Translations under genes and position numbers: made by a program | Source of the DNA: Clostridium sp. AF15-31 | GTDB taxonomy: Bacteria > Bacillota > Clostridia > Lachnospirales > Lachnospiraceae | Assembly: GCF_003461625.1 (NCBI RefSeq) | Contig: NZ_QTXL01000001.1 | Span: forward strand, 496,001-560,000 | Reading direction: 5' to 3' | Length of the DNA: 64,000 nt | Part shown: piece by piece, positions 1-64,000 of the stretch | Numbering within the stretch: position 1 is the stretch's first letter | How the letters are laid out: the number at the start of each line of letters is the position of its first letter | The notes under the pieces: model-generated | The model's database searches: none | What the model was told of the DNA's origin: nothing | What the model saw: only the letters and a program-made list of their open reading frames with translations

Positions 1-1140
1 CACAAGAGCAGCACCGGCACGAAGATCCGGAGCAGCTACATTTGCACCAGAGAAGGATTCTACACCATCAATGATAGCGGTATTGCCTTCTACCCGGATG
101 TGAGCGCCCATTCTGGCAAGCTCGGCAACATATTTGAACCGATTCTCAAATATGCTTTCTGTTACAATGCTGGTTCCGTTTGAAAGTGCCAGTGTGACAG
201 CCATCTGCGGCTGCATATCCGTTGGAAAACCCGGATAAGGAAGTGTTTTGATATTGGTTGGTTTCAAACGTTTATCAGACATAACTCTTACAGAGTCATC
301 ATATTCAATTACATGAGCACCGATCTCATTTAACTTGGAAGTGATAGCTTCCAGATGTTTTGGAATTACATTCTTGATCAGTATATCACCTTTTGTTGCA
401 GCAGCGGCTACCATAAATGTACCGGCTTCGATCTGATCCGGAATGATGGAATAAGTAGTACCATGAAGTTCTTTAACACCACGGATACGGATGACATCAG
501 TTCCTGCACCTTTGATATTTGCGCCCATACTGTTTAAGAAGTTGGCAACATCGACAATATGTGGTTCTTTTGCTGCGTTTTCAATGGTGGTTTTACCTTC
601 AGCGAGAACTGCAGCCATCATAATATTGATCGTTGCACCAACGGATGCAACATCCATATAAATATGGCTTCCAATCAGTTCTTCGGCATAAGTGGAGATA
701 GTTCCATTTGTAATATCAACCTGTGCACCAAGTGCTTCAAATCCTTTTATATGAAGATTGATCGGTCTTGCACCAATATCACAGCCACCAGGTAATGCAA
801 CCTGAGAGTGCTTGTATTTTCCAAGTAATGCACCTAACAGATAGTAAGATGCACGAATCTTACGGATGAATTCATCATCTACGCACAGATCACTGTTTGG
901 ATTGATAGCGGCGCCACAGATGGATACGGTATGTTCGTCTATGTAGCGTACTGTCGCACCAATACCCTGAATTGCCTGAAGAAGGACACGGGTATCTCTT
1001 ACATTTGGTACATTTTCTATTATAACTTCCTGATCGGTCATTACAGCAGCAGCAAGGATTCCGAGAGCTGCATTCTTTGCACCTGCAATAGTTACCTCTC
1101 CTTCAAGAGGCTGACCGCCTTTGATCACATATTGTTCCAT
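1..1140 (-). CDS. murA: UDP-N-acetylglucosamine 1-carboxyvinyltransferase, C-terminus cut by window edge
   Basis: The product transfers enolpyruvate from PEP to UDP-GlcNAc, the first committed step of peptidoglycan synthesis in the cytoplasm. The 380 residues present begin MEQYVIKGG and show the family signature GGCDIGARPINLHI, whose Cys (about residue 119) is the catalytic residue and the fosfomycin target in most MurA. The N-terminal motif AGAKNAALGILAAA carries the conserved Lys-Asn pair that contacts substrate. About 40 residues should be missing beyond base 1. The ATG at 1140 is preceded by an AGAGGTG ribosome site and a good promoter at 1232-1259. The family assignment is certain. Firmicutes often carry two paralogues (MurA1/MurA2 or MurAA/MurAB), and the sequence here does not say which one this is. 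Confidence 0.96.
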   Translation of the reverse strand, partial: MEQYVIKGGQPLEGEVTIAGAKNAALGILAAAVMTDQEVIIENVPNVRDTRVLLQAIQGIGATVRYIDEHTVSICGAAINPNSDLCVDDEFIRKIRASYYLLGALLGKYKHSQVALPGGCDIGARPINLHIKGFEALGAQVDITNGTISTYAEELIGSHIYMDVASVGATINIMMAAVLAEGKTTIENAAKEPHIVDVANFLNSMGANIKGAGTDVIRIRGVKELHGTTYSIIPDQIEAGTFMVAAAATKGDILIKNVIPKHLEAITSKLNEIGAHVIEYDDSVRVMSDKRLKPTNIKTLPYPGFPTDMQPQMAVTLALSNGTSIVTESIFENRFKYVAELARMGAHIRVEGNTAIIDGVESFSGANVAAPDLRAGAALV

Positions 1141-1231
1141 ATTGCACCTCTAAATATTTATAAACATATTTAAAAAGTCCGGTTAAAATTTCTGTCGTTT
1201 TTCGATACTTTACCGCACAGATAACTTCTAG

Positions 1232-1259
1232 ATTATAGCATATTTTTGCGAAAAGTAAA
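1232..1259 (-). promoter_or_regulatory. sigma-A type promoter of murA
   Basis: On the minus strand the hexamers are TTTACT (1254-1259) and a perfect TATAAT (1232-1237) with a 16-bp spacer. The -10 lies about 92 bp upstream of the murA ATG. No other gene could use it. Confidence 0.65.
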
Positions 1260-1271
1260 TAGCAAGTAAAA

Positions 1272-1685
1272 TTATTTATCTGCTTCGCAGTAAATACAAC
1301 GATAAATCCGGTGTGCTCTGTCTGTAAGCTTAAAGATATGCTGGATTCCCTGTTCGGTTGAGGTTATACAGCGCGGATTGGTACATTTCTTGATGCCTAC
1401 CAGACGTTCCGGAAGCTCAATATTTTTCTTTTCCACCAGTTTTCCGTCACGGATAATATTAACGGAGATATCCGGATCGATATATCCAAGGACATCAAGG
1501 TTGATGTCGATATCCTGATCTATCTTTAAGATATCCTTTTTACCCATTTTCTGGCTTTTGACATTTTTGATAATTGCTACGGAGCAGTCCAGCTTGTCGA
1601 GATGCAGGTCATTATAGATCTGGAGTGCCTTGCCTGCAGCAATGTGATCAAGTACGATACCATTTTGAATACTGTCTATGTTCAT
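1272..1685 (-). CDS. pyrI: aspartate carbamoyltransferase regulatory chain
   Basis: This is the zinc-binding regulatory subunit of ATCase, which binds the nucleotide effectors and holds the PyrB trimers together in the cytoplasm. The 137-residue product has an N-terminal allosteric domain (about 1-97, with IQNGIVLDHI near the start) and a C-terminal zinc domain whose four ligands are Cys101, Cys106, Cys130 and Cys133 (CTNPRC and CIYC). The start is set by AGGAGG nine bases upstream. It lies 13 bp after pyrB on the same strand, so the two are translated as an operon and should form an allosteric holoenzyme. Separate pyrB and pyrI are usual in Clostridia. B. subtilis has an unregulated PyrB only. 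Confidence 0.95.
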   Translation of the reverse strand: MNIDSIQNGIVLDHIAAGKALQIYNDLHLDKLDCSVAIIKNVKSQKMGKKDILKIDQDIDINLDVLGYIDPDISVNIIRDGKLVEKKNIELPERLVGIKKCTNPRCITSTEQGIQHIFKLTDRAHRIYRCIYCEADK

Positions 1686-1698
1686 CTGTTTGTACCTC

Positions 1699-2613
1699 CT
1701 ATGCTAAACCAAGCAGTGTGGCAATTAATGCCATACGGACATATTTACCATTTAATACCTGACGGAAATAACATGCTCTTGGATCGTCATCCACTTCAAC
1801 AGCAATCTCATTTACTCGTGGCAGCGGATGCAGGACACACATGTCCGGACGGGCAAGTGCCATCTTACTGTTATCCAGTATGTAAGTATCCTTTAATCGT
1901 ATGTAGTCTGCTTCGTTGAAGAAACGTTCTTTCTGTACTCTTGTCATATAGAGGATATCCAGTTCTCCGATCACATCCTCCATAGATGAAACTTCCTTAT
2001 AAGGTATATTATTCTTCTCGATCACTTCTGTGCGGATATAATCAGGAATTTTTAATTCATCCGGTGAAATAAGCACAAAACTGATATTTTCATAACGGGA
2101 CATTGCTTTGATCAGAGAATGAACGGTACGTCCAAACATCAGATCTCCGCAGAAGCCGATCACAAGGTTGTCCAGCCTTCCTTTTTCACGTTTGATCGTT
2201 AAAAGATCCGCCAGTGTCTGTGTTGGGTGGTTATGTCCACCGTCACCTGCATTAATGATCGGTACATCGGATTTCATGGATGCGAGCATCGGAGCACCTT
2301 CCTTGAAATGGCGCATAGCTATGATATCTGCATAACAGCTTACAACCTTTACTGTGTCACCAACGCTTTCACCCTTAGATGAGGATGATGAACTGGCAGA
2401 AGAAAAACCAAGTACATTACCACCTAATTCCATCATGGCGGCTTCAAAACTTAAACGAGTTCTTGTACTTGGTTCAAAAAATAAAGTAGCGAGCTTTTTG
2501 CCTTTGCATAACTCACTGTATTTTTCTTTATGATCAATAATATCCTGAGCAAGATTTAAAATGTGATCGAGCTCTTCCAAACTTAAATCCATTGGGTCTA
2601 TCAGATGTTTCAT
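1699..2613 (-). CDS. pyrB: aspartate carbamoyltransferase catalytic chain
   Basis: PyrB condenses carbamoyl phosphate with aspartate in pyrimidine synthesis. The 304-residue product has the carbamoyl-phosphate motif STRTR (residues 49-53), an intact 80s-loop Lys (about residue 80), HPTQ in GGHNHPTQT, and HPLP near the C-terminus (VLHPLPRV), which marks ATCase as against OTCase. A serine run (about residues 71-79) precedes the loop. The ATG is fixed by GTAAGGAGG upstream. A consensus promoter lies at 2644-2672, between this gene and the palindromic element. It is followed closely by pyrI. No PyrR attenuator or antiterminator could be recognised in the short leader. Confidence 0.96.
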
Positions 2614-2643
2614 GGCGGCCTCCTTACAAATTTGCTATCCCCG

Positions 2644-2672
2644 ATTATAGCACCTGCCTGAATGCCATGCAA
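2644..2672 (-). promoter_or_regulatory. sigma-A type promoter of pyrB-pyrI
   Basis: On the minus strand TTGCAT (2667-2672) and TATAAT (2644-2649) are separated by exactly 17 bp. The -10 ends 31 bp before the pyrB start codon, leaving a leader of about 25 bases. The promoter lies just outside the palindromic element that begins at 2687. Confidence 0.65.
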
Positions 2673-2686
2673 CCGGTTTTTTCCGG

Positions 2687-2864
2687 TAAAATCATGGAAT
2701 GTAAATAACCGCCGGGGGCATACTGTTATTCGCAAGACGTTTCCACTCGTATCCTCGTGCAGCGGTACATAAAGTTGCAAAGGACGCAACTTAAGTACCG
2801 GCCTCGGATAATGCTTGCGATATAACAGTATGCCCCCGGCGGTTATCAACATTCCATGGTTTTA
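2687..2864. repeat. 178-bp palindromic element with 43-bp inverted ends
   Basis: The outer arms 2687-2729 and 2822-2864 are inverted copies with about four mismatches, and the inner 25 bases (2705-2729 against 2822-2846) pair perfectly. The stem continues inward (2730-2736 with 2814-2820). It is capped by a second hairpin around 2765-2799 whose arms begin GGTAC and end GTACC. The right end reaches the stop codon of the upstream carbamoyltransferase gene. It carries no credible gene. It shares a core layout with the element at 11829-12090. It may be a MITE-like non-autonomous element or a structured RNA, and it may also act as the 3' terminator of the gene at 2862-3794. Confidence 0.8.
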
Positions 2865-3794
2865 TGAATTTAAGAGTGTGTACATTACGGCCTTTTCAGC
2901 ATGACGACGGTTTTCTGCCTCGTCTAGGATATGGTCGAGGTTCTTATCTACGACATCCTGAGAGATTTCGAAGCCGACATGCATTGGCATATCGTGGAAT
3001 ACGATCGCTTTGCTGTCTTTTGTGAAGTCGCCGTTTAACTGGTAAGGCATCATTTTTGCAAGGGTTTCTTCCTTTTGCTTCTGATAAGCAGGATTGTTGA
3101 AGAATTCCATATCTACCCATGTATCCGTGTAGAGGACATCCATCTTATTTGCATATTCCTTTGCTTCTTCCATGGACATGGCAGGATCAAGCTCGATATA
3201 ATGACCGCTTTTCTTTGCTTCTTCATAGAAATCAGGACCACAGGCTGTCTCATTTACAAGTGGAGTCAGTCCGTATAACGTACCCTTCTTCATCTTGGAG
3301 AAGAATTCAACATGGGAGTTAAATACATTGTTCTTTGCACCGATGTACATCAGATTGACATCCAGAGTTCCAAACTTCTCAAGGATCGTGAGGGCATCTG
3401 CAAGGATCTGGCATGGATGGTAGGAATTATCACAGCCGTTGATAAATGGAACCGTAGCATTCTTGCCAAATAATTCAACAGTTTCATTTTTGATCAGACG
3501 TGCCATGATGATATCAACATTACGGCAGACATATTTGATCTCGGAAACAGGCTCGCCGAGTACAAAGTTGGAGTCCTTCCATAACTGGTTGTAGTAGGTA
3601 CCACCTAACTCGGTAATGCCGGTTGCAAATGAAAGAAAGGTTCTGGTTGATGTCTTTTCAAATAAAGTATAAAGTTTCTTTCCTTTTAAGGATTCGCTGT
3701 ACTTCTCCGGATTCTTCTTCATATCCAGAGCAAGGTTCAGGATATCCATCAGCTCATCTGCTGTGAATTCCTTGAAGTTTAACATGTTTTTCAT
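2862..3794 (-). CDS. ornithine carbamoyltransferase-family protein, divergent substrate motif
   Basis: This 310-residue protein belongs to the ATCase/OTCase superfamily. It shows EKTSTRT (STRTF, residues 49-53), LGEPVSE, HPCQ (126-129) and a second-domain fold with DTWVDME. Two features are unusual. The last Arg of STRTR is Phe, and the amino-acid binding motif HCLP of OTCases (HPLP in ATCases) reads HDMP (267-270), in FHDMPMHVGFEIS. It may act on ornithine or on a related amine or amino acid. It stands alone, with no other arg gene near. The start is MKNMLNF at 3794, with AGAGGTG six bases upstream, rather than the in-frame ATG at 3851. A TATAAT lies at 3854-3859 on the minus strand, but its -35 is weak. 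Confidence 0.8.
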   Translation of the reverse strand: MKNMLNFKEFTADELMDILNLALDMKKNPEKYSESLKGKKLYTLFEKTSTRTFLSFATGITELGGTYYNQLWKDSNFVLGEPVSEIKYVCRNVDIIMARLIKNETVELFGKNATVPFINGCDNSYHPCQILADALTILEKFGTLDVNLMYIGAKNNVFNSHVEFFSKMKKGTLYGLTPLVNETACGPDFYEEAKKSGHYIELDPAMSMEEAKEYANKMDVLYTDTWVDMEFFNNPAYQKQKEETLAKMMPYQLNGDFTKDSKAIVFHDMPMHVGFEISQDVVDKNLDHILDEAENRRHAEKAVMYTLLNS

Positions 3795-4160
3795 AACTGA
3801 CACCTCTTCTTTAAAATAGTATGTATTCGTCACTGCTTCGCATATATGCATAAATTATACAGAAAAATTGCATATATTCATATAACATAAAATAGAGAAG
3901 CAGGGCATATTTATAATATTGTTATTGAAATAATAACAGAAAAATAAATTGTATCACGATATGTATTTTTTTTCAATTTTTTTGTATTTATTTTGCAAAC
4001 ATACAGGGCGATAACAGATAGATACTGGTACATTATGCATAAATATAGCAGAATAAGCAATATTTTGGTACAGACTTCGTTGACAGCAGTTTATAAATAT
4101 TTTATACTTTTTGTTATATGAAATCAGAGATGCGGAAGGAGCATCGGCAAGGAGGAAAGT
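3795..4160. other. AT-rich divergent intergenic region
   Basis: This 366-bp gap separates the divergent carbamoyltransferase (minus) and DUF4234 (plus) genes. It holds the plus-strand promoter at 4080-4108 and a minus-strand -10 at 3854-3859. Around that -10 there are two similar AT-rich motifs, TGCATATATG at about 3842-3851 and TGAATATATGCAAT at about 3867-3880. They faintly resemble ARG boxes, but the match is too loose to call an operator. No gene is seen. Confidence 0.5.
4080..4108 (+). promoter_or_regulatory. consensus promoter of the DUF4234 gene
   Basis: A perfect TTGACA (4080-4085) and TATACT (4103-4108) are separated by 17 bp. The -10 lies 53 bp upstream of the ATG at 4161. Confidence 0.75.
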
Positions 4161-4712
4161 ATGAAACAAAGAAGTATTGGTATGTGTATCTTATTGACGA
4201 TCGTTACCTGTGGTATTTATGGACTTTACTGGTTTGTATGTATTACAGACGATACAAATGAGATGTCGGGTGAGAATGAACTGGCAGGTGGCGGAATGGC
4301 ACTGTTGCTTACACTTGTTACCTGTGGTATTTATGGATGGTACTGGGCTTACAAGATGGGTGAAAAGGTCGATATCATCAAGAACAGAGGCGGTATGCCA
4401 TCCAGCAATAGCGGTATCCTGTTTGTAGTTCTTCAGTTATTTGGACTTGGAATTATCGACTACGCACTGGCACAGGATGCGATTAATAAGTACAGCGGAA
4501 CGAACGGATATGGCCAGCCATATAATGGTGGATATCAGAACCAGCAGTACGGCGGATACAACCAGAATCAGCAGCCATATAACGGCGGATACAACCAGAA
4601 TCAGCAGTATGGTGGATATGATCAGAGCCAGCAGTATGGTGGTTACAACCAGAGCGGCAATAATCCATACAGCAATGGAAATGATAATAACAACCCATAT
4701 AACGGACAGTAA
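4161..4712 (+). CDS. DUF4234 membrane protein with Gln/Tyr/Gly-rich tail
   Basis: The 183-residue product has an N-terminal DUF4234-like domain made of two related halves, each with the motif TCGIYG(L/W)YW at a membrane helix (about residues 17-27 and 54-64). A third hydrophobic stretch follows at about 84-103. Residues 112-183 form a low-complexity tail of repeats such as GGYNQNQQYGGY, probably disordered and cytoplasmic or surface-facing. The family has no assigned biochemical role. AAGGAGG eight bases upstream fixes the start. The DUF2752 gene begins 10 bp downstream, so the two are co-transcribed. Confidence 0.85.
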   Translation: MKQRSIGMCILLTIVTCGIYGLYWFVCITDDTNEMSGENELAGGGMALLLTLVTCGIYGWYWAYKMGEKVDIIKNRGGMPSSNSGILFVVLQLFGLGIIDYALAQDAINKYSGTNGYGQPYNGGYQNQQYGGYNQNQQPYNGGYNQNQQYGGYDQSQQYGGYNQSGNNPYSNGNDNNNPYNGQ

Positions 4713-4721
4713 GAAACATAT

Positions 4722-5099
4722 ATGGAAGAAAAGAAAAATCGTGTCCGAAAGATTATATATCGGGATAGCATTATTCTTTTAGCAGGAATCCTGTATGCGG
4801 TATTTGTCAGACTGACCGGTCTGGCAGTACCCTGCATATTCCGGGCACTGACCGGATGGCAGTGCCCCGGTTGTGGGATAACCAGAGCATGCCTGTCTTT
4901 AATAAAAGGAGAGATACGGACATCCTTTTCCTATAATCCGTTTTTGTACATTGCAGGACCATGTATCATATATCTGATAGTCAGGGGAGATTTGAACTAT
5001 ATAAAAGGAGACGCATATCGGCTGGGTACAGCGGACACGGTTTTAATCTATATACTGATCATGGCGGCGCTGATATTCGGCGTTGTGAGAAATTTATAA
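4722..5099 (+). CDS. DUF2752 small membrane protein
   Basis: The 125-residue product matches DUF2752, whose hallmark is CPGCGITRA (here about residues 48-56) just after the first membrane helix. Hydrophobic helices are visible at about 15-36, 76-93 and 105-123. The Cys pair suggests metal or heme contact or a structural role, but the function is unknown. It is the second gene of a two-gene unit with the DUF4234 gene, and this pair of families often occurs together. A bidirectional terminator at 5110-5191 ends the unit. Confidence 0.85.
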   Translation: MEEKKNRVRKIIYRDSIILLAGILYAVFVRLTGLAVPCIFRALTGWQCPGCGITRACLSLIKGEIRTSFSYNPFLYIAGPCIIYLIVRGDLNYIKGDAYRLGTADTVLIYILIMAALIFGVVRNL

Positions 5100-5109
5100 A
5101 AAAATTTAT

Positions 5110-5191
5110 AAAATACCATCTTTTATTTGACAGAACATAGCATTATAAAAGTTTTAGTGTAAGATTTTGTTGAATGAAAGATGGTATTTTT
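5110..5191. terminator. bidirectional terminator between convergent genes
   Basis: The 14-bp arms at 5110-5123 and 5177-5190 are perfectly complementary (AAAATACCATCTTT), with A and T runs on both sides and a long 53-base loop. It lies between the convergent DUF2752 and EamA genes, and its right arm touches the EamA stop codon. Confidence 0.75.
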
Positions 5192-6110
5192 ATACGGCTT
5201 TTTCTTTATTTGCAAGGATGATGCCGGCACAGACAAGAACAAGTGCGACCAGACAGCGGATGTTTAAGGCAGATGTTTCATGCAGAAGCAGAGCTGATAA
5301 CAGTACGCCAAAGACCGGATTCGAGAAGCCGTAGACGGCGATCCGGGATACCGGGTTGTGCGCTAACAGCAGACTCCATAATGTATAGGCGCAGGCCGAG
5401 ATGAACGCCATATAGAGCAGAAGCAGGACAGCAGGAGCGGAGTCTCCCGCGATATGTCCGCCTCCGGCAAGTCCGCAAAGGATCATCACGAAGCCGCCGA
5501 CAAAGAACTGCCAGCCGCTGAGCAGAACCGGATTCTCCTTATCGGAAAAATATTTGATGATAACTGAAGAGAAAGCATAAGCCACTGTTGATAACAGGAT
5601 GAAGCCTTCTCCGGTGAGAGTGAAATGCGCGTCTACACCATTTCCCAGATTGATGATAACAACTCCGATAAATCCAATCAGACATCCAAGCATCTTTTTG
5701 GATGTAACCTTTTCCATTTTAAATAACAGACCCGATACAAGAATCGCCAGAAAGACGTTTGTCGCTTCAATGATCGCTGCCTTGCTTCCGGTCGTATTTG
5801 CTAAACCGATGTAAAAGAAGACGTATTGCAGGATAGTCTGGAACAATGACAGGATAAAGATACGTTTGACCGTTGTCCCGTTATGTGGGATCAAAGGCTT
5901 TTTATATATGAAGCTGCAGATAAGGATAACCATAAGTCCGGCGAGCAGAAAACGGATGCCGGCGAACAGGATCTGGGATGCGGTATCATTTCCGCCGATT
6001 GAAAACATCTGGTAGCCGATCTTGATGCAGGGAAAGGCGCTTCCCCATAAGGCACAGCAGATGAGTGCAAGTGTGATAACAACAGGTGTTTTCGTTAAAA
6101 AATTTTTCAT
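5190..6110 (-). CDS. EamA/DMT-superfamily permease
   Basis: This 306-residue integral membrane protein has about ten hydrophobic helices in two EamA repeats (about 10-150 and 165-300). Typical residues include ALWGSAFPCIKIG near the start and NPVFGVLLSALLLHE in the second repeat. Family members export amino acids, metabolites or drugs, and the substrate cannot be read from the sequence. The gene is monocistronic and ends at the shared terminator. On the minus strand a TATAGT at 6215-6220 could be its -10. A perfect 11-bp palindrome, CGAACTGTTCG (6199-6209), lies just downstream of it and could be an operator. Confidence 0.88.
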   Translation of the reverse strand: MKNFLTKTPVVITLALICCALWGSAFPCIKIGYQMFSIGGNDTASQILFAGIRFLLAGLMVILICSFIYKKPLIPHNGTTVKRIFILSLFQTILQYVFFYIGLANTTGSKAAIIEATNVFLAILVSGLLFKMEKVTSKKMLGCLIGFIGVVIINLGNGVDAHFTLTGEGFILLSTVAYAFSSVIIKYFSDKENPVLLSGWQFFVGGFVMILCGLAGGGHIAGDSAPAVLLLLYMAFISACAYTLWSLLLAHNPVSRIAVYGFSNPVFGVLLSALLLHETSALNIRCLVALVLVCAGIILANKEKAV

Positions 6111-6303
6111 GACAGAATAACCTCAATAATAAAAGTATAATTTTAAACAGTAACGGATGACGGCAGATTCACAGATGTGTCGTGCGGTATTACATGATCG
6201 AACTGTTCGGACATACTATAGCATAAAAGAAATCCGAAAAAAAAGACATAATTTTATTTAGAGATGAAGGTTGCAAAAACTGTATAAAAACAAATGGAAT
6301 CTG

Positions 6304-6333
6304 TTGACAATTTGCACAAAAAAGGCATATAAT
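6304..6333 (+). promoter_or_regulatory. consensus promoter of metG
   Basis: TTGACA (6304-6309) and TATAAT (6328-6333) are separated by 18 bp, giving a leader of about 80 bases before the ATG at 6422. No T-box specifier stem or T-box sequence is recognisable in that short leader. Confidence 0.75.
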
Positions 6334-6421
6334 TTTTGTTATCTGAGCACATAAGATTGCCAGAAAAAATAGCGCAGACATTTCATTCGTGTTTGTAGTT
6401 TTATCAAGGAGGGTTTTTGAA

Positions 6422-8458
6422 ATGGCAAAAAAACCGTATTATATTACAACCGCTATTGCATATGCATCAGGTAAACCTCATATAGGCAACACCTACGAGA
6501 TCGTGTTGGCTGACAGCATTGCAAGGTACAAGAGATTCGCAGGATATGATGTAAGATTCCAGACCGGAACCGATGAACATGGTCAGAAGATCGAGAACAA
6601 GGCTTTTGAGAACATGCAGACTCCAAAGGAATTCGTTGACGAGATTTCAGGCGAGATTAAGAATATCTGGGATCTGATGAACACATCTTACGACAAATTT
6701 ATCAGAACAACAGATGCAGATCATGAGAGACAGGTTCAGAAGATTTTTAAGAAGCTGTACGATCAGGGTGACATATATAAGGGAGAATATGTAGGAAAAT
6801 ACTGTACTCCATGTGAATCCTTCTTTACAGATTCACAGCTTGTAGACGGCAAATGTCCGGACTGCGGAAGACCGGTACAGGAAGCAAAAGAGGAAGCATA
6901 TTTCTTCAAACTCAGCAAATATCAGGACAGACTGATGAAGCACATTGAGCAGAATCCTGATTTTATTCAGCCGGAGTCCAGAAAGAACGAGATGATCAAT
7001 AACTTCATCAAGCCGGGACTTCAGGATCTGTGCGTATCCAGAACATCCTTTAAATGGGGTATCCCGGTTGATTTTGATGACAAGCATATTATCTATGTAT
7101 GGATCGATGCATTATCAAACTATATTACAGGTCTTGGATACGATGTAGACGGTAATAACGATGAATTATATAAAAAATACTGGCCTGCTGACTTACATCT
7201 GATCGGAAAAGATATCTTAAGATTCCATACGATCTACTGGCCGATCATGCTGATGGCGCTTGGAGTACCGCTTCCAAAGCAGATCTTCGGACATCCATGG
7301 CTGATCCAGAATGACGGTAAGATGAGTAAGTCCAAGGGAAATGTAATGTATGCAGATGATATGGTCCGCCTGTTTGGTGTGGATGCAGTCCGTTTCTTCG
7401 TTCTGCATGAGATGCCGTTTGAGAATGACGGAATCATTTCATGGGAGCTGGTTGTAGAAAGAATCAATTCCGAGCTTGCAAACACACTTGGAAATCTGGT
7501 AAATCGTACGATCTCTATGTCAAACAAATACTTTGGCGGCGTAGTTACGAATACCGGAGTAATAGAAGAAGTAGATGAAGATCTGAAGAATGTCGTATTA
7601 AACTGCCGTATCAAGGTCGCAGAATGCATGGATAAGTTAAAGGTTGCAGATGCGATCTCAGAGATCTTCACTTTATTCAAGAGATGCAACAAATATATCG
7701 ACGAGACCATGCCTTGGGCACTTGCAAAAGATGAAACAAAGCAGGATCGTCTGAATACCGTATTATATAATCTGGTTGAGAGCATCGTGATCGGTGCGTC
7801 CCTTCTGGAGCCATATATGCCGGATACCTCTGTTAAGATCCTGAACCAGTTAAATGCTGCAAAGAGAAAGGTAACAGAGCTTGGAAGATTCGGACTTTAT
7901 CCATCCGGAAACAAGGTAACAGAAACTCCTGAGATCCTGTTCGCAAGACTGGACGTAAAGGAAGTTATGGCAGAAGTTGCCAAGTTTGCACCTCCTGTAG
8001 AAGAAACTATCTACGAGAAAGCAAAGAAGCAGAAGGAAGAAAAAGAGAATTCCGAAGAAAAGAAGAAAATGAAACAGGCAGAAGCTAAGGTCGCTGCACT
8101 TAACAATGATCCGTCTGTTCTGAATAAACAGCAGATCACGATCGAAGAATTTGAGAAGATGCAGTTGATGATCGGCGAGATCATTGCATGTGAGGAAGTA
8201 CAGAATTCCAGAAAACTTTTATGTTCTCAGGTTAAATTCGGTGAGAACAATGTGAAACAGATCGTATCGGGAATTAAAGGCTCCTATTCACCAGAAGAAA
8301 TGGTTGGAAAGCGCGTTGTTGCGATCGTAAACCTGAAGCCATGCAAGCTTGCAGGAGTTGTATCAGAAGGTATGCTGCTGTGTGCAGAGGATGCAGAGGG
8401 CAATCTGTCCCTTCTTACAACCGAGAAGAATCTGCCAGGTGGTTCATTCATCAGCTAA
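6422..8458 (+). CDS. metG: methionyl-tRNA synthetase with C-terminal tRNA-binding domain
   Basis: This class I synthetase charges tRNA-Met. The 678-residue form has the HIGH-type motif HIGN (20-23), a connective zinc knuckle with four Cys in CTPCESFFTDSQ and CPDC (about 127-147), and KMSKS at about 300-304. A C-terminal EMAP/Trbp111-like tRNA-binding domain covers about 570-678. A Lys/Glu-rich linker (about 535-565) joins the two parts. The start at 6422 is chosen over the in-frame ATG at 6389 because AAGGAGG lies eight bases upstream and MAKKPYYITTAI is the family N-terminus. It is transcribed from its own promoter. Confidence 0.97.
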   Translation: MAKKPYYITTAIAYASGKPHIGNTYEIVLADSIARYKRFAGYDVRFQTGTDEHGQKIENKAFENMQTPKEFVDEISGEIKNIWDLMNTSYDKFIRTTDADHERQVQKIFKKLYDQGDIYKGEYVGKYCTPCESFFTDSQLVDGKCPDCGRPVQEAKEEAYFFKLSKYQDRLMKHIEQNPDFIQPESRKNEMINNFIKPGLQDLCVSRTSFKWGIPVDFDDKHIIYVWIDALSNYITGLGYDVDGNNDELYKKYWPADLHLIGKDILRFHTIYWPIMLMALGVPLPKQIFGHPWLIQNDGKMSKSKGNVMYADDMVRLFGVDAVRFFVLHEMPFENDGIISWELVVERINSELANTLGNLVNRTISMSNKYFGGVVTNTGVIEEVDEDLKNVVLNCRIKVAECMDKLKVADAISEIFTLFKRCNKYIDETMPWALAKDETKQDRLNTVLYNLVESIVIGASLLEPYMPDTSVKILNQLNAAKRKVTELGRFGLYPSGNKVTETPEILFARLDVKEVMAEVAKFAPPVEETIYEKAKKQKEEKENSEEKKKMKQAEAKVAALNNDPSVLNKQQITIEEFEKMQLMIGEIIACEEVQNSRKLLCSQVKFGENNVKQIVSGIKGSYSPEEMVGKRVVAIVNLKPCKLAGVVSEGMLLCAEDAEGNLSLLTTEKNLPGGSFIS

Positions 8459-8498
8459 TTAATTTAATAGAAAACGCAGCCCTACAGATATGAAGTCG

Positions 8499-8527
8499 TT
8501 GATTTATTGGGTGGTCTATGATAGAAT
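8499..8527 (+). promoter_or_regulatory. promoter of glmS
   Basis: TTGATT (8499-8504) and TAGAAT (8522-8527) are separated by 17 bp. Transcription would begin near 8534, about 50 bases before the ribozyme cleavage site. The position fits a self-cleaving leader. Confidence 0.55.
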
Positions 8528-8574
8528 TTTAATGTCTGCTTATAGTATGGAGGAAAGCAGATTTTGAAAGATTT

Positions 8575-8740
8575 AGAAATCTTAGCGCCATGTCCCTTTG
8601 GATCAACGACGAAAAGGGTGACGAGGATAGAGGTTATCGAAAATTCGGCGGATGCCTCTACGCAGAGTCCGGATGCGCACATGCATGCCAAATATGGAAG
8701 AGATTCCAAAACAAAGCAGCATGACCGGATAATTTGATGA
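8575..8740 (+). ncRNA. glmS self-cleaving ribozyme-riboswitch
   Basis: The leader of glmS contains the conserved ribozyme core: AGCGCC at 8584-8589, TGACGAGGATAGAGG, TTATCGAAAATTCGGCGG and ATGCCTCT in the right order (8619-8666). They are followed by a P4-like stem TGGAA/TTCCA and ACAAAG (about 8695-8715). Cleavage is expected between A8584 and G8585. In the family glucosamine-6-phosphate acts as cofactor, and cleavage leads to decay of the glmS mRNA, so the gene is shut off when product is plentiful. The core match and the position before glmS make this secure. The 3' limit is approximate. An open leader reading frame crosses it (see findings). Confidence 0.93.
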
Positions 8741-8829
8741 TGCAGTAAAATATCTGACGGACGATAAAGACAGATATACGAACAGAAAAAGAAATATGCA
8801 TCATAAGCCGAAAGGAGATAATTGAATAT

Positions 8830-10647
8830 ATGTGTGGAATCATAGGTTTTACAGGCAGAAAGCCGGCGAAGGATATCCTGATCGATGGACTGGAGCGGTT
8901 AGAGTACAGAGGCTATGACAGTGCGGGTATTGCACTTTTAAATGACGATGATACATTAACGATCCGGAAGAAGGCAGGAAGAGTCAGCGAACTCAGGGAA
9001 CTGTGTAAGGATGGAGATTATTCATCGACTTGCGGTATCGGACATACAAGATGGGCAACACATGGTGGAGTTACAGATGCGAATGCGCATCCGCACAGAT
9101 GTGGAAATGTTGCTCTTATCCACAATGGTATCATTGAGAATTACAGTGACATCATAAGAGAGTATGGACTGGCAGATAAGCTTGTATCAGAAACAGATTC
9201 TGAAGTTGTGGCAGCCCTGCTGGATACTCTGTATGATGGTGATCCGATCGCAGCGATTCGGAAGGCGGTTAAGATAATTGCGGGTTCATTTGCGCTTTGC
9301 ATTATGTTTGCAGACAGACCTGGGATCATATATGCAGTAAGAAATGTCAGCCCGATGGTAGCAGCACACAGCGAAGAAGGATCTATCATTGCGTCAGACC
9401 TGACAGCGATCATTTCATTCTCAAAAGATTATTTTGTTGTGCCGGAATATCATATCCTTACAATGACACAGGAAGGAATCCGGGTTGAGGATCTGAAAGG
9501 CAATGAAGTAAAGCCACAGATGTTAGAGATTACATGGGATATTACAGCCGCTCAGAAAGGTGGATTTCCACATTTCATGTTAAAAGAGATTTATGAGCAG
9601 CCGGAATCCCTGAGAAATACGATCACACCAAGAATTGTGAATTCACTCCCTGATTTTACAGAAGACGGGATTGATGATGAAGTATTTAAAAATTGTGAAA
9701 ATATCACAGTCATTGCATGCGGAACTGCTATGCATGCCGGAATCGTAGGAAAAGCAATGATTGAATCAGAGCTTCGTATACCGGTAAATGTGGAGATCGC
9801 ATCAGAATTCCGTTATAAAGAACCACTGATCAATGAGAAGACATTGGTTATCGTAACTTCCCAGTCGGGAGAGACAATTGACACATTGGAAGCAATGCGT
9901 CTGGCAAAAAGATGTGGTTCCAAGGTTATTTCGATCGTAAATGTAAAAGGGTCTACGATCGCAAGAGAAAGTGATTATGTGTTATATACACATGCCGGAC
10001 CGGAGATTGCAGTTGCAAGTACAAAGGCATATTCGGTTCAGATGGCGGCAATGTATTTAATCGGCTGCAGGCTTGGACTTGTAAAAGGAATTTATTCAGA
10101 AGAGCAGGCAAAGGAATTTATCAGCAAACTGTTGGGAACAATTCCGGTAATAGAAGAAACCCTGCTTCAGGCAGATGAAGTCAAGACTGTTGCTAATTAC
10201 ATAAAAATGGCTCCGGATGCATTCTTTATCGGAAGGGGCATGGATTATACTCTTTCACTGGAGGGGGCTCTGAAGTTGAAGGAGATATCCTATGTTCATG
10301 CGGAGGCTTACGCAGCAGGTGAATTAAAACATGGTACGATCGCTCTGATCACAGAGAATGTACCGGTTATCGCGTTAGCGACACAGCCGGCTGTATACGA
10401 GAAGATGGTTTCAAATATAAGGGAAGTAAAAGCCAGGGGAGCATATGTTATTCTAATTAGTATGGGTGACGAAGTTACTGACACCCAGATATGTGATAAG
10501 CATATAAGAATACCTAAGCAGGATAGTTTATTTACTGTATTTGCAGCGGCTGTTATTTTGCAGTTGATCGCATACTATACATCAGATGCAAAAGGGCTGG
10601 ATGTAGATAAACCGCGTAATCTTGCCAAGTCTGTTACTGTAGAGTAA
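8830..10647 (+). CDS. glmS: glutamine-fructose-6-phosphate aminotransferase (isomerizing)
   Basis: GlmS makes glucosamine-6-phosphate from fructose-6-phosphate and glutamine for peptidoglycan and amino-sugar synthesis. The 605-residue product starts MCGIIGFTG, with Cys2 as the glutaminase nucleophile. It has the class II amidotransferase domain (about 1-220, GHTRWATHGG) and two SIS domains (about 285-420 and 455-595). It ends in the conserved tail DKPRNLAKSVTVE. An AAAGGAGA ribosome site precedes the ATG. The gene is controlled by the ribozyme immediately upstream. The FHA gene begins 43 bp downstream with no terminator between, so it is probably co-transcribed. Confidence 0.98.
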   Translation: MCGIIGFTGRKPAKDILIDGLERLEYRGYDSAGIALLNDDDTLTIRKKAGRVSELRELCKDGDYSSTCGIGHTRWATHGGVTDANAHPHRCGNVALIHNGIIENYSDIIREYGLADKLVSETDSEVVAALLDTLYDGDPIAAIRKAVKIIAGSFALCIMFADRPGIIYAVRNVSPMVAAHSEEGSIIASDLTAIISFSKDYFVVPEYHILTMTQEGIRVEDLKGNEVKPQMLEITWDITAAQKGGFPHFMLKEIYEQPESLRNTITPRIVNSLPDFTEDGIDDEVFKNCENITVIACGTAMHAGIVGKAMIESELRIPVNVEIASEFRYKEPLINEKTLVIVTSQSGETIDTLEAMRLAKRCGSKVISIVNVKGSTIARESDYVLYTHAGPEIAVASTKAYSVQMAAMYLIGCRLGLVKGIYSEEQAKEFISKLLGTIPVIEETLLQADEVKTVANYIKMAPDAFFIGRGMDYTLSLEGALKLKEISYVHAEAYAAGELKHGTIALITENVPVIALATQPAVYEKMVSNIREVKARGAYVILISMGDEVTDTQICDKHIRIPKQDSLFTVFAAAVILQLIAYYTSDAKGLDVDKPRNLAKSVTVE

Positions 10648-10690
10648 ATGGGACTTGAGTGGCTGGAGAATAATTGCGGAGGGCGTTATT

Positions 10691-11755
10691 ATGAGCACAG
10701 AGAAGACATATTTGTGCGATGAGTACAAATTATATTTTAAGATTGAAGATGATGTCCAGATCCTTCATAATGAAGTCGAGCTGTACAATACATCATTTGT
10801 AGGAAACAACAGCTTTTGCCATGAAGAGTATATTGACGGACAGAGAGCACTTACATATTCGATTCCGGCCATGATTACGATGAATCAGTTTATTACAAAG
10901 AAGATTCACAGGGACGAACTGGTGGACATTATGTTCAGCATAGCTGATCAGTTGATGTACCTGAAGGCGAATGATATGCCACTCGGTAAGGTTATCCTGA
11001 ATATTGGATACATGTATCTGAATCTGGAGGATATGAGTGTTCAGCTTGTGTTCCTTCCAATTGATAAACCGATGGAAAAATGCAATATGGAGAAGTTTGT
11101 CAGAGATCTGGTAAACAAGCTTGATTTTGCAAATAAGAAAGCTTCAGACTGTGGATATGAACTGATCAAATTCTTTGATCATAATCCATCCTTCTATCTG
11201 TCAGAGTTCTACAAGATGATCACAGATATGAAGAATGACAACAATGTTCATCCGGAGGATGAGCAGCATTTCATTGTCAGACCGCAGAAAGCAGAGACAA
11301 TAGAAGATACGGAAGTTCCATTACAGACAACCGTTGTATCAACTCCAAGCTTTAAACTGGCAAAGGAAGTTAAGGATTATTCCGGTAATGATATCGGATT
11401 TGATGATGATTCAGACATTACATCAACGACTGTTTTGACGAATGCATCCAAGAGCAAACCGGGTCCTGTTATCGTAAGAACCAGAACCGGTGAGCGGATT
11501 AAGATCGACAAACCGATCTTTTGTATCGGTAAGTCTGCACAGGGTGTTGATTATCAGGTAACAGACAACAATTCTGTCAGCCGTCGTCATGCATATATCA
11601 TCAACGTCAATGGCGTTTATTATCTGCGTGATAACAAATCAACCAATCACACCTATCTTGGTGGCAAGATCATCAACAGCGGCACAGACATGATGCTGAT
11701 CGATGGCAGCAAATTCAAATTAGCAAACGAGGAATTCACATTCCGCGAGAAATAA
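10691..11755 (+). CDS. FHA-domain protein with DUF6382-like N-terminus
   Basis: The 354-residue soluble protein has an N-terminal domain (about 1-170) resembling DUF6382 and a C-terminal forkhead-associated domain (about 255-350) with SRRHAYI and NKSTNHTYLGGK. In the family these bind phosphothreonine. The middle (about 185-250) looks like a flexible linker. GCGGAGGG seven bases before ATG 10691 sets the start, and the in-frame TTG at 10655 has no ribosome site. A second protein of the same architecture, with two added membrane helices, lies in the Tad locus (38360-39733), which hints at Ser/Thr kinase signalling linked to the pilus. No kinase gene is in the window. Confidence 0.85.
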   Translation: MSTEKTYLCDEYKLYFKIEDDVQILHNEVELYNTSFVGNNSFCHEEYIDGQRALTYSIPAMITMNQFITKKIHRDELVDIMFSIADQLMYLKANDMPLGKVILNIGYMYLNLEDMSVQLVFLPIDKPMEKCNMEKFVRDLVNKLDFANKKASDCGYELIKFFDHNPSFYLSEFYKMITDMKNDNNVHPEDEQHFIVRPQKAETIEDTEVPLQTTVVSTPSFKLAKEVKDYSGNDIGFDDDSDITSTTVLTNASKSKPGPVIVRTRTGERIKIDKPIFCIGKSAQGVDYQVTDNNSVSRRHAYIINVNGVYYLRDNKSTNHTYLGGKIINSGTDMMLIDGSKFKLANEEFTFREK

Positions 11756-11758
11756 ACC

Positions 11759-11797
11759 AAAAGGCTTCGTCCTGTTTCTGACAGACGAAGCCTTTTC
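11759..11797 (+). terminator. intrinsic terminator of the glmS-FHA unit
   Basis: The 13-bp arms AAAAGGCTTCGTC (11759-11771) and GACGAAGCCTTTT (11784-11796) pair perfectly around a 12-base loop, with a T run in the 3' arm. It starts four bases after the stop codon. Confidence 0.85.
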
Positions 11798-11828
11798 ATA
11801 TAACTATTCTGTAAGTATTTTATCAATA

Positions 11829-12090
11829 GGCAGAAAGACAACAGCGTGTAGTATGTATAGATAGAAAAAAGAACAATATCTTTCATGTAGCAGACCTTTT
11901 TACTCTGTATAACTTCGAACTAACCTCGGCGAGCCTCGCTAAGGTCTCGGTTACGAACGTCGGTCCTTAACGAACCACCGTTAGGTGGGAGTTTAGTACC
12001 GCTACGTGAGAAATAGAACGAGAGTGTTCTGCGTAGTGAAAGGGTATTGTTCTTTTTTTAGATGAAAAATTGGTGCTGTTGTCTTTCGCC
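11829..12090. repeat. 260-bp imperfect palindromic element
   Basis: The outer ends carry a perfect 13-bp inverted pair, 11833-11845 against 12075-12087 (GAAAGACAACAGC). A longer imperfect pair, around 11864-11897 and 12027-12060, includes AAAAAAGAACAATA. The centre holds a hairpin CCACC-GTTA-GGTGG (about 11976-11989), flanked by a pairing block CGGTCCTTAA / TTTAGTACCG. It fills the gap between two convergent genes and has no credible reading frame. The centre resembles the reverse complement of the element at 2687-2864, including a shared GTACCGCT block. A mobile palindromic repeat or structured RNA is inferred, and it may serve as a 3' terminator for the lipoprotein gene. Confidence 0.7.
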
Positions 12091-12093
12091 CGT

Positions 12094-12789
12094 TTATTCC
12101 TCGGAAGTGTCGGCTTCCGTAGCGTCAGCGGTCTCAGTGGCGATCATTGCCTGGTCGATCTCCTTCAGGCTGTCGGATGAGATGCTGTAGTATTCACCGT
12201 CATCGTTGATAAGTGCCTTGATGACTACAGGATCCTTGTACTGTGGTTTTTCGGTATGAGAAGAAAGGATCGATGCAATACCGTTTGCAAACTTTTTATC
12301 ATATTCCTCTTTCTTAACGTCATTATAGACACCGTCGTCTACGTCTTTATTAAAGGCTTCAATATAAGCAATAATTTCATCGTAGGACTGGTCAAGGATT
12401 GCCAGTGGATATATGGTTACATCCACATAGTAGTCCCCGTTTTCTTTATAGCTTTCCGATACTTCATATCGTGCATCATTGTAAATAGCGGCAGCAACAG
12501 TGGTAAAAGTCTGGTTTACTTCAACAGACTGGTTGGTATTCAGATTATAATGTGTGATCAATTGGTTTGCGAGATTGGAAAGGCAGTCCTGATACAGTGC
12601 AAGTGCATCGGTTTCATTTCCTTTATTCTGTTTCACATAATTGGTGTAATCACCTTTATAATTAACATCGAGAAGATTTTTTACATACGATTGGTATGCG
12701 GTAACTTTTTTCTGACCACAGCCGGTAAAAGCAAAAAGACAGATCAGGATCATAAATGCAGTGGTCAGGCATTTTCTTGTGTGTTTCAT
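12094..12789 (-). CDS. lipoprotein of unknown function
   Basis: The 231-residue product begins MKHTRKCLTT and has a lipoprotein signal peptide ending in the lipobox FTGC, with Cys at about residue 24, so it is lipid-anchored on the outer face of the membrane. The rest is a soluble alpha/beta-looking domain with a Thr/Glu-rich acidic tail (ETADATEADTSEE). It resembles the DUF5105-type lipoproteins of Firmicutes, but I am not sure of that. The start at 12789 is preferred to 12846 because AGGAGG and the signal peptide follow from it. The promoter is at 12835-12862. Confidence 0.8.
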   Translation of the reverse strand: MKHTRKCLTTAFMILICLFAFTGCGQKKVTAYQSYVKNLLDVNYKGDYTNYVKQNKGNETDALALYQDCLSNLANQLITHYNLNTNQSVEVNQTFTTVAAAIYNDARYEVSESYKENGDYYVDVTIYPLAILDQSYDEIIAYIEAFNKDVDDGVYNDVKKEEYDKKFANGIASILSSHTEKPQYKDPVVIKALINDDGEYYSISSDSLKEIDQAMIATETADATEADTSEE

Positions 12790-12834
12790 AGTAATAAAAA
12801 TTCCTCCTAACAGTTCGGTTTGATTTCCTTGTCC

Positions 12835-12862
12835 AATATAGCACAAAATATGTGCTTTGTAA
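12835..12862 (-). promoter_or_regulatory. lipoprotein promoter with palindrome in the spacer
   Basis: On the minus strand TTACAA (12857-12862) and TATATT (12835-12840) are 16 bp apart. The spacer is almost exactly filled by the palindrome AGCACAAAATATGTGCT (12840-12856), which may be a repressor site. Confidence 0.45.
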
Positions 12863-12881
12863 CTAAATTAAGAAAAAATAA

Positions 12882-12911
12882 TTGTGCAAAACTATAAGGG
12901 TGTGTTATAAT
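12882..12911 (+). promoter_or_regulatory. promoter of the DivIVA-like gene
   Basis: TTGTGC (12882-12887) and TATAAT (12906-12911) are 18 bp apart. The transcript would have an unusually long leader of about 140 bases. This leader holds a short hairpin around CAGGCGCAATGATTGCCCTG (about 12991-13010). No known riboswitch class was recognised there. Confidence 0.55.
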
Positions 12912-13056
12912 CATTTCAATTAGTGCTTACAGAAAATGAGCATCTGTACTGGAATGCATAAGTATAACACACAGAAATAGATGACGATGGCAGGCGCAAT
13001 GATTGCCCTGACGACAGGAAGATGCTTAAATAATAGATTATTTTGGAGGGATCATC

Positions 13057-13986
13057 GTGGCAAAAGACAATAATTTTGATGAGGAAGAAGTAAAGACAGA
13101 AGCATCATTTAAGACAGTAACATTTGGTGGATATGATAAGAATTCAGTTGATTATTATATTGAAGAGTTAAAGGCTGATCATGAAAAGGAAGTCAATGAG
13201 TTAAAGGCAAATGTAAACAAGCTCAGCGAAGCCGTATTAAGCCTTAAGACTATGAGAGAAGTAAACCTGACAGAGTCAAATAAGACAATTGATGGCTTAA
13301 AGGCAAAGAATGCAGAATATGAAAGCGAGATTGAATCTCTGAAGGAGCAGGTAAACGCTTATAAGCAGAAGGAATTCGAATCCGCGGGAAGATATGAATC
13401 CATTTCAAGAACACTCTTAGAGGCAAGAGAGAGTGCAGATGCGCTGATTGCCCAGACGAATAAAGAGTGTGAGGCGCAGCATGCAGAGATGACTGCAAAG
13501 TGTGAAGCAATGGAGAAGGATACAACCGATCGTTGCAATGCACTTGAGACAGAGACAAATGCAAAGTGCAAGCAGATGTATGATGAGACGGAAGCAACCT
13601 GCGCAAGTCTGAAGGAGCAGGCTTACAACGACAGCGAGCGTACAAGAAATAAAGCACATGAAGCTGCAGAAGCTTTAAGTGCAAAGACAGATTATGAGTG
13701 CAGAACCCAGAAGGAAAATGCACAGAAGGAAGCAGAAGCTATTACAAACAAAGCGACCAGCGAAGCATACGTTCTCAGAAAGAATGTAAAGAAGGAATGT
13801 GATGCAGTCAGCAAATATATGGGAGAACTTCTGGCTGCCTTAGATGGTGTTGTAGATGCATGTTGTGTAACAAAGGATATTGCAGATAAGGCATTTACAG
13901 GTCTGAAGAGTGAAGCAACTTCAATGGTGTCATCCGAGGATGATAAAGAAGCTGCCGGAACGGAAGACGACAAAACAGAGGAATAA
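13057..13986 (+). CDS. DivIVA-like coiled-coil protein
   Basis: The 309-residue product has a short DivIVA-type head (about 18-42, FKTVTFGGYDKNSVDYYI) followed by a long coiled coil (about 40-270), very rich in Glu, Lys and Ala, and an acidic tail. Unusually for such proteins the rod contains many Cys residues at spaced positions (about 140-220), for example in TDRCNA and NAKCKQM. DivIVA/GpsB proteins mark cell poles or division sites and recruit wall-synthesis and signalling partners. The neighbouring MreB-type actin fits a morphogenesis role, which is an inference. The start is a GTG behind TTGGAGGG. Confidence 0.75.
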   Translation: MAKDNNFDEEEVKTEASFKTVTFGGYDKNSVDYYIEELKADHEKEVNELKANVNKLSEAVLSLKTMREVNLTESNKTIDGLKAKNAEYESEIESLKEQVNAYKQKEFESAGRYESISRTLLEARESADALIAQTNKECEAQHAEMTAKCEAMEKDTTDRCNALETETNAKCKQMYDETEATCASLKEQAYNDSERTRNKAHEAAEALSAKTDYECRTQKENAQKEAEAITNKATSEAYVLRKNVKKECDAVSKYMGELLAALDGVVDACCVTKDIADKAFTGLKSEATSMVSSEDDKEAAGTEDDKTEE

Positions 13987-14013
13987 TATTAACAGCGATA
14001 TTTAACATACATG

Positions 14014-14044
14014 AAACTTTTCTATGGCTGACATGGAAAAGTTT
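14014..14044 (+). terminator. weak hairpin after the DivIVA-like gene
   Basis: AAACTTTTC (14014-14022) and GAAAAGTTT (14036-14044) form a nine-pair stem, but only a short T-rich stretch follows. It may reduce rather than stop read-through into the PAS gene 41 bp further on. Confidence 0.4.
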
Positions 14045-14085
14045 TATGTGTCTATGGGGTTACATAAGAGAAAAGAGGGATACAT

Positions 14086-16575
14086 TTGGAGATAGGCAAA
14101 ATCAGCAATTATTCAGATTTTCTGAGCCATATTGAATATCCCGCAGTTGTATTCTGCGAGGATGGAGAAGTTTTAAGTATCAATAATGCGGCAGTAAAAC
14201 TGGTCGGCAACCAGATCGATTCGATCACGATGGAGCCGGATAAGTTTATGTCCAGTGATGAGTTTTGGCCAATTTTAAATGAGAAGAAAACGATTATCTG
14301 GCATCGGCTTCTTCTGAATATAAATAAGAAAAAAAGACTGGTTGTAAGTGGATTTGTCAATCAGTTTGAATATAACGGGAAAAAGGCATATATGGTACTG
14401 TTTGAACTGCGCTCTGATGTAGCAATCGGAAGTATGAGTCTGGAACGTATCATTAACCATGCGGGCATTCTGGCACTGTATCTCTACAAGCCGGACAGCA
14501 GATGGCAGACTCGTTATGTAACAAAGAATATAACGGAATTCGGATATAAAGAAGGTGACTTTTACAGTGGAGCAGTAGGGATTCGCGATATTATAGTTAA
14601 GAATGACTATGATATTCTGATCGGGAATCTCTATAAGGCGGAGAATACAGGACATACGGATTTTGAGATGAAGGTACGTTTTGTATCGGCAGGGAGTGCA
14701 ATCACTACTATGATGCTGAACTGTCACATCGTAAAGTCGCCGGATGGATGTGCTGATGGCATTGAATTATTATTTGTAAAAGAAAAAAAGCAGTCCTATG
14801 ATGGGGAAAAAGGTGAATATATATTATCTGTTATGAACAAGATCAAGAGTCTTGTGATGGTAAAATCCATTAGCAGAGGACATAGCACATTGAAATACAT
14901 TACACCGAATGCCAGATTACTTGGAATGAATGTGGATGCACTTATGGCGGGAAATAAACTGACAGAAGACTATATTCATCCACAGGATCGCGCAAGAGTT
15001 ATTCAGAATGCGAAGAATGTGTTAAAGAGTGGTGGATCCGATTATGAGGACGAGTATCGTATCGTAGATGATTATGGAAATGTCAGATGGGTTCGTTCCC
15101 AGAACAGTATCACACAGGCAGAGGATTCTTCTTATACGATTGAGTTCTTTATAACAGATATTACAGAGAACAAGAAGCTGCAGAACAGTGTAGAGGAGGC
15201 TAAGAAAGAGTATGAAGACAAGCTTTCTTACATTATGAACACGAATGTAGATGAGAATGAATATACGAGCGAGAGTATCGATAAAGACAAATGGAACAGT
15301 ATTGTAAAAGCATTTGCAAGCTTAAGCGGGCTATATTCAACGGTTGTATCTCCGGCGGGAGATCAGCTTGTAGAACCGGCAGGACCGTCTCTGCATATGG
15401 GAAGCTTTTATGATCTTTTTGAAAAACCTCAGTATAAGAGTATCATTGTGAAGTTAAATGAGGTGATCCTTCAGAACAATGTTCCGGTCATTATGGAGAT
15501 GGATGACGGTATAGATGGAAGTATTATCTGCGGAGCCCCGATTAAGATCGGAGAGAAACACATTGCAACCTGGATCCTGTGCGGATATGATACAGCAGAT
15601 GTTACAAAGATGAAGAAGGTCTATAAGATCCAGTGGAATATGTGCAATATCTTCTCAGAATATGCATATAATGACAAGGTCCTGTCCAAAGAAGCAGAAC
15701 GGAGCAAATCTGTTGAGATGTTGTTAGAAGAGAAGATTCAGAGACAGAAGATTCTGACAGAAGCACTCAGTTCCATGGACAGTGATGATAATAAGACGAT
15801 CAGCAATATTTTGGAAAGAACCAGTGATTATCTGGGAATCGATGTTATGGCGATCTATTCCCTGAACGAAGATCAAGAGTATATGTGCAGTCATATCTGG
15901 TCAAGAGAAAAGAGCATGTCTGCAGAAGAATATGTGGAAGAATGGCAGCGGGGCAAGAAATTCTTTGCACACAGCAAGGAACGTTCTTACGACTGCATTG
16001 TAGCAGATAAGAACCATGACTTTAAGAACTTCCAGAGCAATATGGAGCAGATCGGTGTAACAAGTTTTGTCGCACTCAGCATAGAGATCAATAATATCAT
16101 CAGCGGTTGTATTGTTATGGCGAACAATCATACAGATAAGATATGGTCAGAGGATGATATTGAATTCTCGAAGGATATTCGAAACGTCATTCAGGGTATC
16201 CTTGCCAGAATAGAGGGTGATGGCAACATTCGAATGGTAAATAAGCTTCTGGTAGATACTTATAACCATATCAAGATCGGCATCTTTATCCGTGATGAAG
16301 AGACCGGAGAGGTATTGTTCTCCAATCAGCCGTTAAACGATATGCTCGGATATGATTTTACAGGAAAAGACAGTAAGACACTGATCCGTGATCTGAATGA
16401 TACATTTAAAGGTGTGTCAACGGTGCAGAAGCCATTTCTGACCGAACGGAAAGAAGTGAGCTGGAGAAGTTATATCAGACAGTTCGATAAGATCATGGAT
16501 TTATCCGAAGTCAGCATGAAATGGCTTGACGGAAGAAAGGCATCTCTTGTAATATTAAGGGATGTACAGGATTAA
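14086..16575 (+). CDS. multi-PAS/PocR-like/GAF sensory protein without output domain
   Basis: The 829-residue soluble protein is a chain of sensory modules. These are a PAS-like domain at about 8-110, a second at about 118-235, a canonical PAS with PAC (about 245-365, ending FFITDITENKKL), a PocR-like ligand-binding domain (about 395-550), a GAF domain (about 555-710), and a last PAS (about 715-825). No kinase, GGDEF, EAL or DNA-binding domain follows. It may therefore act by protein-protein contact, perhaps with a separate kinase such as the orphan one at 27635. It starts at a TTG behind AGAGGGA, and the MreB gene follows 24 bp later. Domain limits were judged by eye. Confidence 0.75.
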   Translation: MEIGKISNYSDFLSHIEYPAVVFCEDGEVLSINNAAVKLVGNQIDSITMEPDKFMSSDEFWPILNEKKTIIWHRLLLNINKKKRLVVSGFVNQFEYNGKKAYMVLFELRSDVAIGSMSLERIINHAGILALYLYKPDSRWQTRYVTKNITEFGYKEGDFYSGAVGIRDIIVKNDYDILIGNLYKAENTGHTDFEMKVRFVSAGSAITTMMLNCHIVKSPDGCADGIELLFVKEKKQSYDGEKGEYILSVMNKIKSLVMVKSISRGHSTLKYITPNARLLGMNVDALMAGNKLTEDYIHPQDRARVIQNAKNVLKSGGSDYEDEYRIVDDYGNVRWVRSQNSITQAEDSSYTIEFFITDITENKKLQNSVEEAKKEYEDKLSYIMNTNVDENEYTSESIDKDKWNSIVKAFASLSGLYSTVVSPAGDQLVEPAGPSLHMGSFYDLFEKPQYKSIIVKLNEVILQNNVPVIMEMDDGIDGSIICGAPIKIGEKHIATWILCGYDTADVTKMKKVYKIQWNMCNIFSEYAYNDKVLSKEAERSKSVEMLLEEKIQRQKILTEALSSMDSDDNKTISNILERTSDYLGIDVMAIYSLNEDQEYMCSHIWSREKSMSAEEYVEEWQRGKKFFAHSKERSYDCIVADKNHDFKNFQSNMEQIGVTSFVALSIEINNIISGCIVMANNHTDKIWSEDDIEFSKDIRNVIQGILARIEGDGNIRMVNKLLVDTYNHIKIGIFIRDEETGEVLFSNQPLNDMLGYDFTGKDSKTLIRDLNDTFKGVSTVQKPFLTERKEVSWRSYIRQFDKIMDLSEVSMKWLDGRKASLVILRDVQD

Positions 16576-16599
16576 CAGTAACCAGAAAGGGGACCAATC

Positions 16600-17592
16600 A
16601 TGGCAAGTTCAGATATCGGTATAGATTTAGGTACCGCCAGTATATTGGTATATGTAAAAGGCAAGGGCGTTGTATTAAAAGAGCCGTCCGTAGTTGCCTA
16701 TGACAGAGATACAAATAAAATAGTAGCGATCGGTGAAGAAGCCAGACTGATGCTTGGAAGAACACCGGGAAATATCGTAGCGATCCGCCCACTTCGTCAG
16801 GGCGTTATATCAGACTATACAATAACAGAAAAGATGTTAAAGTATTTTGTCCAGAAAGCAGTGGGAAGAAGTTACTTTGGAAGACGTCCACGTATCAGTG
16901 TATGTGTGCCTTCGCAGGTAACGGAGGTGGAGAAGAAAGCAGTAGAAGATGCAACTTATGCAGCAGGTGCAAGAGATGTATCGATTATAGAAGAACCGGT
17001 GGCAGCAGCAATCGGCGCAGGAATTGATATCTACAGACCATGTGGTAATATGATTGTCGATATCGGTGGCGGAACTTCAGATATTGCCGTTATTTCCCTT
17101 GGCGGCCCGGTTGTAAGTGCTTCCATTAAGGTTGCCGGAGATGATTTTGATGAAGCAATCGTGCGTTTTATGAGAAAGAAGCACAATCTTCTGATCGGGG
17201 AGAGAACCGCAGAGGAGATTAAGATCAAGATCGGAACCTGTTTCAGAAGACCGGAGAACATCACACTGGATATCCGTGGCAGGAATCTGGTAACCGGACT
17301 TCCAAAGACAGTAACAGTAACATCAGATGAGACAGAAGAAGCGCTGCGTGAGCCTGCATCCCAGATCTGTGAAGCCGTTCATTCCGTTCTGGAACGGACA
17401 CCTCCTGAGCTGGCAGCAGACATTGCAGATAGAGGTATCGTATTGACCGGTGGTGGAGCATTGCTCCACGGACTGGAAGAGCTTCTGGAAGAAAAGACAG
17501 GAATTACAACCATGACTGCAGAAGATCCACTTCGTGCAGTTGCTATCGGAACAGGAAAATATATCGAATTACTCAACAGTAAGACAGAGTAA
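16600..17592 (+). CDS. MreB/Mbl-family actin-like cell-shape protein
   Basis: The 330-residue product is a bacterial actin that polymerises on the inner membrane and directs side-wall synthesis. It has the phosphate-1 motif GIDLGTAS (7-14), phosphate-2 DIGGGTSD (about 152-159) and the adenosine motif LTGGGALLHGL (about 284-294), and it is of normal family length. AAAGGGGA precedes the ATG. It is not next to mreC or mreD, as the primary mreB would be, so it is probably an Mbl or MreBH-type paralogue. It lies between the PAS protein and recD2 with gaps of 24 and 15 bp, which suggests one transcript. Confidence 0.93.
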   Translation: MASSDIGIDLGTASILVYVKGKGVVLKEPSVVAYDRDTNKIVAIGEEARLMLGRTPGNIVAIRPLRQGVISDYTITEKMLKYFVQKAVGRSYFGRRPRISVCVPSQVTEVEKKAVEDATYAAGARDVSIIEEPVAAAIGAGIDIYRPCGNMIVDIGGGTSDIAVISLGGPVVSASIKVAGDDFDEAIVRFMRKKHNLLIGERTAEEIKIKIGTCFRRPENITLDIRGRNLVTGLPKTVTVTSDETEEALREPASQICEAVHSVLERTPPELAADIADRGIVLTGGGALLHGLEELLEEKTGITTMTAEDPLRAVAIGTGKYIELLNSKTE

Positions 17593-17607
17593 CGCAGGAG
17601 ACTTGTT

Positions 17608-19857
17608 GTGATAAAAGAAGGTTATGTTGAAAAAGTTATCTATAAAAATGACGACAATGGCTACGCCGTTTTCACTGTAGAAGGTGAAGACGGCGAAGAC
17701 ATTTTTGTCGGAACCCTTCACGGTATCAGTGAAGGAATCTACATATCTGCAGAAGGGGAATATGTCAATCATCCCCAGTATGATCTCCAATTCAAATTTA
17801 CATCCTATGAAATCAAGATGCCGGACGATATGGTAAGTGTAGAACGATATCTGGGTTCTGGTATCATTAAAGGTGTCGGTGAGGCACTGGCAAAACGTAT
17901 CGTAAAGAAATTCAAGATGGATTCTCTGCGTATCATTGAAGAAGAGCCGGAACGACTGGCAGAGGTCAAGGGTATCTCGGAGCGGAAAGCAAGAGAGATC
18001 GCAGTCTCTTATAATGAAAAGAAAGAGATGCAGGATGCGATCATTTTTCTGACCGGATATGGAATTTCGATCAATCTGGCGGTGAAGATCTTCAATGAAT
18101 ACGGTCAGGAGATGTATAAAATCATCCGGTCAAATCCATATAAGATCGCTGAGGATATCAGTGGTGTCGGTTTTAAGACGGCGGATGAGATCGCTGAACG
18201 AATGGGGATCAGCAGTGATTCGGATTTTCGTATCAGGGCAGCATTGTTATATACATTGTTAAATGCGAGCCAGCTTGGACATATGTATCTTCCAAAGCAG
18301 ATGCTGGTGGCAAAGACGTATTCACTTCTGGTGGATGACAATGTGCCATATAATGAAGAACTGGAAAATGAGATCGGAAGCCAGATTATAGAGCTTCAGA
18401 TGGCAGGCAAGGCGATCGTAAAGGAGCTTGACGGAGCTGTAATTGCGGTCTATGCTGCGGCAAATTATTATATTGAGCTGAATTCAGCAAGAATATTGTC
18501 AGATATCGATCTGGATTTCACATCAGAGGATCGTCCACTGGATAAGATGCTTGCACAGATCGAGGAAGTAGAGAAGATTACACTGGAAGAAAAGCAGAAA
18601 CTTGCGATCAAGAATGCAGTCAATAACGGCGTGGCAGTGATCACAGGTGGACCGGGTACGGGTAAAACAACAACGATCAATGCCATGATCAAGATGTTTG
18701 AGAAATTGAATCTGGAACTGTTGCTTGCAGCACCGACCGGACGCGCGGCAAAGAGGATCACCGAGGCAACCGGATATACGGCACAGACGATCCACCGGCT
18801 TCTGGAACTGTCCGGTGGCGGGATTGATGAAGAAGGAAACAGTTCCACCTATACATTTGCAAGAAATTCAAACAATCCGTTAGAAGCGGATGTAATTATC
18901 ATAGATGAGATGTCGATGGTAGACAGCAGCCTGTTTTACAGTTTACTGCAGGCGATCATGCCGGGAACCAGACTGGTGCTGGTAGGGGATTCCAACCAGC
19001 TTCCATCTGTCGGACCGGGAAATGTATTAAAGGACATCATTCGTTCGGAAGTATTTTCCGTAACAGTGTTGGATAAGATATTCCGACAGGGCGAGAACAG
19101 TGACATTATCACGAACGCCCATCTGATCAATGCGGGAAAACAGCTTGCGATCAATAATAAAAGCCGGGATTTCTTCTACATACCAAGACAGGGATCACAG
19201 GATATTATCGCAGAATTGAAACATCTGATCTTAGACAGTCTGCCTGGGTTCTTCCAGGTCGATCCGATGAACATTCAGGTGCTTACTCCGATGCGGAAGT
19301 ATGAGCTGGGTGTTGAGAATCTGAATAAACGGCTGCAGGAGATCCTAAACCCACCGAACAGAAGTATACCGGAGAAAGAGAAAAATGACGTTGTATTCCG
19401 TAAGGGCGACAAGGTCATGCAGATCAAGAACAATTACAAGCTGGAATGGAAGATCATGGATGCAAAAGGACGCTTCGTGAAGGAAGAGGGGGTAGGTGTA
19501 TTCAATGGGGATGTCGGTTTTGTAAAAGAGATTGATGAGTTTGATCAGAAGATTGTTGTCGAATATGATGATGGAAGACTGGTAGATTACCTTTACTCCC
19601 AGCTTGATGAACTGGAACATGCATATGCTATCACAATACACAAATCACAGGGAAGTGAGTATCCGGTCGTGGTGATTCCGCTTCTTACAGGTCCGGCAAA
19701 GCTGCTGAACAGGAATCTGCTCTATACGGCAGTTACAAGGGCAAGAAAGGGTGTTGTGATCGTAGGCAATATAGGTCTGGTTAAGACGATGATCGATAAT
19801 ATCGACGAACAGAAGCGGTATACGACATTTGCAGAACGACTGGTAGAACTGGCATAA
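17608..19857 (+). CDS. recD2: RecD2-type ATP-dependent DNA helicase
   Basis: RecD2 is an SF1B 5'-3' helicase found in bacteria without RecBC and linked to mismatch repair and replication-fork upkeep. The 749-residue protein has the RecD2-specific N-terminal region with helix-hairpin-helix repeats (about 85-210), then Walker A GGPGTGKTT (about 348-356), Walker B IIIDEMSMVD (about 430) and a C-terminal UvrD-like motif YAITIHKSQGSEYPVV (about 673). The start is a GTG behind GCAGGAG, 15 bp after the mreB stop. The annotation is secure. Confidence 0.94.
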   Translation: MIKEGYVEKVIYKNDDNGYAVFTVEGEDGEDIFVGTLHGISEGIYISAEGEYVNHPQYDLQFKFTSYEIKMPDDMVSVERYLGSGIIKGVGEALAKRIVKKFKMDSLRIIEEEPERLAEVKGISERKAREIAVSYNEKKEMQDAIIFLTGYGISINLAVKIFNEYGQEMYKIIRSNPYKIAEDISGVGFKTADEIAERMGISSDSDFRIRAALLYTLLNASQLGHMYLPKQMLVAKTYSLLVDDNVPYNEELENEIGSQIIELQMAGKAIVKELDGAVIAVYAAANYYIELNSARILSDIDLDFTSEDRPLDKMLAQIEEVEKITLEEKQKLAIKNAVNNGVAVITGGPGTGKTTTINAMIKMFEKLNLELLLAAPTGRAAKRITEATGYTAQTIHRLLELSGGGIDEEGNSSTYTFARNSNNPLEADVIIIDEMSMVDSSLFYSLLQAIMPGTRLVLVGDSNQLPSVGPGNVLKDIIRSEVFSVTVLDKIFRQGENSDIITNAHLINAGKQLAINNKSRDFFYIPRQGSQDIIAELKHLILDSLPGFFQVDPMNIQVLTPMRKYELGVENLNKRLQEILNPPNRSIPEKEKNDVVFRKGDKVMQIKNNYKLEWKIMDAKGRFVKEEGVGVFNGDVGFVKEIDEFDQKIVVEYDDGRLVDYLYSQLDELEHAYAITIHKSQGSEYPVVVIPLLTGPAKLLNRNLLYTAVTRARKGVVIVGNIGLVKTMIDNIDEQKRYTTFAERLVELA

Positions 19858-19938
19858 ATCAGGAGAGGGATAATTTCCGAATGCATTGAATGTGCGAAGC
19901 ACATGATATAACAGGAAAAGCAATAAAGGGGGCTATAT

Positions 19939-20661
19939 ATGCAGATACAGAACAAATGGAACCGGGCAATGATAGATCTGGTATTTCCAAGACGATGCCC
20001 GATCTGTGATGAGGTTATGCCGTATGGTGCAAAAGGAATCTGCGGAAAACATGAGTTGCTGCCATATGTGACAGAACCCACATGTATGAAATGTGGAAAA
20101 AGTCTGGATGACGAGGAGTTGGAATACTGTGCAGACTGCAGGACGCATATCCGGAGTTTTGAACGGGCATATCCGGTCTTCCGGTATGTGGAACCGGTCG
20201 CATCCAGTGTGCTCGCGATCAAATATCACAATAAACGGGAATATGTGGAATATTATGGAAGTCTTGTTGCAGAACGGATCCGGAAAGCGGGACTTGCAGA
20301 ACGGCTTCAGATCATTTTGCCCGTACCGGTTCACAGAAGTAAATTACGGAAACGGGGATATAATCAGGCGGAGCTGTTGGCAGATGTGGTAGGACGGAGA
20401 CTGGATATTCCGGTAGATAACGGACATTTGCTCCGTGTGTCGGATACGACACCACAGAAGGAATTATCACCGCTTGAACGTGCAAATAATATAAAACAGG
20501 CATTAGAGGTCCGGGCACTTCCGGCGGAATGGAAGACGGTCTTATTAATAGATGATATTTATACGACAGGTGCGACAGTGCAGGCATGTACAGAAGCATT
20601 ACAGGAGGCTGGCGTGGAACAGGTCTATGTCGGAGTGATATGTATAGGAGAAGGTCGATGA
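19939..20661 (+). CDS. comF: ComF-family phosphoribosyltransferase-like protein
   Basis: The 240-residue product has an N-terminal zinc-ribbon region with paired Cys in CPIC, CMKCGK and CADCR (about 20-65). A type I phosphoribosyltransferase fold follows, with the PRPP loop VLLIDDIYTTGAT (about 199-211) and the conserved PVPVHRSKLRKRGYNQ. In naturally competent Gram-positives ComF helps bring single-stranded DNA into the cytoplasm. Elsewhere it is kept without proven competence. The start ATG is preceded by AAAGGGGG. A terminator overlaps its stop codon. Confidence 0.92.
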   Translation: MQIQNKWNRAMIDLVFPRRCPICDEVMPYGAKGICGKHELLPYVTEPTCMKCGKSLDDEELEYCADCRTHIRSFERAYPVFRYVEPVASSVLAIKYHNKREYVEYYGSLVAERIRKAGLAERLQIILPVPVHRSKLRKRGYNQAELLADVVGRRLDIPVDNGHLLRVSDTTPQKELSPLERANNIKQALEVRALPAEWKTVLLIDDIYTTGATVQACTEALQEAGVEQVYVGVICIGEGR

Positions 20662-20681
20662 GCTTGCATCGGCCTTTTCTA
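20651..20681 (+). terminator. intrinsic terminator overlapping the comF stop codon
   Basis: AAGGTCGATG (20651-20660) pairs with CATCGGCCTT (20667-20676), with one G-U, followed by TTTTCT. The comF TGA lies inside the stem and loop. Confidence 0.7.
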
Positions 20682-20752
20682 TTTGTGTAAGTTATGAGTC
20701 ATGATCTGAGTCTGCATGAAATGGACAACTGCCGCAGGTTTTTATATGACAC

Positions 20753-20820
20753 TTGGATTATAGAAGGTTCTGTGTTAGAATAAACAATGTCTGCGGACAC
20801 TTTGTATTTGCAGACATTGT
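20753..20820 (+). promoter_or_regulatory. hisA promoter with palindrome at the start site
   Basis: TTGGAT (20753-20758) and TAGAAT (20776-20781) are 17 bp apart. Immediately downstream, ACAATGTCTGC (20784-20794) and GCAGACATTGT (20810-20820) form a perfect 11-bp inverted repeat that spans the likely transcription start. It may be an operator or a 5' hairpin. Confidence 0.5.
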
Positions 20821-20863
20821 AACGATATAAAAATGAAAAAAGGCATATTGCCTGGGAGAAAAT

Positions 20864-21640
20864 ATGAGATTTCGTCCATGCATCGATATACATAATGGAA
20901 AAGTGAAACAGATCGTTGGCAGCAGCCTTCAGGATGAAGGAAATGCTGCAAAAGAGAATTTTGTATCTGAGTACGATGGCGCAGCATTTGCCCGGATGTA
21001 TAAGGATGCGGGTATACAGGGTGGACATATTATCCTGTTGAATCCGGCGGGAAGCGAGTATTATGAGGAGGATTGCTATCAGGCAGAGCTGGCACTTACG
21101 GAATATCCGGGAGGCTTGCAGATCGGTGGCGGTATCAATGCGGAAAATGCCGGACGGTTTCTTGACATGGGGGCATCCCATGTGATTGTTACATCGTATG
21201 TATTTAAAAATGGAGAGATCAACTATGACAATCTGGAAGCCATCCGACGGGCAGTTGGCAAGAATCATCTGGTACTGGATCTGAGCTGCAGACGATGCGA
21301 GGATGGTTATTATATAGTGACAGATCGCTGGCAGAAGTTCACAAAGGTAAAAATGACGGAAGGAACACTGGATATGCTTGCCGGTTACTGCGATGAATAT
21401 TTGATCCATGCGGTGGATGTGGAAGGTAAGGCGTCCGGAATCGAGACACATATTGCCGAGCTGCTTGGAAACTGGGGCAGGATCCCTGTGACCTATGCAG
21501 GCGGGATCGCGTCCTTTGAGGATCTGGATAAACTGAAGCTGCTTGGCAGAAACCGGGTTGATTTTACAATTGGAAGCGCACTTGATATCTTTGGCGGACA
21601 TATGCGGTATCAGGATGTCGTGCGATATCCGGAGCAGTAA
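20864..21640 (+). CDS. hisA: phosphoribosylformimino-AICAR ribotide isomerase, eukaryote-like type
   Basis: HisA opens the ribose ring of ProFAR in histidine synthesis. The 258-residue (beta/alpha)8 barrel starts MRFRPCIDIHNGKVKQIVG, which resembles the eukaryotic HIS6 version (CIDIH...GKVKQIVG) more than the usual bacterial form (AIDL..G..VRL). It also has GGLQIGGGIN and PVTYAGGIASFEDL in the phosphate-binding strands. The catalytic Asp pair is expected at CIDIH (Asp8) and in the HAVDVEGK region. It is not next to other his genes and has its own promoter. The function is likely, but no context confirms it. Confidence 0.85.
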   Translation: MRFRPCIDIHNGKVKQIVGSSLQDEGNAAKENFVSEYDGAAFARMYKDAGIQGGHIILLNPAGSEYYEEDCYQAELALTEYPGGLQIGGGINAENAGRFLDMGASHVIVTSYVFKNGEINYDNLEAIRRAVGKNHLVLDLSCRRCEDGYYIVTDRWQKFTKVKMTEGTLDMLAGYCDEYLIHAVDVEGKASGIETHIAELLGNWGRIPVTYAGGIASFEDLDKLKLLGRNRVDFTIGSALDIFGGHMRYQDVVRYPEQ

Positions 21641-21763
21641 GAGCTGGCTAATTGTTATGGTATAAAAGTGAAAGACATATGGAGCCGGGAGGCGACGTGT
21701 TATAAATATATGTACAGTTGAGAAGGTATCGTACATAAAGAAAATATGGAGGGATAATAAAAC

Positions 21764-24064
21764 ATGAGAAAAATGAAAAAAGTCGCTGTTCTTTGTCTGA
21801 CTGCGGCGATGACCATGTCACTGCTTGCAGGCTGTGGTGGTACAAAGAAAAATGCAGATGGTGAGACGACAGAGGTTACGACGGAAGCCGAGTCCACTGA
21901 GGAAGAAGAAACGACAACGGAGAAGGCAACCGAAGAGGAAACAGAGGAGCCAACAACAGAGGCACTGGGTGTTTCAGATGGTGATAAAGTCATCAATATC
22001 AATTTTGATGATAAGGATACGGATGGTTTCCACACCTATACGAATGGTGGAAATGAAGAAATGACCAATGAGGATGGAGAGCTTCACATCAACATCAAAA
22101 AGACAGGAAGTGCGGATTATGCAAACCAGATCTATTACGATGGCTTTCGTCTGTATCAGGGATGCGTTTATGAATATTCCTTTGATGTAAGATGCGATAT
22201 TGAGCGTACGATCGAATGGAGATTACAGATCAATGGCGGAGATTATCATGCATATACCAGTGATGTGATCACGATCGGACCGGAGACGCAGCACATTACA
22301 GCACAGTTTACGATGGAAGAGGATTCCGATCCTGCACCTCGTCTTTGCTTTAATATGGGAAAGCAGGAAGGTATGACCGGAGACGAAGCAGAGCATAATA
22401 TTTATTTTGATAATATCTTATTAGAGGCAGTTGATGCTTCCGGCGCACAGCAGGTAGAAGCAACACCGGATCCTATGGCTATCAATGTGAACCAGGTTGG
22501 TTATCTGACCGGCGATTCCAAGGTTGCTACTGTGATCGGAAAAAATGCAAAGTCATTTGAAGTAATAGATGTAACATCAAACAAGTCCGTATATTCAGCA
22601 GATCTGCCGGAAGAAGCTACCTACGATCCACCATCAGAGATGTTCTGCAAGCAGGCAGATTTCTCATCCGTAAAGGATGCAGGAACCTATAAGATCAAGA
22701 CAGATGATGGAGAAGAATCCGCAGAGTTCAAGATTGGTGATGATATCTATGGTGACCTGTATAAGGATGTTGTACTGATGCTGTATAACCAGCGTTGTGG
22801 AGTAGAACTTGACAGCAGCATTGCAGGCGAATTTGCACATCCTGCCTGCCATACAGGAGAAGCGGTTGTATACGGAACTGATAAGAAGATTGATGTGACA
22901 GGCGGCTGGCATGATGCCGGAGATTATGGCCGTTATGTTGTATCCGGTGCCAAGACGGTACAGGATCTGTTTATGACATACGAGGATAATGAATACAAGG
23001 CAGATGATATTGGTATTCCGGAAAGCGGAAACGGTGTTCCGGATATCTTAGATGAAGCAAGATATGAACTGGACTGGATGCTTAAAATGCAGGATGACAA
23101 TGGTGGTGTATATCACAAGGTAACCTGTGATGTATTTCCTGAGACAGTTATGCCGGAGAAAGAAACGGCACAGTTGATCGCATGTCCGATCTCAAATACA
23201 GCCACCGGAGATTTTACAGCTGTTATGGCAAAGGCGTCTGTTCTGTATAAAGAATACGATGCAGATTTTGCAGCAAAATGTCTGGAAGCATCAAAGAAAG
23301 CATACGAATATCTGAGTGGCAACATGGATGCGCACGGATTCTCCAATCCGGATGATATTGTAACAGGTGAATATCCGGATACCATTTTCCGTGATGAAGC
23401 AATCTGGGCAGCAGTAGAATTGTATGCAGCAACCGGAGATGATTCCTATAAGAAAGCAGTCGATGCGATCATTGAGGGCGACGATATTGTAAACTACGGA
23501 CTTGGATGGGCAGATGTCGGATATTATGCCCTGTACGATTATATTAAGTATGACGGCGGTTCAGCTAAGGCAAACGAACTGTTCTTCAATGAAGTAGATA
23601 AGACGGTAGAACAGATCAAAGACAATGGTTTTGGCGTATGGGTATCACCAACTAAGACATTTGCATGGGGAAGTAATATGAACATTGCAAATAAGGGAAT
23701 GTTACTTCTGATGGCAAACAAGCTGAAGCCAGATGCAGACTATGTAAAATATGCTTCCTATCAGAGAGATTACCTGCTTGGAAGAAATGCAGTCGGCTAT
23801 TGTTATGTAACAGGCTTTGGTACAAGAACTCCGCTTCATCCACACCACAGACCATCTCAGGTATTAGATGTAGCAATGCCGGGTATGTTAGTTGGCGGAG
23901 CAGACAGTAATCTGGAAGATCCATATGCGAAGGCTGTTCTTCTGGGCAAAGCACCGGAGAGCCGCTATGCAGACAATGCACAGTCATTTTCCTGTAATGA
24001 GATAACAATCTACTGGAATTCTCCATTGATCTATCTGCTGTCAGGTCTGGGTAATACAAAATAA
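21764..24064 (+). CDS. lipid-anchored GH9 endoglucanase-type cellulase
   Basis: The 766-residue product has a lipoprotein signal (lipobox LAGC, Cys24) and a Thr/Glu-rich linker (about 30-67). A CBM4-like beta-sandwich (about 70-225), a CelD N-terminal Ig-like domain (about 236-325) and a GH9 catalytic barrel (about 330-765) follow. Catalytic signatures are GGWHDAGDYGRYV (about 380-392, nucleophile-activating Asp), TPLHPHHRPS (about 685-694) and NEITIYWNSPL (about 745-755, acid Glu). It should cut beta-1,4-glucan or related glycans at the cell surface. It stands alone, without transport or other glycosidase genes, so the substrate range is open. Confidence 0.93.
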   Translation: MRKMKKVAVLCLTAAMTMSLLAGCGGTKKNADGETTEVTTEAESTEEEETTTEKATEEETEEPTTEALGVSDGDKVININFDDKDTDGFHTYTNGGNEEMTNEDGELHINIKKTGSADYANQIYYDGFRLYQGCVYEYSFDVRCDIERTIEWRLQINGGDYHAYTSDVITIGPETQHITAQFTMEEDSDPAPRLCFNMGKQEGMTGDEAEHNIYFDNILLEAVDASGAQQVEATPDPMAINVNQVGYLTGDSKVATVIGKNAKSFEVIDVTSNKSVYSADLPEEATYDPPSEMFCKQADFSSVKDAGTYKIKTDDGEESAEFKIGDDIYGDLYKDVVLMLYNQRCGVELDSSIAGEFAHPACHTGEAVVYGTDKKIDVTGGWHDAGDYGRYVVSGAKTVQDLFMTYEDNEYKADDIGIPESGNGVPDILDEARYELDWMLKMQDDNGGVYHKVTCDVFPETVMPEKETAQLIACPISNTATGDFTAVMAKASVLYKEYDADFAAKCLEASKKAYEYLSGNMDAHGFSNPDDIVTGEYPDTIFRDEAIWAAVELYAATGDDSYKKAVDAIIEGDDIVNYGLGWADVGYYALYDYIKYDGGSAKANELFFNEVDKTVEQIKDNGFGVWVSPTKTFAWGSNMNIANKGMLLLMANKLKPDADYVKYASYQRDYLLGRNAVGYCYVTGFGTRTPLHPHHRPSQVLDVAMPGMLVGGADSNLEDPYAKAVLLGKAPESRYADNAQSFSCNEITIYWNSPLIYLLSGLGNTK

Positions 24065-24088
24065 AAAAAGAATGCACACACATGAACA

Positions 24089-24119
24089 TGCAGCCGGCAG
24101 GGGTATCTGTTCGGCTGCA
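24089..24119 (+). terminator. hairpin after the cellulase gene
   Basis: TGCAGCCG (24089-24096) and CGGCTGCA (24112-24119) form a perfect eight-pair stem, but no T run follows. It is probably a weak terminator or an mRNA-stabilising 3' structure. Confidence 0.35.
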
Positions 24120-24141
24120 CTGATATAAGAGAGTTATAGTT

Positions 24142-27100
24142 ATGGACACAATAAAGAAGTTATTAAAAAAAGAGATTGTAAGATATGTAATAGCGGGTGG
24201 AGCCACGACAGTTGTAAATATCGTTTCATTTTATCTTCTGCGGATGTTCACCGGCTTATCCAGAAGCGGAGCGAATGTCATAGCGATATCGCTGGCGATC
24301 CTGTTTGCATTTTTTGCAAATAAGTTTTTTGTATTTACGGAGAGTAGTAAGAAGGATGCCGTGACTTTAAGCCGGGAATTTATATCCTTTGTCGGAACCA
24401 GGCTTCTTGCCATGCTGGTCGAAGTAGTTGGAACGAATCTGTTATGTGATTCCTTCCGCTGTAATGAATTCTTATCCAAGATCATTATTCAGTTCTTTGT
24501 AGTTGTGATCAATTATGTATTTGGCAAATGTTTCGTCTTTAAGAAAAAAAAGCTGTCTATACGGTTGTTTATGAAGAAAAACTATATTATTCTTCTTGCC
24601 GGACTGCTTCCGGCTTGTTTCCTGCTGGGAGTATGGATAGCAGAAAAGATCGGACCATTTGGCGGGAACAGTCTGACCATGGTGGACAGCCTGCATCAGT
24701 ACCTTCCGTTTTTTTCTGATTATTATGATAAGCTTCAAAATGAAGGAAGTCTGTTTTATACCTGGGATATCGGTCTTGGAAGCAATATGTTGTCGATCAT
24801 TGCCTATTATATTGCCTGCCCGATCAATTTCCTTGTGGTATTGTTCAAGCAGGAGCATATCTATATTGCGATGAGCTTGTTTATCGGAATCAAGATCATT
24901 TTATCCGGTATGTCATTTGCTTATTATATGCGGGAAAAATGTGAGGAACAGGGGAAATATCAGGCAGTGATTCTGATCTTTTCAACGGCATATGCATTAA
25001 GCAATTATATTATTGGTTATTCCTGGAACTTAATGTGGATGGATTGCATCCTGATCCTTCCGCTTATTATGGCGGGCTTTGAACGGATGACAGAAACCGG
25101 GAATTATAAGTTATATGTGCTGTCCCTGTTCTATGGATTGATGTGTAATTATTATATTTGTTTCATGATCTGTATTTTCCTCGTTATGGAATTCCTGCTG
25201 ACCAATCATAAGAGCATAAAGAAATTCTTTACGGATGGTTTCCGTTTAGCGGGCTGTTCCTTATTGGCGGCCGGAATGGCAGCATTTCTTCTGATCCCGG
25301 CGTACCTTGGACTGAATACAACCGCTTCGGCAAACCGTGTATTTCCGAAAGCAGAATGGTATGGAAGCATCTGGGATCAGATCAAACAGCTTTTTTATCT
25401 GACAAAGCCGATCAAGAACCAGCAATTTGACGGCGGGCTGAATATATACTGTGGAACGATCTGTTTTGTTCTGCTGTTTGTATATCTGCTGAACCGTAGG
25501 ATCAAGCTGTGGGATAAGGTTAAAAATGTGATCATACTTGTAGTTATATTTGCAAGCTTTAACAACCAGCTTTTGAATTATATCTGGCATGGCTTCCATG
25601 ATCAGTATGGAATCCCGAATCGTTTTTCATTTCTGTTCATTTTCCTGCTACTTGCCATGTGTTGTGAAGTGCTGATGAAGCTTCAGAAGAAGGATATCCT
25701 GTCAGTTATGCTTGGGATTGCCTGTGGATATGCATTCCTGATCCTGGCGACAAAGAAGTGTACACTGGAAAAGGAAACCTTGTTATGGACAGAGATCTTT
25801 ATAACAGCATACGCAGTATGCATGGTCGGCTTCACATTGACGAAGGGTATGTGGAAACGGATCATATCCTATGTGCTTCTGATTGTCTGTCTGGTTGAGA
25901 CAACGATCAATGGAATTAAGGGATATGACAGCAATGGTTATGTAGATATCAGTCAGTATTTTGGTCTGGAATCGGAGATCCGGAATGCAATTGATTATCT
26001 GGACTGCAAGGATAAGCCATACCGGGTAGAGATGATGAATACAAAGATCGTAGACGAACCGACCTTTTATAATCTGAAAAGCGTCTGTCTGTTTGGATCG
26101 ACAGTATCTGCAGATCTGGTTGATATGATGCATGATTTGGGATATTACACAGGAGCAAATGAGTTTCTGTTTGATGGTGGAAATACAGTATCCAATTCCC
26201 TGCTTGGTATAAAATATCTGCTTCAGAGGGATGGCGAGTATAATTATTTTGATGTGAATTATGTAAATGAGGTGGATGGTATACGGTTATACGAGAATCC
26301 GTATGCATTGAGCCTTGGTTATATGGTCAATAATGATCTGTTGGATTATGATGGCGATATCGGAAATATGTTTGAGACGCTGAACCAGTTTGTGAAGCTG
26401 TCTACCGGTGTGCCGGGAGTATTCTCTGAATTATATCCGGAGGTATCCACATACAGTGATAACTGTGAAGTAACGCGTCAGGGAGATCTGAGTGAGTATT
26501 ATTCATACAAGCGTACTGATAGCAGCACCTGTAACTTCCAGTTGAGCTTTGATATTACGGATGAGACGAATGATATTTATATCATGGCGAATTGCTCCGG
26601 TATCAACAAGGTTCGTATCTATATTGACAATGAAGAGAAGAATTATGAAAGACTTCAGAATCAGACCTATCATGTCGGACATCTGGTAAAGGGACAGAAG
26701 GTAACGGTTGAGTATTGTTTCCGCGATACCCAGGCAAATACAGGAACTGCCCGGCTGATCGTTGCAGATATGAACTGGGAATCCTTCCTTCAGGCATATG
26801 ATATCCTGCAGAGCCAGCAGCTTCTTATCGGAAAGATGGAAGATGGATATGTGAAGGGTTATATTACGATCTCATATCCGGGACTGCTGTTCACATCGAT
26901 CCCATATGATGCCGGATGGACAGCATATGTCGATGGCGAAAAATATGAGATTGACAAGGTTGGAAATGCATTTATTGCATTGAAGCTTGCCGCGGGTGAC
27001 CATGTGATCGAATTCAAATATTTTCCACCGGGTCTGAAACTCGGACTGATCTTTACCTTTGCATGCTGGCTGCTGTTTGGCTTCCTGTGTGGAAGAAGAC

Positions 27101-27333
27101 AGTTTCAGAACCGGAAGGTGGAGAACGCATCAGGCAGGAGAAAACGCAGAACACAGAGTGCCGGCATAAATGAAACGGAGTCGGATGCAACAAGTGATCT
27201 GCCAGAACCGGACGACCGGAGCCTGTCAGTAGATGAAGCGGTGGAGCAGACAGAACCGGAGGCTTTAGATGATGATTATTATAAGCATGTAGATGAGATC
27301 CTGAAGGATGTATTTGATGATGATCCAAAATAA
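24142..27333 (+). CDS. GtrA-YfhO fusion membrane protein
   Basis: The first ~140 residues form a GtrA-like domain of four helices (YVIAGGATTVVNIVSFYLLR, then FFANKFFVF). GtrA proteins are linked to moving lipid-linked sugars across the membrane. From about 145 the protein is YfhO-like, with a dozen or more helices to about 575 (LGSNMLSIIAYY, GYSWNLMWMDC). A large extracytoplasmic region (about 600-960) and a last helix (about 970-990) follow, then an acidic cytoplasmic tail. YfhO family proteins take part in glycosylating teichoic acids or other surface polymers. The fusion would join flipping and transfer in one chain, which is an inference. The ATG at 24142 is in-frame with GtrA homology from the first residues. 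Confidence 0.85.
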   Translation: MDTIKKLLKKEIVRYVIAGGATTVVNIVSFYLLRMFTGLSRSGANVIAISLAILFAFFANKFFVFTESSKKDAVTLSREFISFVGTRLLAMLVEVVGTNLLCDSFRCNEFLSKIIIQFFVVVINYVFGKCFVFKKKKLSIRLFMKKNYIILLAGLLPACFLLGVWIAEKIGPFGGNSLTMVDSLHQYLPFFSDYYDKLQNEGSLFYTWDIGLGSNMLSIIAYYIACPINFLVVLFKQEHIYIAMSLFIGIKIILSGMSFAYYMREKCEEQGKYQAVILIFSTAYALSNYIIGYSWNLMWMDCILILPLIMAGFERMTETGNYKLYVLSLFYGLMCNYYICFMICIFLVMEFLLTNHKSIKKFFTDGFRLAGCSLLAAGMAAFLLIPAYLGLNTTASANRVFPKAEWYGSIWDQIKQLFYLTKPIKNQQFDGGLNIYCGTICFVLLFVYLLNRRIKLWDKVKNVIILVVIFASFNNQLLNYIWHGFHDQYGIPNRFSFLFIFLLLAMCCEVLMKLQKKDILSVMLGIACGYAFLILATKKCTLEKETLLWTEIFITAYAVCMVGFTLTKGMWKRIISYVLLIVCLVETTINGIKGYDSNGYVDISQYFGLESEIRNAIDYLDCKDKPYRVEMMNTKIVDEPTFYNLKSVCLFGSTVSADLVDMMHDLGYYTGANEFLFDGGNTVSNSLLGIKYLLQRDGEYNYFDVNYVNEVDGIRLYENPYALSLGYMVNNDLLDYDGDIGNMFETLNQFVKLSTGVPGVFSELYPEVSTYSDNCEVTRQGDLSEYYSYKRTDSSTCNFQLSFDITDETNDIYIMANCSGINKVRIYIDNEEKNYERLQNQTYHVGHLVKGQKVTVEYCFRDTQANTGTARLIVADMNWESFLQAYDILQSQQLLIGKMEDGYVKGYITISYPGLLFTSIPYDAGWTAYVDGEKYEIDKVGNAFIALKLAAGDHVIEFKYFPPGLKLGLIFTFACWLLFGFLCGRRQFQNRKVENASGRRKRRTQSAGINETESDATSDLPEPDDRSLSVDEAVEQTEPEALDDDYYKHVDEILKDVFDDDPK

Positions 27334-27502
27334 AGAACAGGCAGTACAACCATAATGCGTACACTTTTATGAACTGGGAATTGACAGATGTATAACATAT
27401 ATAAAAAACATGGCATATGGAACCTTGAAATTTGTTTATATCTGCCAGATTCCTGGAGATAGTGTAAGCAGATCATTAGTTATATCTAGTAAAAAATATC
27501 AA

Positions 27503-27545
27503 AAAAGGCCTATAGATTTTATGAAAAATCTATAGGTTTTTTTAT
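27503..27545 (+). terminator. intrinsic terminator after the GtrA-YfhO gene
   Basis: CCTATAGATTTT (27509-27520) and AAAATCTATAGG (27525-27536) are perfectly complementary around a four-base loop. TTTTTTTTA follows and an A run precedes it. Confidence 0.9.
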
Positions 27546-27552
27546 CATCTCG

Positions 27553-27581
27553 TTGACCTTAACATTCATTTATAATATAAT
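27553..27581 (+). promoter_or_regulatory. promoter of the hybrid kinase gene
   Basis: TTGACC (27553-27558) and TATAAT (27576-27581) are 17 bp apart, just after the terminator and 53 bp before the start codon. The rest of the 300-bp gap 27334-27634 shows no gene. Confidence 0.7.
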
Positions 27582-27634
27582 AACATGTGGAGTCAAAGTA
27601 TTAGATTCAAAAAAGTAGAAATAGAGGTGCATCA

Positions 27635-29386
27635 ATGGAGAAAATTAAGGAGTTGGGTTGGAAACCGGTCGCAGCAGCCGGTGCGGTACTTGGTCTTCTG
27701 GCAGGTATCTTAGGTGTTGCAGGTGTAGGAGTGGGTGCTCTGATCGTTGGAATACTTGCTGCAGTTGTAACATTTGGAGGAGTATTCATCGTCTGTGGTG
27801 ACGGTACGAGTGGAAGTGGCGGAAAGGGAGATAAATATAAAAAGTTATTTATGAACCTGCCGATCGGTTTTGCACAGGCAAAGATCATAGATGATCCTGT
27901 AAATGGTGTCAGTTATCAGATCGTAGATGCAAACGAGATCTTTGGTGAGTATTTCAAGCTGGATGTCAGTGATTACACCGGCAAGAACCTGAAAGAAAGC
28001 AAGATCGAGGTTCTTCAGGATATCAACGCCTGGTTTACGGCATATAATAACTCCGGAACAAAAGAAGGAGATCTGATGGATGTTGAGATCACAATGGAAT
28101 CTCTTCAGAAGGTATTTAACACCGTAATGTATAAGTCAGAAGCAGATTACATTAACATGGTGGTTATTGATATCACAGATCAGAAAGATACAGAGAACAA
28201 ATTGTCCAAGGCAATTGTTGATGCGAATGCAGCCTATAAGACACAGGCTGAGTTCCTTGCAAATATGAGCCATGAGATCCGTACACCTATCAATGGTATT
28301 CTGGGTATGCTCCAGCTTACACTGATGGCTGATGATCTTCAGGCAGATTACAGAGATAACCTTGTAACTGCAAAGAACTGTGCGGATACACTGCTCCGAC
28401 TGATCAATGATATCCTTGATATCAGTAAGCTGGAAGCAGGAAAGTACAAGATCAAAGAAGAAACATTTGATATCAAACAGGCGATCGAGGAGACGGTTGC
28501 TGCTCAGGTACCACTTGCAAATAATAAGGGGTTACAGCTCGACTGTTCATTTGGAAACAATATTCCAAAGCTGGTAAAGGGCGATGGACAGAGAATTCAG
28601 CAGGTATTAAACTGCCTGTTATCAAACGCGATCAAGTTTACGTCAGAGGGAAGTGTACGTGTTAAGATCGCATCCATGGATATGGAAGGGGAAAATAAGG
28701 TTAAGATCCGTATGGCAGTTGCAGATACCGGTATTGGTATTTCAGAGGCTAACATGAGCAAGCTGTTTATCCGTTTCAGCCAGGTTGATTCTTCTGATAC
28801 AAGAAGATATGGTGGATCCGGTCTTGGCCTTGTAATCACAAAGCAGATCGTTGAACTGATGGGTGGCAACATTCAGGTTCAGAGTAAGGAAGACATTGGT
28901 TCTACGTTCATCGTAGAAGTACCTATGAAGGTTGTAAAGGCATCGGATGATGCATCAGTAGAGATTGAGCAGGAAGAAGAACCGGCTGTATTCTCAATCA
29001 ATGCACACAGCAAGGCAAGAATCCTTGTAGCTGAGGATGAACCGGTTAATCAGCAGGTAATCGGTAAGTTACTTGGTATGGCAGGCTTCTCTTACGATAT
29101 TGCAGAGAATGGTCAGAAAGCAGTTGAACTCTTCAAGCAGAAGATTTACGATGCAGCGTTATTTGATGTACAGATGCCTGTTATGGATGGTATCGCAGCT
29201 ACACAGGAGATCCGTGAGATCGAGCAGAAAGAGAAGAGAAAGAGACTTCCAATTATCGCAGTAACAGCAAGAGCCATGTTTGGTGATAAGGAACGTATTC
29301 TTGAGAATAAACTGGATGATTACATAGCAAAACCATATAATCTGAACGATGTTGTTGAGACATTGAACAAATATATTGATGATTAA
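27635..29386 (+). CDS. orphan hybrid sensor histidine kinase with receiver domain
   Basis: The 583-residue protein has a very short N-terminal hydrophobic hairpin (about 9-47, Gly/Ala/Val-rich, two helices with almost no external loop). A PAS-like domain (about 65-185), a HisKA domain with FLANMSHEIRTP (phospho-His about 213), a HATPase domain (about 270-425) and a C-terminal receiver (about 460-580) follow. The acceptor Asp is in FDVQMPVMDG (about 510). HATPase motifs VADTGIGI and GGSGLGLVI are intact. No response regulator is adjacent, so it must pass phosphate to a distant protein or signal through its own receiver. The signal is unlikely to be sensed by an external domain. Confidence 0.92.
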   Translation: MEKIKELGWKPVAAAGAVLGLLAGILGVAGVGVGALIVGILAAVVTFGGVFIVCGDGTSGSGGKGDKYKKLFMNLPIGFAQAKIIDDPVNGVSYQIVDANEIFGEYFKLDVSDYTGKNLKESKIEVLQDINAWFTAYNNSGTKEGDLMDVEITMESLQKVFNTVMYKSEADYINMVVIDITDQKDTENKLSKAIVDANAAYKTQAEFLANMSHEIRTPINGILGMLQLTLMADDLQADYRDNLVTAKNCADTLLRLINDILDISKLEAGKYKIKEETFDIKQAIEETVAAQVPLANNKGLQLDCSFGNNIPKLVKGDGQRIQQVLNCLLSNAIKFTSEGSVRVKIASMDMEGENKVKIRMAVADTGIGISEANMSKLFIRFSQVDSSDTRRYGGSGLGLVITKQIVELMGGNIQVQSKEDIGSTFIVEVPMKVVKASDDASVEIEQEEEPAVFSINAHSKARILVAEDEPVNQQVIGKLLGMAGFSYDIAENGQKAVELFKQKIYDAALFDVQMPVMDGIAATQEIREIEQKEKRKRLPIIAVTARAMFGDKERILENKLDDYIAKPYNLNDVVETLNKYIDD

Positions 29387-29406
29387 CATAAGGAGGTCAT
29401 TTGACA

Positions 29407-30147
29407 ATGGCAGGTAATTTTTTTCAGAATGCATTTGAAAAGACAAAGTCATTAGCTAATCAGGCAGTTGACAGCACAAAGTGTGCTGCACAGAAGACAA
29501 AGATAAAAGGCAAGATCTCATCTGAGAATTCCAATCTTGACAGAATCTATACAGAGATCGGAAGATATTATTACAACCTGAACAAGGAAGAGGCACCGGA
29601 GGAGATCAAGCATCTGTTTGACAGTGCTGCAAAGGGATTAGAGAATATTGCAGCTCTGGAGAAGGAATACAGAGAAGTAGAAGAACAGGAACACCGTATC
29701 ATGAACAGTGGCAATCAGTATCAGCAGACACCACCACAGGGTATGTATAATCCGCAGATGAACGGAATGCCACCACAGGGTATGTACAATCCACAGATGA
29801 ATGGAATGCCACCACAAGGCTACAATCCACAGATGAACGGAATGCCGCCACAGGGCATGGCACCACAGATGAACGGAATGCCACCACAGGGTATGGTACC
29901 ACAGATGAATGGAATGCCACAGCAGGGCATGTATAATCCACAGATGAACGGAATGCCGCCACAGGGTATGGCACCACAGATGAACGGAATGCCACCACAG
30001 GGTATGGCACCACAGATGAATGAGATGCCACCACAGCAGAATCCTGCACCTGCTCCACAGGCAGGGCCTGTACAGGAATCCGTACCTGCAGTTGCACCGA
30101 CATCCCAGCCGGAAGCGGTTCCGCAGAATGAAGAAGTATCCCAGTAG
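29407..30147 (+). CDS. coiled-coil protein with tandem Met/Pro/Gln repeats
   Basis: The first ~100 residues form an amphipathic helical region (NFFQNAFEKTKSLANQ, then LDRIYTEIGRYYYNL). About eight tandem copies of a 12-14 residue repeat with consensus NGMPPQGM(Y/A)(N)PQM follow (about 113-215), then a Pro/Ala/Gln-rich tail. There is no signal peptide or membrane helix. The repeats are probably disordered, and copy number is likely to vary between strains. AGGAGG at 29391-29396 serves either the TTG at 29401 (too close, four bases) or the ATG at 29407 (ten bases), and I prefer the ATG. It lies 20 bp after the kinase and is likely co-transcribed. The function is unknown. Confidence 0.75.
   Translation: MAGNFFQNAFEKTKSLANQAVDSTKCAAQKTKIKGKISSENSNLDRIYTEIGRYYYNLNKEEAPEEIKHLFDSAAKGLENIAALEKEYREVEEQEHRIMNSGNQYQQTPPQGMYNPQMNGMPPQGMYNPQMNGMPPQGYNPQMNGMPPQGMAPQMNGMPPQGMVPQMNGMPQQGMYNPQMNGMPPQGMAPQMNGMPPQGMAPQMNEMPPQQNPAPAPQAGPVQESVPAVAPTSQPEAVPQNEEVSQ
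29737..30045 (+). repeat. tandem in-frame 36-42 bp coding repeats
   Basis: About eight near-identical units such as ATGAACGGAATGCCACCACA repeat through the gene at 29407-30147. They differ by small in-frame insertions (TATAATCCG against GCACCA). Such repeats are prone to slipped-strand expansion and contraction. Confidence 0.85.
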
Positions 30148-30250
30148 TGAGTGCATAAGGTCAGAGAAATGCAAAAATCCAGATAAATATCTGCAAAATG
30201 CGTATATGACAAAAAGAAGCACAAACTTCAGAAATTACATAAGAATCAGA

Positions 30251-30280
30251 AAAAGATCTGTTACGGCAGGTCTTTTTTTG
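30251..30280 (+). terminator. intrinsic terminator before the Tad locus
   Basis: AAAGATCTG (30252-30260) pairs with CAGGTCTTT (30267-30275), with one U-G, and runs into seven Ts. It separates the kinase unit from the pilus locus. The remaining ~125 bp up to 30407 contain no clear consensus promoter. Confidence 0.75.
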
Positions 30281-30406
30281 TTGCCTGAAAAGGGATAGAT
30301 AAATGTGTGCAAAACTGACAGATATTAAATGATTGTGTCAAGTTAAGAATGGTAAAAATTAGTTTATTTTCTGCGTATTTACAATGTTTTTTCGGGATGG
30401 TAACGT

Positions 30407-30919
30407 ATGGATACGCTGATGGCAGGACATCAGAAAAATGAAAAAAAGGAGAGTGATACAGCGTTTGTTTTTGAGAAGACATTAATGATCCTGTTGGTAA
30501 GTGCAGCAGTAGTTCTGGATTTCAAGACATGGAGGATTCCGAACTGGCTGGTATTGATCGGGATGGAAACCGGGATATTCGTGACGATCCAGAGAGAGGG
30601 CTGGAGAATGGGAGGCATACAGGTGGTACTTGGTATTGTCCTTCCGATTGCATTGCTGTTCCTTCTGTATCAATTTGGATTCCTGGGAGCCGGAGATATC
30701 AAGCTGTTTGCAGCCCTTGGTGCATTTATCGGAATGGAGGTCTGGCGGATCGTTCTGTATTCGTTTCTGTTTGGTGGGGTTTTGTCTTTGCTGTATATGG
30801 TAAAGAATGTATGGATCCCATGGCTGAAGCATCGAAGACGAAGACGGCACCGAAGGAATAAGATCCATTTTTCCATGGCAATATTACTGGGATGTCTGTT
30901 GTATTGCCAATGGGGTTGA
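30407..30919 (+). CDS. tadV: Tad-type prepilin peptidase (A24 family)
   Basis: This 170-residue membrane peptidase removes the leader of Flp prepilin and TadE-like pseudopilins at the cytoplasmic face. The two catalytic Asp residues are visible in VLDFKTWRIPN (about residue 38) and GAGDIKLF (about 103), the typical pattern of the short CpaA/TadV form without a methylase domain. About four to five helices are seen. The C-terminus is strongly basic (WLKHRRRRRHRR). The start has only a modest GGGATGG ribosome site. It is the first gene of a same-strand run of eleven genes. Confidence 0.88.
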   Translation: MDTLMAGHQKNEKKESDTAFVFEKTLMILLVSAAVVLDFKTWRIPNWLVLIGMETGIFVTIQREGWRMGGIQVVLGIVLPIALLFLLYQFGFLGAGDIKLFAALGAFIGMEVWRIVLYSFLFGGVLSLLYMVKNVWIPWLKHRRRRRHRRNKIHFSMAILLGCLLYCQWG

Positions 30920-30953
30920 TATTTGAAGAAAGAAGCTGGGAAAGGAGGAAAAA

Positions 30954-31913
30954 GTGCGGCAGTTAAAACTTGGCATAGTTGGAATGGAATCAAACTATGT
31001 GATCGGGTTGATGAATTACATTAATGCAGATAAAAGAAATCCATTCTTCGCAATGGCATTTTCGACAGAAGAACGATTGGAAAATTATCTGAAGGAGCAC
31101 ACATTAGATGCGCTGTTGTATGAAGAAAGCATGATGCCTGTGATCGTAGGACTTCCAGAAGGAAAAAATATTTGTACGATCAAGCTGGCGGAGCAGGCAC
31201 CGGATAAGATGGAGAAAGAAGCAATTTACCGATATCTGAGTGTGGAAGAAATACTGAAGCGGGTGTTGCGGATCATAAAAGCGGAGGAGGCAGAAGGAAA
31301 ATGGGAGTTATTTGCGACTTATGCAGTTATTTCCCCAATCGGCAGGTCGGGTAAGACCAGACTGGCAAAAAGCATCTGCCTGATGGACGAGGTACGTGGT
31401 GGGCTGTATATCGGGATGGAAGCATATGGAGAAAGGAAGCAGGAAACTTCGGAGACAGTAACGGATAAGACTTGTGGTATGTCTGAGCTTGCATATTTGA
31501 TCCGAATACAATCAGGGCAGATTTTTGAATATCTGGATAAAAGTGTGGTTGTGGAAGGAGGGATTAGCATGATCGCGTCACCGGAAGTATATCTGGATAT
31601 CAGAGAACTGAACCGGTCGGATGTGAGTTGGTTCATAAAGAAGCTGATTGCATATGGACGATACACAACGATCGTATTTGATATTGATGGCAGCGTGCTT
31701 GGAGATATTACGATACTTGGTGAGTTCGATCATGTATTTGTTCCGGTTCTGGATGGCGGGTATGCAGAAGAAAAGGTTGCGGCATTTCAAAGATTGTTGG
31801 AGAAACAGGAATTACAGAAGGTAGTCATGCGGATGCAGCAGGTCGTTGTACCGGATCATGCATATGACAGTGCGGAGATGATGCAATTGGCGGGAAGGCT
31901 GGTGGGGATATAA
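30954..31913 (+). CDS. tadZ: TadZ/CpaE-like pilus localization ATPase, degenerate P-loop
   Basis: The 319-residue product has an N-terminal receiver-like region (about 1-100) and a MinD/ParA-like domain (about 118-315). Its P-loop reads SPIGRSGKTRLA (about 127-138), an altered Walker A. The order of genes and the sequence fit TadZ/CpaE, which places the Tad machine in the cell. The GTG start has a strong AAAGGAGG six bases upstream. The tadA reading frame lies directly downstream. Confidence 0.8.
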   Translation: MRQLKLGIVGMESNYVIGLMNYINADKRNPFFAMAFSTEERLENYLKEHTLDALLYEESMMPVIVGLPEGKNICTIKLAEQAPDKMEKEAIYRYLSVEEILKRVLRIIKAEEAEGKWELFATYAVISPIGRSGKTRLAKSICLMDEVRGGLYIGMEAYGERKQETSETVTDKTCGMSELAYLIRIQSGQIFEYLDKSVVVEGGISMIASPEVYLDIRELNRSDVSWFIKKLIAYGRYTTIVFDIDGSVLGDITILGEFDHVFVPVLDGGYAEEKVAAFQRLLEKQELQKVVMRMQQVVVPDHAYDSAEMMQLAGRLVGI

Positions 31914-31963
31914 GCCCAGAGGACAGAAAGAAATTAAAAGAGCACGTTCTGGAAGAACTGGAT

Positions 31964-33124
31964 ATGTCTCAGGAGATCATAGATGAGAAGGTTCTGGAAC
32001 TGATCGACCGATCGCTTCTGGAACATCCGGATATCGGATATGTCAGTCTGGAAGGACGGATTCGGTTGAGAAGGGAATTGTTCAATGCGGTCAGACGGAT
32101 GGATGTGCTATCAGATTTGTTAGAGGATGACAGCATAACGGAGATCATGATCAATGGGTACGATCAGATCTTTGTAGAGAAAGATGGACGTATTCAGTCC
32201 TTTTCCCAGAGCTTTGAGAGCGAAGATCGTCTGGCATCGATTATTCAGCAGATCGTAGCCGGATGTAACCGCTTAGTGAACGAAGCAGTCCCGATCGTAG
32301 ATGCCAGACTGCCGGATGGTTCCAGAGTGAATGTAGTGCTGCCACCGGTCGCCCTTGATGGACCGACCATGACGATCCGTAAGTTCCCAAAAGAGAAAAT
32401 GACGATGGAAAGGCTGATTGAACTTGGGGCTTTAGATGAGGAAGCTGCCGGATTCCTGAAGCTGCTGGTAAAGGCAAGATACAACATATTTGTATCAGGA
32501 GGAACGGGAGCAGGAAAGACGACATTCTTGAATGCGCTGTCGGATTATATACCAAAGACCGAACGGATCATCACGATCGAGGATTCGGCAGAACTGCAGC
32601 TGCGTGATGTGGAGAATCTGGTACGGATGGAAACCAGAAATTCCAATGTGGAAGGCGAAAATGCGATCACGATACGGGATTTGATCAAGGCAAGTCTTCG
32701 TATGCGGCCGGACCGGGTGATCGTAGGTGAAGTCCGGGATTCGGCAGCGATCGATATGCTGACAGCAATGAATACCGGGCATGATGGAAGTCTTTCGACC
32801 GGCCATGCAAACTCAGCATATGACATGATCACAAGGCTGGAATCTATGGTGCTGATGGGAATAGAACTTCCGATGGAAGCTGTTAGGCGGCAGATTGCTT
32901 CGGCTGTGGATATTATCATTCATCTGGGAAGACTCCGGGATGGATCCAGAAAGGTAACAGAGATTTGTGAAGTAACAGGAATAGAGAATGGACAGGTTCA
33001 GTTGATGTCACTTTATGAATTTGAAGAACAGGCAGAGAAAGGCAGGAAAACCGTTCAGGGACATTTGAAAAAGAAGGCAGCTTTGCAGAACAAGGAGAAA
33101 TTGAAACGGGCAGGGCTGGAATAG
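31964..33124 (+). CDS. tadA: TadA/CpaF secretion ATPase
   Basis: This 386-residue type II/IV secretion ATPase powers Flp pilus assembly. Walker A is FVSGGTGAGKTTFLNAL (about 177-193), and the Asp and His boxes are RIITIEDSAELQL and TGHDGSLSTGHANS (about 270-283). MRPDRVIVGEVRD lies between them. The first ATG (31964) has no good ribosome site. The reading frame stays open and family-like upstream to 31913 (ISPEDRKKLKEHVLEELD), without a standard start codon, so the true N-terminus may be about 17 residues longer with an ATA or ATT start coupled to tadZ. Confidence 0.93.
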   Translation: MSQEIIDEKVLELIDRSLLEHPDIGYVSLEGRIRLRRELFNAVRRMDVLSDLLEDDSITEIMINGYDQIFVEKDGRIQSFSQSFESEDRLASIIQQIVAGCNRLVNEAVPIVDARLPDGSRVNVVLPPVALDGPTMTIRKFPKEKMTMERLIELGALDEEAAGFLKLLVKARYNIFVSGGTGAGKTTFLNALSDYIPKTERIITIEDSAELQLRDVENLVRMETRNSNVEGENAITIRDLIKASLRMRPDRVIVGEVRDSAAIDMLTAMNTGHDGSLSTGHANSAYDMITRLESMVLMGIELPMEAVRRQIASAVDIIIHLGRLRDGSRKVTEICEVTGIENGQVQLMSLYEFEEQAEKGRKTVQGHLKKKAALQNKEKLKRAGLE

Positions 33125-33142
33125 GAAAGGAGGGGCCAGGAT

Positions 33143-33886
33143 GTGAAAACAGATTATACACGATACCGGTTATCTTTGATGGAAAACATTGTTTTTGGAA
33201 TGGGATATCTGGTTGCGGCAGCAGTGGTATGCATTATATTTTATGATTCATTTCTTCCGCTGATTCTGATGCTGCCCGCGGGTGTATATGTGCGAAGGTT
33301 GTTTGAAGAATACAAAAGGAAGAGGAGGCAGCAGGAATTATATTTTCAGTTTAAGGATATGGTGCAGGCACTTGCCGCCAGTCTCAGTGTCGGATATTCA
33401 TTTGAGAATGCTTTTATAGCAGCACATGAGGAGCTGACACGGACATACGGAAAAGATGCGCTGATCGTCCGGGAGCTTGTAGTGATCATGCATGAGATCC
33501 GCTTACATAAGAACATAGAAGATGTTCTTGCGGATTTTGGAGAACGCTCCGGTATTCGCGAGATCCATAATTTTTCCCAATTGGTTGCTGTGGCAAAAAG
33601 GACAGGCGGCAATATGGTACAGATCATGAAAACGACTGCGGCTGGAATTGCCCGAAAGGTAGAAGTGGAAATGGAGATTGCGACTATGATCGCAGCAAAA
33701 CGGTATGAACAGCGGATCATGCTGGTCATTCCTTTTCTGATCATTGGATATCTTCGTATGGTGAACCAGAGTTATATCTGTATTTTATATGAAGGAGTGG
33801 CAGGTCGGATCGTGATGACATTATGTCTGCTGGCAGGAATTATTTCATATTTCTGGAGCAGAAAACTGATCAATATTGGAGTGTGA
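33143..33886 (+). CDS. tadB: TadB-like inner-membrane platform protein
   Basis: The 247-residue product has two N-terminal helices (about 14-50), a cytoplasmic T2SSF domain (about 68-195) containing MVQALAASLSVGYSFENAF and VAKRTGGNMVQIMK, and two C-terminal helices (about 195-243). With TadC it forms the membrane platform on which TadA acts. The start is a GTG at 33143 behind AAGGAGGGG. The nearby ATG at 33141 is followed at once by a stop. The gap to tadC is three bases. Confidence 0.9.
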   Translation: MKTDYTRYRLSLMENIVFGMGYLVAAAVVCIIFYDSFLPLILMLPAGVYVRRLFEEYKRKRRQQELYFQFKDMVQALAASLSVGYSFENAFIAAHEELTRTYGKDALIVRELVVIMHEIRLHKNIEDVLADFGERSGIREIHNFSQLVAVAKRTGGNMVQIMKTTAAGIARKVEVEMEIATMIAAKRYEQRIMLVIPFLIIGYLRMVNQSYICILYEGVAGRIVMTLCLLAGIISYFWSRKLINIGV

Positions 33887-33889
33887 TGG

Positions 33890-35206
33890 ATGAAGAGAGA
33901 ATTAAAAAGACCGGTTGGCAGCTTTCTGTACCGGAAGATACATAGGTTTTTGAATATGAGAACGATCCGGGAACGGATGCGAAAGATCCATGTTGTACCG
34001 GAGGATGAACTCACTCGGTTATGTGAGGAATATTGTAGCCGAATCCTGTCGAACAGTCTGCTGGTATTTTTTGGAACATTGGTCTTATCCGTTGGTCTGG
34101 CAGTATATACGAATCGGACAAAGGCTTCGATTGTATTGAACAGGGAATCCTACGGTGGAGATGAAACAGTCACGCAGTTGGAAACAGAGATCAATGGTGA
34201 AAAGCAGATGATATCTGTGGATGTGCTTCCGTTGACCTATGATGCGGAGAGCATAGAAGAGGCTTTTGATAAAGGATTTGCTTACATTGATTCCGTATAT
34301 CTGGGAACAAACGAGAATGCAGATCATATTACGGAGGATCTGGAGCTGATCGATTCTGTTGATGAACTGGGACTCCGGGTTTCATGGGAGATTGAAGATG
34401 AAAGCGATATTGTTGATTACCGAGGCGAGATCATTGATCATCGGCTGGATGAACCGGTTCTTGTAAATCTGGTGGCAACTCTGTCTTATGAAGATTTTTC
34501 GGCATCCAGAAACTATCCTGTAAAGGTTGCAGGCAGGGAAAAGAATGAGACGGAAAAGGCAATAGAGACGATTCAGGAGGCGTTAGATATGCTACAGCGT
34601 AAGTCAGATACTTCATCATTGGTTCTTCCGGAGACAGTTGCGGGATATCATCTGCAGCATACCGGTACGATGCGGCTTCCGGTACTGGTATTTGTTCTTG
34701 GAGGGATATTCAGTATTTTGCTCGTCTATAAAGAATATTCGGATATACGGACGAAGGAGAAAAAGAGAAATGAGGAGCTGCTTATGGCGTACCCATCTTT
34801 TGTGGATCTGATGAGCCTTTATATGGGAGCCGGATTAACGGTGAAGGGGTCTCTGAGCAGAGCTGTGGTGCAAAGTGACAGTCCGGTTCTGGCAGAGGAG
34901 CTGAATTATACATTGAATGAGATACAGTCGGGAATTCCGGAAACAGAAGGCTATTACCGGCTGAGCAACCGACTGGCCCTTCCGGTTTATCAGAAGATAT
35001 TTACTCTTTTGTCACAGAATATCAAAAAAGGGACAAGGGATATCCTGAATCTGTTGGCAGAAGAAGAGGCTGCTGCATTGCAGTTAAAAAAGGAGCTGGC
35101 AAAACGAAAAGGAGAAGAGGCGGGAACAAAGCTTTTATTTCCGATGATTCTTCAGTTAGGAATTGTAATGATCATAGTGATAGCCCCGGCATTGCTGGGA
35201 TTTTAA
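33890..35206 (+). CDS. tadC: TadC-like platform protein with large extracytoplasmic insertion
   Basis: The C-terminal part (about 290-438) is a typical TadC T2SSF domain (YPSFVDLMSLYMGAGLTVKGSL, then a last helix at about 415-437). The 438-residue length is unusual. Helix 1 (about 54-74) and helix 2 (about 263-280) are separated by about 185 residues, predicted outside the membrane, rich in acidic residues and beta-like segments. Ordinary TadC proteins are about 300 residues and lack this. The insertion could contact the pilus, the wall or the pseudopilins. ATG 33890 is coupled to the tadB stop. Confidence 0.88.
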   Translation: MKRELKRPVGSFLYRKIHRFLNMRTIRERMRKIHVVPEDELTRLCEEYCSRILSNSLLVFFGTLVLSVGLAVYTNRTKASIVLNRESYGGDETVTQLETEINGEKQMISVDVLPLTYDAESIEEAFDKGFAYIDSVYLGTNENADHITEDLELIDSVDELGLRVSWEIEDESDIVDYRGEIIDHRLDEPVLVNLVATLSYEDFSASRNYPVKVAGREKNETEKAIETIQEALDMLQRKSDTSSLVLPETVAGYHLQHTGTMRLPVLVFVLGGIFSILLVYKEYSDIRTKEKKRNEELLMAYPSFVDLMSLYMGAGLTVKGSLSRAVVQSDSPVLAEELNYTLNEIQSGIPETEGYYRLSNRLALPVYQKIFTLLSQNIKKGTRDILNLLAEEEAAALQLKKELAKRKGEEAGTKLLFPMILQLGIVMIIVIAPALLGF

Positions 35207-35245
35207 AAGAACAAAAAGAAGGAGGAAACGGCAGTGGAATAGTCA

Positions 35246-35434
35246 TTGCTGACAATAAAGAGTATGAGAAATGTGAAGAATTTTTTATTAGATGAAAGTG
35301 GAATGGGAGTTGTAGAGATCCTTTTGATCACAGTTGTATTGATCGCCATGGTACTTATCTTTCAGGAGAAGATTACAAGTCTTGTGAACAAGATCTGGAC
35401 CTCGATCGGTAAGAGTGCGAAGAAGATTTATTAG
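35246..35434 (+). CDS. flp: Flp-family type IVb prepilin
   Basis: The 62-residue product is the main pilin candidate. It has a short basic leader, the processing site SG|MGVVEILLI (Gly before the cut, Glu5 after it), one hydrophobic helix (about 22-41) and a short Lys-rich tail. The start is uncertain. The TTG at 35246 lies 20 bases after GGAGGA, and the in-frame ATG at 35264 is further away. It lies between tadC and the DUF5702 gene, in the normal place. Confidence 0.85.
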   Translation: MLTIKSMRNVKNFLLDESGMGVVEILLITVVLIAMVLIFQEKITSLVNKIWTSIGKSAKKIY

Positions 35435-35452
35435 TAAGGAGACTCTGCAGAT

Positions 35453-36841
35453 TTGAAAAATAACGGACAGATTACAGTATTTTTAAGTCTGGTGCTGGTC
35501 AGCCTGCTGGGATTATTTCTGGCAGCAGTTGAGATTACAGGAATCTACATGAACAGGGCACGGGTGGCAGAAGCTGCCCGTGGTGCATCCCTCCATATAC
35601 AGGCAGAGTACCAGTCCCGGATATTTGATCGGTATCACCTGTTATTACTGGATAAAAGCTATATGGGTTATGGTGAAGGTATGCTGGAGGAACGGGTATC
35701 TGATTATATGGACTATACACTCTCCGGCTATGGATTTGCTGTAGAGGATGCCTGCCTGACAGATGTGAGAACGGTGGTTGCTGATGATTGCTATGACTTA
35801 AAAAAACAGATAGAGGAATATATGACGCTGTATTTGGAAACAAAGGCACTGGAAACGATAAGCGAAGATCTGGCATATGACAATGCGGATGCCGAAGAGG
35901 TAGCAGAGGAGATACGGAATGGAAAGAGCGAGGAAACAGAACAGGAAGGTAACTGGCAGGGAGAGGATCCCAGAAAACTGTTGGAACAGGAGCTTGGGAT
36001 CGGATTGCTACAGCTCGTTCTTCCATCCGGAAAATCTGTATCACAAACGAAAGTATCCATGCAGGATGTACCATCGACTGCATGTGGAAAGGAAAATGTT
36101 CAGGAGAGCATGGACACTTCTTTTTCGGATATTGACCGGTTGGAAGCAGAGCTTGGAAAGGTTCGTGGGACAGGAAAATCGGAATTAGGCACGGATATCA
36201 ATGGGATTCTTTACGCGATGGAGTGCTTTAAAAATGTTACGGACGCGGAGCTGGATAACTGCGTATTCCAGTGTGAAGTGGAATATCTGATCGCAGGGAA
36301 GGACAATGACTATGATAATCTGACCTGTGTTGTAAACCAGATCATACTTCACAGACTTCCGGTTAATATGGCGGTACTGTTATCGGATGCAGAGAAAATG
36401 GCGGAAATAAGCAGTATGGCAGCGACACTTGCACTTGTACCGGGCATTACATATGGAGCAGCAAAATATCTGCTTGCAGCCTGTTTTTCCTATGGAGAAA
36501 CGATACTTGAGATACGGACATTGTTGGCGGGAGGAAAGATTCCCCTGATCAAGAAGGCAGCAGACTGGAAGCTGGATCTTGCGCATATAGGGAATCTCAC
36601 CAGTGTAGAGCCGGCATCCGGTCAGACAGAAAAAGGACTGGATTATGAAGCGTTTCTGGTGCTGTTATTAGCAGAGAAGAATAACAGAATGTACTATCGG
36701 ATGTGTGATCTGATCCAATTAAATACTGCACTTGTCCAGGATGGATTTCTTATTACAAACTGTGTGGATGCATTTACGATCGATATTGATATTACAAAAG
36801 GAAAACGGTCGTATGCTACTTCGGTCAGTGCGGTTTATTAA
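35453..36841 (+). CDS. DUF5702 Tad-associated surface protein (TadG-like)
   Basis: The 462-residue protein starts with a TadG/DUF5702-type anchor helix (about 7-31, GQITVFLSLVLVSLLGLFLAAVE) and AARGASLHIQAEYQ, then a long extracytoplasmic domain. Two more weakly hydrophobic stretches occur at about 317-345. DUF5702 proteins regularly occur in Clostridial Tad loci and may be minor pilus or assembly components. The TTG start lies 11-12 bases after AAGGAG. Confidence 0.82.
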   Translation: MKNNGQITVFLSLVLVSLLGLFLAAVEITGIYMNRARVAEAARGASLHIQAEYQSRIFDRYHLLLLDKSYMGYGEGMLEERVSDYMDYTLSGYGFAVEDACLTDVRTVVADDCYDLKKQIEEYMTLYLETKALETISEDLAYDNADAEEVAEEIRNGKSEETEQEGNWQGEDPRKLLEQELGIGLLQLVLPSGKSVSQTKVSMQDVPSTACGKENVQESMDTSFSDIDRLEAELGKVRGTGKSELGTDINGILYAMECFKNVTDAELDNCVFQCEVEYLIAGKDNDYDNLTCVVNQIILHRLPVNMAVLLSDAEKMAEISSMAATLALVPGITYGAAKYLLAACFSYGETILEIRTLLAGGKIPLIKKAADWKLDLAHIGNLTSVEPASGQTEKGLDYEAFLVLLLAEKNNRMYYRMCDLIQLNTALVQDGFLITNCVDAFTIDIDITKGKRSYATSVSAVY

Positions 36842-36882
36842 ATATAAAACATAGAAATATCAGATGGAAAGGATGGTGTTAT

Positions 36883-37848
36883 ATGCTCTCTTATTATATA
36901 TTTTGGCTGCAGTCTATTATCCATGCGGTGGCATATTCCATTTCCAAAAATAATAAAATCAAAAGTATTTCTCCGTCTCTCCAAGACCTGAACAGAAAAC
37001 ATTTGAGCAGACAGTATGGTAAGAGAGTGTATAAGACCATTCCTTTCTTTCAGAGGATATTTTGTATATGGAACAGGCAGGAGGGTAGTGCCACGGTGGA
37101 GGCAGCCCTGATCCTGCCGCTTTTTATCATGGCAGCAGTTGTGTTTTTCTGGATGGGAAATCTGTTGCAGACACGGTTGATCGTCTATGATGCCATGCAG
37201 GACACTGCACAGTGCCTGGCGGAATATCAATATGCGTATTCATATGTACAGGATGAAAAAACAGTGGATTTACCGGGGAACGGTGTCAATGTTCTGACAG
37301 CAAAAGAAAGACTGCAGCATTATCTGGATATATCCCCGGTGGATGCTTCCTGTATTGTGGGTGGAACCGGAGGGATTCTGGTTACAAGATCAGCTTACAG
37401 TGAAGCAGATGGCTGCATTGATCTTAAGCTGCGATATAAACTGCAGATCAATGTCCCATTTTTTGGAGAACTGACCTGGAAGGTTCAGGAACAGATCCGG
37501 CAGCGTGCATTTATCGGTATGCAATTGGAAAATAATGAGACAGAAGAAAATAGATACGTTTATATCACGGAAACCGGAGAGGTCTATCATACAAGCAGAA
37601 CCTGTTATCATATAAAACTTACGATCCGGCAGATTCCGGATGGAGAGCTTTCTGATAGGTATCAGAATCTGTCTCCTTGTGAGCGGTGTGCGGAGGGCAG
37701 GACGACGGATGGAACGGTATATATAACGGAGACGGGAGACCGATACCATCTCTCTGTTTCTTGTTCTGGATTAAAACGAACGGTTATGCGTGTCAAACAA
37801 AAGAATGTTGGAAGCATACCACCATGCAGCAACTGTGGTAACGGATGA
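36883..37848 (+). CDS. TadE-like pseudopilin with duplicated C-terminal Cys module
   Basis: The 321-residue product has a TadE-type segment (GSATVEAALILPLFIMAAVVFF, about 68-89) that prepilin peptidase may process. A ~65-residue N-terminal extension is unusually long. After a beta-rich middle, the C-terminus carries two copies of a module: VYITETGEVYHTSRTCYHIK ending PCERC (about 222-266), and VYITETGDRYHLSVSCSGLK ending PPCSNC (about 273-319). The three Cys and one His per copy suggest a metal site or disulphides outside the cell. The start is ATG 36883 behind AAGGATGG. Confidence 0.8.
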   Translation: MLSYYIFWLQSIIHAVAYSISKNNKIKSISPSLQDLNRKHLSRQYGKRVYKTIPFFQRIFCIWNRQEGSATVEAALILPLFIMAAVVFFWMGNLLQTRLIVYDAMQDTAQCLAEYQYAYSYVQDEKTVDLPGNGVNVLTAKERLQHYLDISPVDASCIVGGTGGILVTRSAYSEADGCIDLKLRYKLQINVPFFGELTWKVQEQIRQRAFIGMQLENNETEENRYVYITETGEVYHTSRTCYHIKLTIRQIPDGELSDRYQNLSPCERCAEGRTTDGTVYITETGDRYHLSVSCSGLKRTVMRVKQKNVGSIPPCSNCGNG

Positions 37849-37902
37849 AATTCTTGTAAGGGTGCATTTTGTAAGGGCGCAGGGACAGGAAAGGTGAAAG
37901 AT

Positions 37903-38376
37903 ATGAATTCTGGAAAAAAGGATGATCGTGGAACGATCGTGATCGAAATGTGCATTATTATGCCAATCGTGATCACTGTTATATTTGTTGTTATCAATAT
38001 GATGATCGTGCAGTTGAATAATGGAATTGCAACCGGCGAGGCATATCATGTGGTCTGTAATCGGGAACGATATATGTCTGGAAGTGGAAACAGCGCAGAG
38101 GATACATTGAATCAGGCGTTAGATCAGATGGTCAGGCCATCCATGCAGCTTCTGGATGAACTGGAAACAAGCGTGCGCTTTCGTCCTTCTGGAAATGCGT
38201 TACTTTCCGGTATAACAGGAACCATAGATGCAGTTGTCAAATATGAAGAGCTGCACCCGGGAATTGGACTACTGACAGATAAAAAGGCAACACAGAGAAA
38301 AGTAAAGATTGAGAAAGAGATCCGGGATATCAGCAATAATCTCAGGAGGTGGCAGTTGTATGGAAAAACATTATGA
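37903..38376 (+). CDS. TadE/TadF-like pseudopilin
   Basis: The 157-residue product has a short basic leader, then DRGTIVIEMCIIMPIVITVIF, a TadE-like motif (Glu after Gly-Thr-Ile-Val-Ile) and one membrane helix (about 12-36). A mainly helical external domain follows. AGGAAAGG serves ATG 37903, and a GTG at 37894 is the alternative. The FHA gene start overlaps its last 17 bases. Confidence 0.72.
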   Translation: MNSGKKDDRGTIVIEMCIIMPIVITVIFVVINMMIVQLNNGIATGEAYHVVCNRERYMSGSGNSAEDTLNQALDQMVRPSMQLLDELETSVRFRPSGNALLSGITGTIDAVVKYEELHPGIGLLTDKKATQRKVKIEKEIRDISNNLRRWQLYGKTL

Positions 38377-39733
38377 CACTGATGGGATAAATGTATATCT
38401 GATGCTTACCGACACCGATTATCAGGTCTCCTATGAAACCAAAATGCTTCAGAACAACTGCATCCCAGATGTTCTTCCATTTAACGTGATGTTCATAGAT
38501 GGAGATGCGATTCCTTGTTATGAGGTTAACGGACTGACAGAATTTGCAGTGATAGAGCAGACGATCACGATAACTCCGGTGCTTATATTACAACTGTTTC
38601 AGGAACTGGTTATGGTATTTCACCAGCTTGGCAGATATTTGCTGTCCGTTAATAATCTGATCCTGGTGGAAGATTGTATCTTTTATGATATAGCGCAGAA
38701 ATGCTTTGGTTTTATCTATCTTCCGGGATATCAGAGTGGAGTCCGGGAGCAGATGCGGAGGCTGTTAGATCAGGTGATATGCAGGATGGATCATGCAGAC
38801 CGGGCGGGCAGTGACCGGGTATATGATCTGTATCAGAAGATCATGGATGCAAATTGTGATCTTGAAAAGCTGGTAGATTTTTTTACAGAATTCCGCACGG
38901 AAGAAAGCGGCGATACAGATGGTACGGGAAATACAGATATATATAGAACGGAAGAAACGGGCAAGACTGAGGAAGAGGAAGAGGCAGCAGAACTGGCTGC
39001 ATTTTTGAGAAAAGAACCAAACCGGAAGAAATGGAAGAAATCGAACCGGAACAGGACGATAGTACAGAGTGACATTGACGATGATAAGACATCGGTTCGG
39101 ACGATCGTGTATAAGACGGTCGTTATTGCCTGTATGCTTGCAACGGTGTTGTTTGGGATCAGCTATGGATGGATGCAGTACCGGGCAAATGGACGGATCC
39201 AACATATGAAACCTTTATTCGGTGTATGCATCTTACTGGCAGTGGAATTATTTGTCTGGATGGAGCTGTTCTTGACAGATCAGACTGGAAAAGAAGAGGA
39301 GGTTGTTGAACCTTGTATACAGGAACAGGATATAACTATATTTCCGGCAGCAGCGGATGGAAATGGACAACCCGCAGCCGGTGATACACAACAGGAGACA
39401 ACCATACTTCCGGCAACCGATCCGGTATGCATGTTAGTTCCGGTTGGAGGGCAAGCGGAAGCCACATCGAATCCGGTGATCTGTCTGGATACACTTCCAA
39501 GATTGATCGGACGTGGGGATATGGCAGATTTTTGTATTTCCGATAAGTCTGTGAGTCGGGTTCATAGCAGGATCCGATATGTCGATCATAAATATGTACT
39601 GGAGGATATGGGTTCGACAAATGGGACATATGTAAATGGTTATCCACTGCGAGTGGACTATCCGGCAGTGGTATTGCCCGGAGATATTATTTCATTTGGG
39701 AATATAGAATACGAGCTGCGGGCTCAAATATAG
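38360..39733 (+). CDS. membrane FHA-domain protein of the Tad locus
   Basis: The 457-residue protein has a DUF6382-like N-terminal domain (about 1-170), an acidic linker, two adjacent membrane helices (about 252-273 and 287-308) and a C-terminal FHA domain (about 372-455) with LIGRGDMADFCI, SVSRVHSRI and MGSTNGTYVNG. Both ends should face the cytoplasm. AGGAGG ten bases before ATG 38360 fixes the start, and the upstream in-frame ATG 38309 lies inside the pseudopilin gene. The role is probably phosphothreonine-dependent control or scaffolding of the pilus machine. A soluble relative lies at 10691-11755. Confidence 0.85.
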   Translation: MEKHYDTDGINVYLMLTDTDYQVSYETKMLQNNCIPDVLPFNVMFIDGDAIPCYEVNGLTEFAVIEQTITITPVLILQLFQELVMVFHQLGRYLLSVNNLILVEDCIFYDIAQKCFGFIYLPGYQSGVREQMRRLLDQVICRMDHADRAGSDRVYDLYQKIMDANCDLEKLVDFFTEFRTEESGDTDGTGNTDIYRTEETGKTEEEEEAAELAAFLRKEPNRKKWKKSNRNRTIVQSDIDDDKTSVRTIVYKTVVIACMLATVLFGISYGWMQYRANGRIQHMKPLFGVCILLAVELFVWMELFLTDQTGKEEEVVEPCIQEQDITIFPAAADGNGQPAAGDTQQETTILPATDPVCMLVPVGGQAEATSNPVICLDTLPRLIGRGDMADFCISDKSVSRVHSRIRYVDHKYVLEDMGSTNGTYVNGYPLRVDYPAVVLPGDIISFGNIEYELRAQI

Positions 39734-39774
39734 GAAGGAGGAAACAGCTTTTTCTGGGAAGCTGACAGAAATAT

Positions 39775-42700
39775 ATGAAACAATACAGAAATAAAATTTT
39801 ACTGATCGTACTGGTGGGAATTCTTCTGCTGATAAATCTGCCATTTCATGCGATCCTTCAGACAGCATCCATGGGAGGAGATGCGGAGCAGGCGGTAACG
39901 CAGTTGTTTGAAAAGAATGCGACAGCAACGGATACGGATGCAGACAGGGCAACTCCGGAGGATGCAGACAGAGCAACTGTGGAAGACGCAGATGGGGTGG
40001 CTGCGAAAGCTGTAGATGGGGAGGCTGCAGAAGATACCGACAGAGCAACCTTGGAAGATGCAGATGCGATGACCACGCAGGATATAGCATTATCATATGA
40101 AGATCAGGCAAAACAGATCGCTACGATCTCAGATGCCATATCGAGAGATGTATATACTCCGGATATGAAAGTAGAAATAAAGAAAGAGAAAAAGTCGTAT
40201 ATATTTAATATAGATGCATTGGCGACGGTAATGTCCTTTCCGATGTTACATTCAGAATTTGTCGTTGGATACAGACTGGGAAGAACAGAAGCGGGAGATA
40301 CCTGCAGAGATTTCCGGATCTTTCAATATCATGGCATTACGGATTATGAGAAACTGTTTTCCGTATATTGTGGAGACAAGGATCTGGATGTTCCGTGGTA
40401 TGGAGAATATGTTTCGGATGGAAAGCATTTGCAGGGAACAGCAGCAACTGTATACAGTGATGATACGACAGATGGTTATATACATGCAGGCAGCGGACTG
40501 TTAACAGCCGATATCCGGAAAGCATTGTATCAGGGATATAAGAACAGGCAGTCTCAAAGCGCATTACAGGATAATCTGAATGCGATCCGGCATCATGGAA
40601 AAAGCATGAGCGGAGAAGTTCCATATACGAGAGCGCAAGCAGAGATCCGGATCGGAACAGAAACTCCAAAGACAGAGCAGATTGATATATCACCGGGGCA
40701 GCCGGAGACGCGATGGAAATACCGGTATACCATACACATGGAAGAAGAGAGTTTGTTAAGCACTGTGTCTCCGGATGGAGTATATGCAAAAAGAACGAAG
40801 ATGCGTACGGTCACAGGAGGTCAGAATACGTTTCATATCATAGTGCCGGATACAGATATTAAACTGTGGGTATGTACGGACTGGAAAGGTTCGATTGCAG
40901 ATACGGACTGGAAAGCATACCGGTCAGGAGAAGAAGCTGTATTAAAGACAGGAAGCAGATATTTCTTTACTGCCGGTACGGATAAGAAGGGTGTGAGCAG
41001 ACTGTCAAAGACCTTTGCCGAACGGGATGGGTTTACAGCTTATGCTGTCTGCCCGGACAACAAAGAGATTCAGACCTGCTTTGCAGGTGTGCTTTATGAA
41101 TATGCAATAGAGATGGTGATTAACTGGGGAAGTGAATTAAAAACCGGAAAACTGCATCTGACAAAGCTTGGTGATGGTTCCTTGAGTAATCTGAAAGGAA
41201 TAAAATTTTACCTTTATAAACTGGACGAGCCATTTGCAGATCTGTCAGAGGGGAAAGCGGTAAAGATCGGAACATATACGGTTAATTCCAAAGGAAAAGG
41301 TGTGCCAACTTATATTACGGAAAAAGGCAGATTTTATGGAGCAAAAAGTAATTATGCCGGAGAGGATATAGATGGATCCACATGCCGGAATATCTACAAT
41401 CTGCCACCGGGCTATTATATGCTGCATGAGGATGCTGAACTGGCACTGGCAAGAGGATATCTGCCCGCGATAGACCATTATTATGAAATTACAGATAACC
41501 AGCTGGAATATGAGTTTGTCATTCAGAATGTCCGGGGCGGGCTCAGTCTTCAAAAAACCAGTGACTCTCCGGAACTTACAGGAGCAGATGGCAAAACGGA
41601 TGCATATAGTCTGCAGGGAGCCAGATATAATGTGTATAAGGTTGGGAAAAAGAATGATACATCAACCGATGCTTATGTCTGCACCTTTACAACCGATGCA
41701 TCCGGAAAAGGAATTGTTACAAAATATAATTCGGATGCAGGATATTATCCGGTATATGGTTCTGATAACCGGATATATGAAGTGCGCGGAGTTCCGGTTG
41801 GTTGCTGGTATTACATTGCGGAAATAGGGAAAAAGAAAGGGTGGAATGGAAATGAATATTCCTATGCCAGAGGTTATATTGTAAATAAAGAGGATAAAAA
41901 AGCGGCTTCCTACTATCAGAAGTGGATCTATCTGGATAAGGAGGATGGTGGAATCGGAGTTTCAGAAAATTTGGAGAAATATCCCAAGCAGCAGATCGAT
42001 GTACTGGAATCGCCGATTACGATCGGAATTCAGCTTCATAAAAGCAGTGCGATGAAAGAAATTTCCGATATGGGTGGATATACATTTGCCGATATTCAGT
42101 ATCAGGTATACATGGCGGACAAGAATGGAAGGCAGGGAACCGGAAATCTCTATGTAGGTACATTTACAGTGCAAAAGGATGGAACGGGAATTGTTACAGA
42201 TATAAACACGAAATTTATTCCGACCGGAGGAAATAAAACGATCGTTTCGCTTAAGAAAAAAGGGACAGATACGATCTCCGGACTACCGTGTGGAAGCTAT
42301 TATGCAAAGGAAACAAAAACAAACCGTTATTACAGGCTGAATACAGATCCGGTAAAAAAAGAATGTCTGTCCAGTGGCGGAAGAGAAACAGGAAAAAAAG
42401 AGATCGAGCATGTGATCGAAGTTACAGATCAGCCAAATACCGGAGAACTGTATCTGGAAAAGAAGAGCGCCGGTGAAGAATGGACGGATGAAAATACAGC
42501 ATATTCGTTATTACATGCAGAATATAGTGTTTATATGGTGTCAGGAAAGAATGCTCCATATAAAGAAGAAAATCAGGTTGGCATATTTACGACAGAAAAA
42601 ATGAATGCGGCAAATACCGTGATTGGAATACCGGAGATTAGGAATTCCTGCGGAACCGGAAATGCATTCCGAATGATATCAGGAGAGGTCGTTTCCATTC

Positions 42701-44373
42701 AGGCAGATAAGAGTAAGCATTGTTTTACCGGATTGCCATTTGGCTGGTATGCAGTAAAGGAAAAGCGTGCTCCAAAAAATTACAAACTGGATGCGGATGT
42801 ACATTATATTTGTATATCCCCGGATACGGTGGGAAACAAGATTAATGCAACCATGCAGCTTGCAGAGAAAGAAATGGTATATCAGGGAAAACTGTCACTG
42901 ACAAAATATGACAGAGAGAATGGAACCGGAACTGCAAAATATGGAGCATCTCTTGCGGATGCAGTCTTTCAGGTGCGGTATTATAAGGGACTCCTGCAAA
43001 AAACAGAATTGGCAGCATCTGCTGCATACCGAACCTGGTATATTAAGACAGTATATAACGAGCAGACCGGAAGTTATGAGGCAAAGCTGGATGCAGCTTA
43101 TCTTACCGGACAGAGTGATCCTCTATTTACGGATAAAAAGACAGGTGCAGTAATTCTTCCGGCTGGAACCGTGGTCATAACAGAATACCAGCCACCAAAG
43201 GGGTATATCCTGCCGGGACATGGACAGGGTTATATCGAAGTAACCGGACTGACAGGAGAGAAACAGCAAATTACCGGAAATGAAATTGTACTCCATCTGG
43301 ATGCAGGAAATCCGAATAAAGAGCTGCAGACTTTTTCTGTGGAGAGTGGGAATGTCATAGAACCGGAATTGATAAAGGTGTACGAGCAGGCAGAACGGGT
43401 GGATATTGCATTTGACAAGATCAATGCAGGAACCAGAGAATCAATGCAGGGAATTGTATTTCGAATTTCGTTGCTGGATGAAGCAGGAAATCCTGTTGAG
43501 AGCCATATTGCGGTAACTGGAGTAAATGGACGTTTTGATTCGGCCGGACGTAAGGAAAGTGGTAAATTCAATATCAATGATGATATCTATGAATACAACC
43601 AGATGCAGGAAGAAAGTGTATGGAAGGAATATGATATGACAGCCGGGATCTGGTTTTGTGGAGATGAGAGCACACAGCGGGAAGTTTTCGATGAAGATAT
43701 TATGGCAGATGGAGCTACAAAAAGCGAAGAAAACACATCCATAAGAGAAGCTTCAGAAACAGAAAAAGCGGATCTGGGAGCGTTGCTGCCGGGAACTTAC
43801 ATGATCGAGGAGCTGCCTTGTAAAGGTAACCGGGGATTTGTAATAATGCAGCGTCAGATCGTGGACATTGATAGTGCAGAGACAATCCGGGAGCTTGGTA
43901 CATATGAGAATCAGTCTTCGGAAGATACAACAGAACAGACGACAACCGAAACCACGACTGGTGACACAACGGAGACAACAACCGAAGCTACGACCGGGGA
44001 CACAACGGAAACCACAACCGAGTCTACAACCGAACTGACGACTGAGATCACGACCGAATTGACAACAGAAACCACAACTGAGGCGACAACCGAGATTACG
44101 ACCGAGGACACAACGGAAACTACAACCGAGTCTACAACCGAACTGACGACTGAACAGACGACGGAGATCACAACAGAAACTACAACAGAGCTGACGACCG
44201 AACCGGACACCGGAGACAGGAAGACTCCCCCGGTCAGAACCGGTGACTCGTCAGGAGTGATCCTGTTTTCTTATATCGGGCTTGGAGCAATGTTTGGCGC
44301 AGCAATTCTTGTGATCGTAAAAAGACGGCAGGGAAAACATGGAAAAGATAGACCGGGCAACAGGAAACATTGA
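39775..44373 (+). CDS. large Cna-B/SpaA-type surface adhesin with variant sorting signal
   Basis: The 1532-residue product has an N-terminal membrane/signal helix (about 8-24), an acidic Thr/Ala/Asp-rich stretch, and a possible TQ thioester-like or unknown head (about 150-440). About six Cna-B/SpaA repeats then run from about 455 to 1380, recognisable by LTKLGDGS...LKGIKF(Y)LY, LSLQKTSDS, LYLEKKSAG and LPPGYYMLHE motifs. A Thr/Glu-rich stalk (about 1381-1480) leads to PPVRTGDSS, a hydrophobic helix (about 1495-1515) and a basic tail. This is a cell-wall sorting signal without a classical LPXTG. Isopeptide-forming Lys and Asn residues are expected but were not assigned. It closes the Tad locus. 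Confidence 0.85.
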   Translation: MKQYRNKILLIVLVGILLLINLPFHAILQTASMGGDAEQAVTQLFEKNATATDTDADRATPEDADRATVEDADGVAAKAVDGEAAEDTDRATLEDADAMTTQDIALSYEDQAKQIATISDAISRDVYTPDMKVEIKKEKKSYIFNIDALATVMSFPMLHSEFVVGYRLGRTEAGDTCRDFRIFQYHGITDYEKLFSVYCGDKDLDVPWYGEYVSDGKHLQGTAATVYSDDTTDGYIHAGSGLLTADIRKALYQGYKNRQSQSALQDNLNAIRHHGKSMSGEVPYTRAQAEIRIGTETPKTEQIDISPGQPETRWKYRYTIHMEEESLLSTVSPDGVYAKRTKMRTVTGGQNTFHIIVPDTDIKLWVCTDWKGSIADTDWKAYRSGEEAVLKTGSRYFFTAGTDKKGVSRLSKTFAERDGFTAYAVCPDNKEIQTCFAGVLYEYAIEMVINWGSELKTGKLHLTKLGDGSLSNLKGIKFYLYKLDEPFADLSEGKAVKIGTYTVNSKGKGVPTYITEKGRFYGAKSNYAGEDIDGSTCRNIYNLPPGYYMLHEDAELALARGYLPAIDHYYEITDNQLEYEFVIQNVRGGLSLQKTSDSPELTGADGKTDAYSLQGARYNVYKVGKKNDTSTDAYVCTFTTDASGKGIVTKYNSDAGYYPVYGSDNRIYEVRGVPVGCWYYIAEIGKKKGWNGNEYSYARGYIVNKEDKKAASYYQKWIYLDKEDGGIGVSENLEKYPKQQIDVLESPITIGIQLHKSSAMKEISDMGGYTFADIQYQVYMADKNGRQGTGNLYVGTFTVQKDGTGIVTDINTKFIPTGGNKTIVSLKKKGTDTISGLPCGSYYAKETKTNRYYRLNTDPVKKECLSSGGRETGKKEIEHVIEVTDQPNTGELYLEKKSAGEEWTDENTAYSLLHAEYSVYMVSGKNAPYKEENQVGIFTTEKMNAANTVIGIPEIRNSCGTGNAFRMISGEVVSIQADKSKHCFTGLPFGWYAVKEKRAPKNYKLDADVHYICISPDTVGNKINATMQLAEKEMVYQGKLSLTKYDRENGTGTAKYGASLADAVFQVRYYKGLLQKTELAASAAYRTWYIKTVYNEQTGSYEAKLDAAYLTGQSDPLFTDKKTGAVILPAGTVVITEYQPPKGYILPGHGQGYIEVTGLTGEKQQITGNEIVLHLDAGNPNKELQTFSVESGNVIEPELIKVYEQAERVDIAFDKINAGTRESMQGIVFRISLLDEAGNPVESHIAVTGVNGRFDSAGRKESGKFNINDDIYEYNQMQEESVWKEYDMTAGIWFCGDESTQREVFDEDIMADGATKSEENTSIREASETEKADLGALLPGTYMIEELPCKGNRGFVIMQRQIVDIDSAETIRELGTYENQSSEDTTEQTTTETTTGDTTETTTEATTGDTTETTTESTTELTTEITTELTTETTTEATTEITTEDTTETTTESTTELTTEQTTEITTETTTELTTEPDTGDRKTPPVRTGDSSGVILFSYIGLGAMFGAAILVIVKRRQGKHGKDRPGNRKH
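43914..44212 (+). repeat. Thr/Glu-coding low-complexity repeats
   Basis: About 100 residues consist of units such as TTE(T/A/L/I)TTE, encoded by mixed ACA, ACG and ACC codons. They probably form an extended, perhaps glycosylated, wall-spanning stalk. Confidence 0.85.
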
Positions 44374-44440
44374 CAGAATGAAAACGGTACTTTTAAAATT
44401 ATATAATATGGTTCGTTCATGAACTTCATGTTCATCTCCA

Positions 44441-44477
44441 ATGCCGGGTGCCTGAAACAGAGGCGCCCGGCATTTTT
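44441..44477 (+). terminator. strong terminator of the Tad locus
   Basis: AATGCCGGGTGCC-type arms (44441-44452 and 44462-44473) pair with one G-U around TGAAACAGA, followed by TTTTTA. It closes the pilus-adhesin unit. Confidence 0.85.
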
Positions 44478-44558
44478 ACTATATAGAAAAGGCTGTCCTG
44501 TAAAGTAAATAAGTGCGCTATTATGGATATATTATTAAAAGGGGACAAAAACTAATAA

Positions 44559-44587
44559 TTGCTATCAATCACCATTTCGGATATAAT
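44559..44587 (+). promoter_or_regulatory. promoter of dnaX-ybaB-recR
   Basis: TTGCTA (44559-44564) and TATAAT (44582-44587) are 17 bp apart, 31 bp before the dnaX start. No SRP RNA was recognised in this gap, although ffs often lies near dnaX in Firmicutes. Confidence 0.7.
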
Positions 44588-44617
44588 ATCTTTAGTTGTA
44601 TTTTGGAGGAAACCGTC

Positions 44618-46357
44618 ATGTCTTATATGGCATTATATCGTAAATGGAGACCGGATACTTTTGAAGAAGTAAAAGGCCAGGATCATGTTGTAACAACACT
44701 AAAGAATCAGATTATAAATAACAGGATCGGACATGCATTTCTCTTCTGCGGAACAAGAGGAACCGGAAAGACATCGATAGCAAAGTTGTTTGCAAAAGCA
44801 GTAAACTGTGAGCATCCGGTAAACGGAAGCCCATGCAATGAATGTGCGGCATGTCGTGCGATCGCAGATGGATCATCTATGAATGTGATCGAGATCGATG
44901 CAGCATCAAACAATGGTGTGGATAATATCCGTCAGATCCGGGAGGAAGTACAGTATTCACCATCAGAAGGAAAATATAAGGTATACATTATAGATGAGGT
45001 TCATATGCTGACACAGGGAGCGTTTAATGCTCTGTTAAAGACATTGGAGGAACCACCGTCTTATGTCATTTTTATACTTGCAACAACAGAATCCCATAAG
45101 ATTCCGATCACAATATCTTCCAGGTGTCAGAAATACGAGTTCCGGCGGATCTCGGTGGAAACAATCAGTGACCGTCTGATGGAGCTGCTTGGAAGAGAAC
45201 AGATTGCGGCAGAGAAAAAAGCAATTGATTACGTTGCCAAGGCTGCAGATGGATCAATGCGTGATGCACTCAGTATTCTGGATCAGTGTATCGCATTCAA
45301 CATTGGCAAGGAGCTTACTTACGAAAATGTACTGGATACGATCGGAGCAGTTGATATCGATGTATTTGCCAGATTGTTAGATTGTGTGATTCGGCTGGAT
45401 GTTGTCGGTGCGATCGATCTGGTGGATGAGGTAGTATGGCAGGGACGGGAATTGTCCAGATTTGTATCAGAATTTACATGGTTCCTTCGAAATGTATTGT
45501 TGGTGAAGGTTTCACCGGAGGCAGATCAGAAGCTTGATATGTCGGCGGAGAATCTGGAACGGTTAAGACAGCTTGCTGCACAGCTCGAAACAGATGCACT
45601 TATCCGGTATATCAATATATTTTCGGACACCTCTGCAAATATCAAATATGCAGTACAGAAGCGTATTGTTTTAGAACTTGCAGTGATCAAATTATGCAAG
45701 CCTGAGATGGAAAACGATTACAGCGCGCTTCTTGACCGGGTCAGAGTTCTGGAACAGAAGTTAGAGAATGGAGCCGCCGGATCGGTGGTTAGCGGGAATA
45801 ATAACGGTGAAGGAAGCTCAGCATCGGCAGGCGTTACAGCATTGGCTGGCGAGGCAGTGCAGGGAGCCGGAGCAGTATCACAGGAACTGCTGGATCAGAT
45901 CTGTGCAAGACTGAAGCAGGAAGGAATGCAGATAGGAAATGCACCTGCGATGGGAGATGCAGAGATAGAAGCGGCATCGAAGAAGCTGTCCGAGCAACTG
46001 AAAAAAGAACTTCCGGAAGCAAATTACAATGAATTAAAAGAATTCGTAGAACAATGGGATATCATTATGGAAGGATATCAGAATATTACGAAGAAGTTTC
46101 TGGAAAAAGCAAGGATCAATATGAACGAAGCCAGAGATGGTCTGTATCTGGCATATGTCCAGAATGAAGAGAACAAGCAGGCAATCGCTTATTTTGAAGG
46201 GAAAGAGCGGATGGCGGCATTGCGAGAGCACATCGAACAGGTGACCGGCAGACAGGTGAAGATCGAACTGAAGGTCGTGTCGAAGAACAGTGAAGCGGCA
46301 CAGGAGATCGAGGCGAATGACCTGTCGAAGATTAATTTTGCTATTCAGTATGAATAA
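44618..46357 (+). CDS. dnaX: DNA polymerase III subunits gamma/tau
   Basis: DnaX is the clamp-loader ATPase of the replisome. The 579-residue product starts MSYMALYRKWRPDTFEEV. It has Walker A FCGTRGTGKTSIAK (about 43-56), the zinc site CEHPVNGSPCNECAAC (about 64-79), Walker B YIIDEVHML and the SRC sensor ISSRCQKYE (about 167-175). A Gly/Ala-rich linker (about 385-425) precedes a tau-like C-terminal domain. TTGGAGG nine bases upstream fixes ATG 44618, and the longer frame from 44513 is not supported. No convincing frameshift heptamer was found. Confidence 0.96.
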   Translation: MSYMALYRKWRPDTFEEVKGQDHVVTTLKNQIINNRIGHAFLFCGTRGTGKTSIAKLFAKAVNCEHPVNGSPCNECAACRAIADGSSMNVIEIDAASNNGVDNIRQIREEVQYSPSEGKYKVYIIDEVHMLTQGAFNALLKTLEEPPSYVIFILATTESHKIPITISSRCQKYEFRRISVETISDRLMELLGREQIAAEKKAIDYVAKAADGSMRDALSILDQCIAFNIGKELTYENVLDTIGAVDIDVFARLLDCVIRLDVVGAIDLVDEVVWQGRELSRFVSEFTWFLRNVLLVKVSPEADQKLDMSAENLERLRQLAAQLETDALIRYINIFSDTSANIKYAVQKRIVLELAVIKLCKPEMENDYSALLDRVRVLEQKLENGAAGSVVSGNNNGEGSSASAGVTALAGEAVQGAGAVSQELLDQICARLKQEGMQIGNAPAMGDAEIEAASKKLSEQLKKELPEANYNELKEFVEQWDIIMEGYQNITKKFLEKARINMNEARDGLYLAYVQNEENKQAIAYFEGKERMAALREHIEQVTGRQVKIELKVVSKNSEAAQEIEANDLSKINFAIQYE

Positions 46358-46397
46358 AAATATAAAAAAGAGCTAAGAATCAAGGAGGATATATAAG

Positions 46398-46748
46398 ATG
46401 GCTAAAAGAGGCGGCTATAACATGGGTATGATGCCTGGCAATATGAACAACTTAATGAAGCAGGCACAGAGAATGCAGAAGCAGATGGAGACAACAACCA
46501 AGGAGCTGGAGGATAAGATCTATGAATCTTCCGTTGGTGGCGGCGTTGTAACAGCAAAGGTTTCCGGTAAGAAAGAACTGATGGAGATCAAGCTGGATCC
46601 GGAGGTTGTTGATCCGGATGATATCGAGACATTAGAGGATCTGATCATTTCTGCAGTAAATGAAGCATTCCGTATGCAGGATGAAGATTATCAGGAGAAT
46701 ATGAATAAGATTTCCGGCGGTATGGGTCTTGGAGGCTTACCGTTCTAA
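46398..46748 (+). CDS. ybaB: YbaB/EbfC nucleoid-associated protein
   Basis: The 116-residue product is a small dimeric DNA-binding protein, with the typical helix-strand core MNNLMKQAQRMQKQMETTTKEL, then VTAKVSGKKELMEIKLDPEVV. The Met/Gly-rich ends are usual in the family. It sits between dnaX and recR, an order conserved across bacteria. AAGGAGG precedes the ATG, and its stop codon overlaps the recR start by one base (TAATG), indicating translational coupling. Confidence 0.95.
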   Translation: MAKRGGYNMGMMPGNMNNLMKQAQRMQKQMETTTKELEDKIYESSVGGGVVTAKVSGKKELMEIKLDPEVVDPDDIETLEDLIISAVNEAFRMQDEDYQENMNKISGGMGLGGLPF

Positions 46749-47344
46749 TGGATATATATGGTGGAGAAGTAAACCGTCTGATCGAAGAGCTTGGCAGACT
46801 TCCCGGTATCGGAGCAAAGACAGCACAAAGGCTGGCATTTTATATCATCAGTATGCCGGAAGAACGAGCACAGGCACTTGCCGATTCAATCGTAAATGCA
46901 AAGAAGAAGATTCGATACTGCAATAACTGTTATACGATTACAGACAGTGATCTTTGTCCGATCTGCAGATCGGCAAATCGGAATCATAAGGTGATCATGG
47001 TGGTAGAAACACCGAGAGATCTTGCAGCATATGAGCGGACGAATCAGTACGATGGTGTATATCATGTTCTTCATGGAGTGATCAATCCGGCGCTCGGAAT
47101 TGGACCTGCGGATATCAAGATCGCAGAACTGATGAAGCGGTTGCAGGGGGATGTGGATGAGCTGATCATTGCAACAGGCTCCGGTCCGGAGGGAGAAGCA
47201 ACGGCGATGTATATATCAAAGCTGGTCAAACCGGCAGGGATCAAGGTCAGTAGGATCGCAAGCGGTGTACCGGTTGGCGGAGATCTGGAATGTATTGATG
47301 AAGTGACACTGCTCCGGGCATTGGAAGGACGCGTATATTTATAG
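46748..47344 (+). CDS. recR: recombination mediator RecR
   Basis: RecR acts with RecO/RecF to load RecA on gapped DNA. The 198-residue product has an N-terminal helix-hairpin-helix (LGRLPGIGAKTAQRLAF), a C4 zinc finger (CNNC...CPIC, about 57-72), a Toprim domain (VVETPRDLAAYE; about 80-175) and a C-terminal Walker-B-like region. The ATG overlaps the ybaB stop. It is of normal length, and the annotation is secure. Confidence 0.97.
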   Translation: MDIYGGEVNRLIEELGRLPGIGAKTAQRLAFYIISMPEERAQALADSIVNAKKKIRYCNNCYTITDSDLCPICRSANRNHKVIMVVETPRDLAAYERTNQYDGVYHVLHGVINPALGIGPADIKIAELMKRLQGDVDELIIATGSGPEGEATAMYISKLVKPAGIKVSRIASGVPVGGDLECIDEVTLLRALEGRVYL

Positions 47345-47394
47345 GGACAATTAAATAGTATTTTACATAAAAAAGAAGAAAGAGGTGTTTAGGG

Positions 47395-48468
47395 ATGTTG
47401 CGAGTTGGATTACTTACCAGTGGTGGCGATTGTCAGGCACTGAATGCAACCATGCGTGGTGTAGCAAAAGGATTGTACGAGTTATTTGATGAAGTAGAGA
47501 TCTATGGTTTCCTGAATGGATATAAGGGCTTGATGAGAGCACAGTATATCAAGATGATGCCGGATGACTTCTCAGGCATTATGACAAAGGGTGGAACGAT
47601 TCTTGGAAGTTCCAGACAGCCATTTAAGCTTATGGGTGAGCCTACAGAGGATGGTCTTGATAAGGTGAAATCCATGAAGGACACATATAAGAAGCTCAAA
47701 CTGGACTGTTTATGTGTATTAGGAGGAAATGGTTCCCAGAAGACAGCAAATCTGTTAAGTGAAGAGGGCTTAAATGTAATTGGTCTTCCAAAGACGATCG
47801 ATAATGACCTTTGGGGAACCGATATGACATTTGGTTTCCAGAGTGCGGTAGATGTGGCAACACAGACGATTGACTGTATCCATACAACAGCAGCATCCCA
47901 TAACCGTATCTTTATCGTAGAGATTATGGGTCATAAGGTTGGCTGGATCACATTACATGCCGGTATTGCAGGTGGAGCAGATGTTATCCTGATCCCTGAG
48001 ATTCCGTATGATATCAAGAAGGTATACGAGGCGATCGACAAGAGAACAAAGAATAATAAAGGATTTACGATTGTTGCAGTAGCAGAAGGAGCAATCTCCA
48101 AAGAGGTTGCAGAGCTTCCAAAGAAGAAGAGAAAAGAAGCAATCGCTAATTCTCCGTATCCATCTGTTGCATATGAGATGGCAGACAAGCTCAAGGAGTT
48201 CACAACACAGGACATCCGCATTGCGATTCCTGGTCATACACAGCGAGGCGGAAGCCCATGTCCATATGACAGAGTGATCTCATCCAGATTCGGGGCAAAG
48301 GCAGCCGAGCTGATCAAAGCAAAGGATTTTGGAAAACTCGTTGTATTTAAGGATAATAAAGTAACTGCGATTCCGTTATCAGAGTCAGCAGGAAAACTCA
48401 AATATGTATCTCCGGACGATGATACCGTTCTTGCAGCAAAGACATTAGGTATTTCATTTGGTGATTAA
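47395..48468 (+). CDS. 6-phosphofructokinase family enzyme with atypical donor site
   Basis: The 357-residue product is a PFK-family enzyme phosphorylating fructose-6-phosphate or a related sugar. It has LTSGGDCQALNA near the start, catalytic TIDND (134-138) and the substrate motif HTQRGGSPCPYDR. Two positions are informative. The Mg/ATP loop reads GGNGS (Asn112 where E. coli PfkA has Asp103), and the catalytic loop reads PKTIDND, with the Lys133 that typifies PPi-dependent PFKs where ATP-PFKs have Gly. The donor could therefore be ATP, PPi or neither with normal rates. It may be a paralogue rather than the main glycolytic PFK. AAAGAGGTG precedes the ATG. Confidence 0.85.
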   Translation: MLRVGLLTSGGDCQALNATMRGVAKGLYELFDEVEIYGFLNGYKGLMRAQYIKMMPDDFSGIMTKGGTILGSSRQPFKLMGEPTEDGLDKVKSMKDTYKKLKLDCLCVLGGNGSQKTANLLSEEGLNVIGLPKTIDNDLWGTDMTFGFQSAVDVATQTIDCIHTTAASHNRIFIVEIMGHKVGWITLHAGIAGGADVILIPEIPYDIKKVYEAIDKRTKNNKGFTIVAVAEGAISKEVAELPKKKRKEAIANSPYPSVAYEMADKLKEFTTQDIRIAIPGHTQRGGSPCPYDRVISSRFGAKAAELIKAKDFGKLVVFKDNKVTAIPLSESAGKLKYVSPDDDTVLAAKTLGISFGD

Positions 48469-48502
48469 TTTCAGTTTGAATAAGAAATGGCAGTAACATA
48501 AT

Positions 48503-48551
48503 CTCTCTGTCTGCATATATACTATATAGGAATAAGAATGCAGGCAGGGAG
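48503..48551 (+). promoter_or_regulatory. hairpin that covers the ribosome site of the next gene
   Basis: The arms 48503-48516 and 48538-48551 pair over 14 positions (two as G-U). The right arm contains the GGGAG ribosome site of the ATG at 48558. The loop contains TATACTATATAGG, a possible -10. It could act as a terminator for pfk or as a translational block on read-through mRNA. Confidence 0.5.
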
Positions 48552-48557
48552 ATTTAT

Positions 48558-49058
48558 ATGCAGAACGAATTTAAATACATTCCATATGACAGAAAGGATA
48601 CGAATATCCGTGGATTGATAAAAAATGGAAATGTGTATAATCTGACACGGAGCATGTCGGGGCTTTTGCTACCGGATGATCCAAATGAGGAACAGTCAAG
48701 AGCAGAAAAGGACTGGGCCTATCTGAAGGAAATGTATCCGGAACGGGTACGGCGTATCAGTGCAATGGTGGAAGAAGAATGTGATAAATTAGAATATGCA
48801 GGAAGCCCGATGTTTGCGGAATATCCGGATCCGGAGGTAATCCGTAAGATCGCACGGGATGTCTATGCAGAGCTTCCGGATCCATATGTAGATATTCATC
48901 TGGATATGGAGGCTGCGCCATCTGAACCACCGTATGTTCCAAAAGGAAAAGGCTGTGGTAACTGTATGATGCGGAATCTGATAGAAACATTGATCTGTAA
49001 TGAATTTTACTGTAGACGGGAACGCTACAGAAGATGTAGGAGACGATTTTACCTGTGA
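48558..49058 (+). CDS. conserved hypothetical protein, Cys- and Arg-rich C-terminus
   Basis: The 166-residue soluble protein is not one I can name. It has an acidic helical middle (LKEMYPERVRRISAMVEEECDKLEY) and the segment MFAEYPDPEVIRKIARDVY. The tail is short and very basic, with Cys residues (CGNCMMRNLIETLICNEFYC, then RRERYRRCRRRF), which may bind metal or nucleic acid. The gene is out in front of the large membrane protein and overlaps its GTG start (CTGTGA), so the two are translationally coupled. Its ribosome site lies in the hairpin just upstream. Confidence 0.7.
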   Translation: MQNEFKYIPYDRKDTNIRGLIKNGNVYNLTRSMSGLLLPDDPNEEQSRAEKDWAYLKEMYPERVRRISAMVEEECDKLEYAGSPMFAEYPDPEVIRKIARDVYAELPDPYVDIHLDMEAAPSEPPYVPKGKGCGNCMMRNLIETLICNEFYCRRERYRRCRRRFYL

Positions 49059-51727
49059 AGAAAATAGGAACACTTGTTATAAGAATAATAGTAATGGCAG
49101 TTTTCTTTGTGATTACTATTTTTTTAGTTGATAAATTTCAGAATAGACAGTATAAGAATCTGGCAATGGAGATGGAAAATGCCACCTTGCCTTTAGTATA
49201 TGTAGACTATGAGGGCAGATATATCAACTGCCTTCATGGCTATACAACCGTAGTCGATACAACGATGCTTCGTGACTGTATTACTCCGGTGACAGATGAC
49301 AAAAAAGTAACATTTGCAGTAGATGACAAAAATGGTTATGCAAAGACCTACAGCTATGAGCTGTGGTCGATCTCAGGCGATTCTCTGATCGAGAACGGAG
49401 ATCTGACATCCGATACAGAGGAGAATGGATACCGGATATTTGATATTGATATCCGTATGGATATCAAGCCGGATACGGAATACATGCTGATATTCAAATT
49501 AGATGGAGCGGATGGACAGACCGTACGCTACTATACCCGTATCGTTGTAAATGACAATTATCATGCGTCCGAGCTTCTGGACTTTGTGGAACAGTTTAAT
49601 GCTTCGACATTTGACTACGAGGCAAATGAAGAAGGCTCCTTTATCTATCCATACATGCAGGCATACAAAGGACAGGATGATGACAGCCTTTCTATGGGAC
49701 ATCTGAATCTGACAAGCAGCTACAAAGAGCTTGTCTGGAGTGGAGTGAATCCGGTCCGGATAACTTCGATCATTCCACAGATCAAGGAAATTGATGTCAA
49801 TTATGCAGTAATTGAACTGGATTATGTGACCACGGCAGAAAACACCGATGGTGAGTCGGATTATTATTCGATCAAGGAATATTATCGTGTCAGTTATAAA
49901 GAACCGGAGACAGAAGACGATACGGAAACAGCCACCGGAGCAGAGGATGCTGAAGCATCAGAGGATACCGGGGAAGCAGATAACGCAGGCACAATATCCG
50001 TTATGAACTTTGATCGTTATATCGACGAGTATTTCAACCGGACAGGTGTCGATAATAAAAATAATGTGTATGAGATCGGGGTTGTTCTTGATAAAAAGCT
50101 GGATTACCGTTACAGCTCGGATAATAAGAAGATCGGTTTTGTCAGAAACGGACAGCTCTGGCTGTATAATTACTCAGAAAACCAGATCTCCATGGTATTT
50201 GGATTCTGGATGGATGACGTGGAAAATGTCAGAAACACATACAACAATTATGGTATCAATATGATCTCCATGGACGACGATGGCAATATGATATTTGCAG
50301 TATATGGCTATATGAACCGTGGTGCTCATGAAGGAAAGCTGGGAATCAGTCTGTGTTCTTACGATGCAGCAGAGCAGGAGGTTACGGAGCTGGTATTTGC
50401 AGAATGTAATGAACCATATGCAGCCATGAAAGATGAAGTGTCCAGACTGACCTATTATGATGGAACAAACTTTTATTTTATGCTTGGTAACAAGGTGAAC
50501 TGCATTAACGTGGAAGAAAAACAGTTATCCTATTATGTAGATCATGTATCGCTCGATCATGTATATGTATCCGATGATATGCAGGTAATGGCATATGATT
50601 CATCGGATCAGGCAGCCGATAATGCGACATTAACGCTGGTTAATTTTGCAACCGGACAGACCTATACGCTGGATGCGGGAGCAGGAAAGAGTCTGGTCTG
50701 CTATGGATTTAAGAACCGGGATCTGATATATGGGATCTGTAATACGGCTGACAGTGATATTTCTATAGATAAAGATTCCTTCGCAAAAAAGAATCTGAGT
50801 GAAAAGGTATACAGCCGGATCCCATCATACAAATTATTTATCGTGGATGAAAATGGAAACCAGATCAAAGAATATCAGAAGGACGACGATTATATCATAG
50901 ATATCAGCGTAGAGGATGATCTGATCTATATGACCAAAGGATCCAAGAAAACAGACAGATTCCGGTTGGCAGAGGATGACTTTATCACCTATAAAGAAAG
51001 CGACGATGTAAAACGAGTTGATATCACGACAAAAACAACATCAGGAATTGCGAAGCTGTATTTTACAGTACCGTCAAATATATATCTGACCTATATTCCG
51101 TATCTGAATATCACAAAGAACACGGTGGGAGATCGTTCATCGGATATGCTGATCACGGTAGAAGATGAATATGCAGGCTATATGGTATATGATAATCTGG
51201 GACTGACCGGAATCTATGAAAAGGCAGGAGATGCAATCAACCGGGCAACGCAGATCGCAGGTATTGTCGTTTCCAAGGATGGAGAAATCGTATACAGGCA
51301 GTCGGAGATGCAGGCATATAATACGATCGCATCGTCAATCTATCACCAAAGCTCCGGCAGTGTGGATGCATCCTTGTGGGATTGTGTATATATGACACTG
51401 ATCTATGAGGGCGTGACAGATCTCACATATGAAGATATGAAAGTATCCGGTACAGATCCAGTACAGGTGCTGACAGAGCTTGGAAAATATCCGGGAGCAG
51501 ATATTTCAGGAATCTCACTGGATCTGGTATTTGGATATATCAGTAATGGTATTCCGGTTATCAGTCGTATCAATGATGGAAGATATGTAATGGTCGTAAG
51601 CTATAACAGTGAAGCGGTTCGTTATTATGATCCGGTACTGGATACGGAAGTCCGGGTATCAAGAAAAGAATATGAAGCTGCCATGAGTCAGGGAAATAAT
51701 GAACTGTATTCCTATGTTCAGGAGTAG
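49055..51727 (+). CDS. membrane-anchored protein with propeller-like region and degenerate C39-like domain
   Basis: The 890-residue product has one N-terminal helix (about 4-25) and should lie outside the membrane. Residues about 40-170 look like beta-sandwich domains. An acidic low-complexity insertion (about 283-310) follows. The segment at about 340-700 has repeated strands typical of a beta-propeller (YSSDNKKIGFVRNGQLWLYN). The last ~135 residues resemble a C39-like peptidase, with Cys in ASLWDCVYM, GIPVISRINDGRYVMVVSY and YYDP. The expected catalytic His (GHYVVV) is replaced by Arg (GRYV), so it is probably not an active protease. The function is unknown. Confidence 0.7.
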   Translation: MKKIGTLVIRIIVMAVFFVITIFLVDKFQNRQYKNLAMEMENATLPLVYVDYEGRYINCLHGYTTVVDTTMLRDCITPVTDDKKVTFAVDDKNGYAKTYSYELWSISGDSLIENGDLTSDTEENGYRIFDIDIRMDIKPDTEYMLIFKLDGADGQTVRYYTRIVVNDNYHASELLDFVEQFNASTFDYEANEEGSFIYPYMQAYKGQDDDSLSMGHLNLTSSYKELVWSGVNPVRITSIIPQIKEIDVNYAVIELDYVTTAENTDGESDYYSIKEYYRVSYKEPETEDDTETATGAEDAEASEDTGEADNAGTISVMNFDRYIDEYFNRTGVDNKNNVYEIGVVLDKKLDYRYSSDNKKIGFVRNGQLWLYNYSENQISMVFGFWMDDVENVRNTYNNYGINMISMDDDGNMIFAVYGYMNRGAHEGKLGISLCSYDAAEQEVTELVFAECNEPYAAMKDEVSRLTYYDGTNFYFMLGNKVNCINVEEKQLSYYVDHVSLDHVYVSDDMQVMAYDSSDQAADNATLTLVNFATGQTYTLDAGAGKSLVCYGFKNRDLIYGICNTADSDISIDKDSFAKKNLSEKVYSRIPSYKLFIVDENGNQIKEYQKDDDYIIDISVEDDLIYMTKGSKKTDRFRLAEDDFITYKESDDVKRVDITTKTTSGIAKLYFTVPSNIYLTYIPYLNITKNTVGDRSSDMLITVEDEYAGYMVYDNLGLTGIYEKAGDAINRATQIAGIVVSKDGEIVYRQSEMQAYNTIASSIYHQSSGSVDASLWDCVYMTLIYEGVTDLTYEDMKVSGTDPVQVLTELGKYPGADISGISLDLVFGYISNGIPVISRINDGRYVMVVSYNSEAVRYYDPVLDTEVRVSRKEYEAAMSQGNNELYSYVQE

Positions 51728-51740
51728 AAATAAACAGATA

Positions 51741-51784
51741 TACAGAAAAACAGATCCGTCTGAGGACATCATTGTTTTTCTGTA
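51741..51784 (+). terminator. long-loop hairpin after the 49055 gene
   Basis: TACAGAAAAACA (51741-51752) and TGTTTTTCTGTA (51773-51784) are a perfect 12-bp inverted repeat beginning 13 bp after the stop codon. The stem is AT-rich and the loop is 20 bases. Confidence 0.5.
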
Positions 51785-51796
51785 TAAGACAAAAAG

Positions 51797-51823
51797 AAAA
51801 GCTGCCGATTCCGGCAGCTTTTC
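51797..51823. terminator. bidirectional terminator
   Basis: AAAAGCTGCCG (51797-51807) and CGGCAGCTTTT (51812-51822) pair perfectly around ATTC. On the minus strand the stem is followed by CTTTTTGTC and so ends the ferredoxin gene. On the plus strand it ends the preceding unit. Confidence 0.85.
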
Positions 51824-51852
51824 TATATTATGATAACAACGTTCTGTGTGGA

Positions 51853-52023
51853 TTACTCCTCTGAAATTGTTCCAACAGGACATGAACCTGCACATGCACC
51901 ACATGAAATACACTGTGAACCATCAATAACGAAAACACCACCGTTATCGCTAATAGCTCCAACAGGGCATGAACCTGCACATGAACCACAACCGATACAT
52001 GAATCACCAATTACGAATGCCAT
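51853..52023 (-). CDS. 2[4Fe-4S] ferredoxin, 56 residues
   Basis: The product MAFVIGDSCIGCG... has two CxxCxxCxxxCP clusters: CIGCGSCAGSCP (residues 9-20) and CISCGACAGSCP (38-49). It is the classic small clostridial ferredoxin that carries low-potential electrons for pyruvate:ferredoxin oxidoreductase, hydrogenase and Rnf or Bcd-Etf complexes. The gene is short and monocistronic. AGGAGG precedes the ATG, and it has a consensus promoter and its own terminator. This fits an abundant stand-alone protein of an anaerobe. Confidence 0.96.
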   Translation of the reverse strand: MAFVIGDSCIGCGSCAGSCPVGAISDNGGVFVIDGSQCISCGACAGSCPVGTISEE

Positions 52024-52067
52024 ATGATTGTCCTCCTTTTAGTAATAATAATCACATCTCGTTACCT

Positions 52068-52096
52068 ATTTTAAATCAAAAAGTTTCTTATATCAA
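52068..52096 (-). promoter_or_regulatory. promoter of the ferredoxin gene
   Basis: On the minus strand TTGATA (52091-52096) and TAAAAT (52068-52073) are 17 bp apart, 45 bp upstream of the start codon. Confidence 0.65.
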
Positions 52097-52168
52097 GTGA
52101 ATTGAGATGATTTGTAAAAAATTAGTTCCTGCTAACTTGAGTCTGCCTATCTTTTTCCTATAAAGGGA

Positions 52169-52197
52169 TAGACATTTAAAAATGTGTATACTATAAT
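52169..52197 (+). promoter_or_regulatory. promoter of the DUF1858 gene
   Basis: TAGACA (52169-52174) and TATAAT (52192-52197) are 17 bp apart. This gives a leader of about 70 bases before the ATG at 52274. Confidence 0.7.
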
Positions 52198-52273
52198 GGT
52201 GAAGATATTTTTAAAATCGAAAAATGTCATATCAGATTAAGAAAGATTATAGGAAACAGGAGGAAATATACAC

Positions 52274-52495
52274 ATGGCAAAGATCAGTAAAGATATGCTT
52301 ATAAATGATATTTTAGCAGTAGATGCAGGAAATGCAGCAATTCTTATGGCAGCAGGTATGCATTGTATCGGATGTCTTGCAGCAGCAGGTGAAACTCTTG
52401 AGGAAGCAGCAGCCGTTCACGGTCTGGATCCGGTAGAGCTTGAACTTGAGATCAATGACTACCTTGCAAAGAAAGAAGAGCAGGCACAGGCATAA
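52274..52495 (+). CDS. DUF1858 small protein
   Basis: The 73-residue product matches DUF1858 (INDILAVDAGNAAILMAAGMHCIGCLAAAGETLEEAAAVHGLD), found alone or fused to Fe-S and hybrid-cluster-like proteins. The CxxC-like HCIGC (about 31-35) is the hallmark, and these proteins are linked to redox or ScdA/RIC-type Fe-S handling, without a proven role. AGGAGGAAA precedes the ATG. It is a single-gene unit with its own promoter and terminator, divergent from the ferredoxin. Confidence 0.85.
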   Translation: MAKISKDMLINDILAVDAGNAAILMAAGMHCIGCLAAAGETLEEAAAVHGLDPVELELEINDYLAKKEEQAQA

Positions 52496-52526
52496 TTCAT
52501 ATAGAATATGTATCTGGACAGACGAA

Positions 52527-52568
52527 AAATACGGCGGAATCCAATGAAAAAAGGATCCGCCGTATTTG
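52527..52568. terminator. bidirectional terminator between DUF1858 gene and mecA
   Basis: AAATACGGCGGA (52527-52538) and TCCGCCGTATTT (52556-52567) pair perfectly, with a further ATCC/GGAT pair inside. T runs lie on both sides. It serves both convergent genes. Confidence 0.85.
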
Positions 52569-52594
52569 TTTTGTCAAATCAGTTTTCTTAAAAA

Positions 52595-53452
52595 TTACAG
52601 AGCAGACAGAGTCTGAACTGCTTCCTCTTCAATGATCGTTTTAAAATGCTCTTTGAAATGATATGGCATGGCATCTGTTATTTTCTGTGCTGTGCCGTAT
52701 TCTCCAAGAATGTAACATACCCGGTTGAATTCGGGAATAGTATTCTTATCATTTGTAAATAACAGATAAAAACGTTTATTAACCGGATTCTTATAGAGTG
52801 TGTTGCTGCTGAAGTAAAAACTTGCAACCTGTTTGGATGCGTTGATAACGGTATTTAACGAGTCAAATACAAGCAGTCTCGTTAAAGTCTGTGGAGCATC
52901 CTCTTCCTGTTGTGTCTGTTTTACAGGTGCTTTTGCACTGGATGGAATATCGGTTGAAATCTCGATATTCTTACCTGCAAGACCTGTCAGATTATTTACA
53001 AAACCTTCCAGAGCATTAAAAATTGCCTCCGGAATCTGGGATTCATCGCCATTTATACCGATATCGATATGACCGGATATTACATTATCATCAGATGGGG
53101 GATAGTCCTCATCTTCGTATTCATCATCCATATCATCGTCATAATCGGTGTCGTCATCGTCATTATTTCTGGTAAATCTGGAAAAACGTGTATCCAATTC
53201 TTCCGGATCTTCTACCTTTGTGACAATTAAAATAAGACAATCTGATGAAATCGGTATAGCTTCGATCATCAGTGGTATATCATCAACCTCAAATCCGAGT
53301 TCGTTTGATGCCTGCTGCATCATCTCACGAAACAGTTCTTTTGCTTTTGGAGATCCATAAGCCAGCTCGGAAATCTTTAATTGTTTGTCTGCTAAATCTG
53401 CTTTATTCAAAGTACATCTGATCTGATTTTCACTTAAGCGTTCAATCTTCAA
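52595..53452 (-). CDS. mecA: MecA-type ClpC adaptor protein
   Basis: MecA recruits substrates to ClpCP. The 285-residue product has the family N-terminus KIERLSENQIRCTLNKADL, a very acidic linker (about 120-145, a run of Asp with Tyr), and a C-terminal domain with DSLNTVINASKQV and the FYLLFTND core. The start is the TTG at 53452 behind GGGGTGA, giving M-KIERL, the exact family start. The longer frame from the ATG at 53527 adds 25 residues not seen in MecA. The linker is longer and more acidic than in B. subtilis, where MecA is 218 residues. Confidence 0.88.
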   Translation of the reverse strand: MKIERLSENQIRCTLNKADLADKQLKISELAYGSPKAKELFREMMQQASNELGFEVDDIPLMIEAIPISSDCLILIVTKVEDPEELDTRFSRFTRNNDDDDTDYDDDMDDEYEDEDYPPSDDNVISGHIDIGINGDESQIPEAIFNALEGFVNNLTGLAGKNIEISTDIPSSAKAPVKQTQQEEDAPQTLTRLLVFDSLNTVINASKQVASFYFSSNTLYKNPVNKRFYLLFTNDKNTIPEFNRVCYILGEYGTAQKITDAMPYHFKEHFKTIIEEEAVQTLSAL

Positions 53453-54034
53453 TAGAATCACCCCATTTCTGATAGAATACCCATGAAGGGTAGAAAATAA
53501 GTCATACAATTGTGTATTAAAACGCACCTATAGTTTACCATATTTAACTGACAAGTAAATAGGATATAATGTGAAAAATTCAAAAATAATTTATAAAATC
53601 CTGTCGAATATGAATAAAAAATAATTCCACAGTATAAATTATGTATATATGGATTAGAATGTGCAAATGAGCAGAATAGGACAGGAAATATCAGAAAAGA
53701 TTAATTTTTCATAAAGTGATTGGCAGGCGTACAAATATAATGTAATATAAGAGCAGACATCTTATGAACCCTTCATCGGTTCGCTGCAGACAGATTCCGG
53801 TCTGCATAATTCCGTTTCTGGCAGACAGATATTGCTTATTACATATAGATATGAAAAGAAACACGAAAACAATGGTGTATTTGTGCCATTGGTTTGTATA
53901 TAAGATTAATATTGACACATCACAGCACGAATATGTAAAAAAGCAAATGGGAATAAAATGAAAAAATGTATCGATAAAAAAGAACCGTTACATTCATGCA
54001 CAAAATAACAGTGGCAGGGGTTACAGCCCCCTGC
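53453..54034. other. gene-free AT-rich gap upstream of mecA
   Basis: This ~580-bp region carries no credible gene. Minus-strand TTTACT/TTGTCA and TAAACT/TATAGG hexamers at 53527-53559 (16-bp spacers) could be the mecA promoter. A small inverted repeat GCAGACAGATTCCGGTCTGC lies at about 53785-53804. The right end holds the amidase terminator. Nothing else was recognised. Confidence 0.5.
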
Positions 54035-54036
54035 CT
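54006..54036 (-). terminator. terminator-like hairpin of the amidase gene
   Basis: GGCAGGGG (54013-54020) and CCCCTGCC (54028-54035) pair perfectly, overlapping the stop codon. On the minus strand only ACTGTTATTTTG follows, so the T run is weak. Confidence 0.55.
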
Positions 54037-54841
54037 ATTCTGTGCCCGCCTGGATATGATTAACAAGCCCATCTGCGATCGCAGCGGCAACCTGTTTTTG
54101 ATAGTCTGGAGTATTTAAACTGCTGCATTCATCCGGATTACTTAAAAAGCCACATTCAACGATAACAGCAGGACAGGGGCTTTTTTTCAGAATAAGATAG
54201 TCCAGATTACCTTTGACCGGACGCTCATTATCAGAATCGAGGATCGCATGGATCGAGGCCTGAATTGATTTTGCAAGCTGTTCACCGTCTGAAGAATTCG
54301 CATAGTAAAAAACCTGAGCTCCATGTACGGAAGAATCAGAAAAGCTGTTCTGATGGATACTGATAAAAAAGTCGGAGTTATGGGATGCCACAATCTCAAT
54401 CCGATGATTCAGATCGGATGTCTTTAAGCTTTCGGCAGTTTCTGTATTCAGTGAGGAGTCATCCGTTCTGGTCATATAGACTTCAAAACCGAGAGAATCC
54501 AGAAGCTCTTGCAGATAAGAAGCAATCTGAAGATTGATGTCCTTCTCCTTTGAATCGTTAATTCCTATTTTCCCAGGATCGTATCCGCCATGTCCGGCAT
54601 CGAGTGTGATAGTATAGCCGGAAAATGCAGTTTCTGTGGTGTCACTTTGTGTTTCGTCATTTGGATCAGACTCTGGATCTCTGACACCCGGCAGCGTGGC
54701 TTTATTATCCAGATCGGACTGAGGTGATTTTGACGATATTGGATACAATAGCAAAAATACAGAAAGAGAGCAGATAAATACAAGGAGTAGAAGAAGATAA
54801 CGATTTAGTTTTGGAATAAGAGACCGGAGTTCAGGTTTCAT
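54035..54841 (-). CDS. N-acetylmuramoyl-L-alanine amidase (Amidase_3, CwlD-like)
   Basis: The 268-residue product has one N-terminal membrane helix (about 16-33), an acidic, disordered linker (about 38-72) and an Amidase_3 domain (about 75-262). Zinc ligands are His in TLDAGHGG (about 84), Glu in KEKDINL (about 98) and His in FISIHQNS. The catalytic Glu is in VIVECGFLSN. It cuts the amide bond between muramic acid and the stem peptide. The single-helix membrane form resembles CwlD, which makes cortex muramic lactam in spore formers, but a general wall-turnover role is equally possible. Confidence 0.92.
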   Translation of the reverse strand: MKPELRSLIPKLNRYLLLLLVFICSLSVFLLLYPISSKSPQSDLDNKATLPGVRDPESDPNDETQSDTTETAFSGYTITLDAGHGGYDPGKIGINDSKEKDINLQIASYLQELLDSLGFEVYMTRTDDSSLNTETAESLKTSDLNHRIEIVASHNSDFFISIHQNSFSDSSVHGAQVFYYANSSDGEQLAKSIQASIHAILDSDNERPVKGNLDYLILKKSPCPAVIVECGFLSNPDECSSLNTPDYQKQVAAAIADGLVNHIQAGTE

Positions 54842-54914
54842 AAAAGGATCACCTGTCAGAATTCTTCTTTCTATAAATATGCAGAAACATTCCGGTCAAT
54901 GCCTGTGGATTTTG

Positions 54915-54943
54915 TTGACATTCCGCATACAAGGCTATAAGAT
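54915..54943 (+). promoter_or_regulatory. consensus promoter of the riboswitch-giant protein unit
   Basis: TTGACA (54915-54920) and TAAGAT (54938-54943) are 17 bp apart. Transcription would start near 54950, just before the riboswitch. Confidence 0.75.
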
Positions 54944-54954
54944 AAACTATGTAT

Positions 54955-55130
54955 GTTCTATATTGGATCTGCTCGGACGTGTCTTTAAATGTCCGATCAG
55001 GGGGAAATTCGGTGAGAATCCGGTGCAACCGCCATTACTGTGTTAAGATCATAAGATGGTCTTTTAGTCAGAATACCCGCAGATTTATTCTACATACAGC
55101 TTTTGGGCGAGGGAAAAGCAAGATTTAATT
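54955..55130 (+). ncRNA. cobalamin riboswitch
   Basis: The leader shows the conserved cobalamin elements in order. They are a first stem CGGAC/GTCCG (about 54973-54995), GGGGGAAATTCGGTGAGAATCCG with GTGCAACCGCC (about 54999-55033), ACTGTG, a variable hairpin (AAGATCATAAGATGGTCTT), and the B12 box AGTCAGAATACCCGC (about 55068-55082). In the family binding of adenosyl- or methylcobalamin represses the gene downstream. Beyond the box, GCTTTTGGGCGAGGGAAAAGC and GGGAA/TTCCC pairings (about 55098-55136) could be the expression platform, probably acting on translation since no T run is seen. The only gene that follows is the giant protein at 55177. Confidence 0.9.
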
Positions 55131-55176
55131 CCCAGCTTATAAAAAAATATACAATAGAAGAAAGGAATCGAAACGA

Positions 55177-58100
55177 ATGAAACGAATCAGGACACTGGTG
55201 CTTTCGTTTTTATTTGCGTGCGCAGTTTTATTCGTGCCATTTGCAGTAAATGCAGGTTATGGTATTCAGAATGTTGCGGCAGCGGAAGAAGATGAAAGTA
55301 CGACCGATTATAGCACAAAATATGTTGTGCTGTCTCTTGAGGGCTTTACGATCGGACAGGGATTTTATATCACACCGACCCGTATGTCTTATGAAGAGAT
55401 TGGAAATGTCTGGAAACAGGAAGGGATAGACATTGATCTGTCTAAATTGACCGTTTCACAGGCAACTTATGCATTTTTCAAGAAAGCAGGACTTCAGACA
55501 AAGCCTGCAGGATCAAGTGCCTATAATGACAGCAACTTTTATCTGGCAAATATCAAAGGCATTGATAAAGGAACTGTAAAAGTTCCAACAGCACTCTTGG
55601 ATGCATATAAGACACGTAACAATGGAAATGATCTGGAACTGGAGGAGAAGACAGGTACAGACCTTGAAGAACATGATTACACATCATGGTCCGGCTGGAT
55701 GATCACAGTTGATAATGTGCCTTGCAATACAAGCGCAGGCGCATATCTTGTAGATCAGGGAACCGGGGCAGATACCAATGTTCTCCGTTGGCAGTTTACA
55801 CTTGCCGGTTATGGAGCAGATATTGGATGTGGATTTGAAGGCTATGAAGCATATTATGTAACCCAAGACAAGACAGAGTTATATACACTTTATGCAGAGA
55901 ATGAAGAAGAGATCGCAAAGGATGCCTCATTAAATGCAGAACTTCAGGCAGTTATGGCAGATCTGGATGCATCAGCAGATGATGTGGCAGCTGCTGTAAA
56001 GAAGATCAAAGCATTAGAAGAGAAACAGGTATCGATTAAGATGAACAGTAGTGTTCCATATATGACACTTACAGATGCAGATGGAAATACAGTGGCGGCT
56101 GGAGATCCGGATAGTAATTATGTATACACAGCGAAGCTTGCAGAAGGTACTTATCGCTTATCAACATATAAAATGAGTGGTACTAATAAAGTTGATATGG
56201 GTTCAATTGACCTGATCGTAACCGATGAAGCAGAGCAGTCATATGCAGTATATAGTCTGTCAGGTATTGCATGTACAAATAAGGATGCCGGCAGTGGAAA
56301 ATTTTGGCAAGAAGGAGAAGACTTTACTTTTAATGTAAAGGTAGTATCTCCTGATAATGTTGATCGTCATGCTACACTTGGTTTGATGCAGGCGGAAACA
56401 AGTCAGAAAGCAGCTCAGTATGCAGTGCCTTTTTATTATGCGGATATGGTATCTGTAACTGTAACACCTAAGGGAGACCATGCACAGAATTATATAGAAA
56501 AGACAGTTTCAAAAACACTTACAGCAAACAGTTCATATGGGTATTCGATCAGTGCACCGGAAGCCAGAAAAGTAAGTGTGACATTCCCGGAAGGAGCAGA
56601 ACTTAGACTTGGAACATTGTCTACATATTATATTTATAAAGATGAACCGGGAACAAAGATAGAAGCCAAAGAGCCGGGATATGAGACATATGAATTTACT
56701 GTCGGAGCTGGTATTACATATTACTATCGTGTGACAGGTGCCGGTGGTGTTACCTACTGGGATTGGTTCTCTACCAATAAAGATGCAGATTATATGGTTA
56801 GTAAGGCGGATATGTATATCGGGGATGATTCTTTTAATCCGGATACTATATATCATGATATGTCTCAGAATAAGTATGATGTAGCAGATATTTATCTTAC
56901 ATCAGATGAACATGGATACCTTTCTATGAAGAAGGGTGAGACATACAGTCTGGAATGTTTCCGTAACTGGCAGGCGATCGAAGGTACTTCGAATGCTAAG
57001 AGTGCAGAACCGGATTATCATTACACGGTTATTGATGAGAATGGAAATCCATCAAATGATGTGATCACAGTTACACCGGGAGCACATTCAGAAATAGCGG
57101 AGATTCAGGCGAAATCCGAAGGAACAGCAATTCTGCTTGTGACCTACGATGCACAGATTAATATGCAGGGATATACGAAGTATACCAAGTTTAGTGCAAT
57201 ATGGCCTGAAAACACCGGTGTTGTAGTGGTTACTGTTGATAAGGATGGCACAGCTATTCAGACCAACATGACCATAAATGAAGGTAAAAATAAAAAAGAG
57301 GAAAAAGTAACTGGCGACAGACTGGATGCACAGCTGGATGTTCTTTATTATGAGGCAGGAACAGACGGAGCTGAGTATACATTTACACCGGAGAGTGGAG
57401 TATCCGTATCTGTCCTTCGTCCAGAGATCATAGACAATAAGCTGACATACGGCGGATTTTCTGCAAAGAACATCACAAGAAATTCAGATGGCAGTTATAC
57501 AGTCGCAGGGCTTACAGAAGGACCAAATATTGTTAAAGTTACAAAGAATGGTGTCAGTACTTATCAGGTGATACGTGCAAAAGAAGTTGCAGTATCATAC
57601 AAATATAAAGATGCAGATGGAAATGAAATAACCGCAGATGAATTGACAGCGGGTGATTCCATTGAGATCAGCTATGGAGAAAGAAGTGAAGACGGTAAGC
57701 GTTCTTATAATGGCTTATACAATCCTGCCAGTAAATTAGCAGGTGTGTATAATATGGATGCAGCAATCTGCTTTTTTGACACAACAGGAACAGAATATGT
57801 TGGAAAACTAAACCAGTATATGTTTGCATCAACACCGGCTTCACAGACGATTACGGTTACGATTCCGACTTATTTTGCAGGTGATACATTCCGTCTGACA
57901 GGATGTCTGAAAAACGGAATAGGTGGATGGAGTGCTTATGGTTCACCATACGGTTCTCATCGGGCAGTTCGCCATGACACAGGTGTACCGGTACAGATGG
58001 CAGCCAGCCGTCATACCGCTTATATGTGTAATCTTCCGGATGTAGAATTCAAGCTTGTAGCTTCTGATTTCGTACCGGTAACATTGAATATAACAGACAG

Positions 58101-61100
58101 TCAGACGAAAAAACCGGTTACAGATTATACAATTCAGATCTTAGATGAAGATAAGAAAGAAACAAAAGTAACGGATGGAGTTTTCAAGGGATTTGTAGGA
58201 AAAACATATTCATATGTCATTTGTGCATCAGGTTATATATATAAGACAGGAACGATTGAGATTCCGGAGGATACAGACAGTATTACAAAGACGATCCGTC
58301 TGACACCTGCCGATGCTCAGGCGTGGGATGGACAGACTATGACTGAACCGAAACAGTCAGATGGTGTATACCAGATTGGAACCGGAGCAGAACTTTACTG
58401 GTTTGCAAATGAAGTAAAGACAAAATACACGATCAATGCGGTTCTGACTGCAGATATCGATCTTGCAGGATATAAGTGGACCCCTGTCAAACCGAACAGC
58501 TCAAGTTATGGTTATGCAGGAACATTTGATGGACAGGGGCATACAGTCAAGAATCTGTATGTGGACAATGTTCAGGATGCCGGCTTATTCGGATCAGTAA
58601 CAGGTCAGATCAAGAATCTGACAGTAGAAGGAAATATTTCTGCAAGCACAGCAACACATGCCGGCGGAATTGCAGGTATGCTTAAGGAAAATGCAGGAAA
58701 AAATGTATTGATCTCAAATTGTGTTTCAAAGGTTAATATCACATTTACAGGAACTTCAAATTATGTTTATGCAGGTGGTATCGTTGGATATTGCGGAGCA
58801 AATTCAGATACCAGTACAAATGTGATTGACAACTGTAGCTATTACGGCACGATCACTGCTAAAAATGGCAGTTGCGCAGGTGGTATTCTTGGTGCAATGA
58901 CAAATAGAAATGTTACAATCAAGAATTCCTCAAATTATGGAACGGTTATAGCAAAGAATAACGTAGGTGGTATTCTTGGTATTCATAATGAAGCCAGTTC
59001 AAAAGCACCTGCCGGTAAGATCATTGACTGTTATAATGCCGGTTCAGTATCAGGTCAGACAAATGTAGGTGGAATTGCCGGATGCTTTAAAGGCAAGGCA
59101 GCAAACAACGCAGGTGTAGAGATGTCAGGTTGTTATAGTGGCGGAGAAATTCTGAGCACCAGCCAGACAAAGGAACAGACAATATTTGCAGGACAGTCAG
59201 CATATATGACATTATCTGATTCTGTTTATTCATGTGCAGATGAAGCAAGCAGCACATTTACAGAGGATCAGGCAGTATATGTATCTCCTGCTGATATAGC
59301 AGCAGTAAAGAAGCTGACAGCAGAAACAGTTTCAAAGAAAGCTGATAAGGATACGCTGGATCGTATAGCTCCAGTTATCAATGTGCTTGCAAATGTTCCG
59401 TTATCAGCAGAAGATCAGACATTTGTAGATCTTTATAAAGAGTTACAGGCAGCGGTTGCTGATCAGAAACATGTTAAAGTCGGTGTATATGACTATACAG
59501 CAACAGCAGCGGGAATTAAGGGTGCATCTGAAAATGGTGTGATCCTTGATGATGTAGAAGTTGATGCAGCGACTGCAGTGGATGCTGTCGAGAAGGCGTT
59601 AAAGGAGAACAACATTCCATATGTTCTGGCAGATACAGGATATGGACCATATATGGAATCCATCAATGGACTGACAGTTCAGGCTGAATATACGATGTCA
59701 GGATGGATGTTCTCATACAACAAAGATGATTTCTCCAATATGGGCTTATCAGCTACAACGATCCAGGATGGAGACGTATTAGAATTCCACTATCAGCTTA
59801 CAGGTGGCGATGTTGCATCTGCATATTCAGGTCTTCCAACATTGAAAGAGCTTATAATTGGAAGTAGTCAGATGAACTTTGAGGTATCATCTACATACGA
59901 TGCTCAGTGGAATCAGATCATTACTTATAGGATGAATGGAGAAGAACTTGCCGGAACCGGTACAGAGAATGATCCATTTATTGTAAACGTAGATTTATTC
60001 AAGGACACAGACCTTACAGCTCTGCCAGTCAGCTATAAGACAGAGGCAGATTCACATTATGTAACAGTTGATGGACTTTCCGATGTTATGGATCTGACAG
60101 ATGGAGTGCTGTGTCATGTAACATCCGGAGCAGGAAGAACTGCATGGTACAAGATCACTGCGGCAGCAGAGACAGAAAAGGCATTGACAGATGCAAATAC
60201 AAAGGTAGTAGTTGCAGATGCAGTTTATACCGGAGAAGAATTAAAACCGGAAGTAAAGGTATATGTAAACGGTAATCTGATAACAGAAGAAAACTATGAT
60301 GTCGTATTTGAAAATGCGCAGAATGCCGGAACAGCTACCTGTACGGTAACAGGTAAGGGCGAATTCTCCGGACAGGTTCAGACAACCTTCGAGATCAAGA
60401 AAGCAGAACAGCAGATCACAAATGTACCGGAAGACCGGAAGGTCGTATACGGACAGAAGGCAGATATCGAAGTTGCAGCAGGAGCAAAGACAACTCCTGT
60501 ATTATCATCTGATAAAGAAGCTGTTGTATCAGTAACAGAAGATGGCAAGCTTCAGATCAATGGTATCGGAACAGCAGTTATTACAATTACAGCACCGGAG
60601 AGTGACAATTATCTGGCAGCTACAGCTTCCTTTAAGGTTACAGTTATGGGAGATCTGAGCAAGGCAACAATTGCTCCGGTTGCTTCTGTAGAATATACCG
60701 GAAAGGTGATCGTACCGGAACTTACAATCACAGATGGCACATATCAGCTTGTAAAGGATGTTGATTATACGGTTTCAGGACAGCGTGTATCTGTCGGAAA
60801 GGCTACAGCAACGATTCGTGGAATCGATGGAAGATATGCAGGTTCACAGACAGTTACATTTGAAATTGTGAAGGCAAAACAGGAAATCCAGGTTGCATCT
60901 AAGAGCATAGAGGTAACAGAAGGTACAGATCCGTTTGTTCTTGCAGCCGATGGTCATGGTACATTGACATTCGTTTCATCGGCACCTGCAGTTGCAGAGA
61001 TCGATGATACAGGTCTTGTAACAGTAAAGGCAGCAGGATTTACAGATATTACGATCAAGACTGCCGGAACAGCAAATTACGAAGCTGCAGAAACAGTAGT

Positions 61101-61983
61101 TCGTCTGACTGTTAAGAAAAAGGCGGATACAGAAGATCCTGATAAGACAACAGAAGATTCTTCTGATTCAACTACAGAAGAACCGACAACAGAGAAACCA
61201 AGTACAGAAGAGCCAACTACAGAGACTCCGGATCAGAAGGTTACACTGACTGCCAAAAACACTGTTGTAACAGTTCCAAGTGTTACATATACAGGTAAGG
61301 CACAGAAACCGGCTGTAAAGGTTACAGTATCCGGCAAGGCATTATCAACCGATGATTATTCTGTAGCATATTCAAATAACAAGAATGCAGGAATCGCAAA
61401 GGTAGTTATTACCGGTAAGGGCAACTATACCGGTAAAGTAGAAAGCACATTTGTGATCAAGAAAGCATCACAGACGATCCAGAAGCAGACAGTATATGCA
61501 TACAGTAAGTATGTGAAGATGAAGGCTTCTGCAAAGGGCAAGGTTACTTATACATCTTCTAATAAGAAGATCGCAACTGTAAATAAGAAGACCGGCTTTG
61601 TTACCGCAAAGAAGCCAGGTAAGGTACAGATCAAAGTAACAGCCGCAGCAACAGCAAATTACAAGAAGAGTACAGGAACGATCACCTTGATTGTTGTACC
61701 TGCAACACCGACTGTAAAGAAGGCTGCTGCATATAAGACCAAGGCAATCAAGGTTTCTTACAAGAAGGTATCAGGTGCAAGTGGTTACCAGATCACATAT
61801 GCAACAAATAAAGCATTCAAGAATGCAAAGAGTACATATGTAAGCAGCAAGAAGTCAAGTGCTGTGATCAAGAACCTGAAAAAGGGTAAGAAATATTATG
61901 TCAAGGTAAGAGCATATAAGAAGATCAATGGAAAGAAGTTCTACAGTGTTTACAGTGGTAAGACATCTGTAAAGACAAAATAA
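55177..61983 (+). CDS. giant secreted protein with two transcobalamin-like (DUF4430) modules
   Basis: The 2268-residue product has a signal peptide (about 1-26) and no membrane helix or sortase motif after it. Visible parts are a DUF4430-like module at about 45-228 (LEGFTIGQGFYITP, SGWMITVDN, LRWQFTLAGYGADIGCG), a helical linker, and a long beta-rich region with FIVAR- or Ig-like segments (about 290-1040). A GLUG/right-handed beta-helix-like region follows (about 1050-1355; FDGQGHTVKNLYVDN, GGIAGML). A second DUF4430 module lies at about 1430-1552 (YTMSGWMFSYNKDD, DGDVLEFHYQ). After it come Ig/MBG-like repeats (about 1670-1985), a Thr/Glu/Pro linker, more Ig-like repeats and a basic FN3-like end (about 2175-2268). 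DUF4430 is the C-terminal domain family of transcobalamin and intrinsic factor. With the riboswitch this suggests corrinoid capture. The Lys-rich end may hold it to the wall. Confidence 0.88.
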   Translation: MKRIRTLVLSFLFACAVLFVPFAVNAGYGIQNVAAAEEDESTTDYSTKYVVLSLEGFTIGQGFYITPTRMSYEEIGNVWKQEGIDIDLSKLTVSQATYAFFKKAGLQTKPAGSSAYNDSNFYLANIKGIDKGTVKVPTALLDAYKTRNNGNDLELEEKTGTDLEEHDYTSWSGWMITVDNVPCNTSAGAYLVDQGTGADTNVLRWQFTLAGYGADIGCGFEGYEAYYVTQDKTELYTLYAENEEEIAKDASLNAELQAVMADLDASADDVAAAVKKIKALEEKQVSIKMNSSVPYMTLTDADGNTVAAGDPDSNYVYTAKLAEGTYRLSTYKMSGTNKVDMGSIDLIVTDEAEQSYAVYSLSGIACTNKDAGSGKFWQEGEDFTFNVKVVSPDNVDRHATLGLMQAETSQKAAQYAVPFYYADMVSVTVTPKGDHAQNYIEKTVSKTLTANSSYGYSISAPEARKVSVTFPEGAELRLGTLSTYYIYKDEPGTKIEAKEPGYETYEFTVGAGITYYYRVTGAGGVTYWDWFSTNKDADYMVSKADMYIGDDSFNPDTIYHDMSQNKYDVADIYLTSDEHGYLSMKKGETYSLECFRNWQAIEGTSNAKSAEPDYHYTVIDENGNPSNDVITVTPGAHSEIAEIQAKSEGTAILLVTYDAQINMQGYTKYTKFSAIWPENTGVVVVTVDKDGTAIQTNMTINEGKNKKEEKVTGDRLDAQLDVLYYEAGTDGAEYTFTPESGVSVSVLRPEIIDNKLTYGGFSAKNITRNSDGSYTVAGLTEGPNIVKVTKNGVSTYQVIRAKEVAVSYKYKDADGNEITADELTAGDSIEISYGERSEDGKRSYNGLYNPASKLAGVYNMDAAICFFDTTGTEYVGKLNQYMFASTPASQTITVTIPTYFAGDTFRLTGCLKNGIGGWSAYGSPYGSHRAVRHDTGVPVQMAASRHTAYMCNLPDVEFKLVASDFVPVTLNITDSQTKKPVTDYTIQILDEDKKETKVTDGVFKGFVGKTYSYVICASGYIYKTGTIEIPEDTDSITKTIRLTPADAQAWDGQTMTEPKQSDGVYQIGTGAELYWFANEVKTKYTINAVLTADIDLAGYKWTPVKPNSSSYGYAGTFDGQGHTVKNLYVDNVQDAGLFGSVTGQIKNLTVEGNISASTATHAGGIAGMLKENAGKNVLISNCVSKVNITFTGTSNYVYAGGIVGYCGANSDTSTNVIDNCSYYGTITAKNGSCAGGILGAMTNRNVTIKNSSNYGTVIAKNNVGGILGIHNEASSKAPAGKIIDCYNAGSVSGQTNVGGIAGCFKGKAANNAGVEMSGCYSGGEILSTSQTKEQTIFAGQSAYMTLSDSVYSCADEASSTFTEDQAVYVSPADIAAVKKLTAETVSKKADKDTLDRIAPVINVLANVPLSAEDQTFVDLYKELQAAVADQKHVKVGVYDYTATAAGIKGASENGVILDDVEVDAATAVDAVEKALKENNIPYVLADTGYGPYMESINGLTVQAEYTMSGWMFSYNKDDFSNMGLSATTIQDGDVLEFHYQLTGGDVASAYSGLPTLKELIIGSSQMNFEVSSTYDAQWNQIITYRMNGEELAGTGTENDPFIVNVDLFKDTDLTALPVSYKTEADSHYVTVDGLSDVMDLTDGVLCHVTSGAGRTAWYKITAAAETEKALTDANTKVVVADAVYTGEELKPEVKVYVNGNLITEENYDVVFENAQNAGTATCTVTGKGEFSGQVQTTFEIKKAEQQITNVPEDRKVVYGQKADIEVAAGAKTTPVLSSDKEAVVSVTEDGKLQINGIGTAVITITAPESDNYLAATASFKVTVMGDLSKATIAPVASVEYTGKVIVPELTITDGTYQLVKDVDYTVSGQRVSVGKATATIRGIDGRYAGSQTVTFEIVKAKQEIQVASKSIEVTEGTDPFVLAADGHGTLTFVSSAPAVAEIDDTGLVTVKAAGFTDITIKTAGTANYEAAETVVRLTVKKKADTEDPDKTTEDSSDSTTEEPTTEKPSTEEPTTETPDQKVTLTAKNTVVTVPSVTYTGKAQKPAVKVTVSGKALSTDDYSVAYSNNKNAGIAKVVITGKGNYTGKVESTFVIKKASQTIQKQTVYAYSKYVKMKASAKGKVTYTSSNKKIATVNKKTGFVTAKKPGKVQIKVTAAATANYKKSTGTITLIVVPATPTVKKAAAYKTKAIKVSYKKVSGASGYQITYATNKAFKNAKSTYVSSKKSSAVIKNLKKGKKYYVKVRAYKKINGKKFYSVYSGKTSVKTK

Positions 61984-62050
61984 TAAAAAAGATACATGAA
62001 GCCGTAAGGTGATATGTATTACGGACAAATGTTGATCTGTCAGTAAAAGG

Positions 62051-62104
62051 AATACCGGCTGCTATCCGGAAGCGTTTTAAAACGAACGGGTGGCAGCCGG
62101 TATT
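62051..62104. terminator. terminator-like hairpin after the giant gene
   Basis: AATACCGGCTGC (62051-62062) and GCAGCCGGTATT (62093-62104) are perfectly complementary. The loop contains the palindrome CGTTTTAAAACG. The T run on the plus strand is short. Confidence 0.55.
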
Positions 62105-62203
62105 TGCAATATACCGGGAAACATTGTATGGTATAGAATATAGTTTATGGGAACAGATACAGCACATAGCTGTAGAAAAATACAGGAAAGAGGAAAGCTG
62201 ATT

Positions 62204-62500
62204 ATGGCAGAAAACGATCTGACAAAAGAAAACTGTATGGAAATGCTGCGTGATGCATATAAACGACTGGAACGCTATCCGAAAAAATCAGACTTCACGG
62301 TGGAAGAGGTTGCTGCGGTCAAATCCTATTTTGGCCCCTGGCCAAGAGCACTGGAAGCGTGTGGGATACTGCCGGATCGTTCAGTGGAACGGGAGGCAGC
62401 AAAGCTGCAGAAACGGATCGCTGCGAAAAGGCGGCAGACACAGTATAAGCTGGAACGTCAGGGCAGATTAAAAGAGCAGACAGATGATAAGAAACAATGA
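62204..62500 (+). CDS. small HEAR-repeat (homing-endonuclease-associated) protein
   Basis: The 98-residue product contains one helical repeat of the HEAR type (about 8-55: MLRDAYKRLERYPKKSDF, then VKSYFGPWPRALEACGI). It is a helix-turn-helix-like fold seen next to HNH endonucleases and in small Clostridial proteins. A basic coiled tail (about 60-98) follows. No nuclease domain is present. It may be a small DNA-binding protein. The start is ATG 62204 behind AAAGAGGAAAG, not the ATG at 62147, which lacks a ribosome site. Confidence 0.7.
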   Translation: MAENDLTKENCMEMLRDAYKRLERYPKKSDFTVEEVAAVKSYFGPWPRALEACGILPDRSVEREAAKLQKRIAAKRRQTQYKLERQGRLKEQTDDKKQ

Positions 62501-62533
62501 AAAACTCCAGATGCCGGGAAACGCATCTGGAGC
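62501..62533 (-). terminator. terminator of the minus-strand two-component unit
   Basis: CTCCAGATGC (62505-62514) and GCATCTGGAG (62523-62532) pair perfectly around CGGGAAAC. On the minus strand TTTTTC follows, so it is oriented for the operon coming from the right, and it may also serve the HEAR gene. Confidence 0.75.
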
Positions 62534-62562
62534 TAGTCTGAAATATGAGGGGGCTCAAGAGA

Positions 62563-62727
62563 TTATAGGATGGTACCTTTGAGCAAAATGGCAACAAACA
62601 AAATAAAACAACATGTGGCAAAGATACCAAACTTAACTTTGAGATAATTGCAGCGTGTAAAAGACCTCTCTGTCTTAAAAAATGTGCTGCACTCAATCCT
62701 GTTCTGTTCTCTGCTTGAATACTTCAT
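62563..62727 (-). CDS. possible small membrane protein, 54 residues
   Basis: A short frame starts MKYSSREQNRIECS, preceded by AAGGGATGG, and ends in one hydrophobic helix (FGIFATCCFILFVAILL). It lies between the 62838 gene and the terminator at 62501-62533, a space of 300 bp otherwise empty. It is basic at the N-terminus and hydrophobic at the C-terminus, as in many tail-anchored small proteins. I do not recognise it, and it may be chance. Confidence 0.35.
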   Translation of the reverse strand: MKYSSREQNRIECSTFFKTERSFTRCNYLKVKFGIFATCCFILFVAILLKGTIL

Positions 62728-62837
62728 AAGCACCATCCCTTGTCTTGATGATGTTACTATAAAGGATGGATGCATCATAACCTGCAAAAAAATGCATCAA
62801 TTCTGCATATTTCTTCTAAAGAAGTATTAAGCATCTG

Positions 62838-63899
62838 TTAATTATAAAAATATCGATTCATCTGGTAGAAGAACAATCCGTTTTTCATATAAAAGTTGTA
62901 TTCTTCTGTTGTATCGACTTTTAATTCCATACTAATCTCAGTAGTGTAAGTATAATAGGTATGAGCAGTCATAGGTGTTCCTGTCAGCTTTTCAAATAGC
63001 TGCAGATCAGAATCCGGTATCTCTGTTGGAGTCATACCTGCACCGCTTCCAGATCCTTTCTCCAAGTTGAGCTCATAATAAGAGACTAATATATCGTATA
63101 GAGTGTCGAAACAAGTGTCACTGAACGTAGTTGAGTTACCGACATGGCTTCCTAAAAAGTTATACAGTGGAAGTATATAATCATTGTAATATTCCAATTC
63201 TACCAGACTTTCTTCGTTATAGAAAGTGTTAGAATTAGGGTCCAGATTCATTGTAAATGTAATCAGTTTGTTTGTGTCATAATCCAGAAAGCAATTCATT
63301 TCAAATCCAAAATAGTAGATATTAACCACCCATATTGTAAAACTGCGGTAAGAATTTTCATCTGACGTTGCAAGATATTTGGATATATACATTTCATAGA
63401 TACCATTTACAGTAAAATCACAGGAGAAATAATCGGAGAAATACGACGTCAGTTCATTTACGGTTATATCATGGATCTCACTGTAGGAATGTTTGTCCGT
63501 ATAATCAAAGTTCAGATCAGTGTAGTAACATTCTTCGTTTATGATATTGATTTTCTCGAGTAGTGTCAGTTTATTTGTTACATCAAGATTGTTCGGACTG
63601 ATCTCATGGCTGGATATGGAATTCAATGTTTTCCTGTCCTGAATACGAAAATACAGATTCGAGGCAATGATGCAGATCATAAAAATTGCAATGCATATTA
63701 TAAACCAGAGAAGATTCTTGTACAGGAAATGAAGAATGCCGTGTGCTTTTCCTGTATGTTCAGTAGAGGAAACAGTACCTTCTTCGCTTTCGTTTATCAT
63801 ATCATTTACTTCAGATTCGGAGATATCATCCTCTTCTTTATGGGCTGCAGTCAGTTCATAGGATGCAATGACGGGTTCTTTCTTTTCTTCGTTGCTCAT
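62838..63899 (-). CDS. single-pass membrane protein of a two-component operon, unknown
   Basis: The 353-residue product has an acidic cytoplasmic N-terminus (about 1-58), one helix (about 60-82: LLWFIICIAIFMICIIASNLYF) and a ~270-residue external domain rich in Tyr, Asn and Asp, with no known motif. A Gly/Ser-rich loop lies at about 290-297. Its ATG overlaps the stop of the upstream histidine kinase (ATGA-type overlap at 63896-63899), so the two are translationally coupled. It may be an accessory sensor or an output protein of that kinase. I do not recognise the family. Confidence 0.75.
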   Translation of the reverse strand: MSNEEKKEPVIASYELTAAHKEEDDISESEVNDMINESEEGTVSSTEHTGKAHGILHFLYKNLLWFIICIAIFMICIIASNLYFRIQDRKTLNSISSHEISPNNLDVTNKLTLLEKINIINEECYYTDLNFDYTDKHSYSEIHDITVNELTSYFSDYFSCDFTVNGIYEMYISKYLATSDENSYRSFTIWVVNIYYFGFEMNCFLDYDTNKLITFTMNLDPNSNTFYNEESLVELEYYNDYILPLYNFLGSHVGNSTTFSDTCFDTLYDILVSYYELNLEKGSGSGAGMTPTEIPDSDLQLFEKLTGTPMTAHTYYTYTTEISMELKVDTTEEYNFYMKNGLFFYQMNRYFYN

Positions 63900-64000
63900 T
63901 CAGATGCCTCCTTTACATTTGGTAATGATATTGTGACCACGGTACCACGCCCAACAGCGCTCTTGTATTTGATCTTTGCCTGATGGATCTCTGCTATCTT
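63896..64000 (-). CDS. sensor histidine kinase, C-terminal end only
   Basis: Only the last 34 residues lie in the window. They read KIAEIHQAKIKYKSAVGRGT and end TVVTISLPNVKEASE, the G2-box and last strand of a HATPase_c domain (SxxGxGTxxxIxLP). The stop codon overlaps the next gene. The kinase type and its response regulator lie outside the window. Confidence 0.8.
   Translation of the reverse strand, partial: KIAEIHQAKIKYKSAVGRGTVVTISLPNVKEASE

Follow-up and report, generated by a model that had tools for sequence, protein, structure and literature searches.

Secreted transcobalamin-like proteins of low-GC Gram-positive bacteria were predicted to scavenge vitamin B12 by Burroughs et al. (2007; PMC1796856). 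In the portion of that paper available to us, these proteins are encoded in CbiO/CbiQ operons, in many cases together with a second paralogue, and the SLBB superfamily, which includes the transcobalamin-like domains, is thought to bind various ligands; the word riboswitch is absent from the same portion. We take the transcobalamin-like clade of that study as Pfam DUF4430. In Bacteroides thetaiotaomicron, according to the accessible parts of PMC8941943 and PMC10404256, BtuG and BtuH provide riboswitch-controlled surface capture of cobamides, and BtuH2 combines Ig-like domains with a B12-binding domain. DUF4465 corresponds to BtuJ, a measured B12 binder (PMC12751083, PMC13398666, in the parts available). 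Surface cobamide capture in Firmicutes is described as little known in the available part of PMC8941943, which reports BtuH homologues in three Firmicutes, one of them near an ECF-like transporter. In the excerpt available of PMC9963975, a DUF4430 gene of L. rhamnosus adjoins rtpR, and a product is named 'Additional lipoprotein component of putative cobalamin ECF transporter', whose identity with the DUF4430 protein is not stated there. In the literature covered (including the available parts of PMC3766115, PMC2667541, PMC5997447, PMC10404256, PMC9963975 and PMC4350170, with most subscription journals outside the scope), we found no paper that links bacterial DUF4430 to cobalamin riboswitches or names the protein core described below, nor did we find that core, its two kinds of partner or the riboswitch counts in print.

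We analysed a 64 000-nucleotide stretch of DNA (the window). The first-pass annotation had described a cobalamin riboswitch with a B12 box that leads into a single gene for a 2268-residue protein (the giant protein), and both statements were borne out (Table 1). The match to RF00174 passes the covariance cut-off and is full-length (model positions 1-189), the B12 box AGTCAGAATACCCGC lies inside the alignment, and the giant gene is the next open reading frame on the same strand. The aptamer is a short form, in which 7 nt replace a 56-position stretch of the model. The consensus promoter in the same description stood only in part: a 10/12 site is present and its TTGACA is conserved in L001, a related locus, but one site was found against a mean of 1.1 in shuffles of the region, so that the site taken alone does not exceed chance.

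Downstream of the aptamer, AUUCC (55128-55132) can pair either with GGGAA (55111-55115) or with GGAAT (55164-55168), the latter ahead of the start codon. The L001 leader is largely conserved from aptamer to ATG: GGGAA is followed by AUUCC 17 or 18 bases later, and the distance from AUUCC to the GGAAU before the start codon is exactly 36 bases in both sequences. Transcription termination was rejected as the switching mode, since a terminator scan of the leader found no intrinsic terminator; on that ground control at the translation start is favoured but unproven, and the alternative pairings may act as its switch. The leader fold is not unusually stable (z -1.36).

Table 1. Coordinates in the window of the riboswitch, the giant gene and the regions of its protein
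Feature	Position	Strand	Basis or remark
Promoter-like site, TTGACA-17-TAAGAT	54915-54943	+	10/12 matches
Cobalamin riboswitch aptamer, RF00174	54952-55098	+	43.1 bits against gathering score 31.5, E 1.6e-7
Candidate expression platform	55099-55176	+	GGGAA/AUUCC/GGAAT spacing conserved in L001
2268-aa open reading frame, ATG start	55177-61983	+	next same-strand gene after riboswitch
Signal peptide region, about residues 1-36	55177-55284	+	N-terminus read by eye
N-module, divergent DUF4430, residues 47-230	55315-55866	+	21.6 bits; hhalign
Core, residues 284-1045, row of Ig-like β sandwiches	56026-58311	+	no Pfam name
GLUG-repeat-like region, residues 1046-1340	58312-59196	+	matches to 3n6z, IgA1 protease chains
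C-module, DUF4430, residues 1434-1560	59476-59856	+	best whole-protein Pfam stretch, 1465-1540; transcobalamin β-domain fold, predicted
β-sandwich domain behind C-module, about residues 1548-1666	59818-60174	+	
Basic tail	61447-61980	+	with Big_2 and sub-threshold fn3 match

Elsewhere in the window, a glmS ribozyme-riboswitch (RF00234, 8573-8733, 71.9 bits) lies ahead of a 605-aa open reading frame (8830-10647), and a 1532-aa open reading frame with a SpaA prealbumin-like domain (39775-44373) stands just ahead of a DNA polymerase III gamma/tau-like gene (44513-46357). After the giant gene comes a short open reading frame with a homing-endonuclease-associated repeat (PF18780, 62147-62500).

The presence of DUF4430 (PF14478) in the giant protein, also proposed at first pass, was confirmed by Pfam, with 46.6 bits in two stretches against a cut-off of 23.8. 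That there are two such modules is less clear-cut: the C-module excised alone passes the cut-off at 40.1 bits, and the N-module is distantly homologous to it and to small DUF4430 proteins by profile-profile comparison (hhalign, 96.7% probability, E 4.1e-10, 54 columns), but the N-module is divergent and scores below the cut-off when excised alone. Its structure model has a confidence of 48-75 in parts. The structure check suggested earlier gave the expected outcome for the C-module, which is predicted to adopt the β-grasp fold of transcobalamin and intrinsic factor. This assignment comes from fold comparison, used instead of a search of PDB sequences with the DUF4430 profile, which returned 38 unrelated chains with printed alignments that fall in charged linkers. 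No alpha/alpha toroid family was listed by Pfam for the whole giant protein at E up to 1.

The signal-like N-terminus suggests that the giant protein is secreted and surface-located. Pfam lists two Big_2 stretches and one sub-threshold fn3 match; Glug is not called by Pfam in the window protein and passes the cut-off in the relative L026. There are 44 Lys/Arg and zero Asp/Glu among the last 178 residues, a basic tail that may bind anionic wall polymers. The protein has no LPxTG-like motif and, by Pfam, no SLH domain; the relatives L009 and L017 carry SLH domains instead. Relatives of the giant protein are recorded as Clostridiales, and that of L001 is 59% identical to it in the best segment. 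The cluster to which the window protein belongs (P0001) has 1932 member sequences and a second one, 54% identical (P0022), has 4608; the family is therefore common in the sampled data. Plasmid records gave 12 partial matches at <60% identity, none of which spans 80% of the protein.

As the first-pass annotation had stated, no B12-transport gene, a BtuB-like one included, was found in the window; the search used phmmer (E up to 0.01) with five queries from relatives, one each CbiQ-like, ECF ATPase, ECF S, BtuF-like and BtuB-like, and distant transporters could escape it. The search for ECF transporter genes that it had recommended found them downstream of the same gene in relatives. At three of the five Firmicutes loci with the core (L001, L002 and L009), a CbiQ-like gene and a fused ABC-ABC-S ECF gene follow on the same strand. 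In L001 and L002 the intervening sequence encodes a small DUF4430 protein that has, as judged by eye, a hydrophobic stretch at its N-terminus; in L009 a 666-aa opposite-strand open reading frame lies in between. The S part of the L001 fused protein matches PF07155, an ECF S-component family, above the cut-off (47.4 bits), and PF12822 below it. None of these genes was found by phmmer at L018, and L017 has only ATPase-like open reading frames on the other strand. L034, which lacks the core, has two divergent cobalamin riboswitches (5862-6733): one faces a 3046-aa DUF4430/GLUG-like protein, and behind the second, in the divergent direction, lie genes for an fn3-type protein, a small DUF4430 protein and the ECF components.

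A contig scan with the family alignment, in which both patterns used sit at the start of the GLUG-like region, gave a sample of at least 79 loci. Besides the Firmicutes relatives, many of these encode Bacteroidales proteins that match residues 284-1344. The core was found by phmmer in open reading frames of 29 of 38 loci (L001-L037 and L054), comprising five from Firmicutes (L001, L002, L009, L017, L018) and 24 of Bacteroidales type, two of which (L007 and L014) have record titles that read only 'uncultured bacterium'; L023, L024 and L028, where phmmer finds no core, were not counted. In 23 of these 29 loci, direct Rfam scans placed a same-strand RF00174 match upstream. The contigs of the other six (L003, L014, L018, L021, L022, L025) start inside the operon or, for L018, 162 bases before the gene; one riboswitch was found in the L018 genome, on another contig.

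Of the 24 Bacteroidales-type loci, 20 have a gene for a BtuB-like TonB-dependent receptor and the remaining four are cut; the BtuG-like gene takes its name from its position and from a DUF5074 match that scores 24.0 bits, short of the 27.2-bit cut-off. Among 21 complete Bacteroidales-type core genes, DUF4465 is fused to the core protein in 11 and encoded by an adjoining gene in four more; neither arrangement was found in six. The assignments for L007, L030 and L032, and for the separate genes of L014, L026 and L035, came solely from phmmer searches with a single query, which missed two fused copies, and adjacency may be undercounted. The homology with Bacteroidales core proteins of cobalamin-riboswitch operons extends over >600 residues: along roughly 700 residues, the Bacteroidales-type sequences share 29-37% identity with the core of the window protein, and the columns of motifs such as LVTYDA, AIWPENT, PA.K..G.YNM and HR are conserved in at least 85% of 54 sequences. 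Repeated exchange of the core between phyla was rejected, as the tree requires one split only; L023 was left out of this tree because of its weak match, and the group labels of the P proteins were assumed from the search rather than taken from taxonomy. A relationship to BtuH was also looked for: the core profile returned eight chains from PDB sequences at E up to 10 (GLUG/IgA1-protease-like and weak others), with no BtuH among them.

To separate the core from the GLUG-like region, we compared 45 further or overlapping loci with only GLUG-like matches, all of which lack the core by phmmer. RF00174 was found in two of the 34 scanned (L029 and L033), and these are the only two of the 45 with DUF4430 (phmmer); it was found in none of the 32 scanned loci that lack DUF4430. 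The idea that any GLUG protein accompanies a riboswitch was thus discarded, and the riboswitch accompanies the core or DUF4430, not the GLUG-like region as such. L034 and L037 have DUF4430 and GLUG-like regions with riboswitches and without the core. As counter-evidence, L023 and L024 carry riboswitches though phmmer finds neither core nor DUF4430 in them, so the GLUG-like region has some riboswitch link of its own.

Some of these loci have features of separate interest. L009 (2212-3347) and L023 (4359-5078) carry tandem cobalamin riboswitches on one strand. An Oscillospiraceae open reading frame in L028 (6135-10085) has a DUF4465-like stretch and a GLUG-like region, by phmmer only, and a BtuJ domain may thus occur in a Firmicute; a direct Rfam scan found no riboswitch there. 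The L033 contig (7399-11708), recorded as Bacteroides sp., has a riboswitch and then a GLUG-like protein with DUF4430, which may reflect a mis-binned contig or a DUF4430 form beyond Firmicutes.

The link to DUF4430 was counted in 150 genomes from the family of the L001 genome, of which 72 contain DUF4430 at an E value of at most 0.001 (108 matches, two of them below the Pfam cut-off). These 72 genomes have at least 92 riboswitch sites above the cut-off, in 59 genomes; one sub-cut-off riboswitch (G114) was excluded. Half of the matches (54 of 108, in 44 of the 72 genomes) lie at most 10 kb downstream of a listed riboswitch, where chance would give ~0.26 if genomes are 3 Mb. The opposite arrangements are rare: one match has a same-strand riboswitch downstream and two have one on the other strand. 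Conversely, for 46 of the 92 listed riboswitches a DUF4430 gene follows at a distance of at most 10 kb. The link covers DUF4430 proteins generally, mostly small ones (31/61 of those <300 aa, 15/35 at 300-999 aa and 8/12 at ≥1000 aa). Since the other 54 matches have no listed riboswitch within 10 kb upstream, the relation is an association rather than a rule. Cobalamin riboswitches are statistically linked both to DUF4430 and to the core.

The giant protein probably catches B12 outside the cell, because of the riboswitch, the carrier-like predicted fold and a core shared with Bacteroidales B12-uptake clusters. More fully, we read it, with a probability of about 0.75, as a corrinoid-capturing surface protein, repressed by cobalamin, of a Gram-positive bacterium. 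At low cobalamin, the leader would stay open and the start site free; the protein would be exported, and its basic C-terminal tail would keep it at the wall (SLH domains take the place of the tail in two relatives). The two β-grasp modules, perhaps with the intervening core, would bind cobamides. The ligand would be handed on to a small DUF4430 protein tethered to the membrane and to an ECF transporter; relatives encode both downstream, and in this genome their genes would be located elsewhere. A bolder proposal, which we offer tentatively and would rather bet against, is that the core is itself a new corrinoid-binding or corrinoid-handing module that predates the divergence of its forms in Firmicutes and Bacteroidales, paired in Gram-positives with a transcobalamin-type clamp and an ECF transporter and in Gram-negatives with BtuJ, BtuB and BtuG.

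A narrower form of the capture reading would have only the β-grasp modules touch corrinoids, the core and GLUG-like region being nothing but a stalk or adhesin that holds them off the wall or onto mucus. We give this a little under an even chance: the identity and motif conservation of the core exceed the needs of a spacer, and the six complete Bacteroidales-type core genes for which neither a fused DUF4465 (Pfam) nor an adjacent one (phmmer, one query, a possible undercount) was found sit in riboswitch/BtuB-like/BtuG-like operons. A ligand of the DUF4430 modules that has nothing to do with B12, with the riboswitch merely tying an adhesin to B12 status, is unlikely. The range of ligands suggested for SLBB domains in the available part of PMC1796856, and the half of DUF4430 matches without a riboswitch found nearby, would suit such a ligand, but the strength and direction of the DUF4430-riboswitch link, the absence of riboswitches from GLUG-only loci that lack DUF4430, and the exchange of DUF4430 for the B12-binding DUF4465 on the same core all argue against it.

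Cobalt or another metal as the captured species is improbable. In its favour, cobalt transporters too are regulated by this riboswitch class, and the T component encoded nearby resembles CbiQ; against it, the S part of the L001 fused ECF protein matches PF07155 and the Bacteroidales relatives of the core adjoin BtuB-like and BtuG-like genes. The least probable reading is that corrinoid-loaded carriers, rather than free corrinoids, are captured, be they host haptocorrin or intrinsic factor or the vesicles or surface proteins of neighbours. The long multi-Ig architecture suits protein binding, and B. theta vesicles carry BtuJ-bound cobamide (PMC12751083, in the part available), but nothing seen in the sequences indicates such a partner.

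One gene brings together a B12 riboswitch, a transcobalamin-type domain and a module also present in Bacteroidales B12-uptake loci; on the capture reading, bacterial DUF4430 is predicted to be a corrinoid binder, as DUF4465 turned out to be. If the core binds B12, a capture device would be common to Firmicutes and Bacteroidales; if the wider proposal for the core is also true, that one device has been fitted to two unrelated uptake machines.

The B12-capture reading of the first-pass annotation is thus supported, as far as sequence goes, by the riboswitch, DUF4430, the C-module fold and the ECF genes of relatives, but it is not new: to judge from the available text, it goes back to PMC1796856. 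The giant protein resembles the proteins of that study in its predicted secretion, in its β-grasp domain with a hairpin after the helix, in the operons of its relatives, which combine CbiO/CbiQ genes with another protein of this kind, and in the predicted B12 scavenging. It differs in its Bacteroidales-shared core, two flanking β-grasp modules, lack of an alpha toroid, and cobalamin riboswitch. New here are the core common to Bacteroidales B12-uptake operons and the swap of DUF4465 for DUF4430 on that core. Transcobalamin, intrinsic factor and haptocorrin are 12-20% identical over the module; unlike them, the giant protein is a bacterial surface protein without the alpha toroid.

With BtuG and BtuH, as described in the accessible parts of the papers cited above, the giant protein shares a riboswitch, a predicted surface location and a proposed role in cobamide capture, and with BtuH2 also Ig-like domains; Pfam lists for it neither a β-propeller family, the hallmark of BtuG, nor the DUF4465 of BtuJ. 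The earlier label 'functional counterpart of BtuG' understates the likeness to Bacteroides: the core is homologous to proteins encoded beside BtuB-like/BtuG-like genes in Bacteroidales, but not to BtuG. Closest are the Bacteroidales core proteins themselves (L004, L005, L010 and others, many with a BtuJ-type DUF4465), which have a homologous core, a GLUG-like region and an upstream cobalamin riboswitch. Their genes stand behind BtuB-like and BtuG-like genes, whereas the window gene has no such neighbours, and where these proteins often end in DUF4465, the giant protein carries DUF4430, Big_2 and a basic tail.
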